NCBI GenBank assembly: GCA_025936825.1
Contig: JAICSO010000004.1
Coordinates: 1-64,000, forward strand
Source of the DNA: Terriglobales bacterium
GTDB taxonomy: Bacteria; Acidobacteriota; Terriglobia; Terriglobales; Acidobacteriaceae
Length of the DNA stretch: 64,000 nt
Reading direction: 5' to 3'
The notes beneath the pieces were generated by a model. That model worked only from the letters and a program-made list of their open reading frames with translations. It was not told where the DNA came from and searched no databases. The stretch's first letter is position 1. Each line of letters begins with the position of its first letter. Made by a program: the position numbers and the translations under genes. Below, piece after piece: positions 1-64,000 of the stretch.

Positions 1-426
1 CATGCACCGAGCGACGAGATCGCTCCTCAAGAGTGCGGATGGAAGCATGGCGACAGTGGCTACTCGGCAGGAGAAGAACTTGTTTCCTAGAACTCGAAAA
101 GAATCGACTTGACTCCGACCGGCCTTCTCATGGAAGGCGATTACACTCATTGACCTTTGCTAAGCGACTCGAACGCCTGCAGCACTTGCAGTCCGCTTGT
201 CTCGGGCCTGCTTCGGTTGGCTCGATAAATGGAGCCGTTTGAAGAAGGGCCAATCAGGCACCTGAGCCCTTACGGAATCCCATAGCTGTTGCTGCTGAGA
301 ACAGGCGATAGCAGAAGTGTGCGCCGTCGAGCGGCTGGGTGGGCACAAAACTGGCACAAAAAGAACAAGCAGGTATCAAGCGAGAAAACGAAGCTTCTAA
401 GTTTTTCCCGCCTCACAAGAATGAAA
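1..426. other. No supported gene upstream of tRNA-Pro
   Basis: No convincing coding region, RNA gene or repeat is visible in this stretch. Short open frames exist on both strands, but none has a recognisable family, a good ribosome-binding site or consistent codon use. A frame of about 30 codons near 311 to 405 vaguely resembles the tail of a phage-type integrase, which would fit a tRNA-adjacent attachment site, but it is too short and degenerate to call. Confidence 0.5.
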
Positions 427-503
427 TGGTCGGGGCGATTGGATTTGAACCAACGACCCCCTGCGCCCAAGGCAGGTGCGCTACCAGGCTGCGCTACGCC
501 CCG
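427..503 (-). tRNA. tRNA-Pro (anticodon TGG)
   Basis: The reverse complement folds as a standard cloverleaf. The acceptor stem CGGGGCG pairs with CGCCCCG, the D arm is GCGC..GCGC, the anticodon stem CCTGC/GCAGG carries the loop CTTGGGC with anticodon TGG, and the T arm is GTTGG-TTCAAAT-CCAAT. The discriminator base is A and a genomically encoded CCA follows at 427 to 429. The tRNA reads CCA and other proline codons. Open frames running across this gene on either strand are artefacts of its GC-rich, stop-free sequence. Confidence 0.97.
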
Positions 504-602
504 ACAAGACGTGTGCACTTATTTTAAACCAGACTGGACAAAACACGAGTGTGCCCGAGTCGCTTTTGCATCGCTATACAAAGTTGGTACCAAGGACCAT
601 GC

Positions 603-692
603 GTCCGCTGAAGCGGACTCTGTTTGCCGCACGCTCCGTTCCCGGCACTCACGTACCGGGCTACTTAGGTTCCGCCGCTGAAGCGGCTCGGG
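603..692. repeat. Composite palindromic repeat, type A copy 1
   Basis: Three hairpins lie in a row. GTCCGCTGAAGCGGAC is at 603-618, an imperfect stem of the form CCCGG..CCGGG is at 641-660 and is followed by CTA, and GCCGCTGAAGCGGC lies near 674-688. The same order of motifs recurs at 2457-2538 and 21161-21244, in noncoding DNA each time. It belongs to a dispersed, probably transcribed or mobile palindromic family. No protein is encoded here. Confidence 0.75.
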
Positions 693-743
693 CCTGGTTA
701 GCTCACCGGCTTGCTTAGTGATCGAGCTCATTAATGACGCGTG

Positions 744-894
744 GGATGGCTGCTACTCAGCGTCCGCAAAATTAGGAATAAACGTTTCTTGCAGCCAAGC
801 AACGTTTCTTCCGTGATGGCGCGCGTAGGATGGCTGCTACTCAGCGTCCGCAAAATTGCAAGTAAACATTTCTTGCGGCCAAGCGTTATTTCTA
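744..894. repeat. 84-bp direct tandem duplication
   Basis: Two imperfect copies of one unit lie head to tail. Both begin with GGATGGCTGCTACTCAGCG (744 and 828) and continue through a shared CGTCCGCAAAATT, a TAAAC.TTTCTTGC block and CCAAGC. The copies differ at scattered positions, so the duplication is not recent. The region between tRNA-Pro and the RNB gene (504-918) holds only this duplication and the type A palindrome. Confidence 0.8.
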
Positions 895-918
895 CAAGCC
901 GCGAGTGACGTGCGCGAA

Positions 919-2370
919 CTACGCGCGCGCGAAATCGATGTAGCCGCGTTGAACGTCGGTGCGGGTAAGGCGAACGCGAACTTTGTCGCCGACGTCGAGG
1001 CCTTGTGAACCTTGAGCGAGCAATCCTTCCACATGAGGCTTCAACACACGGACGAAAGTTCCGTGCTGGGTAACGCCGGTGACGATCGCGTCAAAAGTCC
1101 CGCCGATGCGGTTGCTCATCACGACCGCGGCGAGGCGCTTCGACATCTCGCGCTCCACTTTGCGGGCGGCATCTTCTTTCTCTGTGCAATTGCGAGCGAT
1201 GGCGGAGAGTTCGCCGTCGGAATAGGGATTCGGCTGGCCGCCGATAAAGGCCTTCAGCAGGCGCTGCGTAACAACATCGGCGAATCGGCGGTTGGGCGCG
1301 GTGGAGTGGGTATAGTCCTGAACTGCGAGGCCGAAGTGGCCGGGTTCGGGATCACCCGGACGTTCGAGCACATACTCGCCGGGGCCGATGAGCTTGATGA
1401 CCGCGAGCGAGAGGTCGGCGAAGTGGTCGGGATCGGCCTGCTTGCGCTGAAGGAGAAAATCATTCAGCGCTTTCGAACTCGGCTCTGCGGGGAGGTGCCC
1501 GCCCTTCGCGGCAGCAAGTTGGACGATGCGGTCCCAGCGTTCCGGTGTTCGCACAATGCGGCGGAGAGACGAAACTTGTTCGAGCAGGCGCGCGACCACG
1601 CCATTCGCCGCGACCATGAAATCCTCTATCAATTCGGTGGCGGGGTTCTTCTCCTGCTTGGCGACATCGACCACCTGATTGTTGAGCAGAATGGGGTGGA
1701 CTTCGTTGGTGTCGATGTTCAGCGCGCCGTGCTGGAAGCGCTGCGTCTTGAGTGACTGGGCGACCTGGTTCTGAAGCTTGAGCTGCGATTGGAGATCGGC
1801 GGAGGCCGCGACCTTGGGGGGAGCTTTTGACGTGCCTTCCAGCCACGCGCCAACCGCGCTGTAAGTAAGTTGAGCTTTGTTACGAACCAGCGCGGGATAG
1901 ACCGTGCCGGAGTTGACGGTGCCATCGGCAGCAGCCACGAATTCAATCACCATTGAGAGGCGGTCTTCATTTTCTAGCAGAGAGGATGCGCCGGTGGAGA
2001 GCGCCTCAGGCAGCATGGGGAAGTTACAAACGCCGGTGTAGACGGTGGTAGTTTCTTTCGCCGCGTGATCGTCTATGGGGCAAGACTTCGGGACGAAGGC
2101 GTCGACGTCGGCGATCCCGACTAGGACCTTCACCGCGCCATTTGGGAGCTGCTCGACAACCTCGATCTGGTCGAGGTCGCGGGAGGTGTCGTTGTCGATG
2201 GACGACCAGAGAAGGTCGCGGAGGTCGCGGACTTTGTCGGAGGGGGGGGATGACGGGTGGGTTTGAATGCGCGCCATCTGTTGTTTCACGGCGTCCGGGA
2301 AGTCGGGCTCGAAGCCATGTTCCATCATGATTTGTTTGGCCATGGCTTGAAGGTCGACGTGGTTGTTCAT
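919..2370 (-). CDS. RNB-domain exoribonuclease (RNase II/R family)
   Basis: This is a 483-residue 3'-to-5' exoribonuclease of the RNase II/R superfamily, expected to degrade single-stranded RNA processively in the cytoplasm. The catalytic acidic cluster appears as DNDTSRDLDQIE, the counterpart of the D..RDFDD motif; the last Asp is Gln here, as in a recognised subgroup of RNB proteins. The later YTHSTAPNRRFADVVTQR block is the conserved RNB C-terminal motif, and a short S1-like domain closes the protein (VTGVTQHGTFVRV). The N-terminal cold-shock domains of full RNase R are absent, so it is shorter than the E. coli enzymes (about 640 and 810 residues). The ATG at 2370 is chosen because AGGAG lies six bases upstream; a longer in-frame start at 2424 lacks this signal. 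It is transcribed alone, away from the upstream repeats. Confidence 0.88.
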   Translation of the reverse strand: MNNHVDLQAMAKQIMMEHGFEPDFPDAVKQQMARIQTHPSSPPSDKVRDLRDLLWSSIDNDTSRDLDQIEVVEQLPNGAVKVLVGIADVDAFVPKSCPIDDHAAKETTTVYTGVCNFPMLPEALSTGASSLLENEDRLSMVIEFVAAADGTVNSGTVYPALVRNKAQLTYSAVGAWLEGTSKAPPKVAASADLQSQLKLQNQVAQSLKTQRFQHGALNIDTNEVHPILLNNQVVDVAKQEKNPATELIEDFMVAANGVVARLLEQVSSLRRIVRTPERWDRIVQLAAAKGGHLPAEPSSKALNDFLLQRKQADPDHFADLSLAVIKLIGPGEYVLERPGDPEPGHFGLAVQDYTHSTAPNRRFADVVTQRLLKAFIGGQPNPYSDGELSAIARNCTEKEDAARKVEREMSKRLAAVVMSNRIGGTFDAIVTGVTQHGTFVRVLKPHVEGLLAQGSQGLDVGDKVRVRLTRTDVQRGYIDFARA

Positions 2371-2456
2371 GCGGGCTCCTGAGTGAATGAGAAGGGTAAC
2401 ACGGAGCTGTGAGTTGTCAGCCATCAGGAAAACCGGGATTGTTTCTGATTGATGCC

Positions 2457-2538
2457 GTCCGCTGAAGCGGACTCGCTCGTATTGTCGTGCCTACCCCGCA
2501 CTTACGTGCGGGCTATTTATGTGCCGCCGCTGCGCGGC
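2457..2538. repeat. Composite palindromic repeat, type A copy 2
   Basis: The hairpins are GTCCGCTGAAGCGGAC (2457-2472), CCCGCACTTACGTGCGGG (2495-2512) with a GCTATTTATGTGCC linker, and GCCGCTGCGCGGC (2526-2538). Compared with the copy at 21161-21244 the linkers are nearly identical, while paired stem positions change together. This copy lies in the 474-bp space between the RNB gene and the ClC gene, just upstream of the heptanucleotide array. Confidence 0.85.
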
Positions 2539-2587
2539 TGGATTTGTCTGAGTGAGTGAGAATGTTGCGTAAAAAATATGTATTCGG

Positions 2588-2792
2588 CTGATTGCAGATT
2601 GAAGAATTGAGATTGCAGATTTCACATTGCAGATTTCAGATTTCAGATTGAAGATTGAAGACTGCAGACTGCAGATTGCAGATTTCAGATTGAAGATTGA
2701 AGATTGAAGATTGAAGATTGAAGACTGCAGACTGCAGATTTCAGATTGCAGATTTCAGATTGAAGATTGAACATTTGAGATTGCAGATTGAG
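2588..2792. repeat. Heptanucleotide tandem array (AGATTGN)
   Basis: About 200 bp consist almost only of seven-base units of the form AGATTGA, AGATTGC, AGATTTC and AGACTGC. The exact period-7 phase holds best around 2640-2770. There is no open reading frame with protein-like content. The array sits between the 5' end of the RNB gene and the 3' end of the ClC gene. It resembles the short tandemly repeated heptamers known from cyanobacteria and other bacteria; slippage could change its length between strains. Confidence 0.9.
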
Positions 2793-2844
2793 AAGCGGCT
2801 CCATGAAATCCGGTTTCGGAGTCTTATCGAAGGCTCGAAACTCT

Positions 2845-4620
2845 CTAGTCTGTTTCGGCCAGTTCCTGATAGCGAGCGAGCACGTCTTGCTTGGAGACGA
2901 TGCCCTCGATCTGGCTGAAGTTAGCGCGGTTAACGACGGGAACGATGGGCCAGCGGTCGACGTAACGCAAGGCTACTTCCAGTGGATGGTCCGGATGCAA
3001 GTAAGGCAAAGAGCGCAGTGGAAGTAAGCTGTGCAAGGTGAGATCACTCTTCCCTTCCGCGACCCAGGATGCAAGCTGGGCGACTTTCACAAGATTCCAT
3101 CCAGCAGTGGTGGTGTGAACAAGAGCATAGTCGGTGGTGAAGCCCTTCGTCTGTTGTGACGCTTGGGCGATGGTAAGGCTTGCATCGAGCACGGCACCGG
3201 AAAAGGGGCGCATAGCATCTTCAACACGCAAGATACTCTGCTCGCGCTGCTCTTCCATGGAGGGAAGTTCGAGGCCGTCCTGCCGGGTGAGTAGGTCGAA
3301 GATTGGCGTCTTCCAGAATGCACGCGAAATTACATAGGCTACGGTGTTGGCGACAATTACCGGAAGAATGATTGAATAATTGCCACTTACTTCGAGCACC
3401 ATGAAGACCGAGGTCATGGGAGCGCGGAGGAATCCCGCAAAAAGCACGCCCATTCCGACCAGAGCATAAGTTGCGGTAGATACCGCAAGGTGGGGAACGA
3501 GTAAGTGCTCAAGTCCCGCGATGAAGGCGCCGAGCATAGCACCGATAAATAAGGTGGGGGCGAACATGCCGCCGGGCGTGCCGCTGGTGAACGAGAGGAT
3601 CGTGGAAAGAATTTTCAGTCCGGCGAGTATGCCGAGAAATTGCCAGGTGAATTGGCCGCGGATGGCTTCGTCCATGAAGCTGTATCCGGCGCCCATGATC
3701 TGAGGCGCGCCCAGCGCGGCGATGCCGCCGATGATGAGGCCCGCGAGCGCGGGCTGAAAGTACTGGGTCCAGCGCGGCATTGCTTTCAGCTTCGGACGAA
3801 GCACGGCGATGCCGCCGGCGAACACCAGAGAGGCAAGACCTCCCGCAACTCCGAGTACAGCGTATGCGAGCAGTTCCCAGGGATGAGTGAGTTCGACTTG
3901 GGGAATCCGAAAGAGCGATTCCGATCCGAGGAACCAGCGCGTAATCACGACGCTGGAGACTGCCGAGAGTACTACTGAGCCGAGAATGCCCGCGCTCCAG
4001 CGGCCAATAACTTCCTCGATTACAAAGAGCACGGCAGAAATGGGAGCATTGAACGCGGCGGCCAGACCAGCCGCGGCGCCCACCGGCGCGATCAGCCGCA
4101 TGCGGTCGCGCGAAAGACGGAGCCTTCTTCCCAGCGCCGAAGCAAGGCCTGCACCAATTTGCAGCGATGGATCCTCCGGACCAAGCGATTGACCGGAACC
4201 GATCGCCAGGGCGGCGGTGATGAATTTCCCAATTGCGGTGCGAAAGGGGATGTAGCCGTTGTAGATATACAGCGCAGCTTTGGTCTGGTTCACTCCGCTG
4301 CCGCGCGCCAGCGGAAATACATGTAGAACGAGCACGGCAATGACAAGTCCGGTGAGGGAAGGGACGAGCATCAGGCGAAGAGCAGGGGCGGTGATCTCGG
4401 AGCCGAGGAAATACATTCGGCAGAGGTCGATGGCGTACCTGAAACAAACAACCGACAGGCCGGAGAATACACCGATGAACACAGAAAGAATCAGGAAGAA
4501 ACGGTCTTCGCGAAAAACACGGCGCAGAAACGAACGGTGGAAACTCGACGGTGGCTCAGGTGCAGGTGGAATCGGATCGGAGCGCAGGTCGAGCTGTTGC
4601 GACTCTGGAATGACGTCCAC
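2845..4620 (-). CDS. ClC-family chloride/proton antiporter with CBS domains
   Basis: This 591-residue inner-membrane protein has the ClC fold (about residues 40-440) followed by a C-terminal cytoplasmic CBS pair (about 455-590). Selectivity-filter motifs are visible: GSGVNQT near 107, GPEDPSLQIG near 147 (the GxExP motif with gating Glu149) and GGMFAP. The internal proton glutamate is kept in VIEEVIG (Glu203), which in this family indicates H+/Cl- exchange rather than a passive channel. CBS domains usually bind adenine nucleotides and tune transport. The start is a GTG one base after the TGA of the upstream TPR gene, with AGGAAGGA as ribosome-binding site, so translation is probably coupled. 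The order MarR, TPR, ClC suggests one transcript; a role in acid or osmotic stress is inference. Confidence 0.93.
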   Translation of the reverse strand: MDVIPESQQLDLRSDPIPPAPEPPSSFHRSFLRRVFREDRFFLILSVFIGVFSGLSVVCFRYAIDLCRMYFLGSEITAPALRLMLVPSLTGLVIAVLVLHVFPLARGSGVNQTKAALYIYNGYIPFRTAIGKFITAALAIGSGQSLGPEDPSLQIGAGLASALGRRLRLSRDRMRLIAPVGAAAGLAAAFNAPISAVLFVIEEVIGRWSAGILGSVVLSAVSSVVITRWFLGSESLFRIPQVELTHPWELLAYAVLGVAGGLASLVFAGGIAVLRPKLKAMPRWTQYFQPALAGLIIGGIAALGAPQIMGAGYSFMDEAIRGQFTWQFLGILAGLKILSTILSFTSGTPGGMFAPTLFIGAMLGAFIAGLEHLLVPHLAVSTATYALVGMGVLFAGFLRAPMTSVFMVLEVSGNYSIILPVIVANTVAYVISRAFWKTPIFDLLTRQDGLELPSMEEQREQSILRVEDAMRPFSGAVLDASLTIAQASQQTKGFTTDYALVHTTTAGWNLVKVAQLASWVAEGKSDLTLHSLLPLRSLPYLHPDHPLEVALRYVDRWPIVPVVNRANFSQIEGIVSKQDVLARYQELAETD

Positions 4621-4621
4621 C

Positions 4622-5770
4622 TCAGTTTCCTTCCTGTTCGCGCGAGATTAATAGCAGGGCCAGATCCTTGTCGGTCGGAGGTCCGCAAAGTTCCTTTGTT
4701 TGTTGTTCGATGTCAAAAACAAGACCCATAGCCTCGTCGACCGTGTCTGAGTCAACCGCTGATCTGCGCAATTTTGGCTGCAGTTGCGAGAGATGGGAAT
4801 TGAGTTCTTGTAGCCCAGCCATTCCACTGCTCGCGGCCGGCTTGTTTGCAATGCACTCGGAAAGACGCGCGGCGGCAGTTTGAACGGCATCCTTTACATT
4901 TACAGAACGTTGCGAGGCGGACAGGCGCATATTGTACGGATCTATTTGCATGACGAGGCGCGCCGTTTCGAGGAGTTGCGCGCTCGCGCTGTCGGATGGA
5001 TTCGCCGCCATCGCGCTCTTGAGATAGTGCTCGGAAGTTTTGTACTGCCCCAACTCGAAGGCGGCATGTCCCGCCCCGGCGAGAGCATCTGGGTTCTGAT
5101 GTTTGAGTTTGAGGCTCCGGACAAATAGCGTAAGCGCCCGTTCATAATCAGGCACCTGCATAAAAAGGCCGCCGACCTCAGTGATCAATTCGGGGTCTTG
5201 CGGCAGATTGCTTTCTAAAGCGATTAATTCGGACTCGGCTTGGCCGTGCAGTTGCCGTGCCAGAAGGAAGTTGATCAACTCTAACCGGGCCGAACGGCGG
5301 ATTGAGTCCTGGTCCTGGTCCCAGATGGCATAAATCGCATCATGGTAATAGCGAAGCGCCTGGGCAGCGTCCCCCTTTTGGGCGTAGATGCGGGCCAATT
5401 CGAAATTGACCATGCCATTCTCGGGTTCGCGTTGCCACAGGTTCGTCAGATACTGCAGCGCCTCCTCCGTTCGGTTCAAAGCCAACAGAGCCTGTGCAAG
5501 GCTGAGCTGGATAGAGTAGCTGTCGCGCGAGTACGCGAGGGCAGCATGAAACCGGTTGACCGCGAGGTCCGGGTGGTGGTTGCGAAGATCGAGAGTGCCT
5601 TGCTGAAAGTACTCGTCGGCGCGCGCACTCTGGTGCGACTCAAAAAACTGCGACAGCGCCAGCACGGCGAAAAAGAAGGCGATCGCGCCAGCCGAGAGGG
5701 CCATGATAATGAGCGGCTCTCGAGCGCTATACCAACTGAGTTGTGAATCGTTCACGGAGGGGTTTGCCAT
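4622..5770 (-). CDS. Membrane-anchored TPR-repeat protein
   Basis: This 382-residue protein has a single N-terminal transmembrane helix (about residues 19-41, hydrophobic and followed by FESHQSARADEYFQQG) and then tetratricopeptide-like helical repeats to about residue 270. The repeats show typical spacing, for example in the segments near ALLALNRTEEALQYL and ELARIYAQKGDAAQALRYY. The C-terminal 100 residues have no recognised domain. TPR proteins act as protein-binding scaffolds; the partner is unknown. It overlaps functionally with the ClC gene through stop/start coupling, and lies 9 bp after the MarR gene. No strong Shine-Dalgarno sequence precedes the ATG at 5770. Confidence 0.8.
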   Translation of the reverse strand: MANPSVNDSQLSWYSAREPLIIMALSAGAIAFFFAVLALSQFFESHQSARADEYFQQGTLDLRNHHPDLAVNRFHAALAYSRDSYSIQLSLAQALLALNRTEEALQYLTNLWQREPENGMVNFELARIYAQKGDAAQALRYYHDAIYAIWDQDQDSIRRSARLELINFLLARQLHGQAESELIALESNLPQDPELITEVGGLFMQVPDYERALTLFVRSLKLKHQNPDALAGAGHAAFELGQYKTSEHYLKSAMAANPSDSASAQLLETARLVMQIDPYNMRLSASQRSVNVKDAVQTAAARLSECIANKPAASSGMAGLQELNSHLSQLQPKLRRSAVDSDTVDEAMGLVFDIEQQTKELCGPPTDKDLALLLISREQEGN

Positions 5771-5779
5771 CGCGTTTTT

Positions 5780-6244
5780 CTATGATGCAGAGGCCGAATT
5801 GCTGTGCTCCGGGCCAAGAATCCTGCCGAGCGAGGAAAGCATGTGCGGGCCTTCGCTGGCGAGGCCTTCCACGCTGCGTTCGACAACGCGCGCCAAAAGC
5901 GCCTCTCCCTCACGGGTCAAACGGAGCGACAGACAACGGCGATCACGCTGGCTACGCGGTGCGGAAACAAGACCTCTTTTGACCAAGTCTTTTACCAATC
6001 CAGCCGCCACATGATGATGGACGAACAAGTTTTCCGCGATGAACGACACGTTGACCGATCTTCGATCAGCAAGAGCTTTCAACATCAAGAGTAACTCGTA
6101 TTCGCGGGGATCCAATCCCTCGGACTTCGCAAACGAGCGGCGGATGCGCAGAAACTCCTGAACTCGAAACCAGAATTCCACCAAGGGATTACGACTCCCA
6201 AATCGTGTTCTCGGTTGCTTCACCAGAATCCTCTCATGCGGCAC
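5780..6244 (-). CDS. MarR-family transcriptional regulator
   Basis: This 154-residue winged-helix DNA-binding protein resembles MarR/PadR-like repressors. The wHTH core runs from about residue 50 to 118: the EYELLLMLKAL helix, then SVNVSFIAENLFVHHHVAAG as the HTH with recognition helix, then the wing around SQRDRRCLSLRLTREG with the conserved D-R-R. MarR proteins bind as dimers to palindromes and are often relieved by small phenolic ligands. It heads the MarR-TPR-ClC minus-strand unit and may regulate it. The GTG at 6244 gives the full length, but a second GTG at 6223 has a better ribosome-binding site (AGAGG six bases upstream), so the true protein may be 147 residues. Confidence 0.85.
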   Translation of the reverse strand: MPHERILVKQPRTRFGSRNPLVEFWFRVQEFLRIRRSFAKSEGLDPREYELLLMLKALADRRSVNVSFIAENLFVHHHVAAGLVKDLVKRGLVSAPRSQRDRRCLSLRLTREGEALLARVVERSVEGLASEGPHMLSSLGRILGPEHSNSASAS

Positions 6245-6313
6245 AGATAGCGTAGCCGCCGCGGGCTACAGATTCATTTCCAAATAACGAAAAGAAGATT
6301 TGCGGCGGAATTG

Positions 6314-6586
6314 CTAACAACGAAGTGTGGAAAGAGGGGAGGGCGTGTCGGCATCAGCGAGAGTGTGAGGTCTGGGTGCCCATCGAGCAGCGAGGGTGAA
6401 CGTCACAGCTGCAATCGGTTCTCGCGCCGGGAAAGCGAGAATGAAGTAGAACACTTGTGCCGCGCGATTGGCGCGGAGCGCGGTGGCCGGGCCGTGAACG
6501 GCGGAGAATGGTCCCGCGCCGGCAGGCACAAAGAACACAATCAGCACTGAAAACAGCAGAATGATTGCGGCGGTCCGGATCGCCAT
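6314..6586 (-). CDS. Small conserved-type membrane protein
   Basis: This is a 90-residue protein with one N-terminal hydrophobic segment (TAAIILLFSVLIVFFV) followed by a PFSAVHGPATALRANRAAQ stretch and a second hydrophobic patch (VFYFILAF). I have an impression of similar short proteins with a phrase like SAVHGPxTALRA from acidobacterial genomes, but no function is known to me. The ATG at 6586 is preferred to an upstream TTG at 6622; neither has a strong ribosome-binding site. It lies divergently from the alcohol dehydrogenase gene with about 98 bp between them. Confidence 0.5.
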   Translation of the reverse strand: MAIRTAAIILLFSVLIVFFVPAGAGPFSAVHGPATALRANRAAQVFYFILAFPAREPIAAVTFTLAARWAPRPHTLADADTPSPLSTLRC

Positions 6587-6684
6587 TCTATCTAGTTTGA
6601 CGTGCCCGGCTCCTGGAGTCAATGAAGACTGGGGATACGATCGAGCGCCGGTGAGTGCTCGAGACTAAAATCGGGTAGTTCCCA

Positions 6685-7671
6685 ATGAAAGCAGCAGTTC
6701 TCACCACGCCTGCACCGATCAAGAGCGCCCCTCTACGAATCGAGGATGTGCCTGTACCTGAGCCGCAGCCCGACCACGTGTTGCTGCGTGTGAAGGCCTG
6801 CGGAGTGTGCCGGACTGACCTGCATGTCGTGGAAGGCGAGCTTGAGCCGCTGCGGCCAAGGATCATTCCCGGGCACCAGATCGTTGGCGAGGTCCAGGCT
6901 GGGGATGGGCTGAAGGCTGGAACTCGCGTGGGAGTCTCGTGGATAGGCGGGACGGATGGGACTTGCGCATATTGCCGGCGGGGAATGGAGAATTTGTGCG
7001 ACGCGCCCACGTTCACTGGGTATTCAGTCAACGGGGGATATGCCGAGTACGCGTTGGCAAGGGCTGATTTCTGCTTTCCGATTCCATCGCAGCTGGATGA
7101 TTTGCACGCAGCTCCACTGCTGTGTGCTGGAATCATCGGATTCCGCGCTTTGCGGGTGGCTGGAGTCGAAAAGGGAGAGCGCGTCGGCCTGTTTGGTTTT
7201 GGAGCGTCGGCGCACCTGGCGATTGATGTGCTGCATGCGTGGAAGTGCGAAGTTTATGTTTCCACGCGAGGTGAATCGCACCGAAAGCTGGCGGAATCGC
7301 TCGGTGCCACATGGGTCGGCGACGAACGGGAGAAGCCGCCGGTGGAGCTTGATCGCGCGGTGACGTTTGCGCCGAGTGGCGACGTGGTGGTCGCTGCGCT
7401 TTCCAGCTTGCGCAAGGGCGGAGTGGTAGCGATCAATGCGATCCATCTGGACCGGATGCCGGAATTCGATTATGACCGGCTGCTTTGGGGGGAACGTCAG
7501 ATTCGCAGCGTCGCTAATATGACCCGGGAGGATGCGCGGGACTTCCTCGCACTGGCGGCGGACATCAAGCTCAAACCGAAGGTGACGTCGTTCCCGTTGG
7601 GCAAAGCGAATGAAGCATTACAAGCCCTGAAGAGCGACTCAATTGACGGTGCCGCGGTCATTTTGCCGTAG
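6685..7671 (+). CDS. Zinc-dependent alcohol dehydrogenase (MDR superfamily)
   Basis: This 328-residue cytosolic enzyme is predicted to interconvert an alcohol and an aldehyde with NAD(P). The catalytic zinc ligands are Cys42 (GVCRTDLH) and His64 (PGHQIVG). The structural zinc lobe reads DGTCAYCRRGMENLC, with Cys94, Cys97 and Cys105; the first of the usual four cysteines is Asp91 here. The Rossmann segment contains GLFGFGASAH, a variant of GxGxxG. The length fits the YogA/AdhP-like subgroup. The physiological substrate cannot be read from sequence. It appears monocistronic, divergent from a small membrane protein gene. The ATG at 6685 gives the canonical N-terminus MKAAVL. Confidence 0.9.
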   Translation: MKAAVLTTPAPIKSAPLRIEDVPVPEPQPDHVLLRVKACGVCRTDLHVVEGELEPLRPRIIPGHQIVGEVQAGDGLKAGTRVGVSWIGGTDGTCAYCRRGMENLCDAPTFTGYSVNGGYAEYALARADFCFPIPSQLDDLHAAPLLCAGIIGFRALRVAGVEKGERVGLFGFGASAHLAIDVLHAWKCEVYVSTRGESHRKLAESLGATWVGDEREKPPVELDRAVTFAPSGDVVVAALSSLRKGGVVAINAIHLDRMPEFDYDRLLWGERQIRSVANMTREDARDFLALAADIKLKPKVTSFPLGKANEALQALKSDSIDGAAVILP

Positions 7672-7710
7672 CAGGCTTTGGGGCGGTGCCGTTCCGGCGA
7701 CGTGTGGGTG

Positions 7711-7797
7711 GTTCTTTCGCCCTATTTAAGGCTGAATAATCTTCTACTTTCCCCGCGGCTTACGCGCGGGCTCTATTCTTACGCGGCTTCGCCGCTG
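7711..7797. repeat. Composite palindromic repeat, type B copy 1
   Basis: This element contains GTTCTTTCGCCCT with a weak hairpin at 7719-7732, the stem CCCGCG..CGCGGG around GCTTACG (7752-7770), a TCTATTCTT linker, and GCGGCTTCGCCGC (7783-7795). The second copy at 21043-21130 has the same order and linkers. It lies in the 681-bp noncoding space between the alcohol dehydrogenase and FecR-domain genes. Confidence 0.8.
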
Positions 7798-7991
7798 AAC
7801 TCATGTGGTCATCCCATCCACTCTGCGGAACGAGCTTTGACTCCTAGGGCAGCCCAGTCCTGCGAAGGCATAAATATCGCGCCGTCTTTACCACTTTTCA
7901 TAGTTCTGGTTCTTATCTTGGGAGGTCCCCAGGGCTGGGATGTGCGGAGCCGAATAGGGCAACTTGCAGGCGCCCAATTCGCCGAAGATTC

Positions 7992-8205
7992 TTAACCGCA
8001 AAGAATGCAAAGTACGCAAAGGAAACTTCGCGTTCCGACCTGTACTAGGCATCCGCCGAGCGACCACTTTGCCTGAGGGTTTTTACACGGAAAGGGACGC
8101 AAAGTTGCCAAGGAGACGCCGCCGAAAGACCCCCGCAACACCCGGTTTCCGGTTCAGGGAAGTCCTTCTTTGGATGCTTTGCGATCTTTGCGGTGGATGG
8201 TTCTC
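7992..8205. repeat. Period-9 CGCAAAG-type repeats, partly inverted
   Basis: Three short arrays carry units like ACCGCAAAG, ATGCAAAGT, ACGCAAAGGA: one near 7992-8024, one near 8085-8125 (ACACGGAAAGGGACGCAAAG), and an inverted copy near 8168-8205 (GCTTTGCGATCTTTGCGGT). A related array lies at 10953-10985 between mreB and mreC. No protein-coding signal is seen. The rest of the 7672-8352 intergenic space shows no gene. Confidence 0.7.
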
Positions 8206-8352
8206 TTCCGGTGCCTTTCCAATTCGATCTGCTCGGGAAGAGGAGCGGGGGCTGTGACCTCAGTAATCTGTTTTGGCGCGTAAGTCGTTACTCCACACGG
8301 GCCTATCTGACATACTCATGAGCGAAACAGTACCTCCGCGCAGAGGACGTCA

Positions 8353-9633
8353 GTGCCTTCGAATCGAAGATCCGGAATACAGATTGCCTGGAAGACGATC
8401 ACGTACCGCAGCGTGATCATGCTGATTTTGATGGGCTTGGCAATCCTTGCAGCGGGCACGCGACTGGCATTTCCGGAATTCACCCAGAACACGGTCAAAG
8501 CAGCAACCAACGTTTTTACCAATTTGCTGGAGCGGGTGGCTGCGCCGGATACCCTCAAGAGAGGGAACGAGGTTTCGCAGCAAGCGCATATTACGGCGCT
8601 GGACGGAACGGTGCGCATCAAGAAGGCGAGCAGCGATGCATGGGTGAAAGCCGATTACAGCGTACCCCTGGAAAAAGGTGACGTGATCCAGACCGGTCCG
8701 GAAGGCATGGCGAAAATCGCCTTCAACGACGGCACCAACTATACCGTCAAGCAAGACTCACTGATCGTGATTGCGGAGAACTCTGCCAACGATCATCAGC
8801 AGACAAGCGTTGCGGTGAATGTGACTACTGGAACGGTGGATCTGGCAACCGGGACCTATGTGCAGGGGTCGAGGTCGGAAGTGATTGTGGACGGCGCGAC
8901 GGCGTCTCTGGCCCCGGAAAGTGCGGCGCGGGTTCGGAAAGACTCGAAATCGAAACAGGATGAGCTGCTGATCACAAAAGGCGTGGGCACGGTCCAGCGC
9001 GGCGAGCAGACGGTACAGCTGACGGATTGGGAGAAGGCCAGTTTCAAGGCGGACACCATGGCGCCGATGGAGAAGGTGAAGGAGATTGGACCTCCGACGC
9101 CCATCTCGCCGGCCAACATGATGCCAATCTTTGCGCCCACTGAGGACAAGCCAATCGAATTCTCCTGGACGCCGATGACGAATGCGAAGGGTTATCGGCT
9201 ACAGATTTCGCGAAACCCATACTTCTCGTCGTTGATCGTGGATCGGAAGGTGACCTCTTCGGCGGTGATGGTATCGGGATTGACGGAAGGCCCGTACTAC
9301 TGGATGGTGCAGTCGTACGACGGGAACGATAAAGAATCAGCGGAGAGCGAGAAGAACAGGTTCACCATCATTGCGCACGAAGCAGACAGCGGGAAGATCC
9401 GGCTGGATCTTGACCCGCTGATTCAGCACGGCCGGGTGATCGAGTTGACCGGAAAAACCGAACCGAATGCGCGGGTGATGGTGAATGGGCACGAAGTGCC
9501 GGTAATTTTGTCGGACGGCAGCTTCCACTACTTTATGCCGCCCTTGCCGAATGGCGAGAGCACAATCACGATCACGGCGCAGAATGCACGCGGCGGCGTG
9601 AACACGCAGCAGCAGAAGGTCGTGATCCAATGA
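8353..9633 (+). CDS. Membrane-anchored FecR-domain protein
   Basis: This is a 426-residue protein with an N-terminal transmembrane helix (about residues 20-38), then a periplasmic FecR domain (about 78-180, including LEKGDVIQTGPEGMAKIAF and the NVTTGTVDLATG strand pattern), a fibronectin-III/Ig-like domain (about 250-340, SWTPMTNAKGYRLQIS) and a final Ig-like domain with ELTGKTEPNARVMVNG. Classical FecR regulates an ECF sigma factor, but no sigma-factor gene is adjacent, so a structural or sensory envelope role is more likely. It lies about 195 bp upstream of mreB on the same strand. The GTG start at 8353 has AGAGGA at good spacing. Confidence 0.82.
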   Translation: MPSNRRSGIQIAWKTITYRSVIMLILMGLAILAAGTRLAFPEFTQNTVKAATNVFTNLLERVAAPDTLKRGNEVSQQAHITALDGTVRIKKASSDAWVKADYSVPLEKGDVIQTGPEGMAKIAFNDGTNYTVKQDSLIVIAENSANDHQQTSVAVNVTTGTVDLATGTYVQGSRSEVIVDGATASLAPESAARVRKDSKSKQDELLITKGVGTVQRGEQTVQLTDWEKASFKADTMAPMEKVKEIGPPTPISPANMMPIFAPTEDKPIEFSWTPMTNAKGYRLQISRNPYFSSLIVDRKVTSSAVMVSGLTEGPYYWMVQSYDGNDKESAESEKNRFTIIAHEADSGKIRLDLDPLIQHGRVIELTGKTEPNARVMVNGHEVPVILSDGSFHYFMPPLPNGESTITITAQNARGGVNTQQQKVVIQ

Positions 9634-9678
9634 TGTTTACTTCTGCGAGCACGAAGGGCGCGGCGCCGGTAACTTTAG

Positions 9679-9709
9679 TTGCAATAGGGTCCGCGGTTTC
9701 CCATACAAT
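9679..9709 (+). promoter_or_regulatory. Candidate sigma-70-type promoter for mreBCD
   Basis: TTGCAA (9679-9684) and TACAAT (9704-9709) resemble -35 and -10 boxes, with a 19-bp spacer that is longer than the ideal 17. They lie about 120 bp upstream of the mreB start, which would leave a leader of roughly 110 bases. This is pattern recognition only. Confidence 0.35.
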
Positions 9710-9828
9710 AGAGGTACACAGGACCCAGATAAAACAGTTTCTGAAACTGCACAGGCCGTGAAGTTGGGCTGTCCCGGCGGTGTGTGCGGATTCAACTTCT
9801 ACGATCGATAAAGAGAGAAGCGGTAGGT

Positions 9829-10896
9829 ATGTCATCGAATAACGGATTTCACAACGGGTCCTCCCGTATCACCAATATGCGGTCGCTGTTCAGCATTTTC
9901 TCCAGCGACCTGGCGATCGATCTGGGTACCGCAAACACGCTGGTGTACGCACGGGGCAAAGGGATCGTGGTCAACGAGCCCTCCATTGTCGCCCTGAACA
10001 AGAACACCAACGAAGTCGAGGCCGTCGGCAAGGAAGCGAAAGAGATGCTCGGCCGCACACCTGGAAACATCGTTGCCATCAAGCCGATGAAGGACGGCGT
10101 GATCGCCGACTTCAAAGTCACCGAGAAGATGCTCAACTACTTCATCCAGAAGGCCCACAACCGCAAGATGCTGGTGCATCCGCGGATCGTGATTGGTGTG
10201 CCTTCGGAAATCACGCAGGTCGAAAAGCGCGCCGTCATGGATTCCGCGTATCGTGCCAAGGCCAGCGAAGTCTACCTCGTGGAACAGGCGATGGTGGCTG
10301 CCATTGGCGCGGGCCTGCCGATCACGGAGCCGTCGGGCAACATGGTCGTCGATATCGGCGGCGGAACGACCGACATCGCGGTGATTTCGTTGAGCGGCAT
10401 CGTTTATTCACGCTCGGTGCGCATGGCGGGTAATCAGATGGACGAAGCCATCATGAATTACCTGAAGCGCAAGTACAACTTGCTGGTCGGCGAGCGCACG
10501 GCGGAACAGATCAAGATGGAAATCGGTTCGGCGTATCCGCTGGACAAGCCTCTGACCATGGAGATCAAGGGCCGCAACCTGATCGAGGGCGTGCCGAAGA
10601 CGATTACAGTGGACGATAGCGAAATTCGTGAGGCGCTGAGCGAGTGCGTTTCGACCATCATGAATGCGGTGCGGGTGGCGCTGGAAAGAACGCCTCCGGA
10701 GCTTTCGGCGGACATCAGCGATCGTGGAATCGTGCTGACAGGTGGCGGCGCGCTGCTGAAGAATTTGGATAAGCGTATCCGCGAAGAAACCGGGTTGCCA
10801 GTTTCGATTGCTGACGATCCACTGTGCAGTGTGGTGCTTGGCACGGGCAAGATGCTAAGCGACTTCAAACTGCTGAGAAAGATTTCGATTGAATAG
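9829..10896 (+). CDS. mreB: Rod-shape-determining protein MreB
   Basis: This 355-residue bacterial actin polymerises in an ATP-dependent way under the cytoplasmic membrane and directs the elongation complex (MreC, MreD, PBP2, RodA). The actin-fold nucleotide-binding motifs are clear: [16 protein letters not shown] (phosphate 1), [16 protein letters not shown] (phosphate 2) and [15 protein letters not shown] (adenosine). Length agrees with the family (about 335-350), with about 15 extra N-terminal residues if translation starts at 9829. A start closer to [10 protein letters not shown] is also possible. It is the first gene of the mreBCD-mrdA-rodA cluster. Confidence 0.97.
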
Positions 10897-11057
10897 CCGT
10901 TAGCCATCAGCCCTCAGCCGTCAGGCTGATTAGGGCTTGATGCTGACGGAGATTAACCACGAAGCACGCGAAGTTACACGAAGGAGAAGCCCCCGCAGGT
11001 CGTCCCAGGTTCCTGATCTGACTTGCTGATAGCTGACGGCTGAAGGCTGACAGCTGA
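10895..11057. repeat. Inverted period-7 arms around a CACGAAG repeat, mreB-mreC spacer
   Basis: The left arm (10895-10924) is built of TCAGCCN-type heptamers and the right arm (11024-11057) of GCTGANN-type heptamers, so they are complementary and could form a long imperfect stem. Between them lies an ACCACGAAGCACGCGAAG array (10953-10985) like that at 7992-8205. The spacer separates mreB from mreC within an otherwise compact operon. Confidence 0.7.
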
Positions 11058-11061
11058 GTTT

Positions 11062-12390
11062 ATGGACACTTTCATAGGCCGCTATCGTAATGTGAGCATC
11101 CTCGCAGCGGCCGTTTTCCTGCAATTAATCGGGCTCGCCTACCAGGTGAAGAAGCAGACGAGCAAAGACTCCGAGGAGTCGAGCCGGCTACTTCGGGTGT
11201 GGGCGATTTCCGCGATCACTCCGTTAGAAAAGGGGATTGTGCGCCTGCAAACGGGTACGGGCAATCTCTGGCACAACTACGTTTACTTGCGTGGAGTGCG
11301 GCAGGAGAACCGTGATCTGCAAGAAAAACTGCAGAAACTGCAACTGGAGCAAGTTCGCTTACAGCAGGACGCGACCCAGGCGCGGCGCTTGCAGTCGCTG
11401 CTCGGTTTCAAAGAACAATTCATCGATCAGACCATTGCAGCGCAGGTGATTGGGTCGAGTGGCAGCGAGCAGTCGCGCGTGGTTTACATCGATAAAGGCT
11501 CGACGGACGGCATCAAGGAAGGCATGCCAGTCATCTCCGCGGAAGGAATCGTCGGCAAAGTCATTCTGGTGCAGTCGAGTGTCTCGCAGGTGCTGCTCAT
11601 CAATGACCAGACCAGCGGCGTGGGGACGATCCTGGAGCAATCGCGCTTACAGGGAGTGTTGAAGGGCCGGGCGTCGGGCCAGTTAGTTCTCGACAAAGTC
11701 ATGTCGGAAGAGGATGTGAAGACCGGCGAGCGCGTGCTGACCAGCGGCGGCGATCAGATCTTCCCGAAAGGGCTGCCGGTAGGGACCATTGGCGAGGTCA
11801 AGCGCGGCGGCGAATTCCTGCAGGTACAGGTGAAGCCGGCTGCGGCACTGAACCATTTGGAAGAAGTCCTCGTCATCACCAAGAAGCGGGAACGCGAGCC
11901 GGACAAGGCGGCGGTGAGTTCAATGCGAGCGGCCGACATCCTGGCGCAGCGCCTGCCGCAGGTGCCCGACAAGCCGGCAGAACCTGCGAAGACCGGCTCA
12001 CAAATCATCGGTTCAACGAATTTAACGAAACCTGCGACCGCAGGGGGTATGGCGCCTGGAGTTGCGCAGCCGAAGCCCACGATCGGGGCGAGTGTGCCTT
12101 CGCCAGGCACTCAGCCGAAACCGATTGCGCCAGTACCCACGGGAACGACGCAGACGACAACTCATCCAGCAACTTTAGGATCTGTTCCGCTTACGACCAA
12201 GCCAGTTCAGTCGAGGCCGCTGCAGAACGGGGCATCGGGAAATGCTCAGGCAACTTCTCAGCCAAAGGCAACACCAGCCGGAACGGCCCCGGCAGCAACT
12301 ACTGTGAAGAAGCCGGCAGCGCAACCGGCCCAGACTACCCCACCGATACAGACTGCTCCACAATCCGACACGGGAGACACACCTCAATAG
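11062..12390 (+). CDS. mreC: Rod-shape-determining protein MreC with long C-terminal extension
   Basis: This is a 442-residue, single-pass, mostly periplasmic scaffold of the elongation complex. It has a transmembrane helix (about residues 12-28), a coiled-coil (about 75-115, ENRDLQEKLQKLQLEQVRLQ) and the two-barrel MreC core (to about 276), with AAQVIGSSGSEQSRVVYIDK and GDQIFPKGLPVGTIGEV as typical motifs. The final roughly 165 residues are rich in Pro, Thr, Ala and Gln and look disordered; they are absent from the E. coli protein. mreD starts immediately afterwards, so the genes are probably co-translated. Confidence 0.95.
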   Translation: MDTFIGRYRNVSILAAAVFLQLIGLAYQVKKQTSKDSEESSRLLRVWAISAITPLEKGIVRLQTGTGNLWHNYVYLRGVRQENRDLQEKLQKLQLEQVRLQQDATQARRLQSLLGFKEQFIDQTIAAQVIGSSGSEQSRVVYIDKGSTDGIKEGMPVISAEGIVGKVILVQSSVSQVLLINDQTSGVGTILEQSRLQGVLKGRASGQLVLDKVMSEEDVKTGERVLTSGGDQIFPKGLPVGTIGEVKRGGEFLQVQVKPAAALNHLEEVLVITKKREREPDKAAVSSMRAADILAQRLPQVPDKPAEPAKTGSQIIGSTNLTKPATAGGMAPGVAQPKPTIGASVPSPGTQPKPIAPVPTGTTQTTTHPATLGSVPLTTKPVQSRPLQNGASGNAQATSQPKATPAGTAPAATTVKKPAAQPAQTTPPIQTAPQSDTGDTPQ

Positions 12391-12391
12391 C

Positions 12392-12910
12392 GTGGCTGTC
12401 AGCTATACATCCCGGGAGCAAATTGAGGTTTACCGGTTCAGTTGGCCGGTAGCGATTCTCATACCGTTGTTGGCGATCTTTCTGCAGGCGTTCTTGCCCC
12501 TGCGTTTTTCATTCTTCTCAATTTTCGATCTGCCGCTGCTGATAGTGATCTTTTTCGCCATGGCACGACGAAGCCAGGTTGCAGGCCTTATGACGGGCGC
12601 GGTGATCGGGCTGTTGCAAGACTCGCTGACTCACCATCCACTCGGCGTATACGGAATTGCCAAAACGGTTGTGGGTTATGGCGCATCGTCCTTGGGCGTG
12701 AAGCTTGATGTCGAGAGTGTGGGCACTCGACTGCTGGTGACGAGCGGGTTCTACGTGGTCCATCAGATCATTTACTTCACGATTGCGCGGCTGCTGGTCG
12801 GGCTGGACCTGCACTGGGTTTGGTCGCGCGAGCTAATAGCCGCCGTGGCCAACGCGGTCGTGGGCGTGCTGTTGTTTACGCTGATGGATAGGCTGAAGGA
12901 GAGAGCGTAG
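12392..12910 (+). CDS. mreD: Rod-shape-determining protein MreD
   Basis: This is a 172-residue integral membrane protein with about five hydrophobic helices, as expected for MreD (about 160-170 residues). It links MreC to the membrane-embedded elongation machinery. The GTG start at 12392 lies one base after the mreC stop. Its identity rests on length, hydrophobicity and position, plus family-like features such as GLLQDSLTHHPLGVYGIAKT. Confidence 0.9.
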   Translation: MAVSYTSREQIEVYRFSWPVAILIPLLAIFLQAFLPLRFSFFSIFDLPLLIVIFFAMARRSQVAGLMTGAVIGLLQDSLTHHPLGVYGIAKTVVGYGASSLGVKLDVESVGTRLLVTSGFYVVHQIIYFTIARLLVGLDLHWVWSRELIAAVANAVVGVLLFTLMDRLKERA

Positions 12911-12914
12911 GAGC

Positions 12915-12934
12915 GGTTGTTGGTTAGTGGCTCA
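12915..12934. repeat. Left arm of imperfect inverted repeat flanking vapBC
   Basis: GGTTGTTGGTTAGTGGCTCA matches the reverse complement of 13767-13786 at 15 of 20 positions. It lies four bases after the mreD stop codon. The arms bracket the toxin-antitoxin pair inside the mre operon. Confidence 0.6.
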
Positions 12935-12972
12935 GCCATGATCGGTGAGGGGCGGCTGCAAACAACTGAGGT

Positions 12973-13350
12973 TTACCAAACCACGCGGTTGCTGCCTTGG
13001 ACCAAATCGAAGTGCCGATCCCGACTACAAATTGCTAGTGAGTACTGGCGGCCCAGGGCGGCGATCCAGGCGTCGTTGGAAGGAATCGGGGTACCTGCTT
13101 TCCTCAGTTCAGAACGGATAAGGCTATAAGCAACCGCCGTCTTCTCGTCAACCTCCAAAATCCGGAACTGCCGAAGATATTCCCCCAGCCACCTGTCATA
13201 ACGCACCTGATCCCGCGAATGCAGGATTCCGTAGCGGTATTCGCCAAGGGCGATCACCGGAACCGCAACCTGGGAGGCTTGGGTCAGGATCGGCTTAAGC
13301 GCAGGGTCACCATCCGCGAGCGCCGACAGAGCGTTGGTGTCGAGGATCAA
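12973..13350 (-). CDS. vapC: VapC-type PIN-domain toxin
   Basis: This is a 125-residue endoribonuclease toxin. The four PIN-domain acidic residues are present: Asp4 (MILDTNAL), Glu37 (ALGEYRYG), Asp93 (PSNDAWIAA) and Asp111 (CSRDRHFD). VapC toxins are Mg-dependent RNases that cut tRNA or rRNA and are held inactive by VapB. The start overlaps the end of vapB by four bases (ATGA), the usual translational coupling. The pair runs against the surrounding cell-shape genes. Confidence 0.92.
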   Translation of the reverse strand: MILDTNALSALADGDPALKPILTQASQVAVPVIALGEYRYGILHSRDQVRYDRWLGEYLRQFRILEVDEKTAVAYSLIRSELRKAGTPIPSNDAWIAALGRQYSLAICSRDRHFDLVQGSNRVVW

Positions 13351-13598
13351 AGCTTATCCTCAGGTTCGATCTGCTCGAATTCTTCCTCGATGAACTTGTT
13401 GATCCTGGCCGTTTCCTCCCTGAGGTGCCGTAGCTTTCCAAACGCCGCCATCCAAGGCTTGCCGTCAGCCTTATTACTGCCATCGAGTTTCTCTTTCACC
13501 GCCTCGGTGACAAATTGACGCAGAGGGATCCCGCGATCCGCCGCGGCTGACTTCGCCCGCCGAAATATAGGGTCGGGGATTTCCAAGGTGGTCTTCAT
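13347..13598 (-). CDS. vapB: VapB-type ribbon-helix-helix antitoxin
   Basis: This 83-residue protein has an N-terminal ribbon-helix-helix DNA-binding segment (MKTTLEIPDPIFRRAKSAAA) and a C-terminal acidic tail (FIEEEFEQIEPEDKL) of the kind that wraps the toxin active site. Antitoxins of this type dimerise, neutralise VapC and repress their own promoter. A near-perfect palindrome 13 bp upstream (13611-13624) is a good operator candidate. Confidence 0.88.
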   Translation of the reverse strand: MKTTLEIPDPIFRRAKSAAADRGIPLRQFVTEAVKEKLDGSNKADGKPWMAAFGKLRHLREETARINKFIEEEFEQIEPEDKL

Positions 13599-13610
13599 TT
13601 GCCTAATGTT

Positions 13611-13624
13611 CCCATATTTATGGG
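13611..13624. promoter_or_regulatory. Candidate VapB operator palindrome
   Basis: CCCATATTTATGGG is a six-base inverted repeat (CCCATA/TATGGG) with a 2-nt AT spacer, placed 13 bp upstream of the vapB start codon. Ribbon-helix-helix antitoxins bind such short palindromes for autoregulation. Assignment is inferred from position and symmetry. Confidence 0.6.
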
Positions 13625-13766
13625 AGCCAATGCAAGATGCCAGGAATAGTGCCAGGTCCCCCTGAACTGAGGTCCTGTTTGTGACTTTGGTTTGCCAATT
13701 GTTCTTTCCTCAAAGCAGAGTAGATTTAAAATTAAGTTAACTGATGCTCTCCCGCCGCAACGCTAA

Positions 13767-13786
13767 AGAGCCAACAGCCAACAACT
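13767..13786. repeat. Right arm of imperfect inverted repeat flanking vapBC
   Basis: AGAGCCAACAGCCAACAACT is complementary to 12915-12934 at 15 of 20 positions and contains the heptamer AGCCAAC twice. It lies 14 bp upstream of the mrdA start codon. The 13599-13799 spacer otherwise holds only the vapB operator and probably promoter sequence. Confidence 0.6.
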
Positions 13787-13799
13787 AATCGCCGATTTT

Positions 13800-15770
13800 A
13801 TGTTTGGCCGCGACGAAAAACCCTCGCAAATCCGCCTGACCGCAGTTCAGTACATCATCCTGGTCATTTTTCTCGTGCTGGCGTACGGATTGTGGCGGCT
13901 GCAAGTTTCGCAGAGCGATTACTACCAGGCAGCGGCTGAACAGAACCGAATTCGCAACGTTCCCATCCTTGCCCCGCGCGGAAGAATTGTGGACCGCAAC
14001 GGCCGGATCATCGTCGACAACTACCGCTCGGTGACGGCGATGCTTCTGCGCGATTCCTCGCGCGACCTGATGGTGGATGCGGACGCGATTGCTTCGGGCC
14101 TGCACATGGATCCGAAGGAAGTGAAAGAGAAGATCCGGCGATTCGCGTACACGCCGCAGTATCAGCCGATTTATTTGAAGGAAGACATCACGCCGGATGA
14201 AGAGGCTTTCATCGAGGCGCATCGGACCGAGTTGCCCGAACTCGACACGATCATGGCGTACCGGCGGCTGTATCCGCTGAAGGGATTCATGGCGCACGTG
14301 ATCGGCTATGTGGGCGAAGTCAGCGAGGGCATGCTGAACCAGCCGCGATTCGAGCTCTACAACCCGGGGGACATCGTTGGGCAGTCTGGGGTCGAGCTGG
14401 AATATAACGACCTACTGATGGGCAAGAACGGTTCGCGGCAAGTGCTGGTTGACAGTCACGGGCGCGAAGTCGGAAAGCCCCTCGAAGAGAAGCCCGCAGA
14501 AGCGGGTAAACAACTGAAGTTGACGATCGATATTGATTTGCAGATCGCGGCGGAGGAAGCCCTCGGTGACAAGAACGGCGCGATTGTCGCGATGGATCCC
14601 CATACCGGCGAGATTCTCGCGATGGTAAGCCGGCCTACCTTCGATCCGAATGATTTCGCGGTGCACATCACTAATAAGGACTGGAACAAGCTGGTCAATG
14701 ATCCGGACAAGCCACTGTTGAACAAAGCCATTCAGGCCCAACTCGCGCCAGGGTCGACGTTCAAGATCATCATGTCGGTGGCGGGATGGCAGGAAAACAT
14801 TGCGCAGACGATGACGGTGCACTGCAACGGCGGCCAGGAGTTCTACGGCAGGCGCTTTGGGTGCTGGGTGAAGAGCGGACATGGCGAAGTTGATTTGACT
14901 AAGGCCATCTACCAGTCATGCGACGTCTTCTTCTATAACCTCGCGAATAAGTTGGGCATTGAACGCGTCGCAAAGTACGCAACCATGTTTGGACTGGGCC
15001 AGAAGACGGGAGTCGATCTTCCGCAAGAAGTCTCTGGGGTAGTGCCTTCGGAAGAATGGAAGTTGAGGAACTTCCGTCAGAAATGGTTTGCAGGGGAAAC
15101 CATTTCGGTCGGCATTGGCCAGGGCGCTTTGGCGGTGACGCCCGTGCAACTCACGCGGGCGATTGCGGCGATTTCGATGGATGGACGCATGGTTACGCCC
15201 CATGTGGCTGACCCGACGGGATTGCCGTCGAACTATCTGGAAGTGAATCACTACGACCAGGTGAACAGCATTCCGGTCGATCCAAACGGTTACACCATAA
15301 TCACAGATGCGATGAGCCGCGTGTTGCTGCCGGAAGGCACCGCGCCTTCAGCACATATTCCAGGAATTGATATTGCCGGCAAAACCGGATCGGCGCAGGT
15401 GGTTTCACTGGCGACGCGGGCCAAGCACGCGAATGACGAAGACCTGGCGCAGAACGGATGGTTCGTAGGATTTACGCCAAGACGGAACCCGGATGTTGTG
15501 GTTGGGATCCTCTTCCAGGGTGGTGAGCACGGGCGACTGGCGGCGCGCGTTGCCACTCAGGTGATTAAGGCCTATGTCGACAAGCAACGCCGGCAGCCGA
15601 CCGGTTTGGCGAACGAAAAGCCAGCCAGCAATGGCAAGGCGGAGATCGGCGCGATCTGGACTTCTCCCGATAAAGACGGCGACGGCGAGAAGCTGGAGAT
15701 GGGGCATCTGGCGGTGGCGCTGCCGAAGAAGCCGCTGCCGCTGGCATTGGCGGCGCCAGGGATGAGATAG
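13800..15770 (+). CDS. mrdA: Penicillin-binding protein 2 (transpeptidase)
   Basis: This is a 656-residue class B penicillin-binding protein that cross-links peptidoglycan during elongation, working with RodA. It has one N-terminal transmembrane helix (about residues 14-33), a PBP dimerisation domain (APRGRIVDRNGRIIVDN, and the GQSGVELEYNDLLMG block) and a C-terminal transpeptidase. Catalytic motifs are STFK with Ser319, SCD at Ser373 in place of SxN, and KTGSAQ at Lys528. SCD is common in PBP2. The C-terminal 60 residues are low complexity. It is separated from mreD by vapBC, so it may have its own promoter in 13599-13799. Confidence 0.96.
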   Translation: MFGRDEKPSQIRLTAVQYIILVIFLVLAYGLWRLQVSQSDYYQAAAEQNRIRNVPILAPRGRIVDRNGRIIVDNYRSVTAMLLRDSSRDLMVDADAIASGLHMDPKEVKEKIRRFAYTPQYQPIYLKEDITPDEEAFIEAHRTELPELDTIMAYRRLYPLKGFMAHVIGYVGEVSEGMLNQPRFELYNPGDIVGQSGVELEYNDLLMGKNGSRQVLVDSHGREVGKPLEEKPAEAGKQLKLTIDIDLQIAAEEALGDKNGAIVAMDPHTGEILAMVSRPTFDPNDFAVHITNKDWNKLVNDPDKPLLNKAIQAQLAPGSTFKIIMSVAGWQENIAQTMTVHCNGGQEFYGRRFGCWVKSGHGEVDLTKAIYQSCDVFFYNLANKLGIERVAKYATMFGLGQKTGVDLPQEVSGVVPSEEWKLRNFRQKWFAGETISVGIGQGALAVTPVQLTRAIAAISMDGRMVTPHVADPTGLPSNYLEVNHYDQVNSIPVDPNGYTIITDAMSRVLLPEGTAPSAHIPGIDIAGKTGSAQVVSLATRAKHANDEDLAQNGWFVGFTPRRNPDVVVGILFQGGEHGRLAARVATQVIKAYVDKQRRQPTGLANEKPASNGKAEIGAIWTSPDKDGDGEKLEMGHLAVALPKKPLPLALAAPGMR

Positions 15771-15778
15771 AACATGGA

Positions 15779-15879
15779 GGACAGCCGCCCTCGGCTGTCC
15801 GGCTCGGCACAGCCGAGCAGTTTGTGCGTTGAGTAACCTGTCGAGCTTCGCTCGACTGGACAGCCGAGGGCGGCTGTCC
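15779..15879. repeat. Nested palindromes between mrdA and rodA
   Basis: A 22-bp segment at 15779-15800 (GGACAGCCGCCC...) is the exact reverse complement of 15858-15879. Each arm is itself nearly palindromic. Inside are further hairpins: GGCTCGGCACAGCCGAGC (15801-15818) and GTCGAGCTTCGCTCGAC (15840-15856). The whole 101-bp element could fold into a multi-branched structure. It begins a few bases after the mrdA stop and ends just before rodA, with no T-tract. Confidence 0.88.
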
Positions 15880-15893
15880 CTACGTTGTTTTTT

Positions 15894-16979
15894 ATGGCAC
15901 GTTACGTTTCATTCAAAGATTTCGATTGGGCGCTGGTGGGCTTCGTGCTGATCATCTGCACGCTGGGCGTGTTTGAGATCCACAGCGCGACCGTGCACAC
16001 CAAGTTTGCGGGCGCGCACATCAAGCAGGTGTACTGGATCCTGGGCGGGTTGGCGGGCATGTTGATCATGAGCCTGCTGAACTATCACATGCTGCTCGAA
16101 AAGGTTCATTGGATGTACATCGGGGCGGTCGCCTCCCTCATGACGGTCCTGATTTTTGGTCAGAAGTACCTGGGGGCTCGGCGCTGGGTGAAGCTGCCGG
16201 GCGGGATTCACTTTCAGCCGTCGGAGTGGGTGAAGCTAATCCTGATCCTCGCAGTCGCGAAATACTTCGCGGAACAACATCACAAAGACCTTACCTGGTC
16301 GGATTTCGTGAAAGCGGGTGCGATTGTCGGCGTACCCATGCTGATGGTTCTGGCGCAGCCTGACCTCGGCACGGCGTTGACCTATATTCCGATTGCGGTG
16401 ATGGGACTGTTTCTCGGCGGTCTGCACTGGAAACAGGCGGCGGTGGTCCTACTGCTGGCAGGCTTGGCAATGCCATTGGCGTGGCATCACTTAAAGCCAT
16501 ATCAGAAGGACCGGCTGGTCAGCTTTATGGAGCCGGATGCGGATGCGAAAGGCTCCGGGTACCAGGTTAAGCAGTCATTGATCGCGGTGGGATCGGGCGG
16601 TTTGTTCGGCAGCAGCGAGGAATCGCAGACTCGGCTGTCGTTCCTTCCCGTCCCGCAGACGGACTTCATTTTTGCGGCTTTTTCGGAAGGCCATGGTTTT
16701 GTGGGGGCCATGGGGGTTCTGCTGCTATACTTCATAGTGCTGATGCGTTTGACGCAGAACGCGCAAACAGCGCCCGACCGCGCTGGCACGTTTCTGGTGA
16801 TGGGTGTGGTGGCGGTACTAACCTTCCACATTCTGGTCAACGTCGGCATGGTGCTTGGCTTTATGCCGGTCACCGGAATACCTTTGCCATTAATGAGTTA
16901 TGGCGGGTCTTCGGTACTGTTTATGTTTCTCGCGCTGGGGATGGTGATGAACGTCCGCATGCGCCGCTTCGTAAATTGA
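15894..16979 (+). CDS. rodA: Peptidoglycan glycosyltransferase RodA (SEDS family)
   Basis: This is a 361-residue polytopic membrane protein of the SEDS family, which polymerises glycan strands from lipid II together with PBP2. About ten hydrophobic helices are present. Typical SEDS motifs include KYLGARRWVKL, FQPSEWVKLILILAVAKYF, AQPDLGTALTYIPI, LPVPQTDFIFAAFSEGHGFVG (read in part) and the C-terminal TGIPLPLMSYGGSSVLFMF. The ATG at 15894 (ARYVSFKDFDW) is preferred to a TTG nine bases upstream. It ends the cell-shape cluster. Confidence 0.96.
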   Translation: MARYVSFKDFDWALVGFVLIICTLGVFEIHSATVHTKFAGAHIKQVYWILGGLAGMLIMSLLNYHMLLEKVHWMYIGAVASLMTVLIFGQKYLGARRWVKLPGGIHFQPSEWVKLILILAVAKYFAEQHHKDLTWSDFVKAGAIVGVPMLMVLAQPDLGTALTYIPIAVMGLFLGGLHWKQAAVVLLLAGLAMPLAWHHLKPYQKDRLVSFMEPDADAKGSGYQVKQSLIAVGSGGLFGSSEESQTRLSFLPVPQTDFIFAAFSEGHGFVGAMGVLLLYFIVLMRLTQNAQTAPDRAGTFLVMGVVAVLTFHILVNVGMVLGFMPVTGIPLPLMSYGGSSVLFMFLALGMVMNVRMRRFVN

Positions 16980-17084
16980 CGCACCGCCCGTATTCCGCGG
17001 ACACTTGCGAAGAATGCGAGCAAGGGATCAGGTAAGCTGGTCGGCAAAATTGCCCACCAGAGTTAGTGATGTAGATGTAGGGTT

Positions 17085-17104
17085 GTCGGACAGGAATGTC
17101 CGAC
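17085..17104. repeat. Perfect 8-bp palindrome after rodA
   Basis: GTCGGACAGGAATGTCCGAC has 8-bp arms around a GGAA loop and no U-rich tail. It belongs to the group of short interspersed palindromes in this window. A weaker hairpin-like segment (GCCGGCTGAAGCCGGACG) lies near 17222-17240. Together with the rng leader hairpin these are the only features seen in the 502-bp gap 16980-17481. Confidence 0.7.
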
Positions 17105-17448
17105 CCACACAAAAATTACGAGCGCCCTCGCGTGAAGAGGGCAGTCACCGGCAGGAATGACAGCCGGGCAGGATTGAAGTAAGGCATCCGGGCAGGGAAC
17201 GGCCCCCTGAGGCACCCCATCGCCGGCTGAAGCCGGACGTCGGGGACCCCGCCGACAGTGCAACGCACGGAGCGGGCAAGCTTTAGAGAGCGGTCACAAC
17301 CCCGGTACAGATTGCGATCCGTGGAAAAGAATTCTGAATTTCTGCAGCCAGCTCGACCCGGTCTTCCGGGTCTGGAACCTTCTTGTCTAAGAACGGTTAT
17401 CGCATCCTTAGTTCATCCCGCCAACTGTCTCCCCTCCTTCCGGTGAAA

Positions 17449-17476
17449 TTTCCGGCCAGGTAGCCGGAAACCGGAG
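17449..17476 (+). promoter_or_regulatory. Leader hairpin next to the rng ribosome-binding site
   Basis: TTTCCGGC (17449-17456) pairs perfectly with GCCGGAAA (17463-17470) around a 6-nt loop, ending two bases before the CCGGAG ribosome-binding site (17471-17476) of the RNase E/G gene. A second stem, ACCCGG-TCTT-CCGGGT, lies near 17354-17370, and a CTCCTTCCGG segment upstream could pair with the ribosome-binding site. E. coli RNase E controls its own mRNA through its leader; similar feedback here is inference. Confidence 0.5.
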
Positions 17477-17481
17477 TTCGA

Positions 17482-20211
17482 ATGACAAGAGAATTGTTTG
17501 TGTCGTCCACGCCCCATGAGACGAAAGTCGGCATGGTGGAGGACGATCAGTTAGCAGAAGTGTACCTGGAGCGTGAGAACGAATACACGCTGGCGGGATC
17601 CATTTACAAAGGCCGGGTAACGCGAGTACTGCCCGGCATGCAATCCGCGTTCGTGGATATTGGCCTCGAACGAGACGCGTTCCTATATGTCTCCGACTTC
17701 ATGGAGTTGGAGAATACGGACGACGAATTAGAAGATGTGCCGGCCACGCCGGTGCCGCAAGAGCGCAGGCCGGCGGAGCAGGCTGCTGGCGGCGAATCTG
17801 CAAGCGCGGTTGAATCTGAGGAAGAGGGTTCTGCGGAGGAAGCACCGACTGAAGCTGCAGAGACGCGTACCAACGGCGAATCAAGCGAGAGCCGCGAGGA
17901 TCGCGGAGATCGCGGTGGTTGGCGGGGACGCAGGCGCCGGCGTGGACGCCGGGACGGCCGCGAAAATGGGCGGGAGCGCGGCGGCAACGGTCATGAGCGG
18001 TTTAACCGGAGCGCCGAGCCTCAGGCTGGGGCCGAACGCGAAGAGTACGGACCACCTGCGGGATACGAACCGATCATTCTTCCTGGAGAATCTATTTCCA
18101 AGTACCGTGGCAGAGGTCCGGCCGCGGAAACCCGGGGCGGCGCTGCAACGGGCGTTGTAGAACCGGGCGCGGCCGCTACAGACCAATCGACTCCCATCGC
18201 GAAGACATTCCCGCAAGACGAACCGCTGTTCGCGCAGCCCGGCCATGAGACCGAGGATGTGGCGAGCTTTCCTGCTGAGCAGGCGGAGTTCAACGAGGAG
18301 CGCGCGCCAGCTTTTGTGTCTGAACATCATGAGCCTGAAGTCGGTTCCGAGGATTGGGACCGCGAGCAGAAGCGGCTTCATGACATGAACGTCGCGGCGA
18401 TCTTCGGCGGAGAAGAGGCAGTCGAGGAGAACGAGACCGAAGAGCACGAGACTGAAGAACACGAGCAGCACGCGGCAACGGTGCATTCCGACGAGCGTGC
18501 GGAAGAGCACCCGGTTGCGACCGCTCACGGCACGATGGAAGAAGAAGAGATCGACGAGGAAGAAGCGGACCTCATCGCGTACGTCGAGGAGTTGGCAGAA
18601 GACGATGCATTTGACGATCTCGAGGAGGAGACGCATTCGGCGGGAGACTTTGTTGAGTCGACGCAGGAGATTGCGGCTACGGATGAAAACGGTGAGGTGC
18701 CATTCTCGTCTGAGCCGGTGGCGGAAGAGGCCGCAGAAGTAGAGGAAGCGGAAGAAGGCGTAGACGCTGTCGCTGCCGAAGAAGCTGAACTGGAAGAAGC
18801 ACAGGCTGAAGCAGAAGCGTTGCTGGATTCCGAAGGGCGCGAGAACGGGACGGTTGACGCCCGCGCCGAGTTGCGGGCTCCAGCTGCCACTGCGGCCTAC
18901 ACGCAGCGCGCACAGCGGAGTGGATACGATCGGGACCGAGATCGCGGACGTGGTGGACGCCGCTTCCGTGGTGGCCGAACGAAATTTCGCCGCCGCGAGC
19001 CGCAAAACCTCCCGCAGATCACGGACCTACTGAAGGAAGGTCAGGAGATCCTGGTTCAGATCGCGAAAGAACCCATCGGGAAAAAAGGCGCGCGCATTAC
19101 CAGCCACATCGCGCTTCCGGGACGCTTCCTGGTTTACATGCCGACGGTGAATCACACCGGCGTATCGCGCAAGATCGCTTCCGAAGAAGAGCGTCAGCGG
19201 CTCAAGCGAATTATTCAGAGCGAGCGCGAGAACGGCCACGGCGGCTTCATTGTTCGCACTGCTGCTCAGGGTGCTGACGAGCAGGAACTCCGTGCGGACA
19301 TCCGCTTCCTGAAAGGACTGTGGAATGAAATCCGCACGCGGGCAGACAATGGCAAATCGCCAGCGCTGATTTATCACGACTTGAACGTGGTTGAGCGGGT
19401 GTTGCGCGACCAGGTGACATCGGACTTCGCAGCGATCTGGGTCGATAACGAGCAGGAATACGAGCGCATTCTGCGTTTCGCAAACCGCTTCCAGCCAGCG
19501 CTGGTCCGGCGCGTAAAGCTCTACACGAAAGAAACGCCGCTGTTCGAGCAGTTCGGACTAAAAGAGGAAATCGACAAGGCGCTCAAGTCCAAAGTGTGGC
19601 TGAAGAGCGGCGGATACATCGTGATCAACCAGACCGAGGCGCTGGTCGCGATTGACGTCAATACCGGCAAATACGTTGGCAAGACGGCGCGCCTGGAAGA
19701 CACGATCGTTAAGACCAACGTCGATGCCATCAAGGAAATCGTGCGGCAGATCCGGCTGCGCGATCTCGGCGGCATCATCGTCATCGACTTCATTGACATG
19801 GATGAGCGCCGCAACCGGCAAAAGGTCATGCAGGCGCTGGAAGAGGCGCTGAAGGCGGACCGCGCTCCGTCGAAGGTCTTGCAATTTAACGATTTCGGAC
19901 TGGTGGCGATCACGCGAAAACGCGTGAAGCAGTCGCTGGAGCGGACGATCGGTTCCCCTTGCCCCTATTGCGAGGCGACGGGTTTCGTGAAGAACGTGAA
20001 TACGGTCTGCAACGAAATCTACGTCGAGATGCGCAAGATGAGCAAGGAACTGGAGCACTCGGACGTGATGCTGCGGGTGAATCCGGAGGTCGCGAAGGCG
20101 CTCAAGGCGAACAGCGGCAAGTGGCTGAACGAACTTGAGGAACTCACGAAGAAGACGGTAATCGTGAAGAGCGATCCGGCGCTGCACCAGGAGCAGTTCG
20201 ATATTAACTAG
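17482..20211 (+). CDS. rng: RNase E/G-family endoribonuclease with large insert
   Basis: This is a 909-residue endoribonuclease that starts mRNA decay and processes rRNA. The N-terminus matches RNase G/E (MTRELFVSSTPHETKVGMVE, then IYKGRVTRVLPGMQSAFVDI), and the S1 domain is then interrupted at about residue 78. Residues about 80-512 form an insert, first very acidic with Glu/Ala repeats and short RG-rich blocks, and ending in a basic RGGRRFRGGRTKFRRRE tail. The catalytic part resumes at ITDLLKEGQEILVQIAKEP. The metal-binding aspartates are Asp725 (VAIDVNTG) and Asp769 (IVIDFIDMDERR), and the zinc-link cysteines are Cys827/Cys830 (CPYC). RNase E scaffolds usually lie at the C-terminus, so this placement is distinctive. 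The ribosome-binding site is GGAG at 17473. Confidence 0.95.
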   Translation: MTRELFVSSTPHETKVGMVEDDQLAEVYLERENEYTLAGSIYKGRVTRVLPGMQSAFVDIGLERDAFLYVSDFMELENTDDELEDVPATPVPQERRPAEQAAGGESASAVESEEEGSAEEAPTEAAETRTNGESSESREDRGDRGGWRGRRRRRGRRDGRENGRERGGNGHERFNRSAEPQAGAEREEYGPPAGYEPIILPGESISKYRGRGPAAETRGGAATGVVEPGAAATDQSTPIAKTFPQDEPLFAQPGHETEDVASFPAEQAEFNEERAPAFVSEHHEPEVGSEDWDREQKRLHDMNVAAIFGGEEAVEENETEEHETEEHEQHAATVHSDERAEEHPVATAHGTMEEEEIDEEEADLIAYVEELAEDDAFDDLEEETHSAGDFVESTQEIAATDENGEVPFSSEPVAEEAAEVEEAEEGVDAVAAEEAELEEAQAEAEALLDSEGRENGTVDARAELRAPAATAAYTQRAQRSGYDRDRDRGRGGRRFRGGRTKFRRREPQNLPQITDLLKEGQEILVQIAKEPIGKKGARITSHIALPGRFLVYMPTVNHTGVSRKIASEEERQRLKRIIQSERENGHGGFIVRTAAQGADEQELRADIRFLKGLWNEIRTRADNGKSPALIYHDLNVVERVLRDQVTSDFAAIWVDNEQEYERILRFANRFQPALVRRVKLYTKETPLFEQFGLKEEIDKALKSKVWLKSGGYIVINQTEALVAIDVNTGKYVGKTARLEDTIVKTNVDAIKEIVRQIRLRDLGGIIVIDFIDMDERRNRQKVMQALEEALKADRAPSKVLQFNDFGLVAITRKRVKQSLERTIGSPCPYCEATGFVKNVNTVCNEIYVEMRKMSKELEHSDVMLRVNPEVAKALKANSGKWLNELEELTKKTVIVKSDPALHQEQFDIN

Positions 20212-20264
20212 CTTGTAGCTACGAGCTCTTAGCTCTTAGCTTTCGTGCCGGGAGAGAGCATCGG

Positions 20265-20522
20265 ATGAGGATATTTCGCAGGTGTGTGACAGTTCTTGCT
20301 GTCAGCACCTGCGTTTTTGTTTTGATGCAACTGCTGGGAGGTACTCACTGCTTTGATTGTGGGGCGCGAGTTGGATTTCCATTCGCCTATATGCAGCAAG
20401 GAACGTATTCAACTAATGGACATACCCTCTGGCGGGGATTCCTCGCGGACGGCTTTGTTTCGGCAGGAATCGGCGTTCTCCTGATGTGTGGCCGGAACGC
20501 GGTAAAGGGGCAGCGAAGGTGA
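20265..20522 (+). CDS. Small membrane protein, unknown function
   Basis: This is an 85-residue protein with two hydrophobic helices (about residues 8-24 and 62-76) and a middle segment CFDCGARVGFPFAYMQQGTY. The phrase CGARxGFPFxY recalls short acidobacterial membrane proteins, but I know of no function. GGGAGAGAG lies at suitable distance before the ATG. An intrinsic terminator follows 14 bases after the stop codon, which supports a real gene. It follows rng by 53 bp, a space containing AGCTCTT heptamers. Confidence 0.6.
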   Translation: MRIFRRCVTVLAVSTCVFVLMQLLGGTHCFDCGARVGFPFAYMQQGTYSTNGHTLWRGFLADGFVSAGIGVLLMCGRNAVKGQRR

Positions 20523-20535
20523 AGGCGTGTGGAGC

Positions 20536-20563
20536 GACGGGCGCCTCGCCCGTCCTTTTCTTG
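20536..20563 (+). terminator. Intrinsic terminator
   Basis: GACGGGCG (20536-20543) and CGCCCGTC (20547-20554) form a perfect 8-bp stem with a CCT loop, followed by CTTTTCTTGTTTT. It lies 14 bp after the small membrane protein gene and could end the rng transcript. The stem also resembles interspersed palindromes in the window, so it may have arisen from one. Confidence 0.65.
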
Positions 20564-20590
20564 TTTTGAAGAAGCTCGGGTTCGTATCAG

Positions 20591-20610
20591 GGCACGGCTT
20601 TAGCCGTGCC
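20591..20610. repeat. Interspersed palindrome
   Basis: GGCACGGCTTTAGCCGTGCC has perfect 9-bp arms around a TT loop. It lies between the terminator at 20536 and the gene at 20743. It has no T-tract and probably belongs to the dispersed palindrome class. Confidence 0.65.
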
Positions 20611-20742
20611 GCAGACTGCCGCAATGAACTGCGCCTAGGCGCTGCACCTTCCGTTTGCATTCCTCCTTTGTTGCAACCCCGTCCCATCCTGACGCCCCAG
20701 TTTTGCATCCAAGTTTCCCGAGATCAGGAAACGAGGTTGAAC

Positions 20743-21042
20743 ATGGCGCGGAGGAAAGAGATGGAGAACTGGAAGCGGGGATTGCTGGCGGGTTCGGCGG
20801 GATTGAGCATGATTTTTCTTTTGAAGGGCAGCAAAACCGGCGCGATGCTCTTTGGTGGGGTGGCGCTGGCGGCGCTGGCGTCGGAGTATCCGGAAGAGTT
20901 CAGGAAGATTCGGTCGAAGTTGCCGGATTACGTGGAGCGCGGATCAGCGTTCCTGGACGTGGTGACGAGGGCCGGTGAGCGCCTGGCCGAGGTCGCGGAG
21001 AGCCGCGGCTCCGCGTGGTATGAGTCGTTGCTCAGGGCGTAG
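20743..21042 (+). CDS. Hypothetical small protein with one hydrophobic segment
   Basis: This is a 99-residue protein. It begins with a basic segment (MARRKEMENWKRG), then a hydrophobic/glycine-rich stretch (about residues 14-47, LLAGSAGLSMIFLLKG and GAMLFGGVALAALA), then an amphipathic helical tail containing PEEFRKIRSKLPDYVERGSA. I do not recognise the family; a membrane-associated protein is likely. GAGG lies upstream of the ATG at 20743. A longer in-frame start exists further upstream but runs through palindromic repeat sequence and is less likely. Confidence 0.6.
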   Translation: MARRKEMENWKRGLLAGSAGLSMIFLLKGSKTGAMLFGGVALAALASEYPEEFRKIRSKLPDYVERGSAFLDVVTRAGERLAEVAESRGSAWYESLLRA

Positions 21043-21130
21043 TTTCTTTCGCCCTGCGGGGCTCGCTTCTCTTCCTTTTCCCGCTCCCGGGGCTTACGCC
21101 CCGGGCTGTATTCTTTCGCCGCTCCGCGGC
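21043..21130. repeat. Composite palindromic repeat, type B copy 2
   Basis: The element contains TTTCTTTCGCCCTGCGGGGC, then CCCGGGGCTTACGCCCCGGG (21086-21105), a CTGTATTCTTT linker and GCCGCTCCGCGGC (21118-21130). It has the same architecture as 7711-7797 with different but still paired stem bases. It starts immediately after the stop codon of the preceding gene. Confidence 0.82.
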
Positions 21131-21160
21131 TCTCGCGCCTGATGTGAGCGAGTCTGTACC

Positions 21161-21244
21161 GTCTGCTTAAGCGGACTCTCGTCCCTTCCCCATTGCTTTG
21201 CCAGCACTGACGTGCTGGGCTAATTATGTGCCGTCGCTTCGCGA
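21161..21244. repeat. Composite palindromic repeat, type A copy 3
   Basis: The element contains GTCTGCTTAAGCGGAC (21161-21176), CCAGCACTGACGTGCTGG (21201-21218), a GCTAATTATGTGCC linker and GTCGCTTCGCGAC (21232-21244). Against copy 2 the third-position pair of the middle hairpin is A-T instead of C-G, and the last hairpin has T-A in place of C-G, so base pairing is conserved. Confidence 0.88.
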
Positions 21245-21316
21245 CTGGTTGCCGATGCTCCCTGGTTTCCGCGCCATCCTGGAGTATCGGAACAGCAAGC
21301 TTCTTGTTGACGTGGA

Positions 21317-21517
21317 TCAGCCGCGCAGCTTGTTAAATCTCAGAGCAAACCGCATGAGCAGAACGCCTAAGAGCAACATCGGCAACGCAACAACGAGGAC
21401 CGGCCACGAATGCCCGATTCCCCATACGCCAGAAACGCACGTAATGGCCGTCAAGAAAATCCCAAGTGCGGTGAGAAGCACGCCAATACAACCAGCGATC
21501 CACGCGCGCCTAACCAT
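21317..21517 (-). CDS. Small two-helix membrane protein
   Basis: This is a 66-residue protein with two clear transmembrane segments (about residues 6-28 and 38-58, with VLLTALGIFLTAITCV and VLVVALPMLLLGVLLM). Its ATG at 21517 lies two bases after the stop codon of the downstream-oriented scoB gene, so it would be the third gene of the scoA-scoB unit. I know of no function. Short length keeps confidence moderate. Confidence 0.5.
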   Translation of the reverse strand: MVRRAWIAGCIGVLLTALGIFLTAITCVSGVWGIGHSWPVLVVALPMLLLGVLLMRFALRFNKLRG

Positions 21518-21519
21518 CC

Positions 21520-22185
21520 CTAAATTTCCATCGTCCGGAGCTGCGGGATGGGGGTCAGCTTGGCTTCGGTGGCGCGTTGAACGTCTTCGACCGTAAGGCC
21601 AGGAGCGATTTCTTCGAGGATGAGGCCTTCGGGCGTAACGCGAATGTAGGCCATTTCGGTGACGATGGTGTCGACAACACCTGAGCCTGTCAACGGCAGC
21701 GTGCAATTCTTGAGGATTTTTGGTTGACCGTCCCGAGTGGTGTGTTCCATGGCGACAACCACGCGGCAGGCGCTGGAGACCAGGTCCATCGCGCCTCCCA
21801 TGCCTTTGACCATTTTCCCTGGGATCATCCAGTTGGCGAGATTGCCTTTCTCATCCACTTCCATTGCGCCAAGGACGCTGAGATCGATGTGGCCGCCGCG
21901 GATCATGCCGAAAGATTCGGCGCTGGAGAAAAATGCGGTGCCGGAAATTTCAGTGACGGTTTCCTTGCCGGCGTTAATGAGATCGGGATCTTCCGTGCCT
22001 TCGACGGGGTAAGGCCCGATGCCAAGCATGCCGTTTTCGCTCTGCAGCACGACCTCTACACCAGGCGGCACGTAGTTGGCTACCATGGTGGGCATGCCGA
22101 TGCCGAGGTTCACGTAGAAGCCATCGTGCAATTCACGCGCGATGCGCTTGACGATTCGTTCGCGTTTGTCGATGTCTTTGGGCAT
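21520..22185 (-). CDS. scoB: Succinyl-CoA:3-ketoacid CoA-transferase subunit B
   Basis: This is the 221-residue beta subunit of a class I CoA-transferase that moves CoA from succinyl-CoA to acetoacetate or similar acids. The catalytic glutamate is in [10 protein letters not shown] (near residue 50). Other family motifs are [31 protein letters not shown] and [11 protein letters not shown]. Length matches subunit B (about 215-220). It lies 96 bp after subunit A; the pair supports ketone-body or short-chain acyl metabolism. Confidence 0.95.
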
Positions 22186-22192
22186 GAGAACC

Positions 22193-22280
22193 TGTTGTTG
22201 GTTGTTGGTTCTTCGTTGTTGGTTCCTGGTTCCCGACAGCTACTCGCTGGTTTTGCGCCAACAACCAAGAACCAACAACA
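22193..22280. repeat. Inverted period-7 GGTTNTT repeats, scoA-scoB spacer
   Basis: The left arm consists of heptamers such as GTTGTTG, GTTCTTC and GTTCCTG. The right arm (about 22259-22280) is CAACAACCAAGAACCAACAA, its near reverse complement. About 30 bases separate them. The element fills the space between the two CoA-transferase subunit genes and could form a long hairpin in the mRNA. Confidence 0.75.
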
Positions 22281-22281
22281 G

Positions 22282-22980
22282 CTAGCTTGCCTTTCTTACC
22301 GTCCTTCGCTCGATCTTGCGGTCGTAGTGTTCGCCTTTGATGATGCGCTTCACGTAAATGCTGGGCGTGTGGATCGAGTCTGGCGGAATCTCGCCGACCT
22401 CGACTAGATTCTCAACTTCCGCGATGGTTACCTTGGCGGCGGTCGCCATCAGGGGATTGAAGTTCCGGGCGGTCTTGCGATAGACGAGATTGCCCCACTT
22501 GTCGCCCTTCCAGGCGCGGACGAGAGCAAAATCGGCTTTCAACCAACGCTCCATGATGTAGGTGCGACCGTCGAACTCGCGCACTTCTTTGCCATCGGCG
22601 ACGACGGTGCCGACGCCTGCAGGAGTGAAGAAGGCGGGAATACCGGCACCCCCGGCGCGAATGCGCTCAGAAAAAGTTCCCTGCGGGATCAACTGCAGGT
22701 TGAGCCTTTTCTCCAGAACCATCTGCTCCAGCAGCCTGTTCTCGCCGACATAGCTGCCGATGTGACTCTTGATCTGGCCCGCGTCGAGGAGCAGCCCCAT
22801 GCCGAGGCCATCCACGCCGACGTTGTTGCTGATGGTGTTGAGGTTCTTCACGCCCTTGCGCACGAGCGCGCGGATCAGGTTTTCGGGGATGCCGCAAAGA
22901 CCGAAGCCGCCCACCATGATGGTGGCGCCGTCAAAGATGTCCTGAATGGCCTCGTCTGCGCCGGCGACGACTTTATTCAT
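22282..22980 (-). CDS. scoA: Succinyl-CoA:3-ketoacid CoA-transferase subunit A
   Basis: This is the 232-residue alpha subunit of a class I CoA-transferase, partner of scoB. Diagnostic motifs are GATIMVGGFGLCGIPENLI (the GGF.L.G.P loop), NLNTISNNVG, LIPQGTFSERIRAGG and GIPAFFTPAGVGT. Length agrees with the family (about 230). The ATG at 22980 is used; an upstream in-frame GTG would add six residues without family support. Confidence 0.95.
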   Translation of the reverse strand: MNKVVAGADEAIQDIFDGATIMVGGFGLCGIPENLIRALVRKGVKNLNTISNNVGVDGLGMGLLLDAGQIKSHIGSYVGENRLLEQMVLEKRLNLQLIPQGTFSERIRAGGAGIPAFFTPAGVGTVVADGKEVREFDGRTYIMERWLKADFALVRAWKGDKWGNLVYRKTARNFNPLMATAAKVTIAEVENLVEVGEIPPDSIHTPSIYVKRIIKGEHYDRKIERRTVRKAS

Positions 22981-23045
22981 CGCAAGGATTGTAAACAAAA
23001 TTCAGATCGAAGGCGGATGCGGGGCTCGATCTTGCACGGTGGACA

Positions 23046-24416
23046 CTACAGGGAAACCGCAGAATCGTCGGTGGCGACCTCAACCCGTGAGTGCCTCCGA
23101 TGCTCGCGTCGAGGATTGCGGAAGCGAGTGTCAGCGGCAGCGATGGTGCACAGGACGTAGAACAACATTGCATTCGCTGGAATCTGCAAGTTGAAGTCGA
23201 CGAAACTGTGCACAAGAATCCCGGTGATTCCGAGGAGCGCGGCCAATGCGACGGCGCCGTTCACGTCTCCGGACCAACTCCGGGCCTTGCGAATGGCGGG
23301 GCGAAGAGTCGCGACCAGGAACCACATACCAATGCCGAAGCCCAGGATGCCGGTGTCAGTCAGCAGTTCCAAGTAATCGTTATGAGCTCGATTGACCAAT
23401 TGATTGGTGTAGAAGCTGCGGAATTGCGGGTAAACGTTGGCGAAAGTCCCAAGTCCCCAGCCGAGCACTGGGTGCTTCGCGAACATGTGAAGCGAATCGC
23501 GATCGATTGAAAAGCGAATGTCGGAGCCGATCTCTGTCTGCTTATTGCCAGAGGCAACGGTTGAAATTCGCTCGGTGACTTCGTTGCCTCCGATCCATGC
23601 AACCGATACCAACGCAACCAGCAGAAACGCGCCCAGCACAAGAGCGACGCCGTTGCGGGTACGCTCGCGGAACAGGAACCAGAAGAAGAGGGCAATCTGA
23701 AGCGCATACGCTGCCATGCCGCCGCGCGAGCCGGAGAGGAAGATGGTCGCCCCCATGAAAGCCGCGGCTGCCGCGGCGATCCACCGCTTGCGGCCGTGCG
23801 CGTATTTGCTGAATGCAAAGACAAGCGGAATTGGCGCCAGCATCTCCATCAGCCCGGCGTAGTGATTGTGATTTACATAAGGACCATAAATCCAGCCACC
23901 GAAGCGGGGAGTGCGAAGCCAGTAGATCTTTCCGTTGGAACTGAGAGACTGCAGGACGGCGAAGAGGGCAAGGCAAGTTCCGAATGCGGTGAGCAGGGTC
24001 GCAATGTATTGGACATGCGTGGTACGTGTGAGTGTTTGCGCGATTAAGAAGCAGGTGCACGCATAGGCCGCATAGATCATGAAAGCCGAACTGGTTGCGT
24101 GCGTATAGCCGGAGATGCCGGACACTATTTGCAACAGTACAAGGGTTCCGAACGCAGACATCGGAACGAAAACCGCATTGCCGGTCAGAATCAAGGTCCC
24201 GGTTCTTACCTGACGCAAAGCCCAAATCGAAATCAGGATTGCATTGGCGATCTCAAGAATTGCGGTTGACCAGACTTCGACTGCGCCAAATGCCAGTGGA
24301 GCGAGTAATAACAGGCTGACAACGCTGTAGAGAATTGCCTCAGTCGCGCGCGAGCGGATGGGTTGCAGTTGGAGATAGGTTTCAGGAACATCGGGCAGGG
24401 GTAAGGCCGCGCTCAT
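23046..24416 (-). CDS. O-antigen ligase/polymerase-family membrane protein
   Basis: This is a 456-residue polytopic protein with about 11-12 transmembrane helices and the Wzy_C/O-antigen ligase signature loop: GPYVNHNHYAGLMEM, LSGSRGGM, HPVLGWGLGTFANVYPQF and RAHNDYLELLTDTGILG. Such proteins polymerise or ligate lipid-linked repeat units on the periplasmic side. Its start overlaps the stop of the preceding TPR-type gene by four bases, and both follow the BY-kinase gene. It is one of two Wzy/ligase-type proteins in this window, the other at 46716. Which one polymerises and which ligates cannot be told from sequence. Confidence 0.88.
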   Translation of the reverse strand: MSAALPLPDVPETYLQLQPIRSRATEAILYSVVSLLLLAPLAFGAVEVWSTAILEIANAILISIWALRQVRTGTLILTGNAVFVPMSAFGTLVLLQIVSGISGYTHATSSAFMIYAAYACTCFLIAQTLTRTTHVQYIATLLTAFGTCLALFAVLQSLSSNGKIYWLRTPRFGGWIYGPYVNHNHYAGLMEMLAPIPLVFAFSKYAHGRKRWIAAAAAAFMGATIFLSGSRGGMAAYALQIALFFWFLFRERTRNGVALVLGAFLLVALVSVAWIGGNEVTERISTVASGNKQTEIGSDIRFSIDRDSLHMFAKHPVLGWGLGTFANVYPQFRSFYTNQLVNRAHNDYLELLTDTGILGFGIGMWFLVATLRPAIRKARSWSGDVNGAVALAALLGITGILVHSFVDFNLQIPANAMLFYVLCTIAAADTRFRNPRREHRRHSRVEVATDDSAVSL

Positions 24417-25669
24417 TTGCCCTCCGTTCCGCTCTGAACCAGGCGAAGGCCGTCAATCCACAGCTTGCCGCGAATGGGTCTCCCCGCGGGGACTCTAATC
24501 ACGTGCACGATTACCAGGTGCGTGTCAGCAGGAGTGGTGAAGGTGCCGCCAGCGTTCTTCCAGAAGTCGGCATCCCGCAAGTCTTCACTCACGAAAAGAG
24601 GAGTGGAGCGATAGGCGTCGTGAATGGCGAACTGCATGGCTCCAGCGCCGTCCATCTCGCGCGCCTTGTAGAGTGCGGTGAAGTCGTAACGGGTGTTGGG
24701 CTCGACGCTCACAAACTGACTAATACCGGCGTCGGAAATTCCCTCGCCGTCGAGAAGAATTCGCAAGGAACGGGAACTGGAATGGGTTTCGTTCGCATCG
24801 AGCGCCACCGAAATGCCGCCGACAGGCTGATGAATCCAGTCGAATCCGCCGTTGAGGATGTCGAGGCTGAAATCGCCATTGACCAGCAGATTTTCCGCGG
24901 AAGGCTGGTAAGCCGCGATATCCGCGATCTTTGAGGCTTGCTGCCAAACGAGAGAAGCCTGCGCGACCTCCCGATGGTTGAGCAAGTAGTGCTCGTATTC
25001 AAGCAGGTATCGGCGCCCAATCGGTTGCTGCAACGAAAAAATTCTGTTCCACACTTTGCCTGCGGCCAGTGTCTCCTTATTCGAGAGCAGGAATTGCAGG
25101 AAGGGAATGTCGGCCGCGGGTGGGATTACGTTCTCGAGGAGCGAGTCGATATCAGGATGGATTTTCCACGCGGTCGTAATTGCAGGCCAGGTCAAAGACG
25201 AATCATTTTCCAGCACGGTACGGAACTGTTTCATCGCATCATTGGTCCGACCTTGTGCCAGGAGCAGATTTGCGGCCTGCCAAGCAATGTCCGGAGTGTG
25301 GGAATCTACGGCGAGCGCGTTGTTGATGGCGGCGTTCTCGCCGGCGGGATCTCCAAGCAACTGCTTTGCGACGGCCAGTGCGATCCATTGGCGGGCGGAA
25401 TGGAAATTCAAGCGAGTGGCGGACTCAAGCCATGGTGCGGCATTGGCCGGCAATTGCAGTGCGAGTTGGCGGACGCCAAAGTTGTACCGATACTCCGCAT
25501 TGCCGGAATCCAGCCGAATAGCCCGGCGCAGAGATGATTCGTTGTTGGATTGAGCCAAACGGTCCGCAAGAAAACGACTCGCGGCCACACCACAGTATCC
25601 AGCAGTGACCACGACAATGGCCGCGGTTGCTGCCCACTTCTTCGCCGGACTGCGAAGGCTCAACTGCAT
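24413..25669 (-). CDS. Membrane-anchored TPR protein with carbohydrate-binding-like domain
   Basis: This is a 418-residue protein with an N-terminal transmembrane helix (about 13-31), a TPR-like helical region (about 45-240, with RRAIRLDSGNAEYRYNFG and similar segments) and a C-terminal beta-rich domain from about residue 257, starting NLLVNGDFSLDILNGGFDW. That opening is typical of CBM4/9- or galactose-binding-like jelly-roll domains. It probably acts in the periplasm, binding glycan while its repeats bind the assembly machinery; this is inference. It is co-transcribed with the downstream ligase (4-bp overlap). It lies about 310 bp downstream of the BY-kinase gene. Confidence 0.7.
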   Translation of the reverse strand: MQLSLRSPAKKWAATAAIVVVTAGYCGVAASRFLADRLAQSNNESSLRRAIRLDSGNAEYRYNFGVRQLALQLPANAAPWLESATRLNFHSARQWIALAVAKQLLGDPAGENAAINNALAVDSHTPDIAWQAANLLLAQGRTNDAMKQFRTVLENDSSLTWPAITTAWKIHPDIDSLLENVIPPAADIPFLQFLLSNKETLAAGKVWNRIFSLQQPIGRRYLLEYEHYLLNHREVAQASLVWQQASKIADIAAYQPSAENLLVNGDFSLDILNGGFDWIHQPVGGISVALDANETHSSSRSLRILLDGEGISDAGISQFVSVEPNTRYDFTALYKAREMDGAGAMQFAIHDAYRSTPLFVSEDLRDADFWKNAGGTFTTPADTHLVIVHVIRVPAGRPIRGKLWIDGLRLVQSGTEGK

Positions 25670-25728
25670 TTTTCATCCACCTGCAAGCTTTGCTCCGCAG
25701 GTGTAATTCGCGATGCGCGAACTCGGTC

Positions 25729-25807
25729 GTCCCTACGGGACTTGGTCACTCTTTCTAACTTTCCCAGCGCTGAAGCGCTGGGCTAAGTTCGGTCGCCCCT
25801 ACGGGGC
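25729..25807. repeat. Three-hairpin palindromic element
   Basis: The hairpins are GTCCCTACGGGAC (25729-25741), CCCAGCGCTGAAGCGCTGGG (25763-25782, followed by CTA) and GCCCCTACGGGGC (25795-25807). The layout (short hairpin, long hairpin plus GGGCTA, short hairpin) is like the type A elements but with different stems. It lies in the 308-bp gap between two glycan genes. Confidence 0.82.
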
Positions 25808-25925
25808 TGCGCGACTGTCACCTTGACCGCCACTCAGGGCTTGGCAACTGTCCCCTCGACCGACCTCCGGGCTGCGCGACTGTCCGCTTGACCGCCCCTC
25901 CGGACTGCGCAACCGTTTCTCAAGC
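25804..25925. repeat. About 33-bp tandem repeat, 3.5 copies
   Basis: Units begin at about 25804, 25837, 25869 and 25902 and share the pattern GGGCTGCGCGACTGTC, then C-rich sequence, TTGACCG and C-rich sequence. Unit length is 32-33 bp and the copies are imperfect. There is no reading frame with protein-like content. The array immediately follows the last hairpin of the palindromic element. Confidence 0.78.
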
Positions 25926-25977
25926 TTTCGTTGCGCAAACTCTGCAACACGCGATTCCAAAAGCGCGTTTCCGGACC

Positions 25978-28320
25978 CTACGCTCCCCCTGAAACTGCTT
26001 GCGCTGTACTCTCGCCGGAACCGTCCATGTTCTCGTCGTAATAACGCTGGCCGTATTTTCCCTGGTACTCGTAGTAGTAGTAGTAATCGGCCGAGTCGAG
26101 ATCCACGGCGTTCAGCAGCACGCCCGCCACTCGCGCGTTCACCTGCGCGAGAATGTTGCGGGAACGGCGTAGGGCTGGCTTTGTTGTTTGCGCCGAACGA
26201 ATCACAAGGACCACGGCATCGACCCGGGTGGAGAGCACAACGGCATCCGTCACGGACAGGGTGGGCGGCGTATCGACAATTACGTGATCGTACTGCTCGC
26301 GAAGCTCTGCCAATAAGTCCAGCATCTGCGCGGACGCCATGAGTTCTGCTGGGTTCGGAGGCGGCGTTCCAGCGGGCAGAATATAAAGGTTCGGCAGCAC
26401 TGACGACCGGACGGTCGCCTGCTGCAACGTTGCCCCACCGGTGAGCACATTGCTCAGTCCTACGCGTGGACCCAGTCCCAAAGCCTTGTGGATACTGGGC
26501 CGGCGAAGGTCGGCATCGATGAGCAGAACGCGCGTGCCCTTCTGTGCGAGGACCACTGCGGTGTTGATGCTGGTGGTGGTTTTGCCTTCGCGCGGAAGCG
26601 CGCTCGTGATCAGAATTGTTTTCGGCGGCGCTCCCAGTGTCGTCAACAGCAACGAGGTTCGCAGCGCGCGGTAGGACTCGGCCATCTGTGACTGGGGTCG
26701 CGATTGAGTGACCAGTTCGACGGGTTCCTTTGTGCCGGTCACCATCAGGCCACGCTTGCTGCCGTTGTCAGCGCTATTCTTCGACCCCATCGGGATCATG
26801 CCCAGCGAAGCAAGACCGGAGATGGCTTGGGCCTGCTCGGGAGTGCGAACGGTATTGTCGATCCCCTCAAGCAGGAACGCGAGCCCGACACCGCTGGTAA
26901 GGCCGAGCACGAATGCAAAGCCCAGATTTCGCGGGATATTCGGTTCGGCGGGGCTGCCCGGCGTGCGCGCGATATCGACCTCGCGGATGTTGTTTGATCG
27001 CAGACCCGCGGTCACGCCCGCTTCCTTCAACTTCTGCAGCAGACCCTCGTAGAGAGTGCGATTGGTCTCGAAGTCGCGTTTCAGGAAGCTGTATTCAATC
27101 GCGCTCTCATTCATTTTGTTTTCTTGCTGCTTCTGCTGTTCGAGAGCGGCACTCAGCATTTGTTCACGCTGTAAGGCAGCGAGGTAGTCGCCCCGCAAGC
27201 GCGAGGTCGCCTTCTTCATCTCGCTCTGGATCTGAATGTCGATTTCCTGCAGCTGATTGTTCAGTTGAGCGATTTTGGGATACGCGGGGCCGAATTGGGT
27301 GTTGAGCTGGGCGGCCTGGATCTTGAGATCAGCCTTCTGTGCCTGCAGCTTGTCGAGCAAACCAGAGGTTGCGACAAAAGCTTTGCCTTCGCCATTGGCC
27401 ATTCCGGCGGCGATCGAGGCGGCGGAGTCGGTGTCGCCCGATTCGGCGAGGCGATACACAGACTCTTTCTCCATCCGCGCCGATTCGGCGGCGGTCAGTT
27501 CCTTGTTCAATTCATCCAGCTTCTCGGTGGTGATGTTCTGCTTGTCGTCGATACCGAGGATCTGATGTTCCTTCTGGTATTTGACCAGCTTTTCCTGAGA
27601 GGTCTCGACCTTCATCTGCAGATCGACCAATTGGCGGGAGAGCCAGTCGGAAGCCTGCATGGTCGACTCGAACCTGGTTTTGAAGTTCTGCTCGATATAG
27701 GTATTGGCAACCGCGTTCACAACGCGGGCGGCGAGTTCTTTATTCGGACTGCGGTAATGGATGTCGATGATGCGGGTGTTGGGTTCGAGCAAGACGCGAA
27801 GATTGCCTTTGAATGCGCCTAAAAGCGCGCTGGCACGAGCAGAATCGGGCTGCAGGGCGTCGGTGGTGAGTTCCAGGCTGGAGCTCGACTTGATTCCGTT
27901 GCCGCCGAATTCCGGGAGTTTGTCCAGGTTGAGCTGCGAAATCACCTGCAACGCAAGCAGATCGCTTTTCAGAATGCGTACTTCCGTGTCGAGGTCGGTG
28001 GTGGGATCACTGTAGTCGACGTTGTTATTGCCGTTCTGGATGTTGGCGAGGATTGGATCGGGCTTGTTGATCGCGATGCTGCCCACGGCATCGTAAATCG
28101 GAGTAGCGCGCAAGCTTGCAATGAGGGTTGCGCCAAAGATAATGGCGAGTGTGCCGAGCACAACCCAAATCCGTTTGATCAAAACACGCAGATAATCGCG
28201 AAGAATCGAATCTTGATTCGCAGCGGCCGGATGTATGCCGGCCAGATTGCGCGTGAGTTGCATGGAACCCGGGGGCATCTCACGCAACGCCGGAGTATTC
28301 GATTGAAAGACCGGTTCCAT
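25978..28320 (-). CDS. Wzz/BY-kinase fusion (polysaccharide co-polymerase and tyrosine kinase)
   Basis: This is a 780-residue inner-membrane protein that combines a chain-length-determinant domain and a bacterial tyrosine kinase, as in Wzc. The N-terminal cytoplasmic tail leads to a first transmembrane helix (RIWVVLGTLAIIFGATLI), then a long periplasmic coiled-coil region (about 90-450), a second helix near residue 470 (LGFAFVLGLTSGVGLAFLL) and the kinase. Kinase motifs are Walker A around Lys580 (ALPREGKTTTSIN), Walker A' (VLLIDADLRRP) and Walker B (HVIVDTPPTLS). A tyrosine cluster with nine tyrosines lies at about 746-761. Its autophosphorylation state controls polymer length in Wzc. It transcribes divergently from pseB and leads the minus-strand unit with the TPR/CBM-like protein and ligase. 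Confidence 0.93.
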   Translation of the reverse strand: MEPVFQSNTPALREMPPGSMQLTRNLAGIHPAAANQDSILRDYLRVLIKRIWVVLGTLAIIFGATLIASLRATPIYDAVGSIAINKPDPILANIQNGNNNVDYSDPTTDLDTEVRILKSDLLALQVISQLNLDKLPEFGGNGIKSSSSLELTTDALQPDSARASALLGAFKGNLRVLLEPNTRIIDIHYRSPNKELAARVVNAVANTYIEQNFKTRFESTMQASDWLSRQLVDLQMKVETSQEKLVKYQKEHQILGIDDKQNITTEKLDELNKELTAAESARMEKESVYRLAESGDTDSAASIAAGMANGEGKAFVATSGLLDKLQAQKADLKIQAAQLNTQFGPAYPKIAQLNNQLQEIDIQIQSEMKKATSRLRGDYLAALQREQMLSAALEQQKQQENKMNESAIEYSFLKRDFETNRTLYEGLLQKLKEAGVTAGLRSNNIREVDIARTPGSPAEPNIPRNLGFAFVLGLTSGVGLAFLLEGIDNTVRTPEQAQAISGLASLGMIPMGSKNSADNGSKRGLMVTGTKEPVELVTQSRPQSQMAESYRALRTSLLLTTLGAPPKTILITSALPREGKTTTSINTAVVLAQKGTRVLLIDADLRRPSIHKALGLGPRVGLSNVLTGGATLQQATVRSSVLPNLYILPAGTPPPNPAELMASAQMLDLLAELREQYDHVIVDTPPTLSVTDAVVLSTRVDAVVLVIRSAQTTKPALRRSRNILAQVNARVAGVLLNAVDLDSADYYYYYEYQGKYGQRYYDENMDGSGESTAQAVSGGA

Positions 28321-28426
28321 CAGCCCCCTTCACGCGTTACAGAAATCGCCAGAAACACTGGCAGACGATGGCGGATTTCAGTATGGCAGAGAAGATCGTC
28401 AAGTAGCCTTGATTGAATTGGTTCCA

Positions 28427-28453
28427 AGCTGTGAAAGACTTAGATTCACAGCT
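28427..28453. promoter_or_regulatory. Inverted repeat in the divergent kinase-pseB promoter region
   Basis: AGCTGTGA (28427-28434) and TCACAGCT (28446-28453) are perfect 8-bp arms with an 11-bp spacer, in the 201-bp space between the divergent BY-kinase gene and pseB. This symmetry fits a dimeric repressor or activator site that could control both operons. TATACT at 28473 could be a -10 box for pseB, but no matching -35 at 17 bp is seen. No T-tract follows, so a terminator is unlikely. Confidence 0.5.
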
Positions 28454-28521
28454 CCGTTCGGCGCAGAATGGCTATACTTGCGCAAGCTCGTTGGTCTGCT
28501 CCAAGGTTCCTCGAGGTGACA

Positions 28522-29547
28522 ATGAACTGGTCGGAAGAAGTTGTGCTCGTAACCGGCGGTACCGGGTCATTCGGCAAGAAGTTCGTGGAGATTATGCTGC
28601 GGGAGTTTGGTCCGAGGAAGCTGATCATCTTCAGCCGTGACGAACTCAAGCAGCACGAGATGCGGACGAGCGGGTTGGACGGGCCGAGTGTCCGGTATTT
28701 TCTGGGCGATGTGCGAGATGAGAAGCGCCTGGAGCGTGCATTTGCCGGGGTCACGATCGTAGTTCATGCCGCGGCCCTGAAGCAGGTACCAGCCTGCGAG
28801 TACAACCCGTTCGAGGCCATTCAGACCAACATCAACGGCGGGAAGAACGTCATTGAGGCGGCGATCAACTGCGGGGTCCGGCGGGTGGCCGCACTCAGCA
28901 CCGACAAAGCCGTCAATCCAATCAATCTCTACGGCGCGACGAAGCTATGCGCGGAAAAAATGTTTGTGCAGGCCAATGCCTATGCGGGCGCCCAGGACAC
29001 CAGGTTCGCCTGCGTGCGATATGGCAACGTGGTGGGCAGTCGCGGAAGCGTGGTGCCGATCTTTATGGAGCAACGCAAACGGGGGAAGATCACGCTGACC
29101 GATCCGCGAATGTCGCGGTTCTGGATCACCTTGGACCAGGGTGTGAGGTTCGTGATCCGTTGCCTGGAACAAATGCACGGCGGCGAGATTTTTGTACCTA
29201 AGATTCCGAGTATGAAGCTGCTCAACATGGCGCAGGCCGTCGCTCCGGACTGCCAGATCGAGTCCATCGGCATCCGGCCTGGGGAGAAGTTGCACGAGGT
29301 TCTGCTCTCCGAAGACGAATCCCGCAATGCGGTGGAAATGGATGACATGTTCGTTATCCAGCCCGCGCATAACTGGTGGAAGAAAGAGAATTGGCAGAAG
29401 GCGCGGCCGCTGCCAGAAAACTTCCGCTATGCCAGCGACACCAATACCGAATGGCTGACGGCTGATGGCCTGTACGACCTGGTGGAGGGAAGCGCGCCCG
29501 CGCCGTCGCTGATCGCAAGTAACAACAAGCTTCGCGCGAACGCATAG
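28522..29547 (+). CDS. pseB: UDP-GlcNAc 4,6-dehydratase (inverting), PseB
   Basis: This is a 341-residue short-chain dehydrogenase/reductase enzyme, first step of pseudaminic acid synthesis: UDP-GlcNAc to UDP-2-acetamido-2,6-dideoxy-beta-L-arabino-hexos-4-ulose, with tightly bound NADP. The nucleotide motif is VTGGTGSFGKKF, the active-site pair is Tyr137/Lys141 in NLYGATKLC, and ALKQVPACEYNPFEA and STDKAVNP are PseB/FlaA1 family signatures. The length is as expected. Start at 28522 has GAGGTGA upstream. It opens the plus-strand pse operon; pseC begins 8 bp later. Confidence 0.95.
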   Translation: MNWSEEVVLVTGGTGSFGKKFVEIMLREFGPRKLIIFSRDELKQHEMRTSGLDGPSVRYFLGDVRDEKRLERAFAGVTIVVHAAALKQVPACEYNPFEAIQTNINGGKNVIEAAINCGVRRVAALSTDKAVNPINLYGATKLCAEKMFVQANAYAGAQDTRFACVRYGNVVGSRGSVVPIFMEQRKRGKITLTDPRMSRFWITLDQGVRFVIRCLEQMHGGEIFVPKIPSMKLLNMAQAVAPDCQIESIGIRPGEKLHEVLLSEDESRNAVEMDDMFVIQPAHNWWKKENWQKARPLPENFRYASDTNTEWLTADGLYDLVEGSAPAPSLIASNNKLRANA

Positions 29548-29554
29548 AGGTGTC

Positions 29555-30766
29555 ATGTCGCTGAGCGCGCCAACCCGGGTAGCACTGGCGATCCACGGAG
29601 GGACGCCGGTGCGAAAGACTCTCCTCCCGTACGGCAGGCAATCCATCGAGGAAGACGACATCCAGGCGGTGGTCGACGCGCTGCGCTCGGATTGGCTGAC
29701 CACCGGACCGAAGATCCCCGAGTTTGAAGAGGCATTTGCCGCGTGGCTGGGAGCGCGGTTCGCGGTGAGCTTCAGCAGCGGGACGGCGGCACTCCATGGT
29801 GCAGCGTTTGCGGCCGGGATCGCGACCGGCGATGAAGCGATTACGACGCCACTGACGTTCGCGGCAACGGCGAACTGCGTGCTCTATCAGAATGGAACGC
29901 CAGTCTTTGCGGATATCTCTGCCGATACGCTGAACCTGGACCCGGAGCGAGTTGCGGCGAAGGTCTCGCCGAAGACGAAGGCGTTGTTGCCGGTGGATTA
30001 TGCCGGGCATCCAGCCGATCTGGACGCGATGCTGGAGATCGCCGACCGGCACGGCTTGGTGGTGATCGAAGATGCGTGCCACGCGCTTGGTTCCGAGTAC
30101 AAGGGTAGGCGGGTGGGCAGCATCGCGCACATGACGGTGTTCAGCTTCCATCCGGTGAAGCATTTGACCACCGGTGAAGGCGGCATGGTGACCACCGACA
30201 ACGCAGCGTATGCGGATGCATTGCGCAAGGTCCGCAATCACGGGATCAGCAGCGGGGCGCGTGATCGGCAGCACGCAGGCCAATGGCATTACGAGATGGT
30301 GCTGCTCGGCTACAACTACCGGCTGACGGATATCGCGTGCGCTCTGGGGTTGAGCCAGTTGAAGAAGCTGGAAGAGAACTTAACGCGGCGGCGGGAAATC
30401 GCGACGCGGTATACAGCGGCGTTTCGCGAGATGCCGGGTATTTGCGCTCCATTTGTGCGCGAGGAAGCGTTGCCGGCGTGGCACTTGTATCACGTCCGAT
30501 TTGACTTTGCCCGATTCTCGACGGGGCGCGCGGAAATCTTTCACGCGTTGCGCGCCGAGAACATCGGCGTTAACGTGCATTACATTCCGGTCCACCTACA
30601 TCCGTACTATCGGGAGCGGTTTGGATATCGCGGCGGAGAGTTTCCGACCGCAGAGAGCGCATACGAGAGCGTGATCAGCCTGCCCATGTTCCATGGCATG
30701 AGCGACGCCGATGTAGAGGATGTGATTCGAGCGGTGGACTTGGTCATTGGGTACTACAGGAAATGA
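29555..30766 (+). CDS. pseC: UDP-4-amino-4,6-dideoxy-N-acetyl-beta-L-altrosamine transaminase, PseC
   Basis: This is a 403-residue PLP-dependent aminotransferase of the DegT/DnrJ/EryC1/StrS family, the second pseudaminic-acid step, adding the C4 amino group with glutamate as donor. The PLP-binding lysine is Lys202 in FSFHPVKHLTTGEGGM. Other motifs are SFSSGTAALHGA, DACHALGSEYKGR and GYNYRLTDIACALG. Length and order immediately after pseB support PseC. Translation likely couples with the next gene, 15 bp downstream. Confidence 0.94.
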   Translation: MSLSAPTRVALAIHGGTPVRKTLLPYGRQSIEEDDIQAVVDALRSDWLTTGPKIPEFEEAFAAWLGARFAVSFSSGTAALHGAAFAAGIATGDEAITTPLTFAATANCVLYQNGTPVFADISADTLNLDPERVAAKVSPKTKALLPVDYAGHPADLDAMLEIADRHGLVVIEDACHALGSEYKGRRVGSIAHMTVFSFHPVKHLTTGEGGMVTTDNAAYADALRKVRNHGISSGARDRQHAGQWHYEMVLLGYNYRLTDIACALGLSQLKKLEENLTRRREIATRYTAAFREMPGICAPFVREEALPAWHLYHVRFDFARFSTGRAEIFHALRAENIGVNVHYIPVHLHPYYRERFGYRGGEFPTAESAYESVISLPMFHGMSDADVEDVIRAVDLVIGYYRK

Positions 30767-30781
30767 AAAGGGAGTTGGCGG

Positions 30782-31465
30782 ATGTCGACGGCAAGAGTTG
30801 ATATAGCAGGACAGACAGCACAGATGCGCGTTTGGCAAGGCGAGTTTGGGCGCGCCTACACCGACCGGAATACTCTGGAAATGGCCGAACTGGATGCCCT
30901 GTGGTCCAGAAACTACGGAGTATCGAGAAGCGCCATTAACCAGATGTTCCTGGAGGGAATCCCCCAAAGCGCAAGCTTTCTGGAGGTCGGATGCAATGTT
31001 GGCAATCAGCTTTTGCTCCTGCAGGCGCAGGGCTACACCCAGCTCACAGGAATCGAACTGCAATCGTACGCGTTGGCGGGCGCGAGATCGAGACTGAAGG
31101 GTGTTGCATTGGAGCAAGGGTCGGCATTGGCGCTCCCCTTCGAAGACCAGGCTTTCGACGTTGTTTTTACATCGGGCGTGCTGATTCATATCGCCCCTGA
31201 CGATTTGCCCCAGGCCATGAGCGAGATTCATCGTTGTGCCCGGCACTACATATGGGGAGCGGAGTATTTCTCTTCAGAATTGACTGCTGTGAACTATCGG
31301 GGCAATGACGATCTGCTGTGGAAGATGGACTATGCCAGAAAGTATTTGACGCTGTTCGACGATCTCGAACTGGTAAAGGAACGGCGGTTCCAGTATTTGG
31401 AAAATGACAACGTCGATACCGTATTTTTGTTGAAGAAGAGCAAGGGAAGCCGGAGTAACGCTTGA
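30782..31465 (+). CDS. Pseudaminic acid biosynthesis-associated methyltransferase
   Basis: This is a 227-residue SAM-dependent methyltransferase with class I motifs: motif I FLEVGCNVGNQL, acidic ligand TGIELQSYAL and post-I ALPFEDQAFDVVFTSGVLIH. A family with this pattern is known as pseudaminic acid biosynthesis-associated methylase and sits next to PseB/C/F genes in several bacteria. It may methylate the nonulosonic acid or an intermediate. It lies between pseC and the cytidylyltransferase gene, with its stop overlapping the next start (TTGA). Confidence 0.85.
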   Translation: MSTARVDIAGQTAQMRVWQGEFGRAYTDRNTLEMAELDALWSRNYGVSRSAINQMFLEGIPQSASFLEVGCNVGNQLLLLQAQGYTQLTGIELQSYALAGARSRLKGVALEQGSALALPFEDQAFDVVFTSGVLIHIAPDDLPQAMSEIHRCARHYIWGAEYFSSELTAVNYRGNDDLLWKMDYARKYLTLFDDLELVKERRFQYLENDNVDTVFLLKKSKGSRSNA

Positions 31466-32208
31466 GAACTGTTGCCATCGTGCAAGCGCGCATGGGTTCC
31501 ACCCGATTGCCGGGGAAAGTACTCATGGACATCGGGGGAGAGACGGCCCTCTGCCGGGTGGTCCGGCGTCTGTCGCGGGCGAAGTTGATCGCGGAAGTGG
31601 CCATTGCAACCACCGAGTCTCCTGCGGATGATGCGATCGTCTCAGAGGCGAAACGATTAGGAGTGCGTTGCTTTCGCGGCTCCGAGCAGGATGTGCTGGC
31701 GCGATATCTCGGTGCGGCTGAGGAGTTCGAAGCCGACGTAATCGTGCGCATTACATCGGATTGCCCGCTGATCGACGCAGGAATGATCGATGATGTCCTG
31801 GAGAAATTCTTCCGTGATCATGCCGATTTTGCGTTCAATGCCGTTCCAGACCGCCTTCCCCGTGGGTTGGATGTGGAAGTATTTTCGCGCAGGGCGTTAC
31901 GTGAGGCTGCCCTTCTGGCCAACAATGCGTACCAGCGCGAGCATGTGACCCCAATTTTCTACGAACGCCGCGATCTCTTCGAAGTTGCCGCCCTTGCGTC
32001 GGAACAGGACTTCAGTCAGTACCGATGGACGCTTGATACCGTGCAGGATCTGCAGCTGATCCGAGCGATTTATGCTCATTTTCCCAATCGAGATGACTTC
32101 GGCTGGCGAGAAGTTGCGGCCCTGATGTTGCGTTCGCCCGAGATGGCGACACTGAATTCAGATGTTGTGCAAAAGAGTATGTACGAAGTTGCACAACCCT
32201 CTTCGTAG
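31462..32208 (+). CDS. pseF: SpsF-type cytidylyltransferase (probable CMP-pseudaminate synthase)
   Basis: This is a 248-residue nucleotidyltransferase of the SpsF/CMP-KDO-synthetase-like family. The nucleotide-binding N-terminus is AIVQARMGSTRLPGKVLMDI, with RITSDCPLID as the metal-binding motif and EHVTPIFYE further on. In nonulosonic-acid clusters this family supplies the CMP-activating step (PseF role), which makes CMP-pseudaminic acid from CTP. The start is TTG at 31462 with GGAG seven bases upstream. Proof of substrate would need assay; position within the pse genes supports PseF. Confidence 0.82.
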   Translation: MRTVAIVQARMGSTRLPGKVLMDIGGETALCRVVRRLSRAKLIAEVAIATTESPADDAIVSEAKRLGVRCFRGSEQDVLARYLGAAEEFEADVIVRITSDCPLIDAGMIDDVLEKFFRDHADFAFNAVPDRLPRGLDVEVFSRRALREAALLANNAYQREHVTPIFYERRDLFEVAALASEQDFSQYRWTLDTVQDLQLIRAIYAHFPNRDDFGWREVAALMLRSPEMATLNSDVVQKSMYEVAQPSS

Positions 32209-32209
32209 C

Positions 32210-33952
32210 ATGCGTTGCCTTCTCCTCCATCGCGAAGATAATCCCCTGAGCCCCGCATGTCTCGGCCGGCATTGGGATCGCGTGATCGATTTGGGAGTTT
32301 CCAGCCCACACACATACGAAGCTTGGGGCAACGCTCTCGGCTGCACAGTGGAACCCTCCCCGAAATTGGATGCAGATGATTTTGCAAAGCTCGAGATGGT
32401 GTTCCGAAGTGGGTTGGGGCTTCTGGTGGATCAATGCGGCCTCGATTGGTGGGACCTGCTTTCGATCCTCTGGCTCGATCAATTTGAGCAGGCCATATTC
32501 TTGCAGAAAGTTCTCGAAACCTTTCGGTCCGAGGATGAAGTATTTGTGAGTTCCAACGGGCCACAGTCGCACCTCTTGAAGACGCTAGTTCCCGGCACAA
32601 TTCAATTCTTGGACTTAGGAGACGAGACCCGGTTTAGCAGCCGATTTAGAAGACTCTCGCGATTCACGTTGCGGCAGAGCGTGGCCATCCTTGCGGATAA
32701 GTATGACGGCAGCTACCGGCTTCGCCGATTGGTGGCACGGCGGCGTGAGGCCAGTGGAACACCGGTCGTACTTCTGCCCTCGGCGTATGAGAATGCGACG
32801 CAGATGGCGTTTTACCATGCGGCTTCTGTGCCGGATTTACGCTTCCTGCTGGTTGCCGTCCGCCAAAGTGGTTGGGGATGCGCAGCTCCCGCGAATGTGA
32901 GCAAGGCACACCTTGCGTCATACGCACGGACTGGTTGTGACAAAGGCGAGATAGGTGAATTGCTCCTGAGTTGGGACCGGCTACGATCGCGTTTTTCGGA
33001 CCAACCTGAGATTGGAAAGCTCCTCGCACCCACACGATTCGATTCCTTGCCCGTGCGTCTGCAAGAGGGATTGTCAGTGCGCGATAGTTGGCTCAATGTC
33101 TTCGCAAAGGAAAATATCTCATCCGTTCTGACTGCTGACGAAAGGAATCCGTACACTCGCATTCCTCTCTTGTTGGCACAGAAGCGCGGAATTCCCACGG
33201 TCGCTTGTCATCACGGCGCTATGGATGGGCGATATCGGTATGGCGATATTTGCGCCAATCGGTTTCTCGCCAAGGGGCAGATGGAATTGGATTACCTGGT
33301 AAATACTGGGTCGGTTTCAGAAGAGAAGGTGTTTGTTGCGGCCCCGTTGCGAACTTCAGCAGCACCTCTAAAATCTGGAGCAAAACGCGAGATTGTATTC
33401 TTCTCGGAGCCTTACGAAGCACTCGGTTGCCGAGCGCAAGATGTGTTCGCGGAACTGATCCCGCCACTCATAAGCCTCGCGGCTGAGCACGGCTGTCATC
33501 TGATGATCAAGCTCCACCCCTTTGAAACCCTGCGTGAACGGAAGAAGATGGTGAGGCGAGTGATCCAGCCCTCGCAGCGTGACTTGCTAAGGTTTATGGC
33601 TGGACCAATCTCCAAAGAGCTCATGCAAGGTGCCCTGTTTTGCATGACAGTTAGCTCCACAGCGGCAGTAGATTCTGCGATGGAGGGTGTGCCATCGTTC
33701 CTTTGCACATGGCTTGACCGGTCCGGTTATGGATACTCCGATCAATTCATAAAGTTCGGCGTGGCTGAGCCCCTGGGTTGCGCCGAAGACATCCAAAATA
33801 TTTCAACCTTACTGAAGCGCCCGAGAACAGCCAAGTTGTCAGACCTTTGGCAAAGCGCAGAACCCAATGTCCTGCGCGAGTTGCTGCTTGCGGCGCCTCC
33901 GGAACTGGCGGCGACCGAAGCGCGAGTACCTGCGGAGAGACTGTGGGCATAG
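32210..33952 (+). CDS. GT-B-like glycosyltransferase, candidate pseudaminate transferase
   Basis: This is a 580-residue soluble protein with no family I can name with confidence. The C-terminal half looks like a GT-B or CDP-glycerol/sialyl-transferase-like fold: PTVACHHGAMDGRYRYGD (an HG motif), IKLHPFET, and VSSTAAVDSAMEGVPSFL, the last resembling the nucleotide-binding turn of such enzymes. It sits exactly between pseF and pseG, and PseG's start overlaps its stop. A transferase that adds pseudaminic acid to a glycan is therefore a reasonable guess. The ATG at 32210 directly follows the pseF stop codon. The N-terminal 200 residues show no known motif. Confidence 0.6.
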   Translation: MRCLLLHREDNPLSPACLGRHWDRVIDLGVSSPHTYEAWGNALGCTVEPSPKLDADDFAKLEMVFRSGLGLLVDQCGLDWWDLLSILWLDQFEQAIFLQKVLETFRSEDEVFVSSNGPQSHLLKTLVPGTIQFLDLGDETRFSSRFRRLSRFTLRQSVAILADKYDGSYRLRRLVARRREASGTPVVLLPSAYENATQMAFYHAASVPDLRFLLVAVRQSGWGCAAPANVSKAHLASYARTGCDKGEIGELLLSWDRLRSRFSDQPEIGKLLAPTRFDSLPVRLQEGLSVRDSWLNVFAKENISSVLTADERNPYTRIPLLLAQKRGIPTVACHHGAMDGRYRYGDICANRFLAKGQMELDYLVNTGSVSEEKVFVAAPLRTSAAPLKSGAKREIVFFSEPYEALGCRAQDVFAELIPPLISLAAEHGCHLMIKLHPFETLRERKKMVRRVIQPSQRDLLRFMAGPISKELMQGALFCMTVSSTAAVDSAMEGVPSFLCTWLDRSGYGYSDQFIKFGVAEPLGCAEDIQNISTLLKRPRTAKLSDLWQSAEPNVLRELLLAAPPELAATEARVPAERLWA

Positions 33953-34998
33953 GCAAACTCCTCATTCGCGCCGACGCGAGTCCGGATATTGGGACTGGCC
34001 ACGTCATGCGTTGTCTCGCATTGGCCGAGGTTTGGCAGGAGCGCGGTGGCCACGCTGTGTTTGCTACGCATCGGTGTGTGCCTGGAATTCAGCAGAGGCT
34101 GACATCCGCGAACATAGAGGTTCACGATCTCTCGAGCTTCCCGGGATCGAGAAATGATAGCGACGAAACCGGAGCGCTGATTGAGGCGCTGCGCCCGGAA
34201 TGGGTCGTGATCGATGGATTTGGCTTTACGTCTGATTACGCATCGCGATTACAGCGCTTGGGAACACGAATCGCGCTGATCGATGATCACGGGACGCGGG
34301 ATCGCTATGACGCGGATGTCGTGATCAATCCCAATATTTTCGCGTCCGCCGAGATGTATCCACGCAAGGACCCTGCGACCGAGTTGCTTGTTGGATTACG
34401 GTTCGCGTTGATCAGGCGCGAGTTTCGCAAGATTGAGCGAAGCTCCCAGCACCTCCGTTCCAGGCGCAACCTGTTGGTCACCCTGGGCGGCAGCGATCCT
34501 GACAATGTGACCCTGGCGGTCCTGGAGGCTCTGGACACGATTGCCGCGCAGGATTTCGAGATCACCGTGATCTGCGGGGCAGCGAATGAGCACAGTGCCA
34601 CGCTGGAGGGCGCGGCCCGAAGACTCAGAAAGCCGGTGCACCTGCTGAAAAACGTTCGAGACATGGGCGAAATACTGGTCAGTGCGGACATGGCGATCTC
34701 AGCACCGGGCGCAAGCGCAACCGAGTTTGCCGCGGTCGGTGTCCCGATGTTGCTGATCACCATGGCGGAAAATCACGCCCGCACAGGCGAAGAATTTGCT
34801 TCGAGGGGATTCGCAGTTTCGTTAGGGTGGTGGAATCAGATCACTGTTGCGGAGTTGGCCGCTCACCTTGAGGCGTTCCTTAAGGACGATGCCGGCAGAG
34901 CTCGCAGGGCCGCCCTTGCAGCCCAGCATATCGACACCTTTGGTGCCGACAGAATAGTCGAGAGATTAACGACGGCGAAGCTAGAGGCGACCGCATGA
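33943..34998 (+). CDS. pseG: UDP-sugar hydrolase PseG
   Basis: This is a 351-residue enzyme that cleaves UDP from UDP-2,4-diacetamido-2,4,6-trideoxy-L-altropyranose, releasing the sugar for PseI. It has a GT-B fold like MurG. Signature parts are GTGHVMRCLALAE, with the likely catalytic base His20, DDHGTRDRYDADVVINPN, LVTLGGSDPDNVT and APGASATEFAAVGVPMLLI. The GTG start at 33943 overlaps the previous gene's stop by ten bases and has GGAGAG upstream. A much longer in-frame upstream extension has no family support. Confidence 0.93.
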   Translation: MGIGKLLIRADASPDIGTGHVMRCLALAEVWQERGGHAVFATHRCVPGIQQRLTSANIEVHDLSSFPGSRNDSDETGALIEALRPEWVVIDGFGFTSDYASRLQRLGTRIALIDDHGTRDRYDADVVINPNIFASAEMYPRKDPATELLVGLRFALIRREFRKIERSSQHLRSRRNLLVTLGGSDPDNVTLAVLEALDTIAAQDFEITVICGAANEHSATLEGAARRLRKPVHLLKNVRDMGEILVSADMAISAPGASATEFAAVGVPMLLITMAENHARTGEEFASRGFAVSLGWWNQITVAELAAHLEAFLKDDAGRARRAALAAQHIDTFGADRIVERLTTAKLEATA

Positions 34999-36065
34999 CC
35001 ATGGAATGGGGGCGCATCGAAATCGGAAGCATGTTGCACTGGGAGACGGAGTTCCCGGCTCCGGTTTGGTCGTGGCCCGAGCCCGCAGCTTTTTTCTCGC
35101 TATGCCGCCATGCGCTGGAAGCTTTATGCGGCGCCCGGCGAACTCGTGCGACGCTCTGGCTGCCGAGCTTTTTTTGCTTTGAAGTTGCGAGACATTGCCA
35201 GGCCGTTGCCGATATTCGCGAGTATCACGACGATTGTCGATGGAGCGAGCCGGATTGGTCCACTCTGCGCCCTCGTCCTGAAGATCTCGTTCTCGCCGTC
35301 AATTATTTTGGGGTACGCAGCCCCGAGCCCTGGAATCGGTGGCGGCAGAATAACTCATGCATCCTTGTCGAAGACCACACCCAAGATCCCTTCTCCGAAT
35401 GGGCACGAAACTCGACCTCAAATTACGCTGTGTGCTCGATCCGCAAGACTGTGCCCGTGCCGGACGGCGCGATTTTGTGGTCCCCGACAGGCAATGCGTT
35501 GCCAGAGGCGCCCCAAGCGATGGATTGGAATGGCAGTTCCCTGAAAGCGGGAGCGATGTTGTACAAACGTTCGTATTTGTCTGAGACATCGGATCCTGAC
35601 CTGAAGGCCAGGTACCGCGACCTGCAGTTGCGAGGAGAAGAGATGCTGAGTCGAAGCGCCTGCTCAGCGATTTCGCCAGTTGCGGAAGCAATCGTGTCTT
35701 TCGGAGTACCGAAATTCTGGCGAGAACGAAGGGCGGCAAACACGCGGCTTCTGATCACCCTGCTGAACGACTTTTCTGACGCGCAACCCGCATTTCGGAC
35801 TTGGCCCGAAAGGCACGCTCCATTCGTTTTGCCATTGGTGTTCCCATCCACCGCGGCCCGAGACCACTATCAAGACGCTATGCGGAAGGAGAACATCTAC
35901 TGTCCCGTCGAGTGGGTATGCGACACCACTGATCCTGGCGCGAAGGACCTTTCCTCGCGAATTTTGAGTATTTCAACTGATCATCGTTACTCCGAAACGG
36001 ACATGCGACGCATTGCGGAAGTGATGCAACGTGTTGGCTGTGAATCACACGTGGAGATCAACTAA
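34995..36065 (+). CDS. Divergent aminotransferase-fold protein
   Basis: This is a 356-residue protein resembling a degenerate DegT/DnrJ-type PLP enzyme. Visible hints are LAVNYFGVRSP, then ILVEDHTQDPFSEW where the PLP-contacting Asp motif is expected, and CSIRKTVPVPDGAILWS, where Lys151 would be the PLP lysine. The protein is shorter than PseC and lacks the usual SSGTAAL phosphate-binding motif near the start. It overlaps pseG by four bases. It may be an aminotransferase acting on a different sugar or a non-catalytic relative; I cannot decide from sequence. Confidence 0.55.
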   Translation: MTMEWGRIEIGSMLHWETEFPAPVWSWPEPAAFFSLCRHALEALCGARRTRATLWLPSFFCFEVARHCQAVADIREYHDDCRWSEPDWSTLRPRPEDLVLAVNYFGVRSPEPWNRWRQNNSCILVEDHTQDPFSEWARNSTSNYAVCSIRKTVPVPDGAILWSPTGNALPEAPQAMDWNGSSLKAGAMLYKRSYLSETSDPDLKARYRDLQLRGEEMLSRSACSAISPVAEAIVSFGVPKFWRERRAANTRLLITLLNDFSDAQPAFRTWPERHAPFVLPLVFPSTAARDHYQDAMRKENIYCPVEWVCDTTDPGAKDLSSRILSISTDHRYSETDMRRIAEVMQRVGCESHVEIN

Positions 36066-36066
36066 C

Positions 36067-36846
36067 GTGGAAATGAATACGTTTGCGCTTGGAACTTTGC
36101 CACGGAGCGCCAATGACAAGAGTGATTTCGTGCTTTCGGGGCACCAACCGGTCTATCTGCCGGGAATCATTCTGTTCAACAAGATTGCTCTCAGTGATGC
36201 GTTCATGTTTGTCGGGCACTGCCAGTACGTAAAGAAAAGCTGGCACTCGCGGAATCGCATCTGCCTGAGTAATCGAGAGCTATGGCTAAGCATCCCAGTC
36301 AAAACAGCCGGCTTGTTTGATCAACCGATTAATGAAACGTATCCGCTCGATGGCAACTGGAGACGAAAACACCTGGGAAGCATTCGGCAAGCCTATGGCA
36401 AAGCACGTTTCTTTGATCTTTATTTCCCCGAGTTGGAGGCCCAGTTACAGGCGCATTCAGGCTCGCTTTCGGACTTGAACATCTCCCTGATCCGATTATT
36501 TTTGAAGTGGCTTGAGATCACCACTCCGATTCTGGATAGCCGCACCTATCAAATCACCGGTACCAAGACGGCAATGTTGATTTCCATGTGCGAGGCAGTC
36601 GGAGCGTCGGCGTACTTGTCGAATGAAGGCTCCCGAACGTACGTTGACGAGAAACAGATGGAGGATGCAGGGTTCAAGCACTTGTGGCAGAGTTTCAGGC
36701 ACCCTACGTATTCCCAGCGGGGACCTTTTATGCCCAATCTCAGCATTATCGATCTCCTCTTTCATGCCGGGCCGGAGTCGAGACAAATCGTGCTCGAGTG
36801 TGGAAGCATCCTGAGAGGGGAAGTGATGTTCCGCGCCTCTGCCTAA
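36067..36846 (+). CDS. WbqC-family protein
   Basis: This is a protein of about 259 residues of the WbqC-like family found in O-antigen and nonulosonate loci. The HQPVYLPGIILFNKI and YVKKSWHSRNRI motifs near the N-terminus, and the LWLSIPV strand, match the family pattern. Its enzymatic role is not established; some authors link it to sugar N-acylation or amide formation. It overlaps the previous gene's end closely and ends the uninterrupted pse run. The start is uncertain: GTG at 36067 with GGAG about ten bases upstream, or ATG at 36073. It is convergent with the next gene, 9 bp away. Confidence 0.8.
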   Translation: MEMNTFALGTLPRSANDKSDFVLSGHQPVYLPGIILFNKIALSDAFMFVGHCQYVKKSWHSRNRICLSNRELWLSIPVKTAGLFDQPINETYPLDGNWRRKHLGSIRQAYGKARFFDLYFPELEAQLQAHSGSLSDLNISLIRLFLKWLEITTPILDSRTYQITGTKTAMLISMCEAVGASAYLSNEGSRTYVDEKQMEDAGFKHLWQSFRHPTYSQRGPFMPNLSIIDLLFHAGPESRQIVLECGSILRGEVMFRASA

Positions 36847-36855
36847 CATTTTCCG

Positions 36856-37518
36856 TCACTTCTGCGCTGTGATCAGCCAGTCCGAGTTCAGCTTAGTGCG
36901 GTCAGAAAATGAGAACTCGTTTTTTTCAAAGCTGATTTGAGAAAATCCGGCGAAGTATTCCGGGATCTGTTCTTCCGTGACGAAGTGCTGGACGGTGTTC
37001 AATTCGTTGGTATCGGCAATATTCAACTGAAAGGTACCTGGTTCGAGTTCCGTTCCCTTGCCATAACGGTAATCTCGCGATGTTCGCAAGACAACAAAAG
37101 CCTTTGCGCCGAGTTTCAAAACTCGCAGCACCTCGCCAATAGACTTTTTCATTTCCCCGGCAGAGGCGTAGTAGAAGACGCCGTAGCTTAAGACCGCGTC
37201 GAAAGTCTCATCCGCGAACGGCAGGCAAGTCATGCCTGCAACCGACAAGAGCGGCGCCACGTTCTTCGCCAGAAGGCGTTCCCGTGCATGCGCCAGCCCA
37301 GTGTGGGAGAAATCCAAGCCCACCGGTAAATAACCCATCTCAGCAGCCGTGAGCAGGTGTCTTCCGGCACCCGAGCCAATATCAAGGAGCTTTGGGGGAT
37401 GCGAAATCCCTTTGGGACGAGCCGCAATCAAAAACCGAACAACAGATTCACTGGGATAGAGCGGGCGGAAACGCGCATCGGAATGAAGCATTTCCCAGTG
37501 CGAAGCAGGTCTCAGCAC
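36856..37518 (-). CDS. SAM-dependent methyltransferase (class I)
   Basis: This is a 220-residue protein with motif I LLDIGSGAGRHLLTAA, the acidic-ligand strand VGLDFSHTGL, and FADETFDAVLSYGVFYYA. It probably methylates a small molecule or sugar precursor. It lies on the opposite strand, between the WbqC-like gene and pseI, so it interrupts the plus-strand pse operon. The GTG at 37518 is used; an internal ATG at 37491 is possible. The neighbouring pseI gene is divergent, separated by about 70 bp. Confidence 0.8.
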   Translation of the reverse strand: MLRPASHWEMLHSDARFRPLYPSESVVRFLIAARPKGISHPPKLLDIGSGAGRHLLTAAEMGYLPVGLDFSHTGLAHARERLLAKNVAPLLSVAGMTCLPFADETFDAVLSYGVFYYASAGEMKKSIGEVLRVLKLGAKAFVVLRTSRDYRYGKGTELEPGTFQLNIADTNELNTVQHFVTEEQIPEYFAGFSQISFEKNEFSFSDRTKLNSDWLITAQK

Positions 37519-37588
37519 GTTGGTACGTTAGCGCAAATGGTGCCGCTTGTGAAAGCCGCAATTGCGGACGGTGGTCGAGCACATTAAC

Positions 37589-38695
37589 ATGCCGGTAATG
37601 ACCACCGCAGTCGAACCCGTGGACACGGCGCATCAAGTCCTCCCACATATTCGGATCGCTAAACACAAAATTGGTCCCGGCAACCCTGTTTACATTGTGG
37701 CGGAGCTTTCAGCGAACCATAATCAGGACCTGCGGCGAGCCGTGAGTCTCATTGAGGCGGCGAAAGAAGCAGGGGCGGATGCGATCAAACTGCAGACTTA
37801 CACGCCCGACACGATTACGATCCGCAGCAATGCAGAGCCGTTTCAGATTCGCGGGGGAACGCTCTGGGACGGACGAACCCTGCATGATCTGTACGGCGAA
37901 GCATTCACGCCCTGGGAATGGCATGCCGAGTTGCAAAAGAAAGCGCTTTCGTGCGGCATGGACTTCTTTTCGTCGCCATTTGATCCCAGCGCAATAGATT
38001 TTCTCGAAACGCTCAACGTTCCGGCATACAAGATCGCGTCGCCGGAACTGGTTGACATCCCGCTGATCCAGAAGGTGGCAGCGACGGGCAAGCCGCTCAT
38101 CATGTCGACAGGCATGGCAAGTGCAGAAGAGATCGAAGAGGCATTGGCGTCGGCTCGTGCGGCAGGCGCGCGGGAGATCGCGCTGCTCAAGTGCACGAGC
38201 GCGTACCCCTCGCCGCCACAGGAGATGAACCTGAGCTTGATTCCGGCGCTGGCGGAGAAGTTTGGCGTGCCGGTAGGATTGTCGGACCACAGCATGGGTA
38301 TTGCCGTGCCGATTGCGGCGGTCGCGTTAGGCGCTTGCATCATCGAAAAACACCTGACGCTTTCGCGCTCGGTGAAAGGGCCGGACAGCGAGTTCTCGCT
38401 GGAGCCGCAGGAATTCAAAGCCATGGTGGACGCGGTGCGGACGGTAGAACAGGCGATTGGCACACCGGAGTTCCAGGTTGGCGAAAAAGAAAACGTAAGC
38501 CGCGCTTTTCGGCGATCGCTGTTCGTGGTCGAGGACGTGAAATCCGGCGATGTTTTCACTGCGAAAAATGTGAGGTCCATTCGTCCGGCGAATGGTCTGC
38601 ACACACGGTATTTAAGCGATGTTCTCGGGCAACGCGCCGCCTGCGACATCGAGCGCGGGACTGCGCTGCGCTGGGACATGGTCGCTGGGAAATAA
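37589..38695 (+). CDS. pseI: Pseudaminic acid synthase PseI
   Basis: This is an enzyme of about 368 residues, condensing 2,4-diacetamido-2,4,6-trideoxy-L-altropyranose with phosphoenolpyruvate to give pseudaminic acid. It belongs to the NeuB/PseI family. The TIM-barrel part contains IVAELSANHNQDLRRA, DAIKLQTYTPDTIT, KIASPELVDIPLI, LLKCTSAYPSP and GLSDHSMGIAVPIAAVA. A C-terminal SAF (antifreeze-like) domain starts near residue 300 with SRSLFVVEDVKSGDVF-like sequence (RRSLFVVEDVKSGDVF). Starts at 37562 (TTG), 37589 or 37598 (ATG) are possible. It has its own promoter region because the preceding gene is divergent. Confidence 0.95.
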   Translation: MPVMTTAVEPVDTAHQVLPHIRIAKHKIGPGNPVYIVAELSANHNQDLRRAVSLIEAAKEAGADAIKLQTYTPDTITIRSNAEPFQIRGGTLWDGRTLHDLYGEAFTPWEWHAELQKKALSCGMDFFSSPFDPSAIDFLETLNVPAYKIASPELVDIPLIQKVAATGKPLIMSTGMASAEEIEEALASARAAGAREIALLKCTSAYPSPPQEMNLSLIPALAEKFGVPVGLSDHSMGIAVPIAAVALGACIIEKHLTLSRSVKGPDSEFSLEPQEFKAMVDAVRTVEQAIGTPEFQVGEKENVSRAFRRSLFVVEDVKSGDVFTAKNVRSIRPANGLHTRYLSDVLGQRAACDIERGTALRWDMVAGK

Positions 38696-38850
38696 CATTC
38701 ACGATTTCACTACGCATGAACATTGTTGATCCAAACCTCCAGCGGCGATCTCAGGACATAGAACCCAGCTAAGCATAGGAGCCGATTCCTAGAGGGAATA
38801 TTCTCGAAATCAAGCGTCCGGCCGACTTGTTTGTCCGGCGCATTTAGTCG

Positions 38851-40434
38851 ATGAGTACAGCGGCTCCGATTATCGTTGAGAGACCGAACCCGGCAGTGGT
38901 TTCAAACGACACTGCCGAATTCCGGCGGCGAGTCAAATCGATCTCGCGGCACTCCACCGTTTACTTCGCCGGAACACTGTTCACCGCAGTGTCTGGTTAT
39001 TTCTTCAAGATTTATCTCGCGCGGACGCTCGGGGCAGAGGCGTTAGGGATTTACGCGCTGGGGATCAGCATCGTTGGCGTGATCGGCCTGTTTAATGCCG
39101 TTGGCCTGCCAACGGCGGGAGCTAAGTTCGTTTCGGAGTACTCGAGCCGAGGTGACTATGTCCGGCTTGGAGCGTTCCTGCGCGGCGCCTTGAGTCTCTT
39201 GGGATTTGGGAACATTGTCCTGGGAGCCGTGCTGTTGGTGGCAATGCCGTCGATCGCAGTCCGGTTCTATCACACGCCGGCCCTGGCGTCGTATTCCTGG
39301 AGTTTCGCGGCCATCATGTTGCTGGGCGTGCTGAACACCTTTTTGGGGCAGTGCATGGCGGGATTCAGTGCCGTAGCCCAGCGAACGGTGATCACGCATT
39401 TCATGGGGACCAGCGCCACAATTCTGCTCGCGGTCGTGTTGATCAGCCTGCACTTCGGGTTGGGCGGATATTTGGTTGCGCAAGTTGCGAGCGCGACGCT
39501 GATACTGGGATGCCTGGTGTATTCAGTGTGGAAACTTACACCGCCGCGCGCGCGGACCACGGGTGGACTGGGGCATATGGAAAAACGAGTGGTTGCGTTT
39601 TCGGCGACCACGTTCGGAATTGCCATGGTGCACTTCGTGCTGGCCCAGGCAGACAAGATCACGCTGGGGTATTACCTGAATGTTAGGCAGGTCGGAATCT
39701 ATGCGGTTTCGATTGCGGTAGCAGGGTTTGTGCCCATCGCGCTCACGTCGGTCAATCAAATCTTTTCTCCGATGATTGCGGAATTGCATTCCGCAGGAAA
39801 CCACCAAATGCTGCAACTACTCTATGCGTGGCTTACGAAGTGGGTACTTGTGTTCACGATTCCGCTTGCGGCAGCGATCATCATCTTTGCAGGTCCCGTG
39901 ATGACGGCTTTCGGCGGTGACTTCCGGAGCGGAGCTGCGGTACTTGCGGTGTGCGCTATCGCCCAAGTCGTCAATTGCGGGGCGGGATCGGTTGGATTCT
40001 TATTGCTCATGTCGGGAAACCAGCTGTCATTGATGAAGATCCAGGCGGTAAATGCGATATTGATGGTCGCGCTGAATATTCTTCTGGTCCCACGGTTAGG
40101 CATTCTCGGGGCAGCGCTGGGTTTGAGCGCTTCCATCGTAGGGACGAACGTGTGGTGTTTGGCGGAGGTGCGCAAGCGCCTGCATCTCTTTCCCTACAAC
40201 CGTAGTTACGCAAAAGTGGTGCTCTCGGCGATCGTGACGACATTGGCGCTGGTTCTACAACGTAATTTCTTACCCCACGCTACATGGAGAGCGGCCGGAT
40301 TCGCGTTGCCTCTCGCGTACATGGTTTTTCTCGGAGCGATGTTCGTGGTTGGATTTGACGCTGAGGACCGCATGCTTGCCCGGCTGGCGTGGAGCAAAAT
40401 TTGGGGTGCGAACAATGGAGTTTCGAATGAATAA
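38851..40434 (+). CDS. Polysaccharide flippase (Wzx-like, MATE/PST fold)
   Basis: This is a 527-residue membrane protein with about 12-14 hydrophobic helices. It resembles Wzx/RfbX proteins that move lipid-linked repeat units across the inner membrane. Visible cues include the N-terminal YFAGTLFTAVSGYFFKIYLAR with ARTLGAEALGIYAL (conserved in PST transporters), FVLAQADKITLGYYL and the C-terminal LLVPRLGILGAALGLSAS. It lies at the head of the glycosyltransferase run 40.4-49.3 kb and is 155 bp after pseI. The ATG at 38851 is taken. Confidence 0.92.
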   Translation: MSTAAPIIVERPNPAVVSNDTAEFRRRVKSISRHSTVYFAGTLFTAVSGYFFKIYLARTLGAEALGIYALGISIVGVIGLFNAVGLPTAGAKFVSEYSSRGDYVRLGAFLRGALSLLGFGNIVLGAVLLVAMPSIAVRFYHTPALASYSWSFAAIMLLGVLNTFLGQCMAGFSAVAQRTVITHFMGTSATILLAVVLISLHFGLGGYLVAQVASATLILGCLVYSVWKLTPPRARTTGGLGHMEKRVVAFSATTFGIAMVHFVLAQADKITLGYYLNVRQVGIYAVSIAVAGFVPIALTSVNQIFSPMIAELHSAGNHQMLQLLYAWLTKWVLVFTIPLAAAIIIFAGPVMTAFGGDFRSGAAVLAVCAIAQVVNCGAGSVGFLLLMSGNQLSLMKIQAVNAILMVALNILLVPRLGILGAALGLSASIVGTNVWCLAEVRKRLHLFPYNRSYAKVVLSAIVTTLALVLQRNFLPHATWRAAGFALPLAYMVFLGAMFVVGFDAEDRMLARLAWSKIWGANNGVSNE

Positions 40435-40624
40435 CACGCGTAACATTTGCCTTCCAGAGGAGCTCTGCCGAGCTGCGGAGCAGAAATTCGCCGGCAGGTT
40501 CTCTTCCGTCGATGAACTTATGACGAATCTCCTGGAGGAATTGCTGCGCGACGACGCGTCCAAAATGGACGAGCGCGAACTTGAGATTATCGAGCAGCGG
40601 TTGCGAGGGTTGGGCTACGTCTAG
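40427..40624 (+). CDS. Small protein of unknown function beside a phosphatase-superfamily gene
   Basis: This is a 65-residue protein, overlapping the flippase stop by eight bases, with GGAG six bases before the ATG. It has an N-terminal ICLPEELCRAAEQKF segment and a C-terminal tail ending IEQRLRGLGYV. That LxxLGYV ending recalls the C-terminal tails of sulfatase/alkaline-phosphatase-family proteins. The body (DELMTNLLEELLRDD) looks like a short helical, possibly dimeric protein. I do not know its function. Confidence 0.65.
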   Translation: MNNTRNICLPEELCRAAEQKFAGRFSSVDELMTNLLEELLRDDASKMDERELEIIEQRLRGLGYV

Positions 40625-40651
40625 GGGAACACTGATGGGGTCTGACGGCGA

Positions 40652-41818
40652 GTGATCAACTTATTCAAAAATCTGCGATCCCAGCGAAAGGAACAACAGT
40701 CCTTCACCTTTTCTCGTCCGCTGGTGCTTTTGCATAGCGACGATTGGGGCAGGGTTGGAGTGCGCGACCGCGAAGGATTTGAGTTGTTGCGCTCACAGGG
40801 GATCCGTTTAGGCGAACGGCCATACGACCTCTACACATTGGAGACAGCAGATGATGTCGCGGCGGTTGCGGGTTTGCTGCAACGCCATCATGACGCGAGC
40901 GGCCGTTCGCCTTGCTTGATGATGAACGCCTGTGCCGCCAACCTGGACTTCCGCAAAATGCGAGAAGGAGGCTTCCAGCGCGTGGTCCTGAAAGCGTTAG
41001 TCAAAGGACTGCCGGGAGCATGGTCACGTCCAGGATTGTTCGACGCGTACAAGGCCGGCATCAAGGCGGGTGTTCTGCAGCCGGCGCTTCATGGCTTAAC
41101 GCATTTCTCTGAGGTGGCAGTTTTGAAGGCGCTGGCGGAGAAATCGGAACGCGCGGAACTCTTGCTCAAACTGTGGGAAGCAGAAACGCCGTATATCTTC
41201 TGGCGTATGCCGTGGGTGGGTTACGAGTTTTGGGATCCTGAGGAGCCAAAGGAGAACTTTCTGGCCGGCAAGCGCCAACGCGAATTAATCATCCAGGGAT
41301 GTCAATTGCTGTCTGTGCTCTTCGGAACCAAGCCTGTGTCGGCATGTGCTCCGGGCTATCGCGCCAACGCGGACACGCACCGGGCATGGGCAGAGGTGGG
41401 AATTCGCGTAGCAGTCAACGGCACCCGCGACGGCATCAGGGCGCCGCACATGGATGAGTTCGGACTTTTGCACGTTTATCGAAACGTCGATCTCGAGCCG
41501 AGCCAGCACGATTCGGAAGTTGAGAAATATGTCGAACTGGCTGCGATGTGCTTTGCTCGAGGATTGCCGCTGATCATTTCAATGCACTCCATTAACTTTC
41601 ATTCAACGCTGAAGGATTTTCGATCTCCCAGTCTGGCAGTGCTCGACCAGTTGCTGAGCGCATTGGAGGCGAAATACCCCGACCTGATATATGCGAATGA
41701 CGGCGATTTATATCGAATGGTGACAAAAGGCCAATTGGCAGACGGCTCCGAGAAGGTAAAGGTCTCCATTACACAACAACCATGGAATGCGCGCCCAGCG
41801 CAGATGGGATCGGCATAG
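40652..41818 (+). CDS. NodB-like polysaccharide deacetylase-fold protein
   Basis: This is a 388-residue protein with hallmarks of the carbohydrate-esterase 4 barrel: the Asp pair Asp30-Asp31 in LLHSDDWG and a metal-binding HxxxH at His147/His151 (HGLTHF). A second possible catalytic strand is LIISMHSINF. CE4 enzymes remove acetyl groups from sugars. It has no signal peptide, so action on a cytosolic precursor or lipid-linked intermediate is possible. The GTG at 40652 follows the small protein by 27 bp. The next gene overlaps its stop by one base. Confidence 0.75.
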   Translation: MINLFKNLRSQRKEQQSFTFSRPLVLLHSDDWGRVGVRDREGFELLRSQGIRLGERPYDLYTLETADDVAAVAGLLQRHHDASGRSPCLMMNACAANLDFRKMREGGFQRVVLKALVKGLPGAWSRPGLFDAYKAGIKAGVLQPALHGLTHFSEVAVLKALAEKSERAELLLKLWEAETPYIFWRMPWVGYEFWDPEEPKENFLAGKRQRELIIQGCQLLSVLFGTKPVSACAPGYRANADTHRAWAEVGIRVAVNGTRDGIRAPHMDEFGLLHVYRNVDLEPSQHDSEVEKYVELAAMCFARGLPLIISMHSINFHSTLKDFRSPSLAVLDQLLSALEAKYPDLIYANDGDLYRMVTKGQLADGSEKVKVSITQQPWNARPAQMGSA

Positions 41819-43293
41819 TGAATCCGCATTCGGTAATCCTTATTACGGTCGATTGCCTTCGCGCGGACCATGTGGGCTTTCTTGGGTACCAGCGCCCAAC
41901 TACGCCGTTTCTGGATTGCCTCGCCGAGGAAAGCGTGGTCTTCGAAAATGCAATTGCCGCGGGGGCGCCGACTTACTATGCGATGCCGCCAATGCTTGCC
42001 TCGCGCTATCCGTTGGCGCTCGGGCGCGATGTGTTGGGGATTGTGCCGGAGGAAAGCACGCTGGCTTCGGTGCTTCAGGAATCTGGATTTGCAACTGCGG
42101 CATTTTCCGCGGCGAATCCGTACATTTCGCCTCGTTTTGGGTATGACCGCGGCTTCGAGGTGTTTGCGGATTTCCTGCACGGCTCTGAACCAACCGGCGC
42201 AAGCGGCACGAGGTCCGGTAATTTTCGAAATCGCGCCAATCGTTTGCTGGCGAATGCCTGCCATTCGGTTGGATTGGGCGGGGCTTATGACGAGATCTAC
42301 TTTCAGTATTGCCAAAGACTAGCCGCACGTCGCGATGTGTCGCTAGATGCAGTCCGGCGTTTTCCCAGTGCGGAAATCCTGATTGACAACGCCATGCGCT
42401 GGCTGAAAGAGCACTGTCACCAAAGGTTCTTTCTGTGGTTGCATTTCATGGACGCGCACGGGCCGTACTTCCCGAAAACCGAGGCGCTGAAGATAATGAG
42501 CCGTGGCGATCTCGATGCGGTGCGGGCTGTCTACCTCAATTCGTATTGGAACCGTGGCGATGTAAGCGTCGAACGGTTACGAACGAAGCGGGAAGACGTC
42601 GTTGCACTGTATGACACCGGCATTCGCTGGGTGGACGAGCAAGTTCGTCGACTAGCGGAAAACCTCGTCGAGTTGAACGTCTGGGACCGCTGTGCGCTGG
42701 CGGTCACCGCAGACCACGGTGAAGAGTTCCTGGAGCATGGCGGGCGAGCACATCTGCCCAAAAAGCTGACGGAAGAACTGCTCCATGTTCCGCTGATGCT
42801 GCGGGTTCCGGCCAGTCCAAAACACCGGGTGCAATCTCCATCTAGCTTGTTGGATCTAGCGCCAACACTTCTCGACGTTGCTGGAATTCCTGTTCCAGCA
42901 GAGTTTCGCGGCAGAAGTCTTTGGGGTCAGCTTCGCAAGGGGAAGTTTCAGGAGCGTCCTGTGTTGAGTGAATGCGTATACGACTGCACGAATCCGTTTT
43001 TCCCTAAAGACCGCATGGGGCCCAGACTGCTGGCCATTCGCCTGAGTCAGTACAAGCTGGTGCTCGATTTCGCGGGTGGCAGCGGGCAACTTTACGATCT
43101 GAGCCGGGATCCCGGAGAAAAAGCGCCGCTCGCGATGAGCGAGGCGGCAGAAGTTCGGCAGAAGCTGTTAACGGCGGCGAAGCGGCACTTGGTGGAATCA
43201 TGTCAGTCACGGGATTTCGACAGGCGAATGGCGTCGCACGTCCGTGAGTATCGGCTAGAATTGGCGCGATCAGCGACTCATGCTCGCAACTAG
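41818..43293 (+). CDS. Sulfatase/alkaline-phosphatase-superfamily protein
   Basis: This is a 491-residue protein with the fold of sulfatases and lipoteichoic-acid synthase-type phosphotransferases. The N-terminal metal site is ITVDCLRADHVGFLGY, and the second is VTADHGEEFLEHG. The region where the nucleophile normally sits reads GAPTYYAMPPMLASRYP; Thr52 might act, but the residue two before the first Pro is Ala55, not Cys/Ser/Thr. No formylglycine-type CxPxR motif is seen, so it is not a standard sulfatase. It may transfer or remove a phosphate group on a glycan. The GTG at 41818 overlaps the previous stop (TAGTG); an upstream ATG at 41782 lacks a ribosome-binding site. Confidence 0.8.
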   Translation: MNPHSVILITVDCLRADHVGFLGYQRPTTPFLDCLAEESVVFENAIAAGAPTYYAMPPMLASRYPLALGRDVLGIVPEESTLASVLQESGFATAAFSAANPYISPRFGYDRGFEVFADFLHGSEPTGASGTRSGNFRNRANRLLANACHSVGLGGAYDEIYFQYCQRLAARRDVSLDAVRRFPSAEILIDNAMRWLKEHCHQRFFLWLHFMDAHGPYFPKTEALKIMSRGDLDAVRAVYLNSYWNRGDVSVERLRTKREDVVALYDTGIRWVDEQVRRLAENLVELNVWDRCALAVTADHGEEFLEHGGRAHLPKKLTEELLHVPLMLRVPASPKHRVQSPSSLLDLAPTLLDVAGIPVPAEFRGRSLWGQLRKGKFQERPVLSECVYDCTNPFFPKDRMGPRLLAIRLSQYKLVLDFAGGSGQLYDLSRDPGEKAPLAMSEAAEVRQKLLTAAKRHLVESCQSRDFDRRMASHVREYRLELARSATHARN

Positions 43294-43311
43294 TTCCCGT
43301 GGCGGAGATGG

Positions 43312-44397
43312 ATGAGGCCAATTCGGATTCTTGTGGACAGTTTTGCCGATGAGGGCCTTCTGAATGCGCAGATGGGGAACGCCCGCGAGATCATCCGCCG
43401 GCTTGATCCCGAAGTTTTCCACGTAAGCACGTTTGTTCTTGGCAAGCCAGACCCGCACATTGCAGCCCGCAAAAATACCCGGCTGATCCAGCTGCCGCGA
43501 AGAAGGCAAACGGTCCGAATCCTCTCCGAATTTCTGCTCGGCACGCACCAGGTGCTGTTTTATCTGAAGTCGTCGCCGTCGAGCCGCTGGTACCTGGGCT
43601 TTCGGAAGAAATGGCCTGATCGGCGAGTTACCGTGGGCACAATCGAGTCCCAGTGCAACCTTGATCAAGCGGTTGATCTTGCGCCGGAGGCCCGACGCCT
43701 TTGGGAGCAGACCATCCTGCGGTGCGATCACCTTTACAGCAATTCCGCTTACGTTCAGCGCAGCCTGCTGCGGGAATATGGAATGCACAGCGAGGTCATT
43801 CCTACCGGGGCTGACACGCAGTTCTTTACGCCAGACTGGGAGCGTGCGCGGAATGCTCGTCCGCTGGTTCTATTTGTGGGCTCTTTGCGAAGCCGTAAGC
43901 ATCCGGAACAGGTGCTGGTCGCGGCGAAACGCTTTCCGCAAGCAGATTTCAGACTCGTGGGTGAAGGGCTGATGCGTGCAGAACTCGAGGCCCAAATCGC
44001 TCGGCAGGGTCTTAGAAATGTCGTGCTCCCCGGGCCGCTGGGAGCAGAGCAACTGAGGAAAGAATACTGCAGGGCAGATGTTTTCTTCTTCCCTTCAACC
44101 TTTGAGGGATCTCCGAAAGTGATTGTGGAGGCCGCCGCGTGTGGTCTTCCCGTGATCTGCCGAGACTGCTACTCGGTGGAGACCGTCATTCACGGGCATA
44201 CGGGTTATCAGGCCGCGTCCGAAGAAGAGTTGTACTCGTATCTCAAGGTCCTGCTCGACAACGAGGAACTGAGAAGAGATATGGGCCGAGCAGGGCGAGC
44301 GCATAGCCAAAACTTCGATTGGGACGTGATCGCGGAACAATGGGCTTCGACTTTTGTTGAGCTCGCAGGGGTCCAGACGTTGAGGTATGCCTCGTGA
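43312..44397 (+). CDS. Glycosyltransferase family 4
   Basis: This is a 361-residue GT-B retaining-type glycosyltransferase. The donor-binding domain shows PLVLFVGSLRSRKHPEQVL, the EX7E segment is EGSPKVIVEAAACGLPVI, and SNSAYVQRSLLREYG and IPTGADTQFF form the linker. It probably adds a sugar to the lipid-linked repeat unit in the cytosol. GGAGATGG precedes the ATG. The next gene overlaps by four bases. Confidence 0.92.
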   Translation: MRPIRILVDSFADEGLLNAQMGNAREIIRRLDPEVFHVSTFVLGKPDPHIAARKNTRLIQLPRRRQTVRILSEFLLGTHQVLFYLKSSPSSRWYLGFRKKWPDRRVTVGTIESQCNLDQAVDLAPEARRLWEQTILRCDHLYSNSAYVQRSLLREYGMHSEVIPTGADTQFFTPDWERARNARPLVLFVGSLRSRKHPEQVLVAAKRFPQADFRLVGEGLMRAELEAQIARQGLRNVVLPGPLGAEQLRKEYCRADVFFFPSTFEGSPKVIVEAAACGLPVICRDCYSVETVIHGHTGYQAASEEELYSYLKVLLDNEELRRDMGRAGRAHSQNFDWDVIAEQWASTFVELAGVQTLRYAS

Positions 44398-45584
44398 GCG
44401 TTTTGGTAGCGCCCCTGGAGACCCTGCGCTCGTCGGAGCCGCGAAGTTCGAAGCGCCTCAACGTATTGACGCTCGCACCGTTTTTCCCGTCAGTGGAAGA
44501 CCCTGCGCAAGGCTGTTTCATCGCAGAGCCGATCCGCAGGATGTCCGCGCAGGGAATTGAGAGTCATGTCATCGCGGTGCAGCCGTTTTACCGAGGGCCC
44601 CGTCGTGCGAGCGAAGCCCAAAGTGAGTGGACGACGTACTATGCGTTGCCGGGCAACGTGGGACTGGGGACGTCCGGTGCATTGCTGGCGAGGGCGCTGC
44701 GCAGCAGAGTGCGCGAATTGCACGCATCCCAGCCAATAGATCTGATCCATGCACATGCGGCCCTGCCGTGTGGGGAAGCGGCGCTGACTCTCGCCGCGGA
44801 ACTCAGAGTACCCTGTGTTGTTTCGGTCCATGGGCTCGATGTCTTTGCCGACCATCAGTGTGGGCGGTGGCTTGGACCGGCGGCAAAGCGGCGTTCCCGG
44901 GACGTGTACCGGCGTGCGAGGAAGATCATCTGCATCAGCGAGAAGGTTCGTCAGCAGTTGCCGTTGGATCTGCAAGCCAAAGCGGCGCTGGTTTACAACG
45001 GCGTGGATGCGGAAATGTTTTCGGCTCACGGGACAGATTCTTCAGCTCGAATCTTGAGCGTCGGCAACCTGACTTCAACGAAAGACCACGCCCTGCTACT
45101 GAGAGCGTTTGCTCGGGTTCAGAGAACTTTGCCGGAGTCCGAACTGGAGATCATTGGTGACGGGCCAGAGCGGGTGCGGTTGGAAGAACTGGCAAAGGAC
45201 CTTGCAATTCATTCGCGGGTTACGTTTCGAGGACGGCAAGACCGCCAAACCGTGGCGTCGGCGATGCAAAATTGCGGGGTGTTCGCCCTGCCCAGCAGGT
45301 ATGAGGGATTGGGATGCGTCTACCTGGAAGCGATGTCTTGTGAGAAGCCGGTGATCGGATGCAGCGGCCAGGGTATCGACGAGATTATTCGCGATGGACA
45401 AAACGGAATGCTTGTTCCAGCAGGCGACGAGATGGCGTTGGCCGATCGGCTTCTCGCATTACTGCAAAACGGTGGCATGCGGCAACGGTTGGGATTTGCC
45501 GCAAGACAAACGGTGTTGCAGAGCCACACCTTAGATCACCAAGCCGGGAGGTTGGCTGATGTCTATCGGGAGTGTGTGGCGTGA
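44394..45584 (+). CDS. Glycosyltransferase family 4
   Basis: This is a 396-residue GT-B enzyme. The N-terminal domain has VLTLAPFFPSVEDPAQG and CVVSVHGLDVF; the C-terminal domain has ILSVGNLTSTKDHALLL and the EX7E motif EGLGCVYLEAMSCEKPVI. Substrate is unknown. The GTG start overlaps the previous stop by four bases. It is one of several consecutive GT4 genes that imply a repeat unit with at least four sugars. Confidence 0.92.
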   Translation: MSVLVAPLETLRSSEPRSSKRLNVLTLAPFFPSVEDPAQGCFIAEPIRRMSAQGIESHVIAVQPFYRGPRRASEAQSEWTTYYALPGNVGLGTSGALLARALRSRVRELHASQPIDLIHAHAALPCGEAALTLAAELRVPCVVSVHGLDVFADHQCGRWLGPAAKRRSRDVYRRARKIICISEKVRQQLPLDLQAKAALVYNGVDAEMFSAHGTDSSARILSVGNLTSTKDHALLLRAFARVQRTLPESELEIIGDGPERVRLEELAKDLAIHSRVTFRGRQDRQTVASAMQNCGVFALPSRYEGLGCVYLEAMSCEKPVIGCSGQGIDEIIRDGQNGMLVPAGDEMALADRLLALLQNGGMRQRLGFAARQTVLQSHTLDHQAGRLADVYRECVA

Positions 45585-46726
45585 GCCGGCGAATGGTCCT
45601 GATCACCGAATTGATTGCACCGTACCGCATTCCCGTGTTCAACGCGCTGGCTCGCCGGAAAGAAGTCGAACTTCATGTCATCTTTCTGTCGCGCACCGAT
45701 GCGAGCCAGCGGCAATGGCGGGTGTACGAAGAGGAGATCAAATTTTCGTACGAAGTACTACCGTGTTGGCGAAGGCGTGTGGGGAAGTTCAATGTTCTGC
45801 TGAATCGCGGGATGGCGGAGTCGCTTCGCAAGTTTGCTCCGGACGTGGTCATCTGCGGAGGATATAACTACGTTTCATCGTGGCAGGCGCTCCGCTGGGC
45901 CAAGCGGCATTCCGTCCCCTTTGTCCTGTGGTCGGAAAGCACAGGAAATGACTGCCGCAACAAACATGCGCCAATGGAGTTCCTCAAGTCTAAGTTCGTG
46001 GGGAGTTGCGACGGGTTTGTGGTTCCGGGTCAATCAGCGCGAGATTATCTCCTCAGTTTGGGCGTGAGGTCGGAGGACGTCTCGATCGCGCCAAATGCGG
46101 TGGATACCGCGTTGTTCGCCAGTGCAGGCGCAGTGGTGCGGCAGAACGCAGCGCAGTTACGCGCACAGCTTGCCTTGCCGGAACGATACTTTCTTTTTGT
46201 CGGACGGTTGGTAGCCGAGAAAGGTGTTTTTGACCTTTTGGATGGTTATGAGCGTATGTCGCCAGCGTTGCGGGCGTCAGTCGGACTGGTTTTCGCCGGA
46301 GAAGGATCGATGCGTGCCGAGTTGGAGTCGCGCGCTCGTGACATCCACCCCGGCAGAGTTCATTTCGCAGGATTCGTACATCGCGACGAATTGGCCGCCT
46401 ACTACGCGTTAGCAGAATGCTTCGTGTTTCCCACGCGGACTGATCCGTGGGGCTTGGTCGTGAACGAAGCTATGGCCTGTGGGTTGCCCGTGATTTGCAC
46501 GGGTGTTGCGGGGTGTGCTGCCGACCTCGTGCAGGAGAATGGACGTCTCGTGTCTCCCGCAAACGCCGACGAACTTGCCAGCGCAATGGAAGACATCGCT
46601 ATCAACTCAGACATTCGCGAGCGAATGGCAGGAGAAAGCCGGCAAGCGATACAAGCCCACTCTCCTGAAAGGTGCGCGGCCGGCCTGGCCTTAGCGGCAA
46701 CCGTTTCGGAGGCGCATGTCGGATAA
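45581..46726 (+). CDS. Glycosyltransferase family 4
   Basis: This is a 381-residue GT-B enzyme. Motifs include ITELIAPYRIPVFNALAR, FLFVGRLVAEKGVFDLLDG and DPWGLVVNEAMACGLPVI, in which the first Glu of EX7E is Asp. This start (GTG) overlaps the previous stop. The close, overlapping arrangement with its neighbours suggests coupled translation. Confidence 0.9.
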   Translation: MSRRMVLITELIAPYRIPVFNALARRKEVELHVIFLSRTDASQRQWRVYEEEIKFSYEVLPCWRRRVGKFNVLLNRGMAESLRKFAPDVVICGGYNYVSSWQALRWAKRHSVPFVLWSESTGNDCRNKHAPMEFLKSKFVGSCDGFVVPGQSARDYLLSLGVRSEDVSIAPNAVDTALFASAGAVVRQNAAQLRAQLALPERYFLFVGRLVAEKGVFDLLDGYERMSPALRASVGLVFAGEGSMRAELESRARDIHPGRVHFAGFVHRDELAAYYALAECFVFPTRTDPWGLVVNEAMACGLPVICTGVAGCAADLVQENGRLVSPANADELASAMEDIAINSDIRERMAGESRQAIQAHSPERCAAGLALAATVSEAHVG

Positions 46727-48140
46727 TGCCATCAAGGCTCTCGCGATTTTGCTCGGAGGCGCCCTGGTTGTTGCCGGTCTGCTCCTCTTCCGGCCGGGGT
46801 ACTTTGCGAACACATCGTATCTGGAACTCCTCTTGGGTGCCGAGATCATGCTGATTGCTCTTGCGAATTATCGCAAAGCGTTCTTCCCCATCTTGATTGT
46901 CACGTTCCTATGGGCAGGATCAGCGATGCCTATGAACCAGGGATTCCTACAGGCGCGATGGGCAGTGCTGGGAATTGCCGCAGGTGCAGGTCTGGCGGTG
47001 TACTTGCACGCTCGTGCCCACGCGTTCCGGACAATCCACCTGATCGCGCTGTTTTGTGTCCTCTCAGCTTTTGTCTCGGCTTCGACCTCCGCCTATCCCA
47101 GTGAGGCTCTGCTGAAGGCTCTTAGTTTGCTGATGCTGCTGGTGTACGTGGTAGCGGGAGTGCGCATGGCAGTTCCGGTCCTGTGTCCGGAACGTTTTTT
47201 CCAAAAACTGTTGTTGGCCTGCGAGGTGCTGACATGGGTTACTGCCGTTTGCTACTTTGTGCTCCGGTTTGCGATTTTTGGAAATCCCAACTCTCTTGGC
47301 GCTATCATGGCCGTCGGCGTGACCCCAATGCTCCTGTGGGGGTTTCTCACTGCCGAAACTCCGCAGCGCAAACTGCGTCTGAATATTGAACTGCTTTTGG
47401 CATGGGTGCTGCTTTTGAGCAGCTACTCCAGAGCTTCCATTGGCGGTGCCGCGATTGCCAGTTGCCTTATTTGCGTTTCACTGCGGCAGAACAGGCTGCT
47501 GCTGAAGGGCGTCGCGGCAGGAATTGTGATCGCAATTTGTGTGGCAATTATCCTTCCAGAGGAGTCAGGCGATCCAACCGTAGAATCGGGTTCTTTTGCG
47601 TCGGCATTTCTTTACAAGGGAAAAGAAGACAAAGGATTCCTGGGCTCCCGAATCGGTCCCTGGCGAGAGACATGGAATGTCATTCGCGATAAGCCATGGT
47701 TTGGCAGCGGTTTTGGCACCAGCGCGATAACTGCTGACATGACGAAAATGGATTATGCCGCACATCACATCGATGCCTGGGTGATCCGCGAGCACGGAAA
47801 CAGCTATCTTGCGATCCTCGAGTGGACGGGACTCCTGGGCGTGGTGCCGTTCTATTTCTTGGCGGCCTTGTCGGCGGCCAACGCGGGCCGGGTATTCCTA
47901 TGGGTTCGACGATCTTGCGATGCGTTCTCTCCCGCTTTGCCTGCGGCCGCAATCATCGTGGCTGGCTTGGTCGATGCAATGTTTGAAGACTGGCTTTTCG
48001 CGGTCGGGTACTACGTATGCGTTTTTTTCTGGTCGATCAGCTTTATTCTCGCGGACATTCTTCCAGAGGAGGCGGTAGTGTATGCGCCTCAGTCCCTTGC
48101 CCTTGAAACGTACTATCAGCCCGTACCGCAGGTGCACTGA
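46716..48140 (+). CDS. O-antigen ligase/polymerase-family membrane protein (second copy)
   Basis: This is a 474-residue polytopic protein with about 12 hydrophobic helices and the ligase-family loop: SSYSRASIGGAAIASC, GPWRETWNVIRDKPWFGSGFG and REHGNSYLAILEWTGLLGV. It differs clearly from the minus-strand relative at 23046. It lies among glycosyltransferases, which favours a Wzy polymerase role. GGAGG precedes the ATG, which overlaps the previous stop by 11 bases; the next start (ATG at 48140) overlaps this stop as TGATG. Confidence 0.85.
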   Translation: MSDNAIKALAILLGGALVVAGLLLFRPGYFANTSYLELLLGAEIMLIALANYRKAFFPILIVTFLWAGSAMPMNQGFLQARWAVLGIAAGAGLAVYLHARAHAFRTIHLIALFCVLSAFVSASTSAYPSEALLKALSLLMLLVYVVAGVRMAVPVLCPERFFQKLLLACEVLTWVTAVCYFVLRFAIFGNPNSLGAIMAVGVTPMLLWGFLTAETPQRKLRLNIELLLAWVLLLSSYSRASIGGAAIASCLICVSLRQNRLLLKGVAAGIVIAICVAIILPEESGDPTVESGSFASAFLYKGKEDKGFLGSRIGPWRETWNVIRDKPWFGSGFGTSAITADMTKMDYAAHHIDAWVIREHGNSYLAILEWTGLLGVVPFYFLAALSAANAGRVFLWVRRSCDAFSPALPAAAIIVAGLVDAMFEDWLFAVGYYVCVFFWSISFILADILPEEAVVYAPQSLALETYYQPVPQVH

Positions 48141-49339
48141 TGCGCATATTTCTCAACGGACTGGGGGCCAGCGCCGGTGCAGGGCTTACGTACCTATACA
48201 ATGTGGTCCCGCTGCTCTCGTCATTGCCGGACGTTCATACGACTGTTGCCGTACAGGCGCAGTTGAGAGCCGAGTTCCGACACTTGCCCAACGTGGACGT
48301 GCTGCAAGCTGCGGTCCCTGAGAGCACCGCGCGCAGGTTCTGGTTCGAGCAGAACGCACTACCCCGGTTAATTCGAGAGGCCAAAGCAGACGTTCTCGTT
48401 TCAGCGGGAAATTTTGCCATCCGTAACCCGCCTGTTCCCCAAATCCTACTCAGCGGAAACTCGCTTTACACTTCCGAGCATTTTTATCGCGACTTACGTC
48501 GCCGGCGTGAGTACCGCATGTGGATGGACACAAAGCTCAGGGGGATCTTCGCCAAGAAGTCGGTTCAGTGGGCAGATTGCACAGTGGCTCCCAGCCGAGC
48601 CTTTGCAGACGAACTTGAGCGCTGGACGGGACGCAAGGTCAGCTCGATCCATCACGGATTCGATGCCGACGTCTTCTTTGGCGACAAAGCGCCGCTGCCG
48701 GCTGCGATTGACGAGAACTTGCGAGGTGCGCAGGACTGCCAGAAGCTGCTGTTTGTGAGCCACTACAACTACTATCGGAACTTCGAGACTCTATTCCGCG
48801 CCATGGCGCTGCTTCGCAAGCGGTCCCCCGAGAGCAAGGTGCGCTTGTTTTTGACGTGCACGCTCGACGACAGCAAGACGCCGGGTGAGTACAAAACCGC
48901 TACCGCGGCGCGCTTGATACGCGAACTTGGGATCCGAGACGAGGTGGTCGAATTGGGAGCGACACCCTATCGGCAACTACATCATGTTTACCGTGCCTGC
49001 GATGTCTATGTCACGCCGGCATACGCGGAAACATTTGCGCATCCCTTGGTGGAAGCGATGGCGTGCGGATTGCCTGTGATTGCATCGGATATTCCTGCTC
49101 ATCGAGAAATATGTGGCGCGGCATTGTTCTTTGATCGCTTTTCGGCAGAAGAACTGGCCTCTCGTATCCTCGATTTGTCACTCACGGCAAAGCAGAAGGG
49201 GACTCGGGAGACAAACGGGTTCAGTTGGTCCGAACATGTTGCAAAGTTGCTGGCAATCGCGTCCAATCTTGAGTGTCGAAGAGTCGAAAGGGATGCTATT
49301 CCAGACGACGTACAAACTTCCTTGACGCAAGCCTCATAG
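48140..49339 (+). CDS. Glycosyltransferase family 4
   Basis: This is a 399-residue GT-B enzyme with the N-terminal GLGASAGAGLTYLYNVVPLL, the SHYNYYRNFETLFRA strand, VVELGATPYRQLHHVYRACD and the EX7E motif ETFAHPLVEAMACGLPVI. It resembles mannosyl- or rhamnosyltransferases in general form. It ends the plus-strand run that began at the flippase, and converges with a minus-strand gene 27 bp away. Confidence 0.9.
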   Translation: MRIFLNGLGASAGAGLTYLYNVVPLLSSLPDVHTTVAVQAQLRAEFRHLPNVDVLQAAVPESTARRFWFEQNALPRLIREAKADVLVSAGNFAIRNPPVPQILLSGNSLYTSEHFYRDLRRRREYRMWMDTKLRGIFAKKSVQWADCTVAPSRAFADELERWTGRKVSSIHHGFDADVFFGDKAPLPAAIDENLRGAQDCQKLLFVSHYNYYRNFETLFRAMALLRKRSPESKVRLFLTCTLDDSKTPGEYKTATAARLIRELGIRDEVVELGATPYRQLHHVYRACDVYVTPAYAETFAHPLVEAMACGLPVIASDIPAHREICGAALFFDRFSAEELASRILDLSLTAKQKGTRETNGFSWSEHVAKLLAIASNLECRRVERDAIPDDVQTSLTQAS

Positions 49340-49366
49340 TCCATTGCCCAAACGCGCGACTCTCGG

Positions 49367-50566
49367 TCAGTGTGCGTGGAGGGCGATTGCGACATTGCGA
49401 ATGCCAATAGCAGAACACGCCGCCAGGACGGGGGAAATCACTGCCAATGTCCAGACGATTCTACGATCTTGTGGTAGCCACTCGGCGAGCGAGAGATAAA
49501 TTAAAGGTAAAACTGGGATAGCGAAGCGTGCGAACTCCGCCCTAGCCCACTGCGGCGAGTTGTAACAAAAGAGAAATATGAGATATCCGGCAGCGAAATA
49601 CAACTCAACAGGCATTTTCTGAGACAGCTTAGATCGATGTTTGTAGATCGCAAGACTGCCTGCAGCGACAAGTGCGATCCAACCCAGCGTGAGCAGCAGG
49701 TTTGTCCACGGCTGCTGGTTGTGAATGATGCTCGTACCAATTGCGAAAAATGGCGCGGAGATCGCCGACTGCGAGTGCCAATCTGCAGTTTGATAGCGAT
49801 GGAATTCGTAGAGCGGGTCTCCGAAGTAAATCCAGAACGGGACGACATAAAGCGCGCCGATTGCGATTCCGATTGCAGTGCAGCTGAGCAGTTTCCAGTA
49901 GCGTTTCTGGACGAGCAAAAACAGCCCGATTGCAATCAATGCGAACACCCCAACGGGGCGGGTCACAGTCGCACCGGCGGCGAGGAGCGCAGCCACGGCC
50001 CAGCGTTCTTTCCGCGAAGCCCAAAAACTTCCGAAGAGAAGCAGAACAAACAGGGGTTCGGATCCGCCTAAGTAGGATCTCTGCAGCCAATCAAAATTCA
50101 AGATCGCAAATAAAGCAGCCACCCATCCTCCCCAGAGACGAAACGCTAGCACTGTACTTAGGACGGAGCAGGAAATCGTGACCATGACCAGAAGCAGCCA
50201 GTCCGGATGGATACGAGTTGCAAGGGAGAGTGCGGCAACCGCATAAGGATATCCCCAGAACTGTTTTTCCTGAAGCCCTTGAAAATTCCAGTGGCGTATC
50301 GAGTTAGCGATGGAAAGATATGCGCCGCTATCGCCGAAACCATCCACAGCTGACCGATAGTCACGAAAATATAAAAGGGTGGCGAAGAAGAGCACCATCG
50401 TGAGTGCAATGAGTGCGGCTAGTTCCATCAGCCCCGGTTCTGTGCGCCACAGGTTCTTGGGGGCTGCGTAGGGCAAGGTTACAGTACTCGACACGAAGGC
50501 AGAATATCGGAGTAATCGATTCGAGCCGAGTACAAACTTGGGCACGCTCGGGACGATTTCTATCAC
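49367..50566 (-). CDS. GT-C-like membrane glycosyltransferase or related protein
   Basis: This is a 399-residue membrane protein with about ten hydrophobic helices. The first periplasmic loop carries DGFGDSGAYLSIANSIR, an acidic motif of the kind seen in GT-C enzymes that use polyprenyl-phosphate sugars (mannosyl/arabinosyl transferases). Alternative starts exist because the first 45 residues look less conserved. It is co-directional with the methyltransferase gene 8 bp upstream on the minus strand, an insertion between two plus-strand glycan operons. Confidence 0.7.
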   Translation of the reverse strand: MIEIVPSVPKFVLGSNRLLRYSAFVSSTVTLPYAAPKNLWRTEPGLMELAALIALTMVLFFATLLYFRDYRSAVDGFGDSGAYLSIANSIRHWNFQGLQEKQFWGYPYAVAALSLATRIHPDWLLLVMVTISCSVLSTVLAFRLWGGWVAALFAILNFDWLQRSYLGGSEPLFVLLLFGSFWASRKERWAVAALLAAGATVTRPVGVFALIAIGLFLLVQKRYWKLLSCTAIGIAIGALYVVPFWIYFGDPLYEFHRYQTADWHSQSAISAPFFAIGTSIIHNQQPWTNLLLTLGWIALVAAGSLAIYKHRSKLSQKMPVELYFAAGYLIFLFCYNSPQWARAEFARFAIPVLPLIYLSLAEWLPQDRRIVWTLAVISPVLAACSAIGIRNVAIALHAH

Positions 50567-50574
50567 TGCGAGGA

Positions 50575-51393
50575 TTACTGGGTGGAGCAGTGCGGCTTCT
50601 TGCCAGTGATCAGTAGGAAAAGACCCAGCGACTTACCTAACCGGCGGATGATCCCTCGCGGGAACAAGGTCCATAGAAGCTGGTATGGGCGGCCCTGGAA
50701 CCGGACGGACGGGCGGTGAATCAAAAGGTCGCCGGGGCTGTAGACCTGGCGCACGCGGACGTTGTCGAACTTCGACATTAACGCGAGCACTTCATTCCGG
50801 GTGAAGGTTTTGGTTCCGGGGCTTTCCAGCCGCTCGTACACGCAGCGGCGAACCGATTGTCGGCGCCGGATTCCATACCGCAGCCACAGCATCAAGCCGG
50901 TGAGCGAGGGATGGTGATAGAGCATGATGCGCGCGGATCCGCCGGGCTTCAGCACTCGCCAAGCTTCGGCGATGCAGCGGGCGGTGTCGGGACTGTGGTG
51001 CATCACGCCATAGGAATAGACGATGTCGAAGGCATCGTCGGCAAACGGCAAGTTCTCCGCGTCAGCCTGCCGCAAGTCTGCCTGCAGTCCCATGCGCTGG
51101 CAACGTTCCGCCGCGCGGGAGAGGGACTCGGAGGAGAGATCGATTCCGGTGGCGCGGGCTCCCGCCTGAAGCCAGCGCGAATAATCGGCGCCCATTCCCA
51201 CCCCGATCTCGAGCACGCGAAGTCCAGCAGAGGAAGAAAACTGCGCGAAGTCGGCGATGTATGGTTCGAGCCGGTAACGCTCGGCAGCATGCGCGTCGAA
51301 GTCGAAGGACTGGCTCAAGTAGCGGGTGCCGCAGGGTTCGGCATTCCAAAAGTCAGCGATCGCCGACTTCAATGCATTCGCGCGCGTAGCCAT
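50575..51393 (-). CDS. SAM-dependent methyltransferase (class I)
   Basis: This is a 272-residue protein. Motif I is LRVLEIGVGMGADYSRWL, followed by ATGIDLSSESLSRAAE, ENLPFADDAFDIVYSYGVMH and VLKPGGSARIMLYH. The C-terminal part contains YSPGDLLIHRPS, seen in methyltransferases near polysaccharide genes. The ATG at 51393 is preferred; a longer start at 51468 adds residues without family support. It is the first gene of a two-gene minus-strand unit with the GT-C-like protein. Confidence 0.85.
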   Translation of the reverse strand: MATRANALKSAIADFWNAEPCGTRYLSQSFDFDAHAAERYRLEPYIADFAQFSSSAGLRVLEIGVGMGADYSRWLQAGARATGIDLSSESLSRAAERCQRMGLQADLRQADAENLPFADDAFDIVYSYGVMHHSPDTARCIAEAWRVLKPGGSARIMLYHHPSLTGLMLWLRYGIRRRQSVRRCVYERLESPGTKTFTRNEVLALMSKFDNVRVRQVYSPGDLLIHRPSVRFQGRPYQLLWTLFPRGIIRRLGKSLGLFLLITGKKPHCSTQ

Positions 51394-51509
51394 GCTGGAT
51401 AAGAATAGCGAAGTGACGCGCACTCCTCCGAGTACAAAGTTGTGCACTCCCAAGGAAGTTTTCCGCACGGCAGCGTCAAGTAAGATGGCGGCAGCGTCTG
51501 CCGTTGTTC

Positions 51510-52499
51510 ATGTCACAACTTGCCATGTCGGCTCTGAGCGTTCCAGGCCACGTTGTGCCCTTCACACGCGTGGAAGACGGCGGCACCGCACTGCGCGATG
51601 CCTCGATTCTGCCCATCAGCGTGATCATTGCGGCCAAGAATGAAGCGCGAAATCTCCCCGCGTGCCTGGAATCGGTGCGTAATTTTAGCGAGGTCGTGGT
51701 CGTGGATTCTCAGAGCAGCGATGCGACTGTCGATATCGCGCGCTCGTTCGGCGTGGACGTCGCCCAGTTTTACTATCGTGGCGGCTGGCCGAAGAAGCGG
51801 CAATGGGCGCTCGACAATCTTCCGCTGAGACACGACTGGGTTCTGTTGCTGGATGCAGATGAGGCGGTGACGCCGGAACTTTTGACGGAAATCCGACATG
51901 CGCTCAAGAACCCTGATGTGAATGGCTATTACATCGGCCTTGACATGTTTTTCCTCGGGCGGCAACTGCGGCACTGCGGCGCGACCTTCTACAAGCTGTC
52001 GCTGTTCAGGCGCGATGCGGGACGGTTTGAGTGCCGGACTACCGAGCAGGATTCATCGATGTGCGACATGGAAGTGCACGAGCACATCATCGTTCGCGGA
52101 TCGACTCGCAAATTGGACAGCAAGCTGCTGCACAGAAACGTTGACAGCCTGTCGCGATATATCCAGAAGCACAACGAATATTCAAACTGGGAGGCGCAAG
52201 TCTCGACCGTAGGCGCAGCAGAAGAAGCATTGCATCCCACTCTGTTCGGGACTCAAGCCCAGCGCCGCCGCTGGCTGCGACAGGTATTCTTTCGTTGGCC
52301 TGGGTCGCCTTTTTTGTTCTTCGTCTACAAGTACATCGTGCGTGCGGGATTTCTGGACGGGGTTCCCGGGCTGATCTACTGCGCCTTTCAGGGCATTCAA
52401 TTCTTTCAGATCAAAGCCAAGCTGTACGAGAAGCGGGTCATGGCCGCGGCTGCGCTAAACCAAGCCGAACCGGAGAGTGAGCCGCATGTGCGGAATTAG
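51510..52499 (+). CDS. Glycosyltransferase family 2
   Basis: This is an inverting GT-A enzyme of about 329 residues. It has ISVIIAAKNEARNLPACLES, VVVVDSQSSDAT, the DxD-type motif LLLDADEAVTP and the acceptor-side EVHEHIIVRG, as in the WaaE/KdtX-type group. The C-terminal segment FFRWPGSPFLFFVYKYIVR is membrane-proximal. It starts a plus-strand cassette, and asnB begins within its last 14 bases. Confidence 0.9.
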   Translation: MSQLAMSALSVPGHVVPFTRVEDGGTALRDASILPISVIIAAKNEARNLPACLESVRNFSEVVVVDSQSSDATVDIARSFGVDVAQFYYRGGWPKKRQWALDNLPLRHDWVLLLDADEAVTPELLTEIRHALKNPDVNGYYIGLDMFFLGRQLRHCGATFYKLSLFRRDAGRFECRTTEQDSSMCDMEVHEHIIVRGSTRKLDSKLLHRNVDSLSRYIQKHNEYSNWEAQVSTVGAAEEALHPTLFGTQAQRRRWLRQVFFRWPGSPFLFFVYKYIVRAGFLDGVPGLIYCAFQGIQFFQIKAKLYEKRVMAAAALNQAEPESEPHVRN

Positions 52500-54456
52500 C
52501 GGTCTGGCGAACTGGGGAGACCGCGCGACGCTGGCGCGCATGAACGCGGTGCAGGCGCATCGCGGGCCCAACGACAGTGGCATCTGGGAGCATCGTTCGC
52601 CCGACGGAACATATATCGCACTGGGCAGCAGACGACTTTCGATTCTCGACCTTTCTGCCGATGGGCGTATGCCGATGTCAAACGAGGACGGGACAGTCTG
52701 GATCACCTACAACGGCGAGATCTACAACTTCGCCGACCTGCGGCACGAGCTCGAGTACAAAGGACACCAGTTCGCGTCCAATACTGACACGGAAGTCATT
52801 GTCCATCTCTACGAAGAACTGGGCGACGACTGTGTCACGCGCTTGAACGGAATGTTCGCATTCGCGATCTGCGATCTGCGAGGAAGCGCTCCGCGATTGC
52901 TTTTGGCACGAGATCACTTCGGTGTCAAGCCGCTGTATTACACGCTGGACTCAGGACGGCTGGCATTCGCGTCCGAGGCCAAAGCTCTTCTCGAAGTCGA
53001 CGGCGTCCAGGCGCGAATCGATTTGCAGGCGCTGAATCAGTATTTGAGCTTCCTTTGGGTGCCGGATCCAAAAACCTTGTTCGACGGCATTCTCAAGCTG
53101 CCTGCCGGACATCGCGCTGTGTTTTGCGATGGGCGCCTAGAAATTTCCGAGTACTGGGACCTCAGCTTTCCGCCCGAAGATCACGAGTTCCGATTTTCCG
53201 AAGAGAACCTCGTGCACGAGATCCGCGAGCGGTTTCGGCATTCGGTGGAGCAGCAAATGGTCAGCGATGTTCCACTGGGCGCGTTTTTGAGCGCTGGTTT
53301 GGATTCGTCGAGCATCGTGGCCGCGATGTGCCGAACCGCAAAGAAGCCGCTGCGCACGTACACGATCACGTTTCCGGAAAAGTATCGCAAGGGCGAGAAC
53401 ACGCTGGACGATCCTGCAGTTGCGGCGCGGTTGGCGCGCCAACTCGGGTGCGAGAATCAGCAGATCGTAGTTGAGCCGGACGTAGCCAGCGTGCTGCCGA
53501 AACTGTGCTGGCACATGGACGAGCCCACGGCCGATCCGGCAATTCTCACCGCATACCTTGTCTGCCGCGAGGCGAGCCGCGATGTCACAGTACTTCTCTC
53601 TGGAGTTGGCGGGGACGAGTTGTTTGCCGGATACCGAAAATACGTGGCGCATTATTGGGCGCAACTTGCTCCGAGGTTCGTGAAAAATTCCGCCGCTGGC
53701 CTCGAATCGTCGCTGCCAAACCTGCGTGGATCGAGATTCAAAGGGCAGGTTCGCCTGACAAAGAAGATGTTGCGGAGTGCCGGCGCGAAACCGGAAGAGC
53801 GGTTTATCCGAAACTGCACTTATTTGGATTCGGCGCAAACGGGAAGCTTGCTGTCGCGAGATGTTAGAGGGGAGCTGCACGACGTTCATGCTGACGCCGA
53901 GCACCTTGCTCGCTTCGAGAGAGTTCAGCATGCAGACTTCCTGAACCAGATGCTCTATCTCGATACGAAGATCTTCATGCCCAGCCTGAACCTTACGTAC
54001 AACGACAAGATGAGCATGGCATCGTCGGTTGAGGTTCGGGTTCCATTTTTAAATCGCGAACTGGCGGAATTTGTCGCATGGAATGTTCCTCCACGGCTGA
54101 AATTGAAGGGCAGGTTGTTCCCAACCACGAAGCACGTCTTCCGCAAGGCCATGAGCGGAATTCTTCCGGAAGAAGTGCTGAAGCAGCCAAAGGCTGGCTT
54201 TGCCGCGCCCACCGATTACTGGCTTGCCCATGACTTGCACGAAATGACGGGCGATCTTCTATCGGAATCGCGGGTGCGCGCGCGCGGACTGTTCCGGCCG
54301 GAAGCTGTCAACAAGTTTGTGGACGAACATCGCAGCGGGAAGCAGGATTGGTCGATGCAGATTTGGCAATTCCTCACTCTGGAATTGTGGATGCAGAACT
54401 TCCTGGACGGCTCGCGGTTTTCGCAGGTTGAGGCGGTGCAGGCGGCTATCGCATGA
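52486..54456 (+). CDS. asnB: Glutamine-dependent amidotransferase (AsnB family)
   Basis: This is a 656-residue two-domain enzyme. The class II glutaminase domain starts at Cys2 (MCGISGLANW) and includes HRGPNDSGIW and EIYNFADLRHELE. The synthetase domain has the ATP-binding PP-loop LSAGLDSSSIVA, then LSGVGGDELFAGYRKY and YNDKMSMASSVEVRVPFLNR. Besides asparagine, AsnB relatives in glycan loci amidate sugar carboxylates. Its position next to an oxidoreductase, a carbamoyltransferase and a C5-epimerase suggests uronic-acid amidation, which is inference. GGAG precedes the ATG. Confidence 0.93.
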   Translation: MCGISGLANWGDRATLARMNAVQAHRGPNDSGIWEHRSPDGTYIALGSRRLSILDLSADGRMPMSNEDGTVWITYNGEIYNFADLRHELEYKGHQFASNTDTEVIVHLYEELGDDCVTRLNGMFAFAICDLRGSAPRLLLARDHFGVKPLYYTLDSGRLAFASEAKALLEVDGVQARIDLQALNQYLSFLWVPDPKTLFDGILKLPAGHRAVFCDGRLEISEYWDLSFPPEDHEFRFSEENLVHEIRERFRHSVEQQMVSDVPLGAFLSAGLDSSSIVAAMCRTAKKPLRTYTITFPEKYRKGENTLDDPAVAARLARQLGCENQQIVVEPDVASVLPKLCWHMDEPTADPAILTAYLVCREASRDVTVLLSGVGGDELFAGYRKYVAHYWAQLAPRFVKNSAAGLESSLPNLRGSRFKGQVRLTKKMLRSAGAKPEERFIRNCTYLDSAQTGSLLSRDVRGELHDVHADAEHLARFERVQHADFLNQMLYLDTKIFMPSLNLTYNDKMSMASSVEVRVPFLNRELAEFVAWNVPPRLKLKGRLFPTTKHVFRKAMSGILPEEVLKQPKAGFAAPTDYWLAHDLHEMTGDLLSESRVRARGLFRPEAVNKFVDEHRSGKQDWSMQIWQFLTLELWMQNFLDGSRFSQVEAVQAAIA

Positions 54457-56645
54457 AGCAAGTTTTGCAGAGCGCTCGGACTGGCAGGATCGAGGTGGCG
54501 GAGGTGCCCGCGCCACGTGTGCTGCCGGGGTGCGTGCTGGTAAGAATTGGCGCGTCGTTGGTTTCTGCGGGAACCGAACGGGCGTCGAGCGAGTTTGCGT
54601 CGAAGAGTTTGCTGCAAAAGGCGAAAACGCGGCCCGACCTCGTGCGCGACGTGATCAGCAAGATTCAGCGTGACGGCATCTTGTCCGCTGTTTCTGCGGT
54701 GCGCAGCCGCTTGGATCAGCCTCTGGCGCTCGGGTACAGCAGCGCGGGCACAGTGATTGCCGTTGGTGAAGGGGTGGCCGACATCGTGCCCGGGGATCGC
54801 GTGGCATGCGCGGGCGCGAACTATGCGGTCCATGCGGAGTTCGCATGCGTTCCGAGGATGTTGGTGGCGCGGATTCCATCTGCCGCTATCGATTTCCAGA
54901 GCGCTGCGTTCACAACGCTGGGCGTAGTGGCGATTCATGGTGTACGGACGGCTGAAGCGAAACTCGGAGACACGGTTGCCGTGATTGGGTTAGGTTTGCT
55001 CGGTCAACTTACCATACAGGTGTTGCTGGCGGCCGGCGGCAGAGTGATTGGATTCGACCTGCTGCAGGAGCGAGCAGAACTCGCGCGCAATTCGGGTACG
55101 ATGGCGGTCAGCGCGTCGGAAGCCGAATTTCGAGATTTGTGCACGCAGCACACCTCAGGGAATGGCGTGGATTGCGTGCTGATCACCGCGGAAACGTCCA
55201 GCAGTGGACCCGTGAATCTCGCGTCGCAGATCGCTCGCGACAGAGCAGTGGTCTGCGCGGTCGGCACCGTTGGTCTGGAATTGCAGCGCAAGTTGTACTA
55301 CGAGAAAGAACTCGATTTTCGGATCTCGCGGTCGTATGGACCCGGACGCTACGATGCCGCGTTCGAGCAAAAGGGGCGCGATTATCCGATCGGCTACGTG
55401 CGCTGGAGCGAAACCCGCAACATGGAAGCGTTTCTGCAGTTGCTCGCCGACGGGAAAGCCGATGTCCGCCCGCTGATTACTCACACGTTTGATGTTGAGC
55501 ACGCCGAGGCCGCATACGAGTTGATCACCGGAAAAAAACGGGAGCGATATCTCGGAGTCGTGATTCGTTACACACGCGACGAACTGGAGCCCACAACACG
55601 GTTGGAACTGGTATCGAGAAAGACCCAGACCGAGGCGCAGGTGAAAATCGGGGTGCTGGGCGCGGGCAACTTCGCCCTAGGCACGCTGATCCCGGCGATT
55701 CAAGCATGCGACGGCATCCAACTCGAAGGCATTTGCGCGTCGAACGGCGCGCGCGCGAAATCCGCGGCCGAGAAGTTTGGCTTTGGGTTTTGCACGAGTC
55801 ACGAAGAAGAAATCCTCTCGAATCCAAAGATCAACACGGTTATCGTCGCGACACGTCATCATTTGCATGCGCAACAGGTGATTCGCGCGTTGGAATCAGG
55901 AAAGCATGTTTTCTGCGAGAAGCCGCTCTGCTTGAACGAAGCTGAACTCTCTGAGATCGAGGCGGCATACAATCGCGCGGGCGGCAGGGTTCAACTGATG
56001 GTTGGCTTCAATCGCCGGTTCGCGCCGATGGGGAAACAGATGAAGTCTTTCCTGGAGAATGCGAGCGGGCCGATGGTGATGCACTATCGCGTGAACGCTG
56101 GCATGCTGCCGAGAGATCACTGGATCAACGATCCCGAGCAGGGTGGCGGACGCATTCTCGGCGAGGTCTGCCACTTCGTGGATTTTCTATCATTCCTTTG
56201 CGGCGCCACGCCGCTGAGCGTAGAGGCCACGGCGATTCCGCGTGGAGCAGAAGATCAGGACGCGATCATTCAGCTTGCATTCAGCGATGGCTCGACTGGA
56301 ACCATTCACTACGTCTGCAGCGGTGATCGCGTGTTTGGGAAGGAACGCGTCGAAGTGTTCGGCGGCGGCGCTGTTGCGGTGCTCGACGATTTCCGGCGTC
56401 TCGAACTCGTCCGCCAGGGCCGCAAGCAGGTGTACCGGTCGCGGTTGCGGCAGGACAAAGGACATCGCGCCGAATGGCAGGAGTTCGCCAATTCTCTCCG
56501 CAATGGCAGCCCATCTCCGATGAGTTTCGAGGAGATTTGCGCGACCACGCTGGCGACAATTCGGATCGCAGACTCGCTTCGATCTGGCCAAGAACGCGTT
56601 ATCGCAAACGAACTAGAGATTGCCGCTGCACCACTCGTCTCATGA
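54453..56645 (+). CDS. Bi-domain oxidoreductase (MDR alcohol dehydrogenase-like plus Gfo/Idh/MocA)
   Basis: This is a 730-residue fusion. The N-terminal part (about 1-375) is an MDR alcohol-dehydrogenase-like domain with TVAVIGLGLLGQLTIQVLLA; the usual catalytic zinc cysteine is not obvious (GASLVSAGTERAS). The C-terminal part (about 390-730) is a Gfo/Idh/MocA oxidoreductase with KIGVLGAGNFALGTLIPA, HVFCEKPLCLNEAEL and EVCHFVDFLSFL. Such fusions typically sit with AsnB and glycosyltransferases in surface-glycan loci and probably oxidise or reduce a nucleotide sugar. The start overlaps the asnB stop by four bases. Confidence 0.9.
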   Translation: MKQVLQSARTGRIEVAEVPAPRVLPGCVLVRIGASLVSAGTERASSEFASKSLLQKAKTRPDLVRDVISKIQRDGILSAVSAVRSRLDQPLALGYSSAGTVIAVGEGVADIVPGDRVACAGANYAVHAEFACVPRMLVARIPSAAIDFQSAAFTTLGVVAIHGVRTAEAKLGDTVAVIGLGLLGQLTIQVLLAAGGRVIGFDLLQERAELARNSGTMAVSASEAEFRDLCTQHTSGNGVDCVLITAETSSSGPVNLASQIARDRAVVCAVGTVGLELQRKLYYEKELDFRISRSYGPGRYDAAFEQKGRDYPIGYVRWSETRNMEAFLQLLADGKADVRPLITHTFDVEHAEAAYELITGKKRERYLGVVIRYTRDELEPTTRLELVSRKTQTEAQVKIGVLGAGNFALGTLIPAIQACDGIQLEGICASNGARAKSAAEKFGFGFCTSHEEEILSNPKINTVIVATRHHLHAQQVIRALESGKHVFCEKPLCLNEAELSEIEAAYNRAGGRVQLMVGFNRRFAPMGKQMKSFLENASGPMVMHYRVNAGMLPRDHWINDPEQGGGRILGEVCHFVDFLSFLCGATPLSVEATAIPRGAEDQDAIIQLAFSDGSTGTIHYVCSGDRVFGKERVEVFGGGAVAVLDDFRRLELVRQGRKQVYRSRLRQDKGHRAEWQEFANSLRNGSPSPMSFEEICATTLATIRIADSLRSGQERVIANELEIAAAPLVS

Positions 56646-56667
56646 CAGAACGACGAAGGGAATTTGC

Positions 56668-58401
56668 ATGCTGATTTTGGGATTGAACATGTTTCATGCC
56701 GACGCGTCGGCGGCCATCGTGCAAGACGGCAAGGTTGTGTTCGGAATCGCCGAGGAGCGCCTGAACCGCGTGAAACACTACGCTGGGTTTCCCACCATGG
56801 CGATTCAAGCCTGTCTGGACGCGGTTGGCGCAAAGATCGGCGACATCGATCACATTGCAGTTGGCCAGGATACCGACGCCAATCTCGCTGAAAAAGTACG
56901 GTATGCAATTTCCAATCCCGCGAAGCTGCTGAATTTCATTCGCCTGCGCAAGCGGAAGCAGGACATCCGCGATGTGCGGGAACTGATCGCCAGAAACCTT
57001 GAGTGCGATGCGCAAGCCGTGCCCTTTAAGGTGCACCACCTCGAACACCATATCGCGCACATTGCGAGCGCGTATTACTGCTCGCCGTGGGAGAAGGCCG
57101 CCGGCTTCAGTTATGACGGGTCCGGCGACTTCGTTTCCACGATGATGGCGCGTTGCGAGGGGAACAAGGTTGATGTGCTGGACCGCGTGTTCCTGCCTCA
57201 TTCGCTCGGCAGCTTCTACACGATGATTTGCGAGTTCATCGGCTACAACAAATATGGCGATGAAGGCAAAGTGATGGGCCTGGCGCCGTATGGGCGCGAC
57301 ACGTACTGCGATCAAGTCCGCGAACTACTGATGACCAGTTCTTCCGGTTTTGAATTGGATCTCGAGTACTTCAAGCCGCTGGGCAGCAACGAAGGCATGC
57401 AGATCAAGCAGGACGGAACCGTGGCATTGGCGCGCCACTTCTCCGGACGCATGGAGGAGTTGTTTGGCCCGCCGCGCGCGCCGGATTCGGAAATCACGCA
57501 GCGCGACATGGACCTCGCCTACGCCATGCAGCACTGTTTCGAGGAAGTTTTCTTTCATCTCTTGAACGAGCTGCATAAGCGAGTGCCGCTGGAAAATATT
57601 GCGATGGCCGGCGGTTGCGCTCTCAATAGCGTGGCCAATGGAAAATTGTTTGCGCGCACTCCGTTCCGGCATACGTGGATTCAGCCTGCTGCCGGCGACG
57701 AAGGACTGGCGGTTGGGGCGGCGCTGCACACGTATCACTCAGTCCTGGGTCACAAACGCGACTTCGTGATGCAGAACTCATACCTGGGGCCGGAATTTTC
57801 AGATTCACGCATTGAGTCCTCACTGAACGCTGCGGGGGTGAAATTCCGGAAACTTGAGCGTGGCCCCATGCTCGACACGGTTTCCGATCGGATCGCCAAA
57901 GGCGACGTGGTGGGATGGTTCCAGGGCAGGATGGAGTGGGGGCCGCGGGCGCTGGGCAATCGGTCAATCCTGGCGCATCCAGGGTCGCCCAATATGAAGG
58001 ACGTGCTGAATGCGCGCATCAAGCGGCGCGAGTGGTTCCGTCCGTTTGCGCCGTCAATTTTGCAGGAACGACAGGCGGAGTTCTTCGAACACGATCACCC
58101 CTCGCCGTTCATGCTGCATGTGTACAAGATCAAACCTGAGAAGCGCGAGCAGTTGTGCGCGGTGAATCACGTGGACGACACGGGCCGGCTGCAGAGCGTG
58201 AGCCGCGAAGAAAATCCGCTCTATTACGAGTTGATTCAGAGCTTCGAGCGCAAGAGCGGGATCCCGGTTGTGTTGAACACGAGTTTCAATGAAAACGAGC
58301 CCATTGTGTGCGCACCTGAGGAGGCGATCAGTTGCTTCCAGCGTACCCGTATGGACGCGCTCGCGATTGGCCCATACGTCGCGCTGAAGAGCGAAAACTA
58401 G
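56668..58401 (+). CDS. NodU/TobZ-type carbamoyltransferase
   Basis: This is a 577-residue O-carbamoyltransferase. The N-terminal Kae1-like domain holds GLNMFHADASAAIVQDG, FGIAEERLNRVKHYAGFP and the metal site HHLEHHIAHIASAYY (His127/His131), then FSYDGSGDF. The C-terminal domain has GRMEWGPRALGNRSILAHP, the binding motif of the family, and VVLNTSFNENEPIVC. These enzymes move a carbamoyl group from carbamoyl phosphate through carbamoyl-AMP onto a hydroxyl. Here the acceptor is likely a sugar. AAGGGA precedes the ATG at 56668. Confidence 0.93.
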   Translation: MLILGLNMFHADASAAIVQDGKVVFGIAEERLNRVKHYAGFPTMAIQACLDAVGAKIGDIDHIAVGQDTDANLAEKVRYAISNPAKLLNFIRLRKRKQDIRDVRELIARNLECDAQAVPFKVHHLEHHIAHIASAYYCSPWEKAAGFSYDGSGDFVSTMMARCEGNKVDVLDRVFLPHSLGSFYTMICEFIGYNKYGDEGKVMGLAPYGRDTYCDQVRELLMTSSSGFELDLEYFKPLGSNEGMQIKQDGTVALARHFSGRMEELFGPPRAPDSEITQRDMDLAYAMQHCFEEVFFHLLNELHKRVPLENIAMAGGCALNSVANGKLFARTPFRHTWIQPAAGDEGLAVGAALHTYHSVLGHKRDFVMQNSYLGPEFSDSRIESSLNAAGVKFRKLERGPMLDTVSDRIAKGDVVGWFQGRMEWGPRALGNRSILAHPGSPNMKDVLNARIKRREWFRPFAPSILQERQAEFFEHDHPSPFMLHVYKIKPEKREQLCAVNHVDDTGRLQSVSREENPLYYELIQSFERKSGIPVVLNTSFNENEPIVCAPEEAISCFQRTRMDALAIGPYVALKSEN

Positions 58402-58402
58402 C

Positions 58403-59476
58403 ATGGCCACCCAGGCGGTTGCGTCGCGTCCACTCGCATCTGCACTTCAGGTCAAAAAAATTGCCGTGTTCCCGGGGATGCGGGTGCTCGCTTGGGAAAA
58501 AGATGTTCTCTATGTGTCTCGCGGATACACGCTGCTGAAGGCGCATTGTGTCGGTGAACGGTTTGATTGGGAGATTGTCGCAAGGTGCAAGCCGGAGTGG
58601 TGGCGAAGTATGACCTGCCGATCGCGGTTGAGTGCGCGCTTGGTGCGGGACGGATTTCATGCGCTCACGGGGTGCCCAAACGGGAACCTTATTGCGGCGA
58701 TGCCGGGGGCAATTGCGACACTTCGAAAGGGCGATTCCGAATTCCGTGTCACGCACCGTCTACTGCGTGGCACGCGGCCGCTGCATATCTGCATGACTCC
58801 GGACGGGCGTGCGTATTGGGGCGAGTACTTCGACAATGCGCAGCGTGACGAAGTCGACATTTACGCATCGGGTGACGGCGGGTTGCGTTGGGACGTGGCT
58901 TACACATTTCCAAAATATGCAATCCGGCACGTGCACAACATCGTCTACGACCGCGGGGAGAAATGCCTCTGGATATTTACTGGCGATTACGGGCGCGAGT
59001 GCAAGATTCTGAGGGCCTCGCTTGATCTTTCAACCGTGGACGAAATTGTTGCGGGAAACCAGCATGCACGAGCGGTCGCAGTGATTGTTGATGAATCCGG
59101 GCTGTTTTTTGCGTCCGATACACCGCTGGAAAAAAACTACATCTTTCACCTGGATCGGAGAGGACGTCTGCAGCAATGCGCTGAAATTTCCAGTTCTTCG
59201 ATTTATGGATGCCGCACCCGTTCCGGAATGTTTTTCTCCACTATGATCGAACCCAGCGTGGCAAATCCGAGCCGCAATGTCTCTCTATACGGCAGTGCGG
59301 ACGCAGCGCGATGGGATGCGCTGGCTCAGTGGCGCAAAGATCACTGGCCAATGAAGTATTTTCAGTACGGAAACGCCTTCCTTCCCGATGGCGAGAATGC
59401 AACGGACCTCCTTGCGGTCACCACCATCGCCGTCGAAAACGCCGATCTTGAAACGTCCATCTGGAAAGTCTGCTAG
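58403..59476 (+). CDS. Propeller-like hypothetical protein
   Basis: This is a 357-residue protein with no named family that I recognise. Repeated strand-turn patterns, such as YASGDGGLRWDVAYTFP and LYGSADAARWDALAQW, recall Asp-box/BNR repeats of sialidase-like beta-propellers. The ATG at 58403 follows the carbamoyltransferase stop by one base. Its TAG stop (59474-59476) is in the same frame as the following epimerase gene, with no other stop between. Function might be glycan binding or lyase-like, but this cannot be shown. Confidence 0.6.
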   Translation: MATQAVASRPLASALQVKKIAVFPGMRVLAWEKDVLYVSRGYTLLKAHCVGERFDWEIVARCKPEWWRSMTCRSRLSARLVRDGFHALTGCPNGNLIAAMPGAIATLRKGDSEFRVTHRLLRGTRPLHICMTPDGRAYWGEYFDNAQRDEVDIYASGDGGLRWDVAYTFPKYAIRHVHNIVYDRGEKCLWIFTGDYGRECKILRASLDLSTVDEIVAGNQHARAVAVIVDESGLFFASDTPLEKNYIFHLDRRGRLQQCAEISSSSIYGCRTRSGMFFSTMIEPSVANPSRNVSLYGSADAARWDALAQWRKDHWPMKYFQYGNAFLPDGENATDLLAVTTIAVENADLETSIWKVC

Positions 59477-59521
59477 GCGCACAAAAGCAGGGAACCAGTT
59501 GCGCTAACCGAACACAGCTAC

Positions 59522-60532
59522 TTGGAATGCTATAGTCGGGCCAGCCTGTCGATCCCATTGCTGCAACGAATCAATTATTACCGCCGGGTCTTTCGCGCCT
59601 ATCTTCTGCCCGGCGAAAGCCAGTTGAGTTTCTGGCACGATCGCGCGGAATTGAATCCGCGAGCGACGATCGGCAGACTTGGCGAGTACTACATGAATTT
59701 CTCGCACAAGGCACGCTACACCGGGCCTTCCGACAGCGACGGCATTCCAAAGCTTAACTATCACGGCAGCATCGGGCTGCAATATAACCCGATCGCCATC
59801 GCGCAATGGGGACTGGGAAACTTTAACCTCTACAAGCAAGGCACTCGCGAGCATTCGTATCGCAAGTTTCTTCTGGCAAGCGATTGGCTTTGCGCTCATC
59901 TGGAAACGAATGCTCACGGCGTAAGCGTTTGGCAACACCACTTCGATTGGGAATATCGAAGCCGGTTGCGTTCTCCCTGGCATTCAGGCTTGGCGCAGGG
60001 ACAAGGCATCTCGCTGCTCGTACGAGCACACGCAGAAACTGGCGATCAGAAGTACATGGATTCGGCCGCCGCAGCGTTTCACAGCTTCACGGTGAGCACG
60101 GAGCGAGGCGGTGTCATGTTCGCCGACGCCAACGGCGATCTCTGGATTGAGGAGTACATTGTTTCGCCGCCCACCCATATTCTGAATGGATTTATGTGGG
60201 CGTTGTGGGGAGTCTATGACTTTTACGTCGCGACAGGTTCGTCCGACGCGTGCGAACTGTTCGCAGTGGGGATCAAGACGTTGCGAACAAACCTGCACTG
60301 TTACGATCTCGGTTTCTGGTCGTTGTACGAGCAATCAGGAACGCGTCTTCCGATGATTGCAAGCCCGTTTTATCACCGGCTGCATATCACTCAACTGCAG
60401 GTGATGCATAGGCTCACGGGCGATGCCATCTTTGCCCAGTTCGCCGACCGTTGGCAGCGGTATGCGCACAGCCGGTCCAAACGCACGCGCGCCTTGTGCT
60501 ACAAGGGCGCGTTCAAACTCTGTCACTACTGA
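59522..60532 (+). CDS. D-glucuronyl C5-epimerase-like protein
   Basis: This is a protein of about 336 residues with the alpha/alpha-barrel C-terminal signature of D-glucuronyl C5-epimerases: YNPIAIAQWGLGNFNLY, SGLAQGQGISLLVRAHAETG, THILNGFMWALWGVYDF, GFWSLYEQSG and ASPFYHRLHITQLQVMHRLTG. Family members flip glucuronic acid to iduronic acid in heparin-like or alginate-like polymers. The start is unclear: TTG at 59522 has no ribosome-binding site, and the same frame is open all the way from the TAG ending the propeller-like gene. The next GT4 frame overlaps its end. Confidence 0.82.
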   Translation: MECYSRASLSIPLLQRINYYRRVFRAYLLPGESQLSFWHDRAELNPRATIGRLGEYYMNFSHKARYTGPSDSDGIPKLNYHGSIGLQYNPIAIAQWGLGNFNLYKQGTREHSYRKFLLASDWLCAHLETNAHGVSVWQHHFDWEYRSRLRSPWHSGLAQGQGISLLVRAHAETGDQKYMDSAAAAFHSFTVSTERGGVMFADANGDLWIEEYIVSPPTHILNGFMWALWGVYDFYVATGSSDACELFAVGIKTLRTNLHCYDLGFWSLYEQSGTRLPMIASPFYHRLHITQLQVMHRLTGDAIFAQFADRWQRYAHSRSKRTRALCYKGAFKLCHY

Positions 60533-61809
60533 GGCCGACCCTGAGGATTCTGTACATCTCGCAGTACTTTCCGCCCGAGATGGGCGCGCCGTCAGCGCGT
60601 GTATCGGAATTGGCGCGGCACTGGGTTGTGGCGGGTCACGACGTCACGGTGCTTACTGGCTTCCCAAATCATCCCGATGGTGTCCTGCGGCCGGAATACC
60701 GCGAGCGCTTTTTGCGTGGGTTCTGCCGCGAGGATTTCTACGGAGTAAGGGTTGTCCGCACATTTCTGCTACCTTTCCCCAATCGTAAGGCGCATGAGCG
60801 CATTTTGAATTACACATCGTTCTGCATGTCGGCCGCGATCGCTGGGTCATTTGTAGAACGTCCGGACGTTGTAATCGCCACTTCTCCTCAACTGCTGGTG
60901 GGGCTTTCTGGCTGGTGGGCGTCTCGGATAAAGAGAGTGCCATTCGTCTTGGAAGTGCGTGATTTGTGGCCGGAGTCGCTTGTAGGAACCGGTGTTGGGA
61001 ATGAAACGTCGCTGATGTACCGAACTATCGGCAAGATCGCTTCGTTTCTATATCGGCGAGCTGACTCGATCGTGGTAGTTACACCTTCGTTCCGCGACCA
61101 TCTCGTTCGGGAGTGGGACGTACGAACGGAGAAGATTACGGTCGTTCAGAATGGCGTGGAGACCGCGCTTTTCAGGCCGCAAGAGAGTGCTTGCGATATT
61201 CGGAATGAGTTGCGAGCAGAAGGTAAGTTCGTAGTCTCCTACATCGGAACGTTAGGGATGGCGCACGGGCTCGACACTCTGATCGCTACCGCCGAGCGTC
61301 TTCAGAAAGTCGCACCGCAGGTGTTGTTCATGCTGGTCGGAGAAGGCGCCGACCGCGAACGCATTCTGTCGCTGGCGGTGTCGAAAAACCTCAGGAACCT
61401 GGTATTTGTTCCACAACAGCCGCGTGAAAAAATTCCCGCTTACATCTCTGCGTCAGACGCATGCGTGGTGATGTTGAAAGACAAGGAAGTTTTCGAGACG
61501 GTGATTCCCACGAAGATGCTGGAGTTCATGTCGTGCGCGCGGCCGGTGATCCTGGCAGTGCGAGGTCAGGCGAAGCGCGTCCTGGAGGCAGCAGCCGGCG
61601 GGATCTGCATCGAACCGGATAGTCCAGATGCCTTGTGCTCGGCCATTCTGCAGCTGCGGGATCAGCCTGCGCTCTGTGAAGAGATGGGGCGTCGAGGCCG
61701 GAACTACATCGTTCGGGAGCTTTCGCGCGAGCGAATTGCTCAGGAATATCTCACAGTTTTGCAACGGGTCCTGGGTGAAGTACCTGCACATCGTACGGCA
61801 GCCGCTTAA
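60496..61809 (+). CDS. Glycosyltransferase family 4 (WbuB-like)
   Basis: This is a GT-B enzyme of about 437 residues. Conserved parts start at LRILYISQYFPPEMGAPSAR, followed by VTVLTGFPNHPDG, EVRDLWPESLVGTG, VVQNGVETALFRP, VSYIGTLGMAHGLDTLI and VIPTKMLEFMSCARPVI. This is the WbuB/WcaI-like subgroup. The start is uncertain: GTG at 60496 lies within the epimerase gene; a start nearer to 60541 would match the conserved N-terminus better. It ends the third glycan cassette and converges with the SLBB gene 14 bp away. Confidence 0.88.
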   Translation: MLQGRVQTLSLLRPTLRILYISQYFPPEMGAPSARVSELARHWVVAGHDVTVLTGFPNHPDGVLRPEYRERFLRGFCREDFYGVRVVRTFLLPFPNRKAHERILNYTSFCMSAAIAGSFVERPDVVIATSPQLLVGLSGWWASRIKRVPFVLEVRDLWPESLVGTGVGNETSLMYRTIGKIASFLYRRADSIVVVTPSFRDHLVREWDVRTEKITVVQNGVETALFRPQESACDIRNELRAEGKFVVSYIGTLGMAHGLDTLIATAERLQKVAPQVLFMLVGEGADRERILSLAVSKNLRNLVFVPQQPREKIPAYISASDACVVMLKDKEVFETVIPTKMLEFMSCARPVILAVRGQAKRVLEAAAGGICIEPDSPDALCSAILQLRDQPALCEEMGRRGRNYIVRELSRERIAQEYLTVLQRVLGEVPAHRTAAA

Positions 61810-61823
61810 GCACTGAGGCTGCG

Positions 61824-62804
61824 CTAAGGATGCAGCGTAACGATGCTTACCGCAGTTGCCATCTGCAGTGCGGCCTCAGCGGTGCGGCCGCCAATGATCT
61901 TGCGGGCGCTGGCAGGGACGAAGAGGATGTCGTTCGCCTGCAGAGGCACGTCGCCGGTTTTCGCCTGCAGCATCTTTTTGAGCGAGACGGGAATCTCGCT
62001 TACGCCTTGGGGGCTCTTGCGAATAATTCGCGCGCCGCCAAGCTTCGCGGTACTTGTGGTTCCACCCGCCAGGGCGATGGCCTGTAGGACGCTCAGTTTG
62101 CCGCCGTTGTCCATGAGAAAGCCACTGGGGCGGTTTACGTCGCCAACCACGTAGATCACGTCGGCCCGGCGCACCATGACCGTGTCGCCGGGATAAACCG
62201 GAACATTGCTGTCTGGATGGTCCTCGAGATTCCGCGAGATGGGCACAACAATCGGTTTATCAGGTGCGGCTTTGTGAGTAACGGTGATGCTGGTTCCGGC
62301 CGCGGGGCTCAAGCCGCCCGCAGCCGACAACAGATTGAAAAGACGTTGCTCACCGAGCACCGGATAGACACCAGGTCTTGAGACTTCACCGAGAATACTC
62401 GTGCCATCCGAACTGTATTCGGAGACGAACACTTGCACATGAGGATTTCGGACGAACCCTCCGTGCTCGAGCCGCTGCTCGATGGCTTTTTCCGCCTCAT
62501 CAACTGTAAGCCCTTCCACATGGACCTGATTCACGAGAGGCATGTCGATGTCGCCGCTGTCGCCGACGCGCGTGCGCGTGTTCAGTTCAGGCACATCGTA
62601 AACGTTCACTTCTACCAGGTCGCCTTGTCCGAGGCGAATGCTGGCATCCAGATTGCGAGCTTGAGGAGAACTACTTTTGGCGGCAGTTGACGCCGGAATT
62701 GCGGCGTTACTTGCAGGCGTGCTCGTGTTCGTGACCTGGGCTGCGCACAATACAGCCGAAGCTGTGAACAGAACCCATCTTACCGACAGCACTCCGAATC
62801 GCAT
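61824..62804 (-). CDS. SLBB-domain polysaccharide export protein (Wza-like)
   Basis: This is a 326-residue periplasmic or outer-membrane protein. A signal peptide covers about residues 1-22 (RWVLFTASAVLCAAQ), without a clear lipobox at this site. The Poly_export domain starts near residue 55 (RLGQGDLVEVNVYDVPEL), and two SLBB domains follow (GEVSRPGVYPVLGEQRLFNL, then GDVNRPSGFLMDNGGKLSVL). Wza-like proteins form the channel for polymer export. It is the export partner of the Wzz/BY-kinase at 25978. It is divergent from the initiating transferase gene with about 198 bp between, a space holding both promoters. Confidence 0.92.
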   Translation of the reverse strand: MRFGVLSVRWVLFTASAVLCAAQVTNTSTPASNAAIPASTAAKSSSPQARNLDASIRLGQGDLVEVNVYDVPELNTRTRVGDSGDIDMPLVNQVHVEGLTVDEAEKAIEQRLEHGGFVRNPHVQVFVSEYSSDGTSILGEVSRPGVYPVLGEQRLFNLLSAAGGLSPAAGTSITVTHKAAPDKPIVVPISRNLEDHPDSNVPVYPGDTVMVRRADVIYVVGDVNRPSGFLMDNGGKLSVLQAIALAGGTTSTAKLGGARIIRKSPQGVSEIPVSLKKMLQAKTGDVPLQANDILFVPASARKIIGGRTAEAALQMATAVSIVTLHP

Positions 62805-63002
62805 TTGGTGCGGAGTCTAGCACAGCGAAGATGCGCGAAAGCTTGTGAATTCCAGGGCGTACACAAATCGGAAACAGCGATCCAGGGTACCTGCTAAGAG
62901 AATAGTTGCCGGCGTGGAACCGCCGTATATTCGCAAGCAGCGGTTCTTCATGAGCACTGGGACTCAGCCAGCCAGCTTCGTCAGAGTCGGAGGTTCACAG
63001 AC

Positions 63003-64000
63003 TTGACTCTGGTCTATCTCGGAACGTTTGTTGGGGCCCTGCTGCTTGCGTTCGTTTCCACCAAAGTAGTCCGGGACCTCGCCAACCGGCACAACTGGGT
63101 GTCGGCGCCGCACAACTCTCGACATCTTCATACTCAAGCATTGCCGCGGCTGGGCGGCGTCGCCATTGTGTTCTCGTTCCTTTGCGCGACCGGCATCGGG
63201 GTGGCATTGCAGCGGATCTTTCATCCGGAAGCGGGTCTCCACCTCAGCTCGCTGCTTACAATTTTGCCCCCAGCGCTGCTGATCTTTCTGCTCGGCGTGT
63301 ACGACGACCTGAGGACCGCGGGTCCATATCTTAAGTTCGGAGTGCAGGCTATTGCGGCCGCCATCCTGTTTGCCGGAGGGTTGCGGATCTCCGATATCCC
63401 GCTTCTGTTTGGCTCACACCAGTTCTCCTGGTTTGTGGGGCTGCCGCTCACCATTTTTTGGGTGATGGCAATTACAAACGCTTTCAACCTGATCGACGGA
63501 TTGGACGGACTCGCGGCAGGTTCGGCGCTTTTCTCGACGTTGGTGATGTTCGTGGTGGCGACACTCGGAAATATGTCGTTGGTGTCGCTGGTGACGCTGG
63601 CCCTGGCAGGTGCGGTGCTCGGGTTTCTGCGCTACAACTTCAATCCGGCAACGATTTTCCTGGGCGATTGCGGTAGCCTATTTGTAGGTTTCCTGCTGAG
63701 TGCGTTGTCGTTAAAAGGCGCGCAGAAGGCGCCAACGTTGATCGCGGTCGCGATTCCGCTGGTGTCGTTTGGGCTGCCGATTCTCGAAACTACGCTCTCC
63801 ATTGCGCGGCGATTCATCAGCGGACGACCAGTGTTCACCGCGGACCGCGAACACATCCATCACAAACTGCTGGAGCACGGCTGGTCACATCGGCAAGTGG
63901 TGATCATCCTTTACGGTGTGTCAGCGGTATTCGCTTTACTCAGTCTCTTTCTGTTATGGCCTACGGGCAGCACGCTCGGGCTTGTGCTGGCGGTGCTGGG
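63003..64000 (+). CDS. WecA/TagO-type polyprenyl-phosphate sugar-1-phosphate transferase (partial)
   Basis: This gene runs past the window end; about 332 residues are visible. It is a polytopic member of the MraY/WecA family and starts the lipid-linked repeat unit by moving a sugar-1-phosphate onto undecaprenyl phosphate. Motifs are RHLHTQALPRLGGVAIV, LLGVYDDLRTAGPYLKF with the catalytic Asp pair, ITNAFNLIDGLDGLAAG, IFLGDCGSLFVGFLL and ADREHIHHKLLEHG. The TTG at 63003 has GGAGG about nine bases upstream and continues in frame to the end of the window. Confidence 0.9.
   Translation, partial: MTLVYLGTFVGALLLAFVSTKVVRDLANRHNWVSAPHNSRHLHTQALPRLGGVAIVFSFLCATGIGVALQRIFHPEAGLHLSSLLTILPPALLIFLLGVYDDLRTAGPYLKFGVQAIAAAILFAGGLRISDIPLLFGSHQFSWFVGLPLTIFWVMAITNAFNLIDGLDGLAAGSALFSTLVMFVVATLGNMSLVSLVTLALAGAVLGFLRYNFNPATIFLGDCGSLFVGFLLSALSLKGAQKAPTLIAVAIPLVSFGLPILETTLSIARRFISGRPVFTADREHIHHKLLEHGWSHRQVVIILYGVSAVFALLSLFLLWPTGSTLGLVLAVL

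Follow-up and report, generated by a model that had tools for sequence, protein, structure and literature searches.

What would a bacterial exopolysaccharide gain from a locus in which a homologue of the animal glucuronyl C5-epimerase GLCE stands beside an amidotransferase, an oxidoreductase and a carbamoyltransferase? These genes lie in the window, the whole 64,000-base stretch analysed here, which is the start of a contig in the genome (6.54 Mb, 141 contigs) of a soil acidobacterium. From about 23 kb to its end, the window is a single large exopolysaccharide (EPS) region encoding Wzc, two Wzy-type proteins, Wzx, several glycosyltransferases, EpsE/Wza and a WecA-type transferase. Genes for Wzx, Wzy, Wzc, Wza and an initiating transferase mark the locus as Wzx/Wzy-dependent, the WecA type of the transferase being taken from a 62% relative in locus L012 that matches PF00953. 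The framework of the locus is as follows.

25978-28320, minus strand: Wzc-type chain-length/tyrosine kinase protein (PF02706, PF13614, PF13807)
38851-40434, plus strand: Wzx-type flippase of the window's locus (PF13440, PF01943), collinear in genome G023
46716-48140, plus strand: Wzy/O-antigen-ligase family polymerase (PF04932, 57 bits)
61824-62804, minus strand: polysaccharide export protein of Wza/EpsE type, part of the constant flank (PF02563, PF10531)
63003-63998, plus strand: WecA-type polyprenyl-phosphate sugar-1-phosphate transferase, incomplete at the window edge (open reading frame; used in the flank tree)

We found no uronate-forming dehydrogenase on the window's contig. Other contigs encode five nucleotide-sugar dehydrogenases that pass TIGR03026, so the host can probably make uronates.

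Between the polymerase and the export protein lie the genes at issue.

51504-52499, plus strand: GT2, family 2 glycosyltransferase, likely start ATG 51510 (PF00535, 62 bits), heading the conserved order
52486-54456, plus strand: AsnB-type glutamine-dependent amidotransferase (PF00733, 328 bits; PF13537, 151 bits)
54453-56645, plus strand: BiDom, bi-domain oxidoreductase, a fusion of MDR and Gfo/Idh/MocA parts (PF01408, PF00107, PF08240, PF22725)
56668-58401, plus strand: CarbT, O-carbamoyltransferase of NodU/TobZ type (PF02543, 188 bits; PF16861, 237 bits; scanned from 56620)
58403-59476, plus strand: beta-propeller protein of 357 aa without a Pfam family (AlphaFold2 pLDDT 90.3), co-occurring with CarbT
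59522-60532, plus strand: C5epi, homologue of GLCE-type D-glucuronyl C5-epimerases, start codon uncertain (PF06662)
60451-61809, plus strand: GT4, family 4 glycosyltransferase, WcaI-like (PF13579, PF00534), constant flank in both cassette types

The TTG start of GT4 at 60451 overlaps the epimerase gene, and its true start is probably near 60540. A sequence-only reading of this DNA had described a co-directional amidotransferase, bi-domain dehydrogenase, O-carbamoyltransferase and C5-epimerase-like gene between two glycosyltransferases, and all six hold, each above its own Pfam cut-off. That reading passed over a seventh co-directional gene, the propeller between carbamoyltransferase and epimerase. 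No cassette protein matched alginate-type (AlgG/AlgE) families in the Pfam scan, and we set a modification of that type aside.

The same reading had assigned two further proteins to an adjacent operon. For the putative NodB-like deacetylase (40652-41818), the best Pfam match is DUF2334 at E 0.071, which falls below cut-off, and we do not retain the name. Formylglycine sulfatases carry a CxPxR motif. The "phosphatase-superfamily protein" (41782-43293) proves to be a sulfatase-family relative (PF00884, 154 bits), but a motif scan found no CxPxR in it. The pair is collinear in the related locus of G023 but lies some 8 kb upstream of the set, and since four glycosyltransferases, Wzy and two opposite-strand genes come in between, "adjacent operon" was a loose description.

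The product of 59522-60532 is a clear GLCE relative and a predicted C5-epimerase. It scores 176 bits against C5-epim_C (PF06662; cut-off 23.3) and matches the PDB sequence of human GLCE (6hzz) at E 2e-29, and its AlphaFold2 model (pLDDT 85.2) matches 6hzz with Z 33.2 and 2.5 Å over 274 residues, the next family reaching Z 17.1. The catalytic residues of GLCE, given as E499, Y500, N510, Y560 and Y578 in an extract of PMC13308652, align with E211, Y212, N222, Y269 and Y284 of C5epi. Among 45 close C5epi sequences, the window's included, 42 have all five residues, and the remaining 3 are truncated or disrupted. Animal GLCE (6hzz, 4pw2) has in common with C5epi the PF06662 domain, the catalytic residues and the helical (alpha/alpha) domain, but C5epi, at 336 aa shorter than the 511-residue human chain, corresponds only to the part around the helical domain, and unlike the animal enzyme it is encoded in a Wzx/Wzy locus.

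A C5-epimerase of Bermanella marisrubri RED65, reportedly the subject of work by Raedts in 2013, is likewise a bacterial GLCE-type enzyme, a likeness that we take from its description and not from sequence comparison. Its EPS and target are called unknown in an extract of PMC4432689, and an extract of PMC13308652 counts only one bacterial D-glucuronyl C5-epimerase as identified previously. The same extract describes Halobacterium Agl32 as a C5-epimerase that acts on a short oligosaccharide, requires flanking sugars and serves N-glycosylation; as described there, Agl32 lacks the GLCE catalytic residues, which C5epi has. In the window, a GLCE-type enzyme is found within a complete, conserved EPS locus together with its likely partners. 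Seven plasmid records also hold C5-epimerase relatives (26-30% identical), and the two that we opened place them in other gene contexts.

CarbT contains both the N- and C-terminal carbamoyltransferase domains (PF02543, PF16861) and matches TobZ (3ven) at E 2e-84 over residues 2-574 of 577, and PDB 7xb6 at E 4e-85. Both domains and the near full-length match are common to the NodU/TobZ/GdmN carbamoyltransferases; unlike these, CarbT is paired with the propeller protein. A Pfam search with the propeller returned nothing even at E 10, and its single sequence had no match to PDB sequences at E 1, while a profile gave two weak matches, the best at E 0.037. Its AlphaFold2 model matches many propellers at Z 24-25. 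A PL42-type rhamnose-glucuronate lyase led the Foldseek search (7esl, E 6e-9, TM 0.55), but WD40 and other propellers scored about the same, so we rejected this assignment and draw no function from the fold. Many charged residues are kept among its relatives.

Across 44 fetched loci, CarbT and the propeller gene adjoin in all 28 close loci that hold both. The propeller is a near-obligate partner of CarbT, and one that work on carbamoyltransferases can now put to the test. Scanning 84,980 species (one genome each) with two peptide patterns, by which distant relatives can be missed, gave 56 propeller loci, mostly in Acidobacteriota. At 40-46% identity, the propeller occurs in Bacillota MAGs (L147 and L152), Rokubacteriota (L150) and Omnitrophota (L151), and in L147, L152 and L150 it lies directly 3' of a carbamoyltransferase; at 26-32% it occurs in Butyricimonas, Prevotella, Slackia, Sphingopyxis, a Gemmatimonadetes MAG and a Lachnospiraceae MAG. 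In L147 the pair stands beside GHMP-kinase and SIS genes, which suggests a heptose rather than a uronate there. A pentein (PF19420) exchanged into the CarbT slot, an idea drawn from loci such as L125 and L134, was weakened because four such genomes retain CarbT elsewhere, next to BiDom.

AsnB most likely starts at ATG 52486, giving MCGIS with the N-terminal Cys (Cys2) intact, and combines an N-terminal Cys glutaminase domain (PF13537) with a synthase domain (PF00733), as members of its class do. It passes the TIGR01536 cut-off and carries the motifs MCGISGLANWGD and SAGLDSS. Against the XrtA amidotransferase model TIGR03108 it scores 523.9 bits, below the cut-off of 816.9, and we do not place it in that family. 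An AsnB-type gene in an EPS or O-antigen locus, as in the window, is found both for the XrtA/PEP-CTERM EPS amidotransferase and for WbpS/WbtH, which make uronamides. Zinc-dependent MDR alcohol dehydrogenases have a GHE zinc-site motif; a motif scan of BiDom found no GH[ED], so that its MDR half lacks the usual zinc motif, and its Gfo/Idh/MocA half carries an EKP motif.

The distribution of these genes was examined in 300 genomes of the family, with close matches used as orthologue counts. C5epi has matches in 50 genomes, 44 of them close. At E 1e-60 the oxidoreductase is found in 69 (50 close) and the carbamoyltransferase in 86 (35 close), and the propeller is found in 38. The sequence-only reading had named homologous clusters lacking the association as what would speak against it, and the comparison brought no refutation: all 35 genomes with close CarbT have C5epi and 34 of the 35 have the propeller, while C5epi accompanies BiDom in 37 of 50. 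C5epi itself occurs without CarbT in 9 genomes, one of these with a remnant, and without the propeller in 8. Since C5epi can occur without close CarbT but not the reverse in these genomes, carbamoylation looks layered on epimerisation. The propeller is found without C5epi in G347 and G393. Hypergeometric and Fisher values for co-occurrence treat related genomes as independent, which makes the p-values too small, and the trees described below are the better guide. In a sample of 297 genomes from the phylum, the epimerase is found in 4 and the oxidoreductase in 55.

Of the 44 fetched close C5epi loci, 16 show the order GT2-AsnB-BiDom-CarbT-propeller-C5epi-GT4-EpsE-WecA, so the arrangement in the window is more than chance. 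One of the 16, L012 of G023, retains only remnants in the middle, with CarbT residues 8-87 fused directly to propeller residues 165-355. Four genomes divide the set between two loci: G367, G421, G464 and G545 carry CarbT and BiDom at L244, L253, L249 and L246, respectively, and the propeller and C5epi at L067, L075, L079 and L081, so that all four genes are kept. CarbT and the propeller are both missing from, for example, L061, L072 and L073. The AsnB slot is taken by DUF362 and AMP-binding genes in L110, L116 and L074, and also in L244, L246 and L253; L143 has a methyltransferase in its place, and some loci have no AsnB at all, so amidation would not be obligatory to the cassette. Some loci lack AsnB, CarbT with the propeller, or BiDom, and the block alternates with a heparinase-type one described below, so the association is a modular one. 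In this respect the epimerised, amidated and carbamoylated uronate proposed by the sequence-only reading must be qualified, but as a candidate product it fits the enzyme families, which are capable of such steps, the kept epimerase residues and the five nucleotide-sugar dehydrogenases.

Ten relatives without C5epi have at the same place AsnB-[GH127-like, formyltransferase, heparinase-like]-BiDom-GT4, with proteins of about 425, 272 and 726 aa for the bracketed trio. Pfam families for this second cassette were read in L195, and tblastn found the trio complete in 10/10 heparinase-type loci of the family and gave 0 matches to these genes in 45 C5epi loci. There are 52 close BiDom loci, of which 7 at contig ends (two of them, in G370 and G498, unfetched) were set aside; one gene of G559, broken over two contigs, enters the count twice, as a cut locus and as a C5epi locus. 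The 45 loci with readable context comprise 30 with C5epi, 10 with heparinase, 5 with neither and 0 with both, and C5epi and heparinase did not coincide at any of the 69 loci taken into a further check. The exchange is sharpest between L247 and L087, from one genus, where the flanks are 89-95% identical in protein sequence (GT2 93%, AsnB 94.5%, GT4 92%, WecA 94.6%) and BiDom is 64% identical.

Trees show the same pattern. Cassette type changes 5 times on each of the WecA, AsnB and GT4 trees (4, 3 and 3 of these forced by well-supported branches alone) and once on the BiDom tree, where the heparinase-type proteins form one group with support 98. These are quick trees without bootstrap, with 39 (WecA), 37 (BiDom), 30 (AsnB) and 51 (GT4) rows kept once short rows and those under the identity limit had been removed; L197 and L201, which come from another family of the phylum, and L085, on a very long branch, are part of the WecA tree, and the other three leave out L197, L201, L085 and L196. 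With one change against five for its flanks, BiDom travels together with its partner enzymes, to which it is likely matched, while AsnB and GT4 stay the same. Between these two constant genes, BiDom-CarbT-propeller-C5epi behaves as a block that can be exchanged. This block and the propeller gene are what is new here; among the open-licence papers that we searched we recognised none on this gene set, which does not imply its absence from print.

We favour the explanation, with a probability of roughly 0.55, that the cassette carries out cytoplasmic tailoring of a Wzx/Wzy-type lipid-linked repeat unit and is one allele of the exchangeable block. Its observed basis is the gene families, the kept epimerase residues, the fold, the co-occurrence and the block exchange, and the uronate-type genes near BiDom on three plasmids described below also speak for it. 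Weighing against it are the lack of a uronate-forming dehydrogenase on the window's contig, the loci without AsnB, the heptose-type neighbours in L147, the propeller without C5epi in G347 and G393, the BiDom stretches with neither C5 enzyme and the missing zinc motif of BiDom. The WecA-type transferase and glycosyltransferases would build a lipid-linked repeat unit containing a hexuronic acid, whose C5 would be flipped by C5epi within the oligosaccharide (GlcA to IdoA type), like the action of GLCE in heparan sulfate. AsnB may convert a carboxylate into an amide, BiDom would contribute a redox step matched to the C5 enzyme, and CarbT would carbamoylate a hydroxyl. For this last step the propeller would be needed, probably to recognise the epimerised glycan or to present it. 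The modified unit would then be flipped, polymerised and exported. We infer the order of these steps from the nesting of gene presence. On the same explanation, BiDom-CarbT-propeller-C5epi is the allele that swaps with GH127-like-formyltransferase-heparinase-like-BiDom between the constant AsnB and GT4.

The strongest competitor, to which we give a little under even odds, is a plain serotype-like exchange in which the side groups made by the two blocks have nothing to do with each other, and no member of one block has a functional counterpart in the other; the heparinase-type protein would be a true lyase serving quality control or chain release, and the epimerase block an unrelated decoration. 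The two blocks do differ in every gene except BiDom, and all ten heparinase-type proteins keep N277, Y331 and H514, aligned with heparinase III, which we take to be the catalytic residues of that enzyme. Yet BiDom, AsnB and GT4 are common to both types, and L196, L197 and L201, with the order GT2-AsnB-BiDom-heparinase-GT4, have the heparinase-type gene in the position of the window's epimerase. According to an extract of PMC8006597, DS-epi1 (human DS-epimerase 1, a C5-epimerase) has its fold and its active site in common with heparinase II, while the cassette protein aligns with heparinase III. The alternative cassette has such a heparinase II/III-type protein and the window's cassette has none. 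By sequence, which is compatible with either, the protein may be a lyase or an epimerase.

A different objection, which we think rather unlikely, concerns the substrate: the sugar used by the PF06662 protein might not be GlcA but, for example, one of ManNAcA or GalA type, or the protein might be some other isomerase. Ten distant relatives from the family (27-34% identical) would allow it, as the Tyr at Y212 is missing in 7 and N222 in 5, but the window's protein and 42/45 close sequences have all five GLCE residues. It also draws on plasmids, of which seven records match BiDom and four were opened. On plasmids of Sphingobium, Streptomyces and Parabacteroides the gene after BiDom encodes a heparinase or an alginate lyase, and wecB/wecC near BiDom in Sphingobium and Parabacteroides point to ManNAcA there; the Streptomyces plasmid has a nucleotide sugar dehydrogenase and AsnB nearby, and on the Thalassospira plasmid neither C5 enzyme adjoins BiDom. 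That the genes are mere neighbours with independent glycan functions and no common substrate in one large EPS locus is very improbable, for although most cassette genes are missing in some locus, the genome-level pairings of 35/35 and 34/35 are kept in the four split-locus genomes and the BiDom tree follows the block.

The block exchange provides a natural genetic comparison between the epimerase and the heparinase-type protein, which bears on lyase/epimerase interconversion and on the origin of DS-epimerase, both discussed as open by the DS-epi1 authors in an extract of PMC8006597. A bolder extension is doubtful as a whole, and we would bet some way against it: the GLCE-type epimerase and the heparinase/DS-epimerase-type protein would be unrelated uronate C5 enzymes serving as interchangeable alleles of bacterial EPS loci, the "heparinase" or "alginate lyase" genes adjoining BiDom in biosynthetic operons would be C5-epimerases, a bacterial counterpart or source of the animal DS-epimerase, and the propeller would represent a new family on which carbamoylation of the epimerised sugar depends.

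In the phylum-wide search, 53 other genomes have a BiDom match, and 40 further Acidobacteriota loci were read from 39 of them, mostly the better matches; L195 is counted both here and among the ten heparinase-type loci. A heparinase-type gene is found in 17 of the 40, an AsnB relative in 16 and a WecB-like gene in 13; C5epi is in 0 of the stretches read, and 23 hold neither C5 enzyme. Beyond the phylum, Slackia has the order propeller-BiDom-AsnB-heparinase-GT4.

The exopolysaccharide (EPS) region of the window also contains the following genes:

28468-38695, nonulosonic-acid (pseudaminic/legionaminic type) gene set: PF02719, DegT, methyltransferase, cytidylyltransferase, GT28-like, WbqC and NeuB
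41782-43293, sulfatase-family (alkaline-phosphatase superfamily) protein
49367-51468, opposite strand, membrane protein and methyltransferase

In G023, a relative with a collinear EPS locus (L013), no match to any gene of the nonulosonic-acid set was found between Wzc-Wzy and Wzx, and the difference from the window has therefore apparently arisen by insertion or by loss. This relative has kept the C5-epimerase despite the reduction of the carbamoyltransferase and beta-propeller genes, of which a joined remnant (L012:12046-12883) is all that is left. The remnant resembles the outcome of an internal deletion, or it may be an assembly error.

A motif scan of the sulfatase-family protein showed that the CxPxR motif is absent, and the protein is possibly a phosphotransferase. 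At the position of the membrane protein and methyltransferase, many relatives carry a second AsnB, more distantly related (about 25-36%), either as a replacement or as an addition. The position of AsnB itself is taken by a DUF362 and AMP-binding gene pair in locus L110 (3069-5998), and in the Rokubacteriota locus L150 a DUF362 gene (fused to GT2) and an AMP-binding gene are found close to the carbamoyltransferase, propeller and bi-domain oxidoreductase.

A pentein/DDAH-like gene (PF19420) directly precedes the propeller in the Sulfotelmatobacter-type loci L134 (9112-9936), L125, L138 and L148. In a Bacillota MAG (L147:6537-11017), the carbamoyltransferase and propeller are preceded by GHMP kinase and SIS-domain genes, a gene content that reads as if heptose were the carbamoylated sugar.
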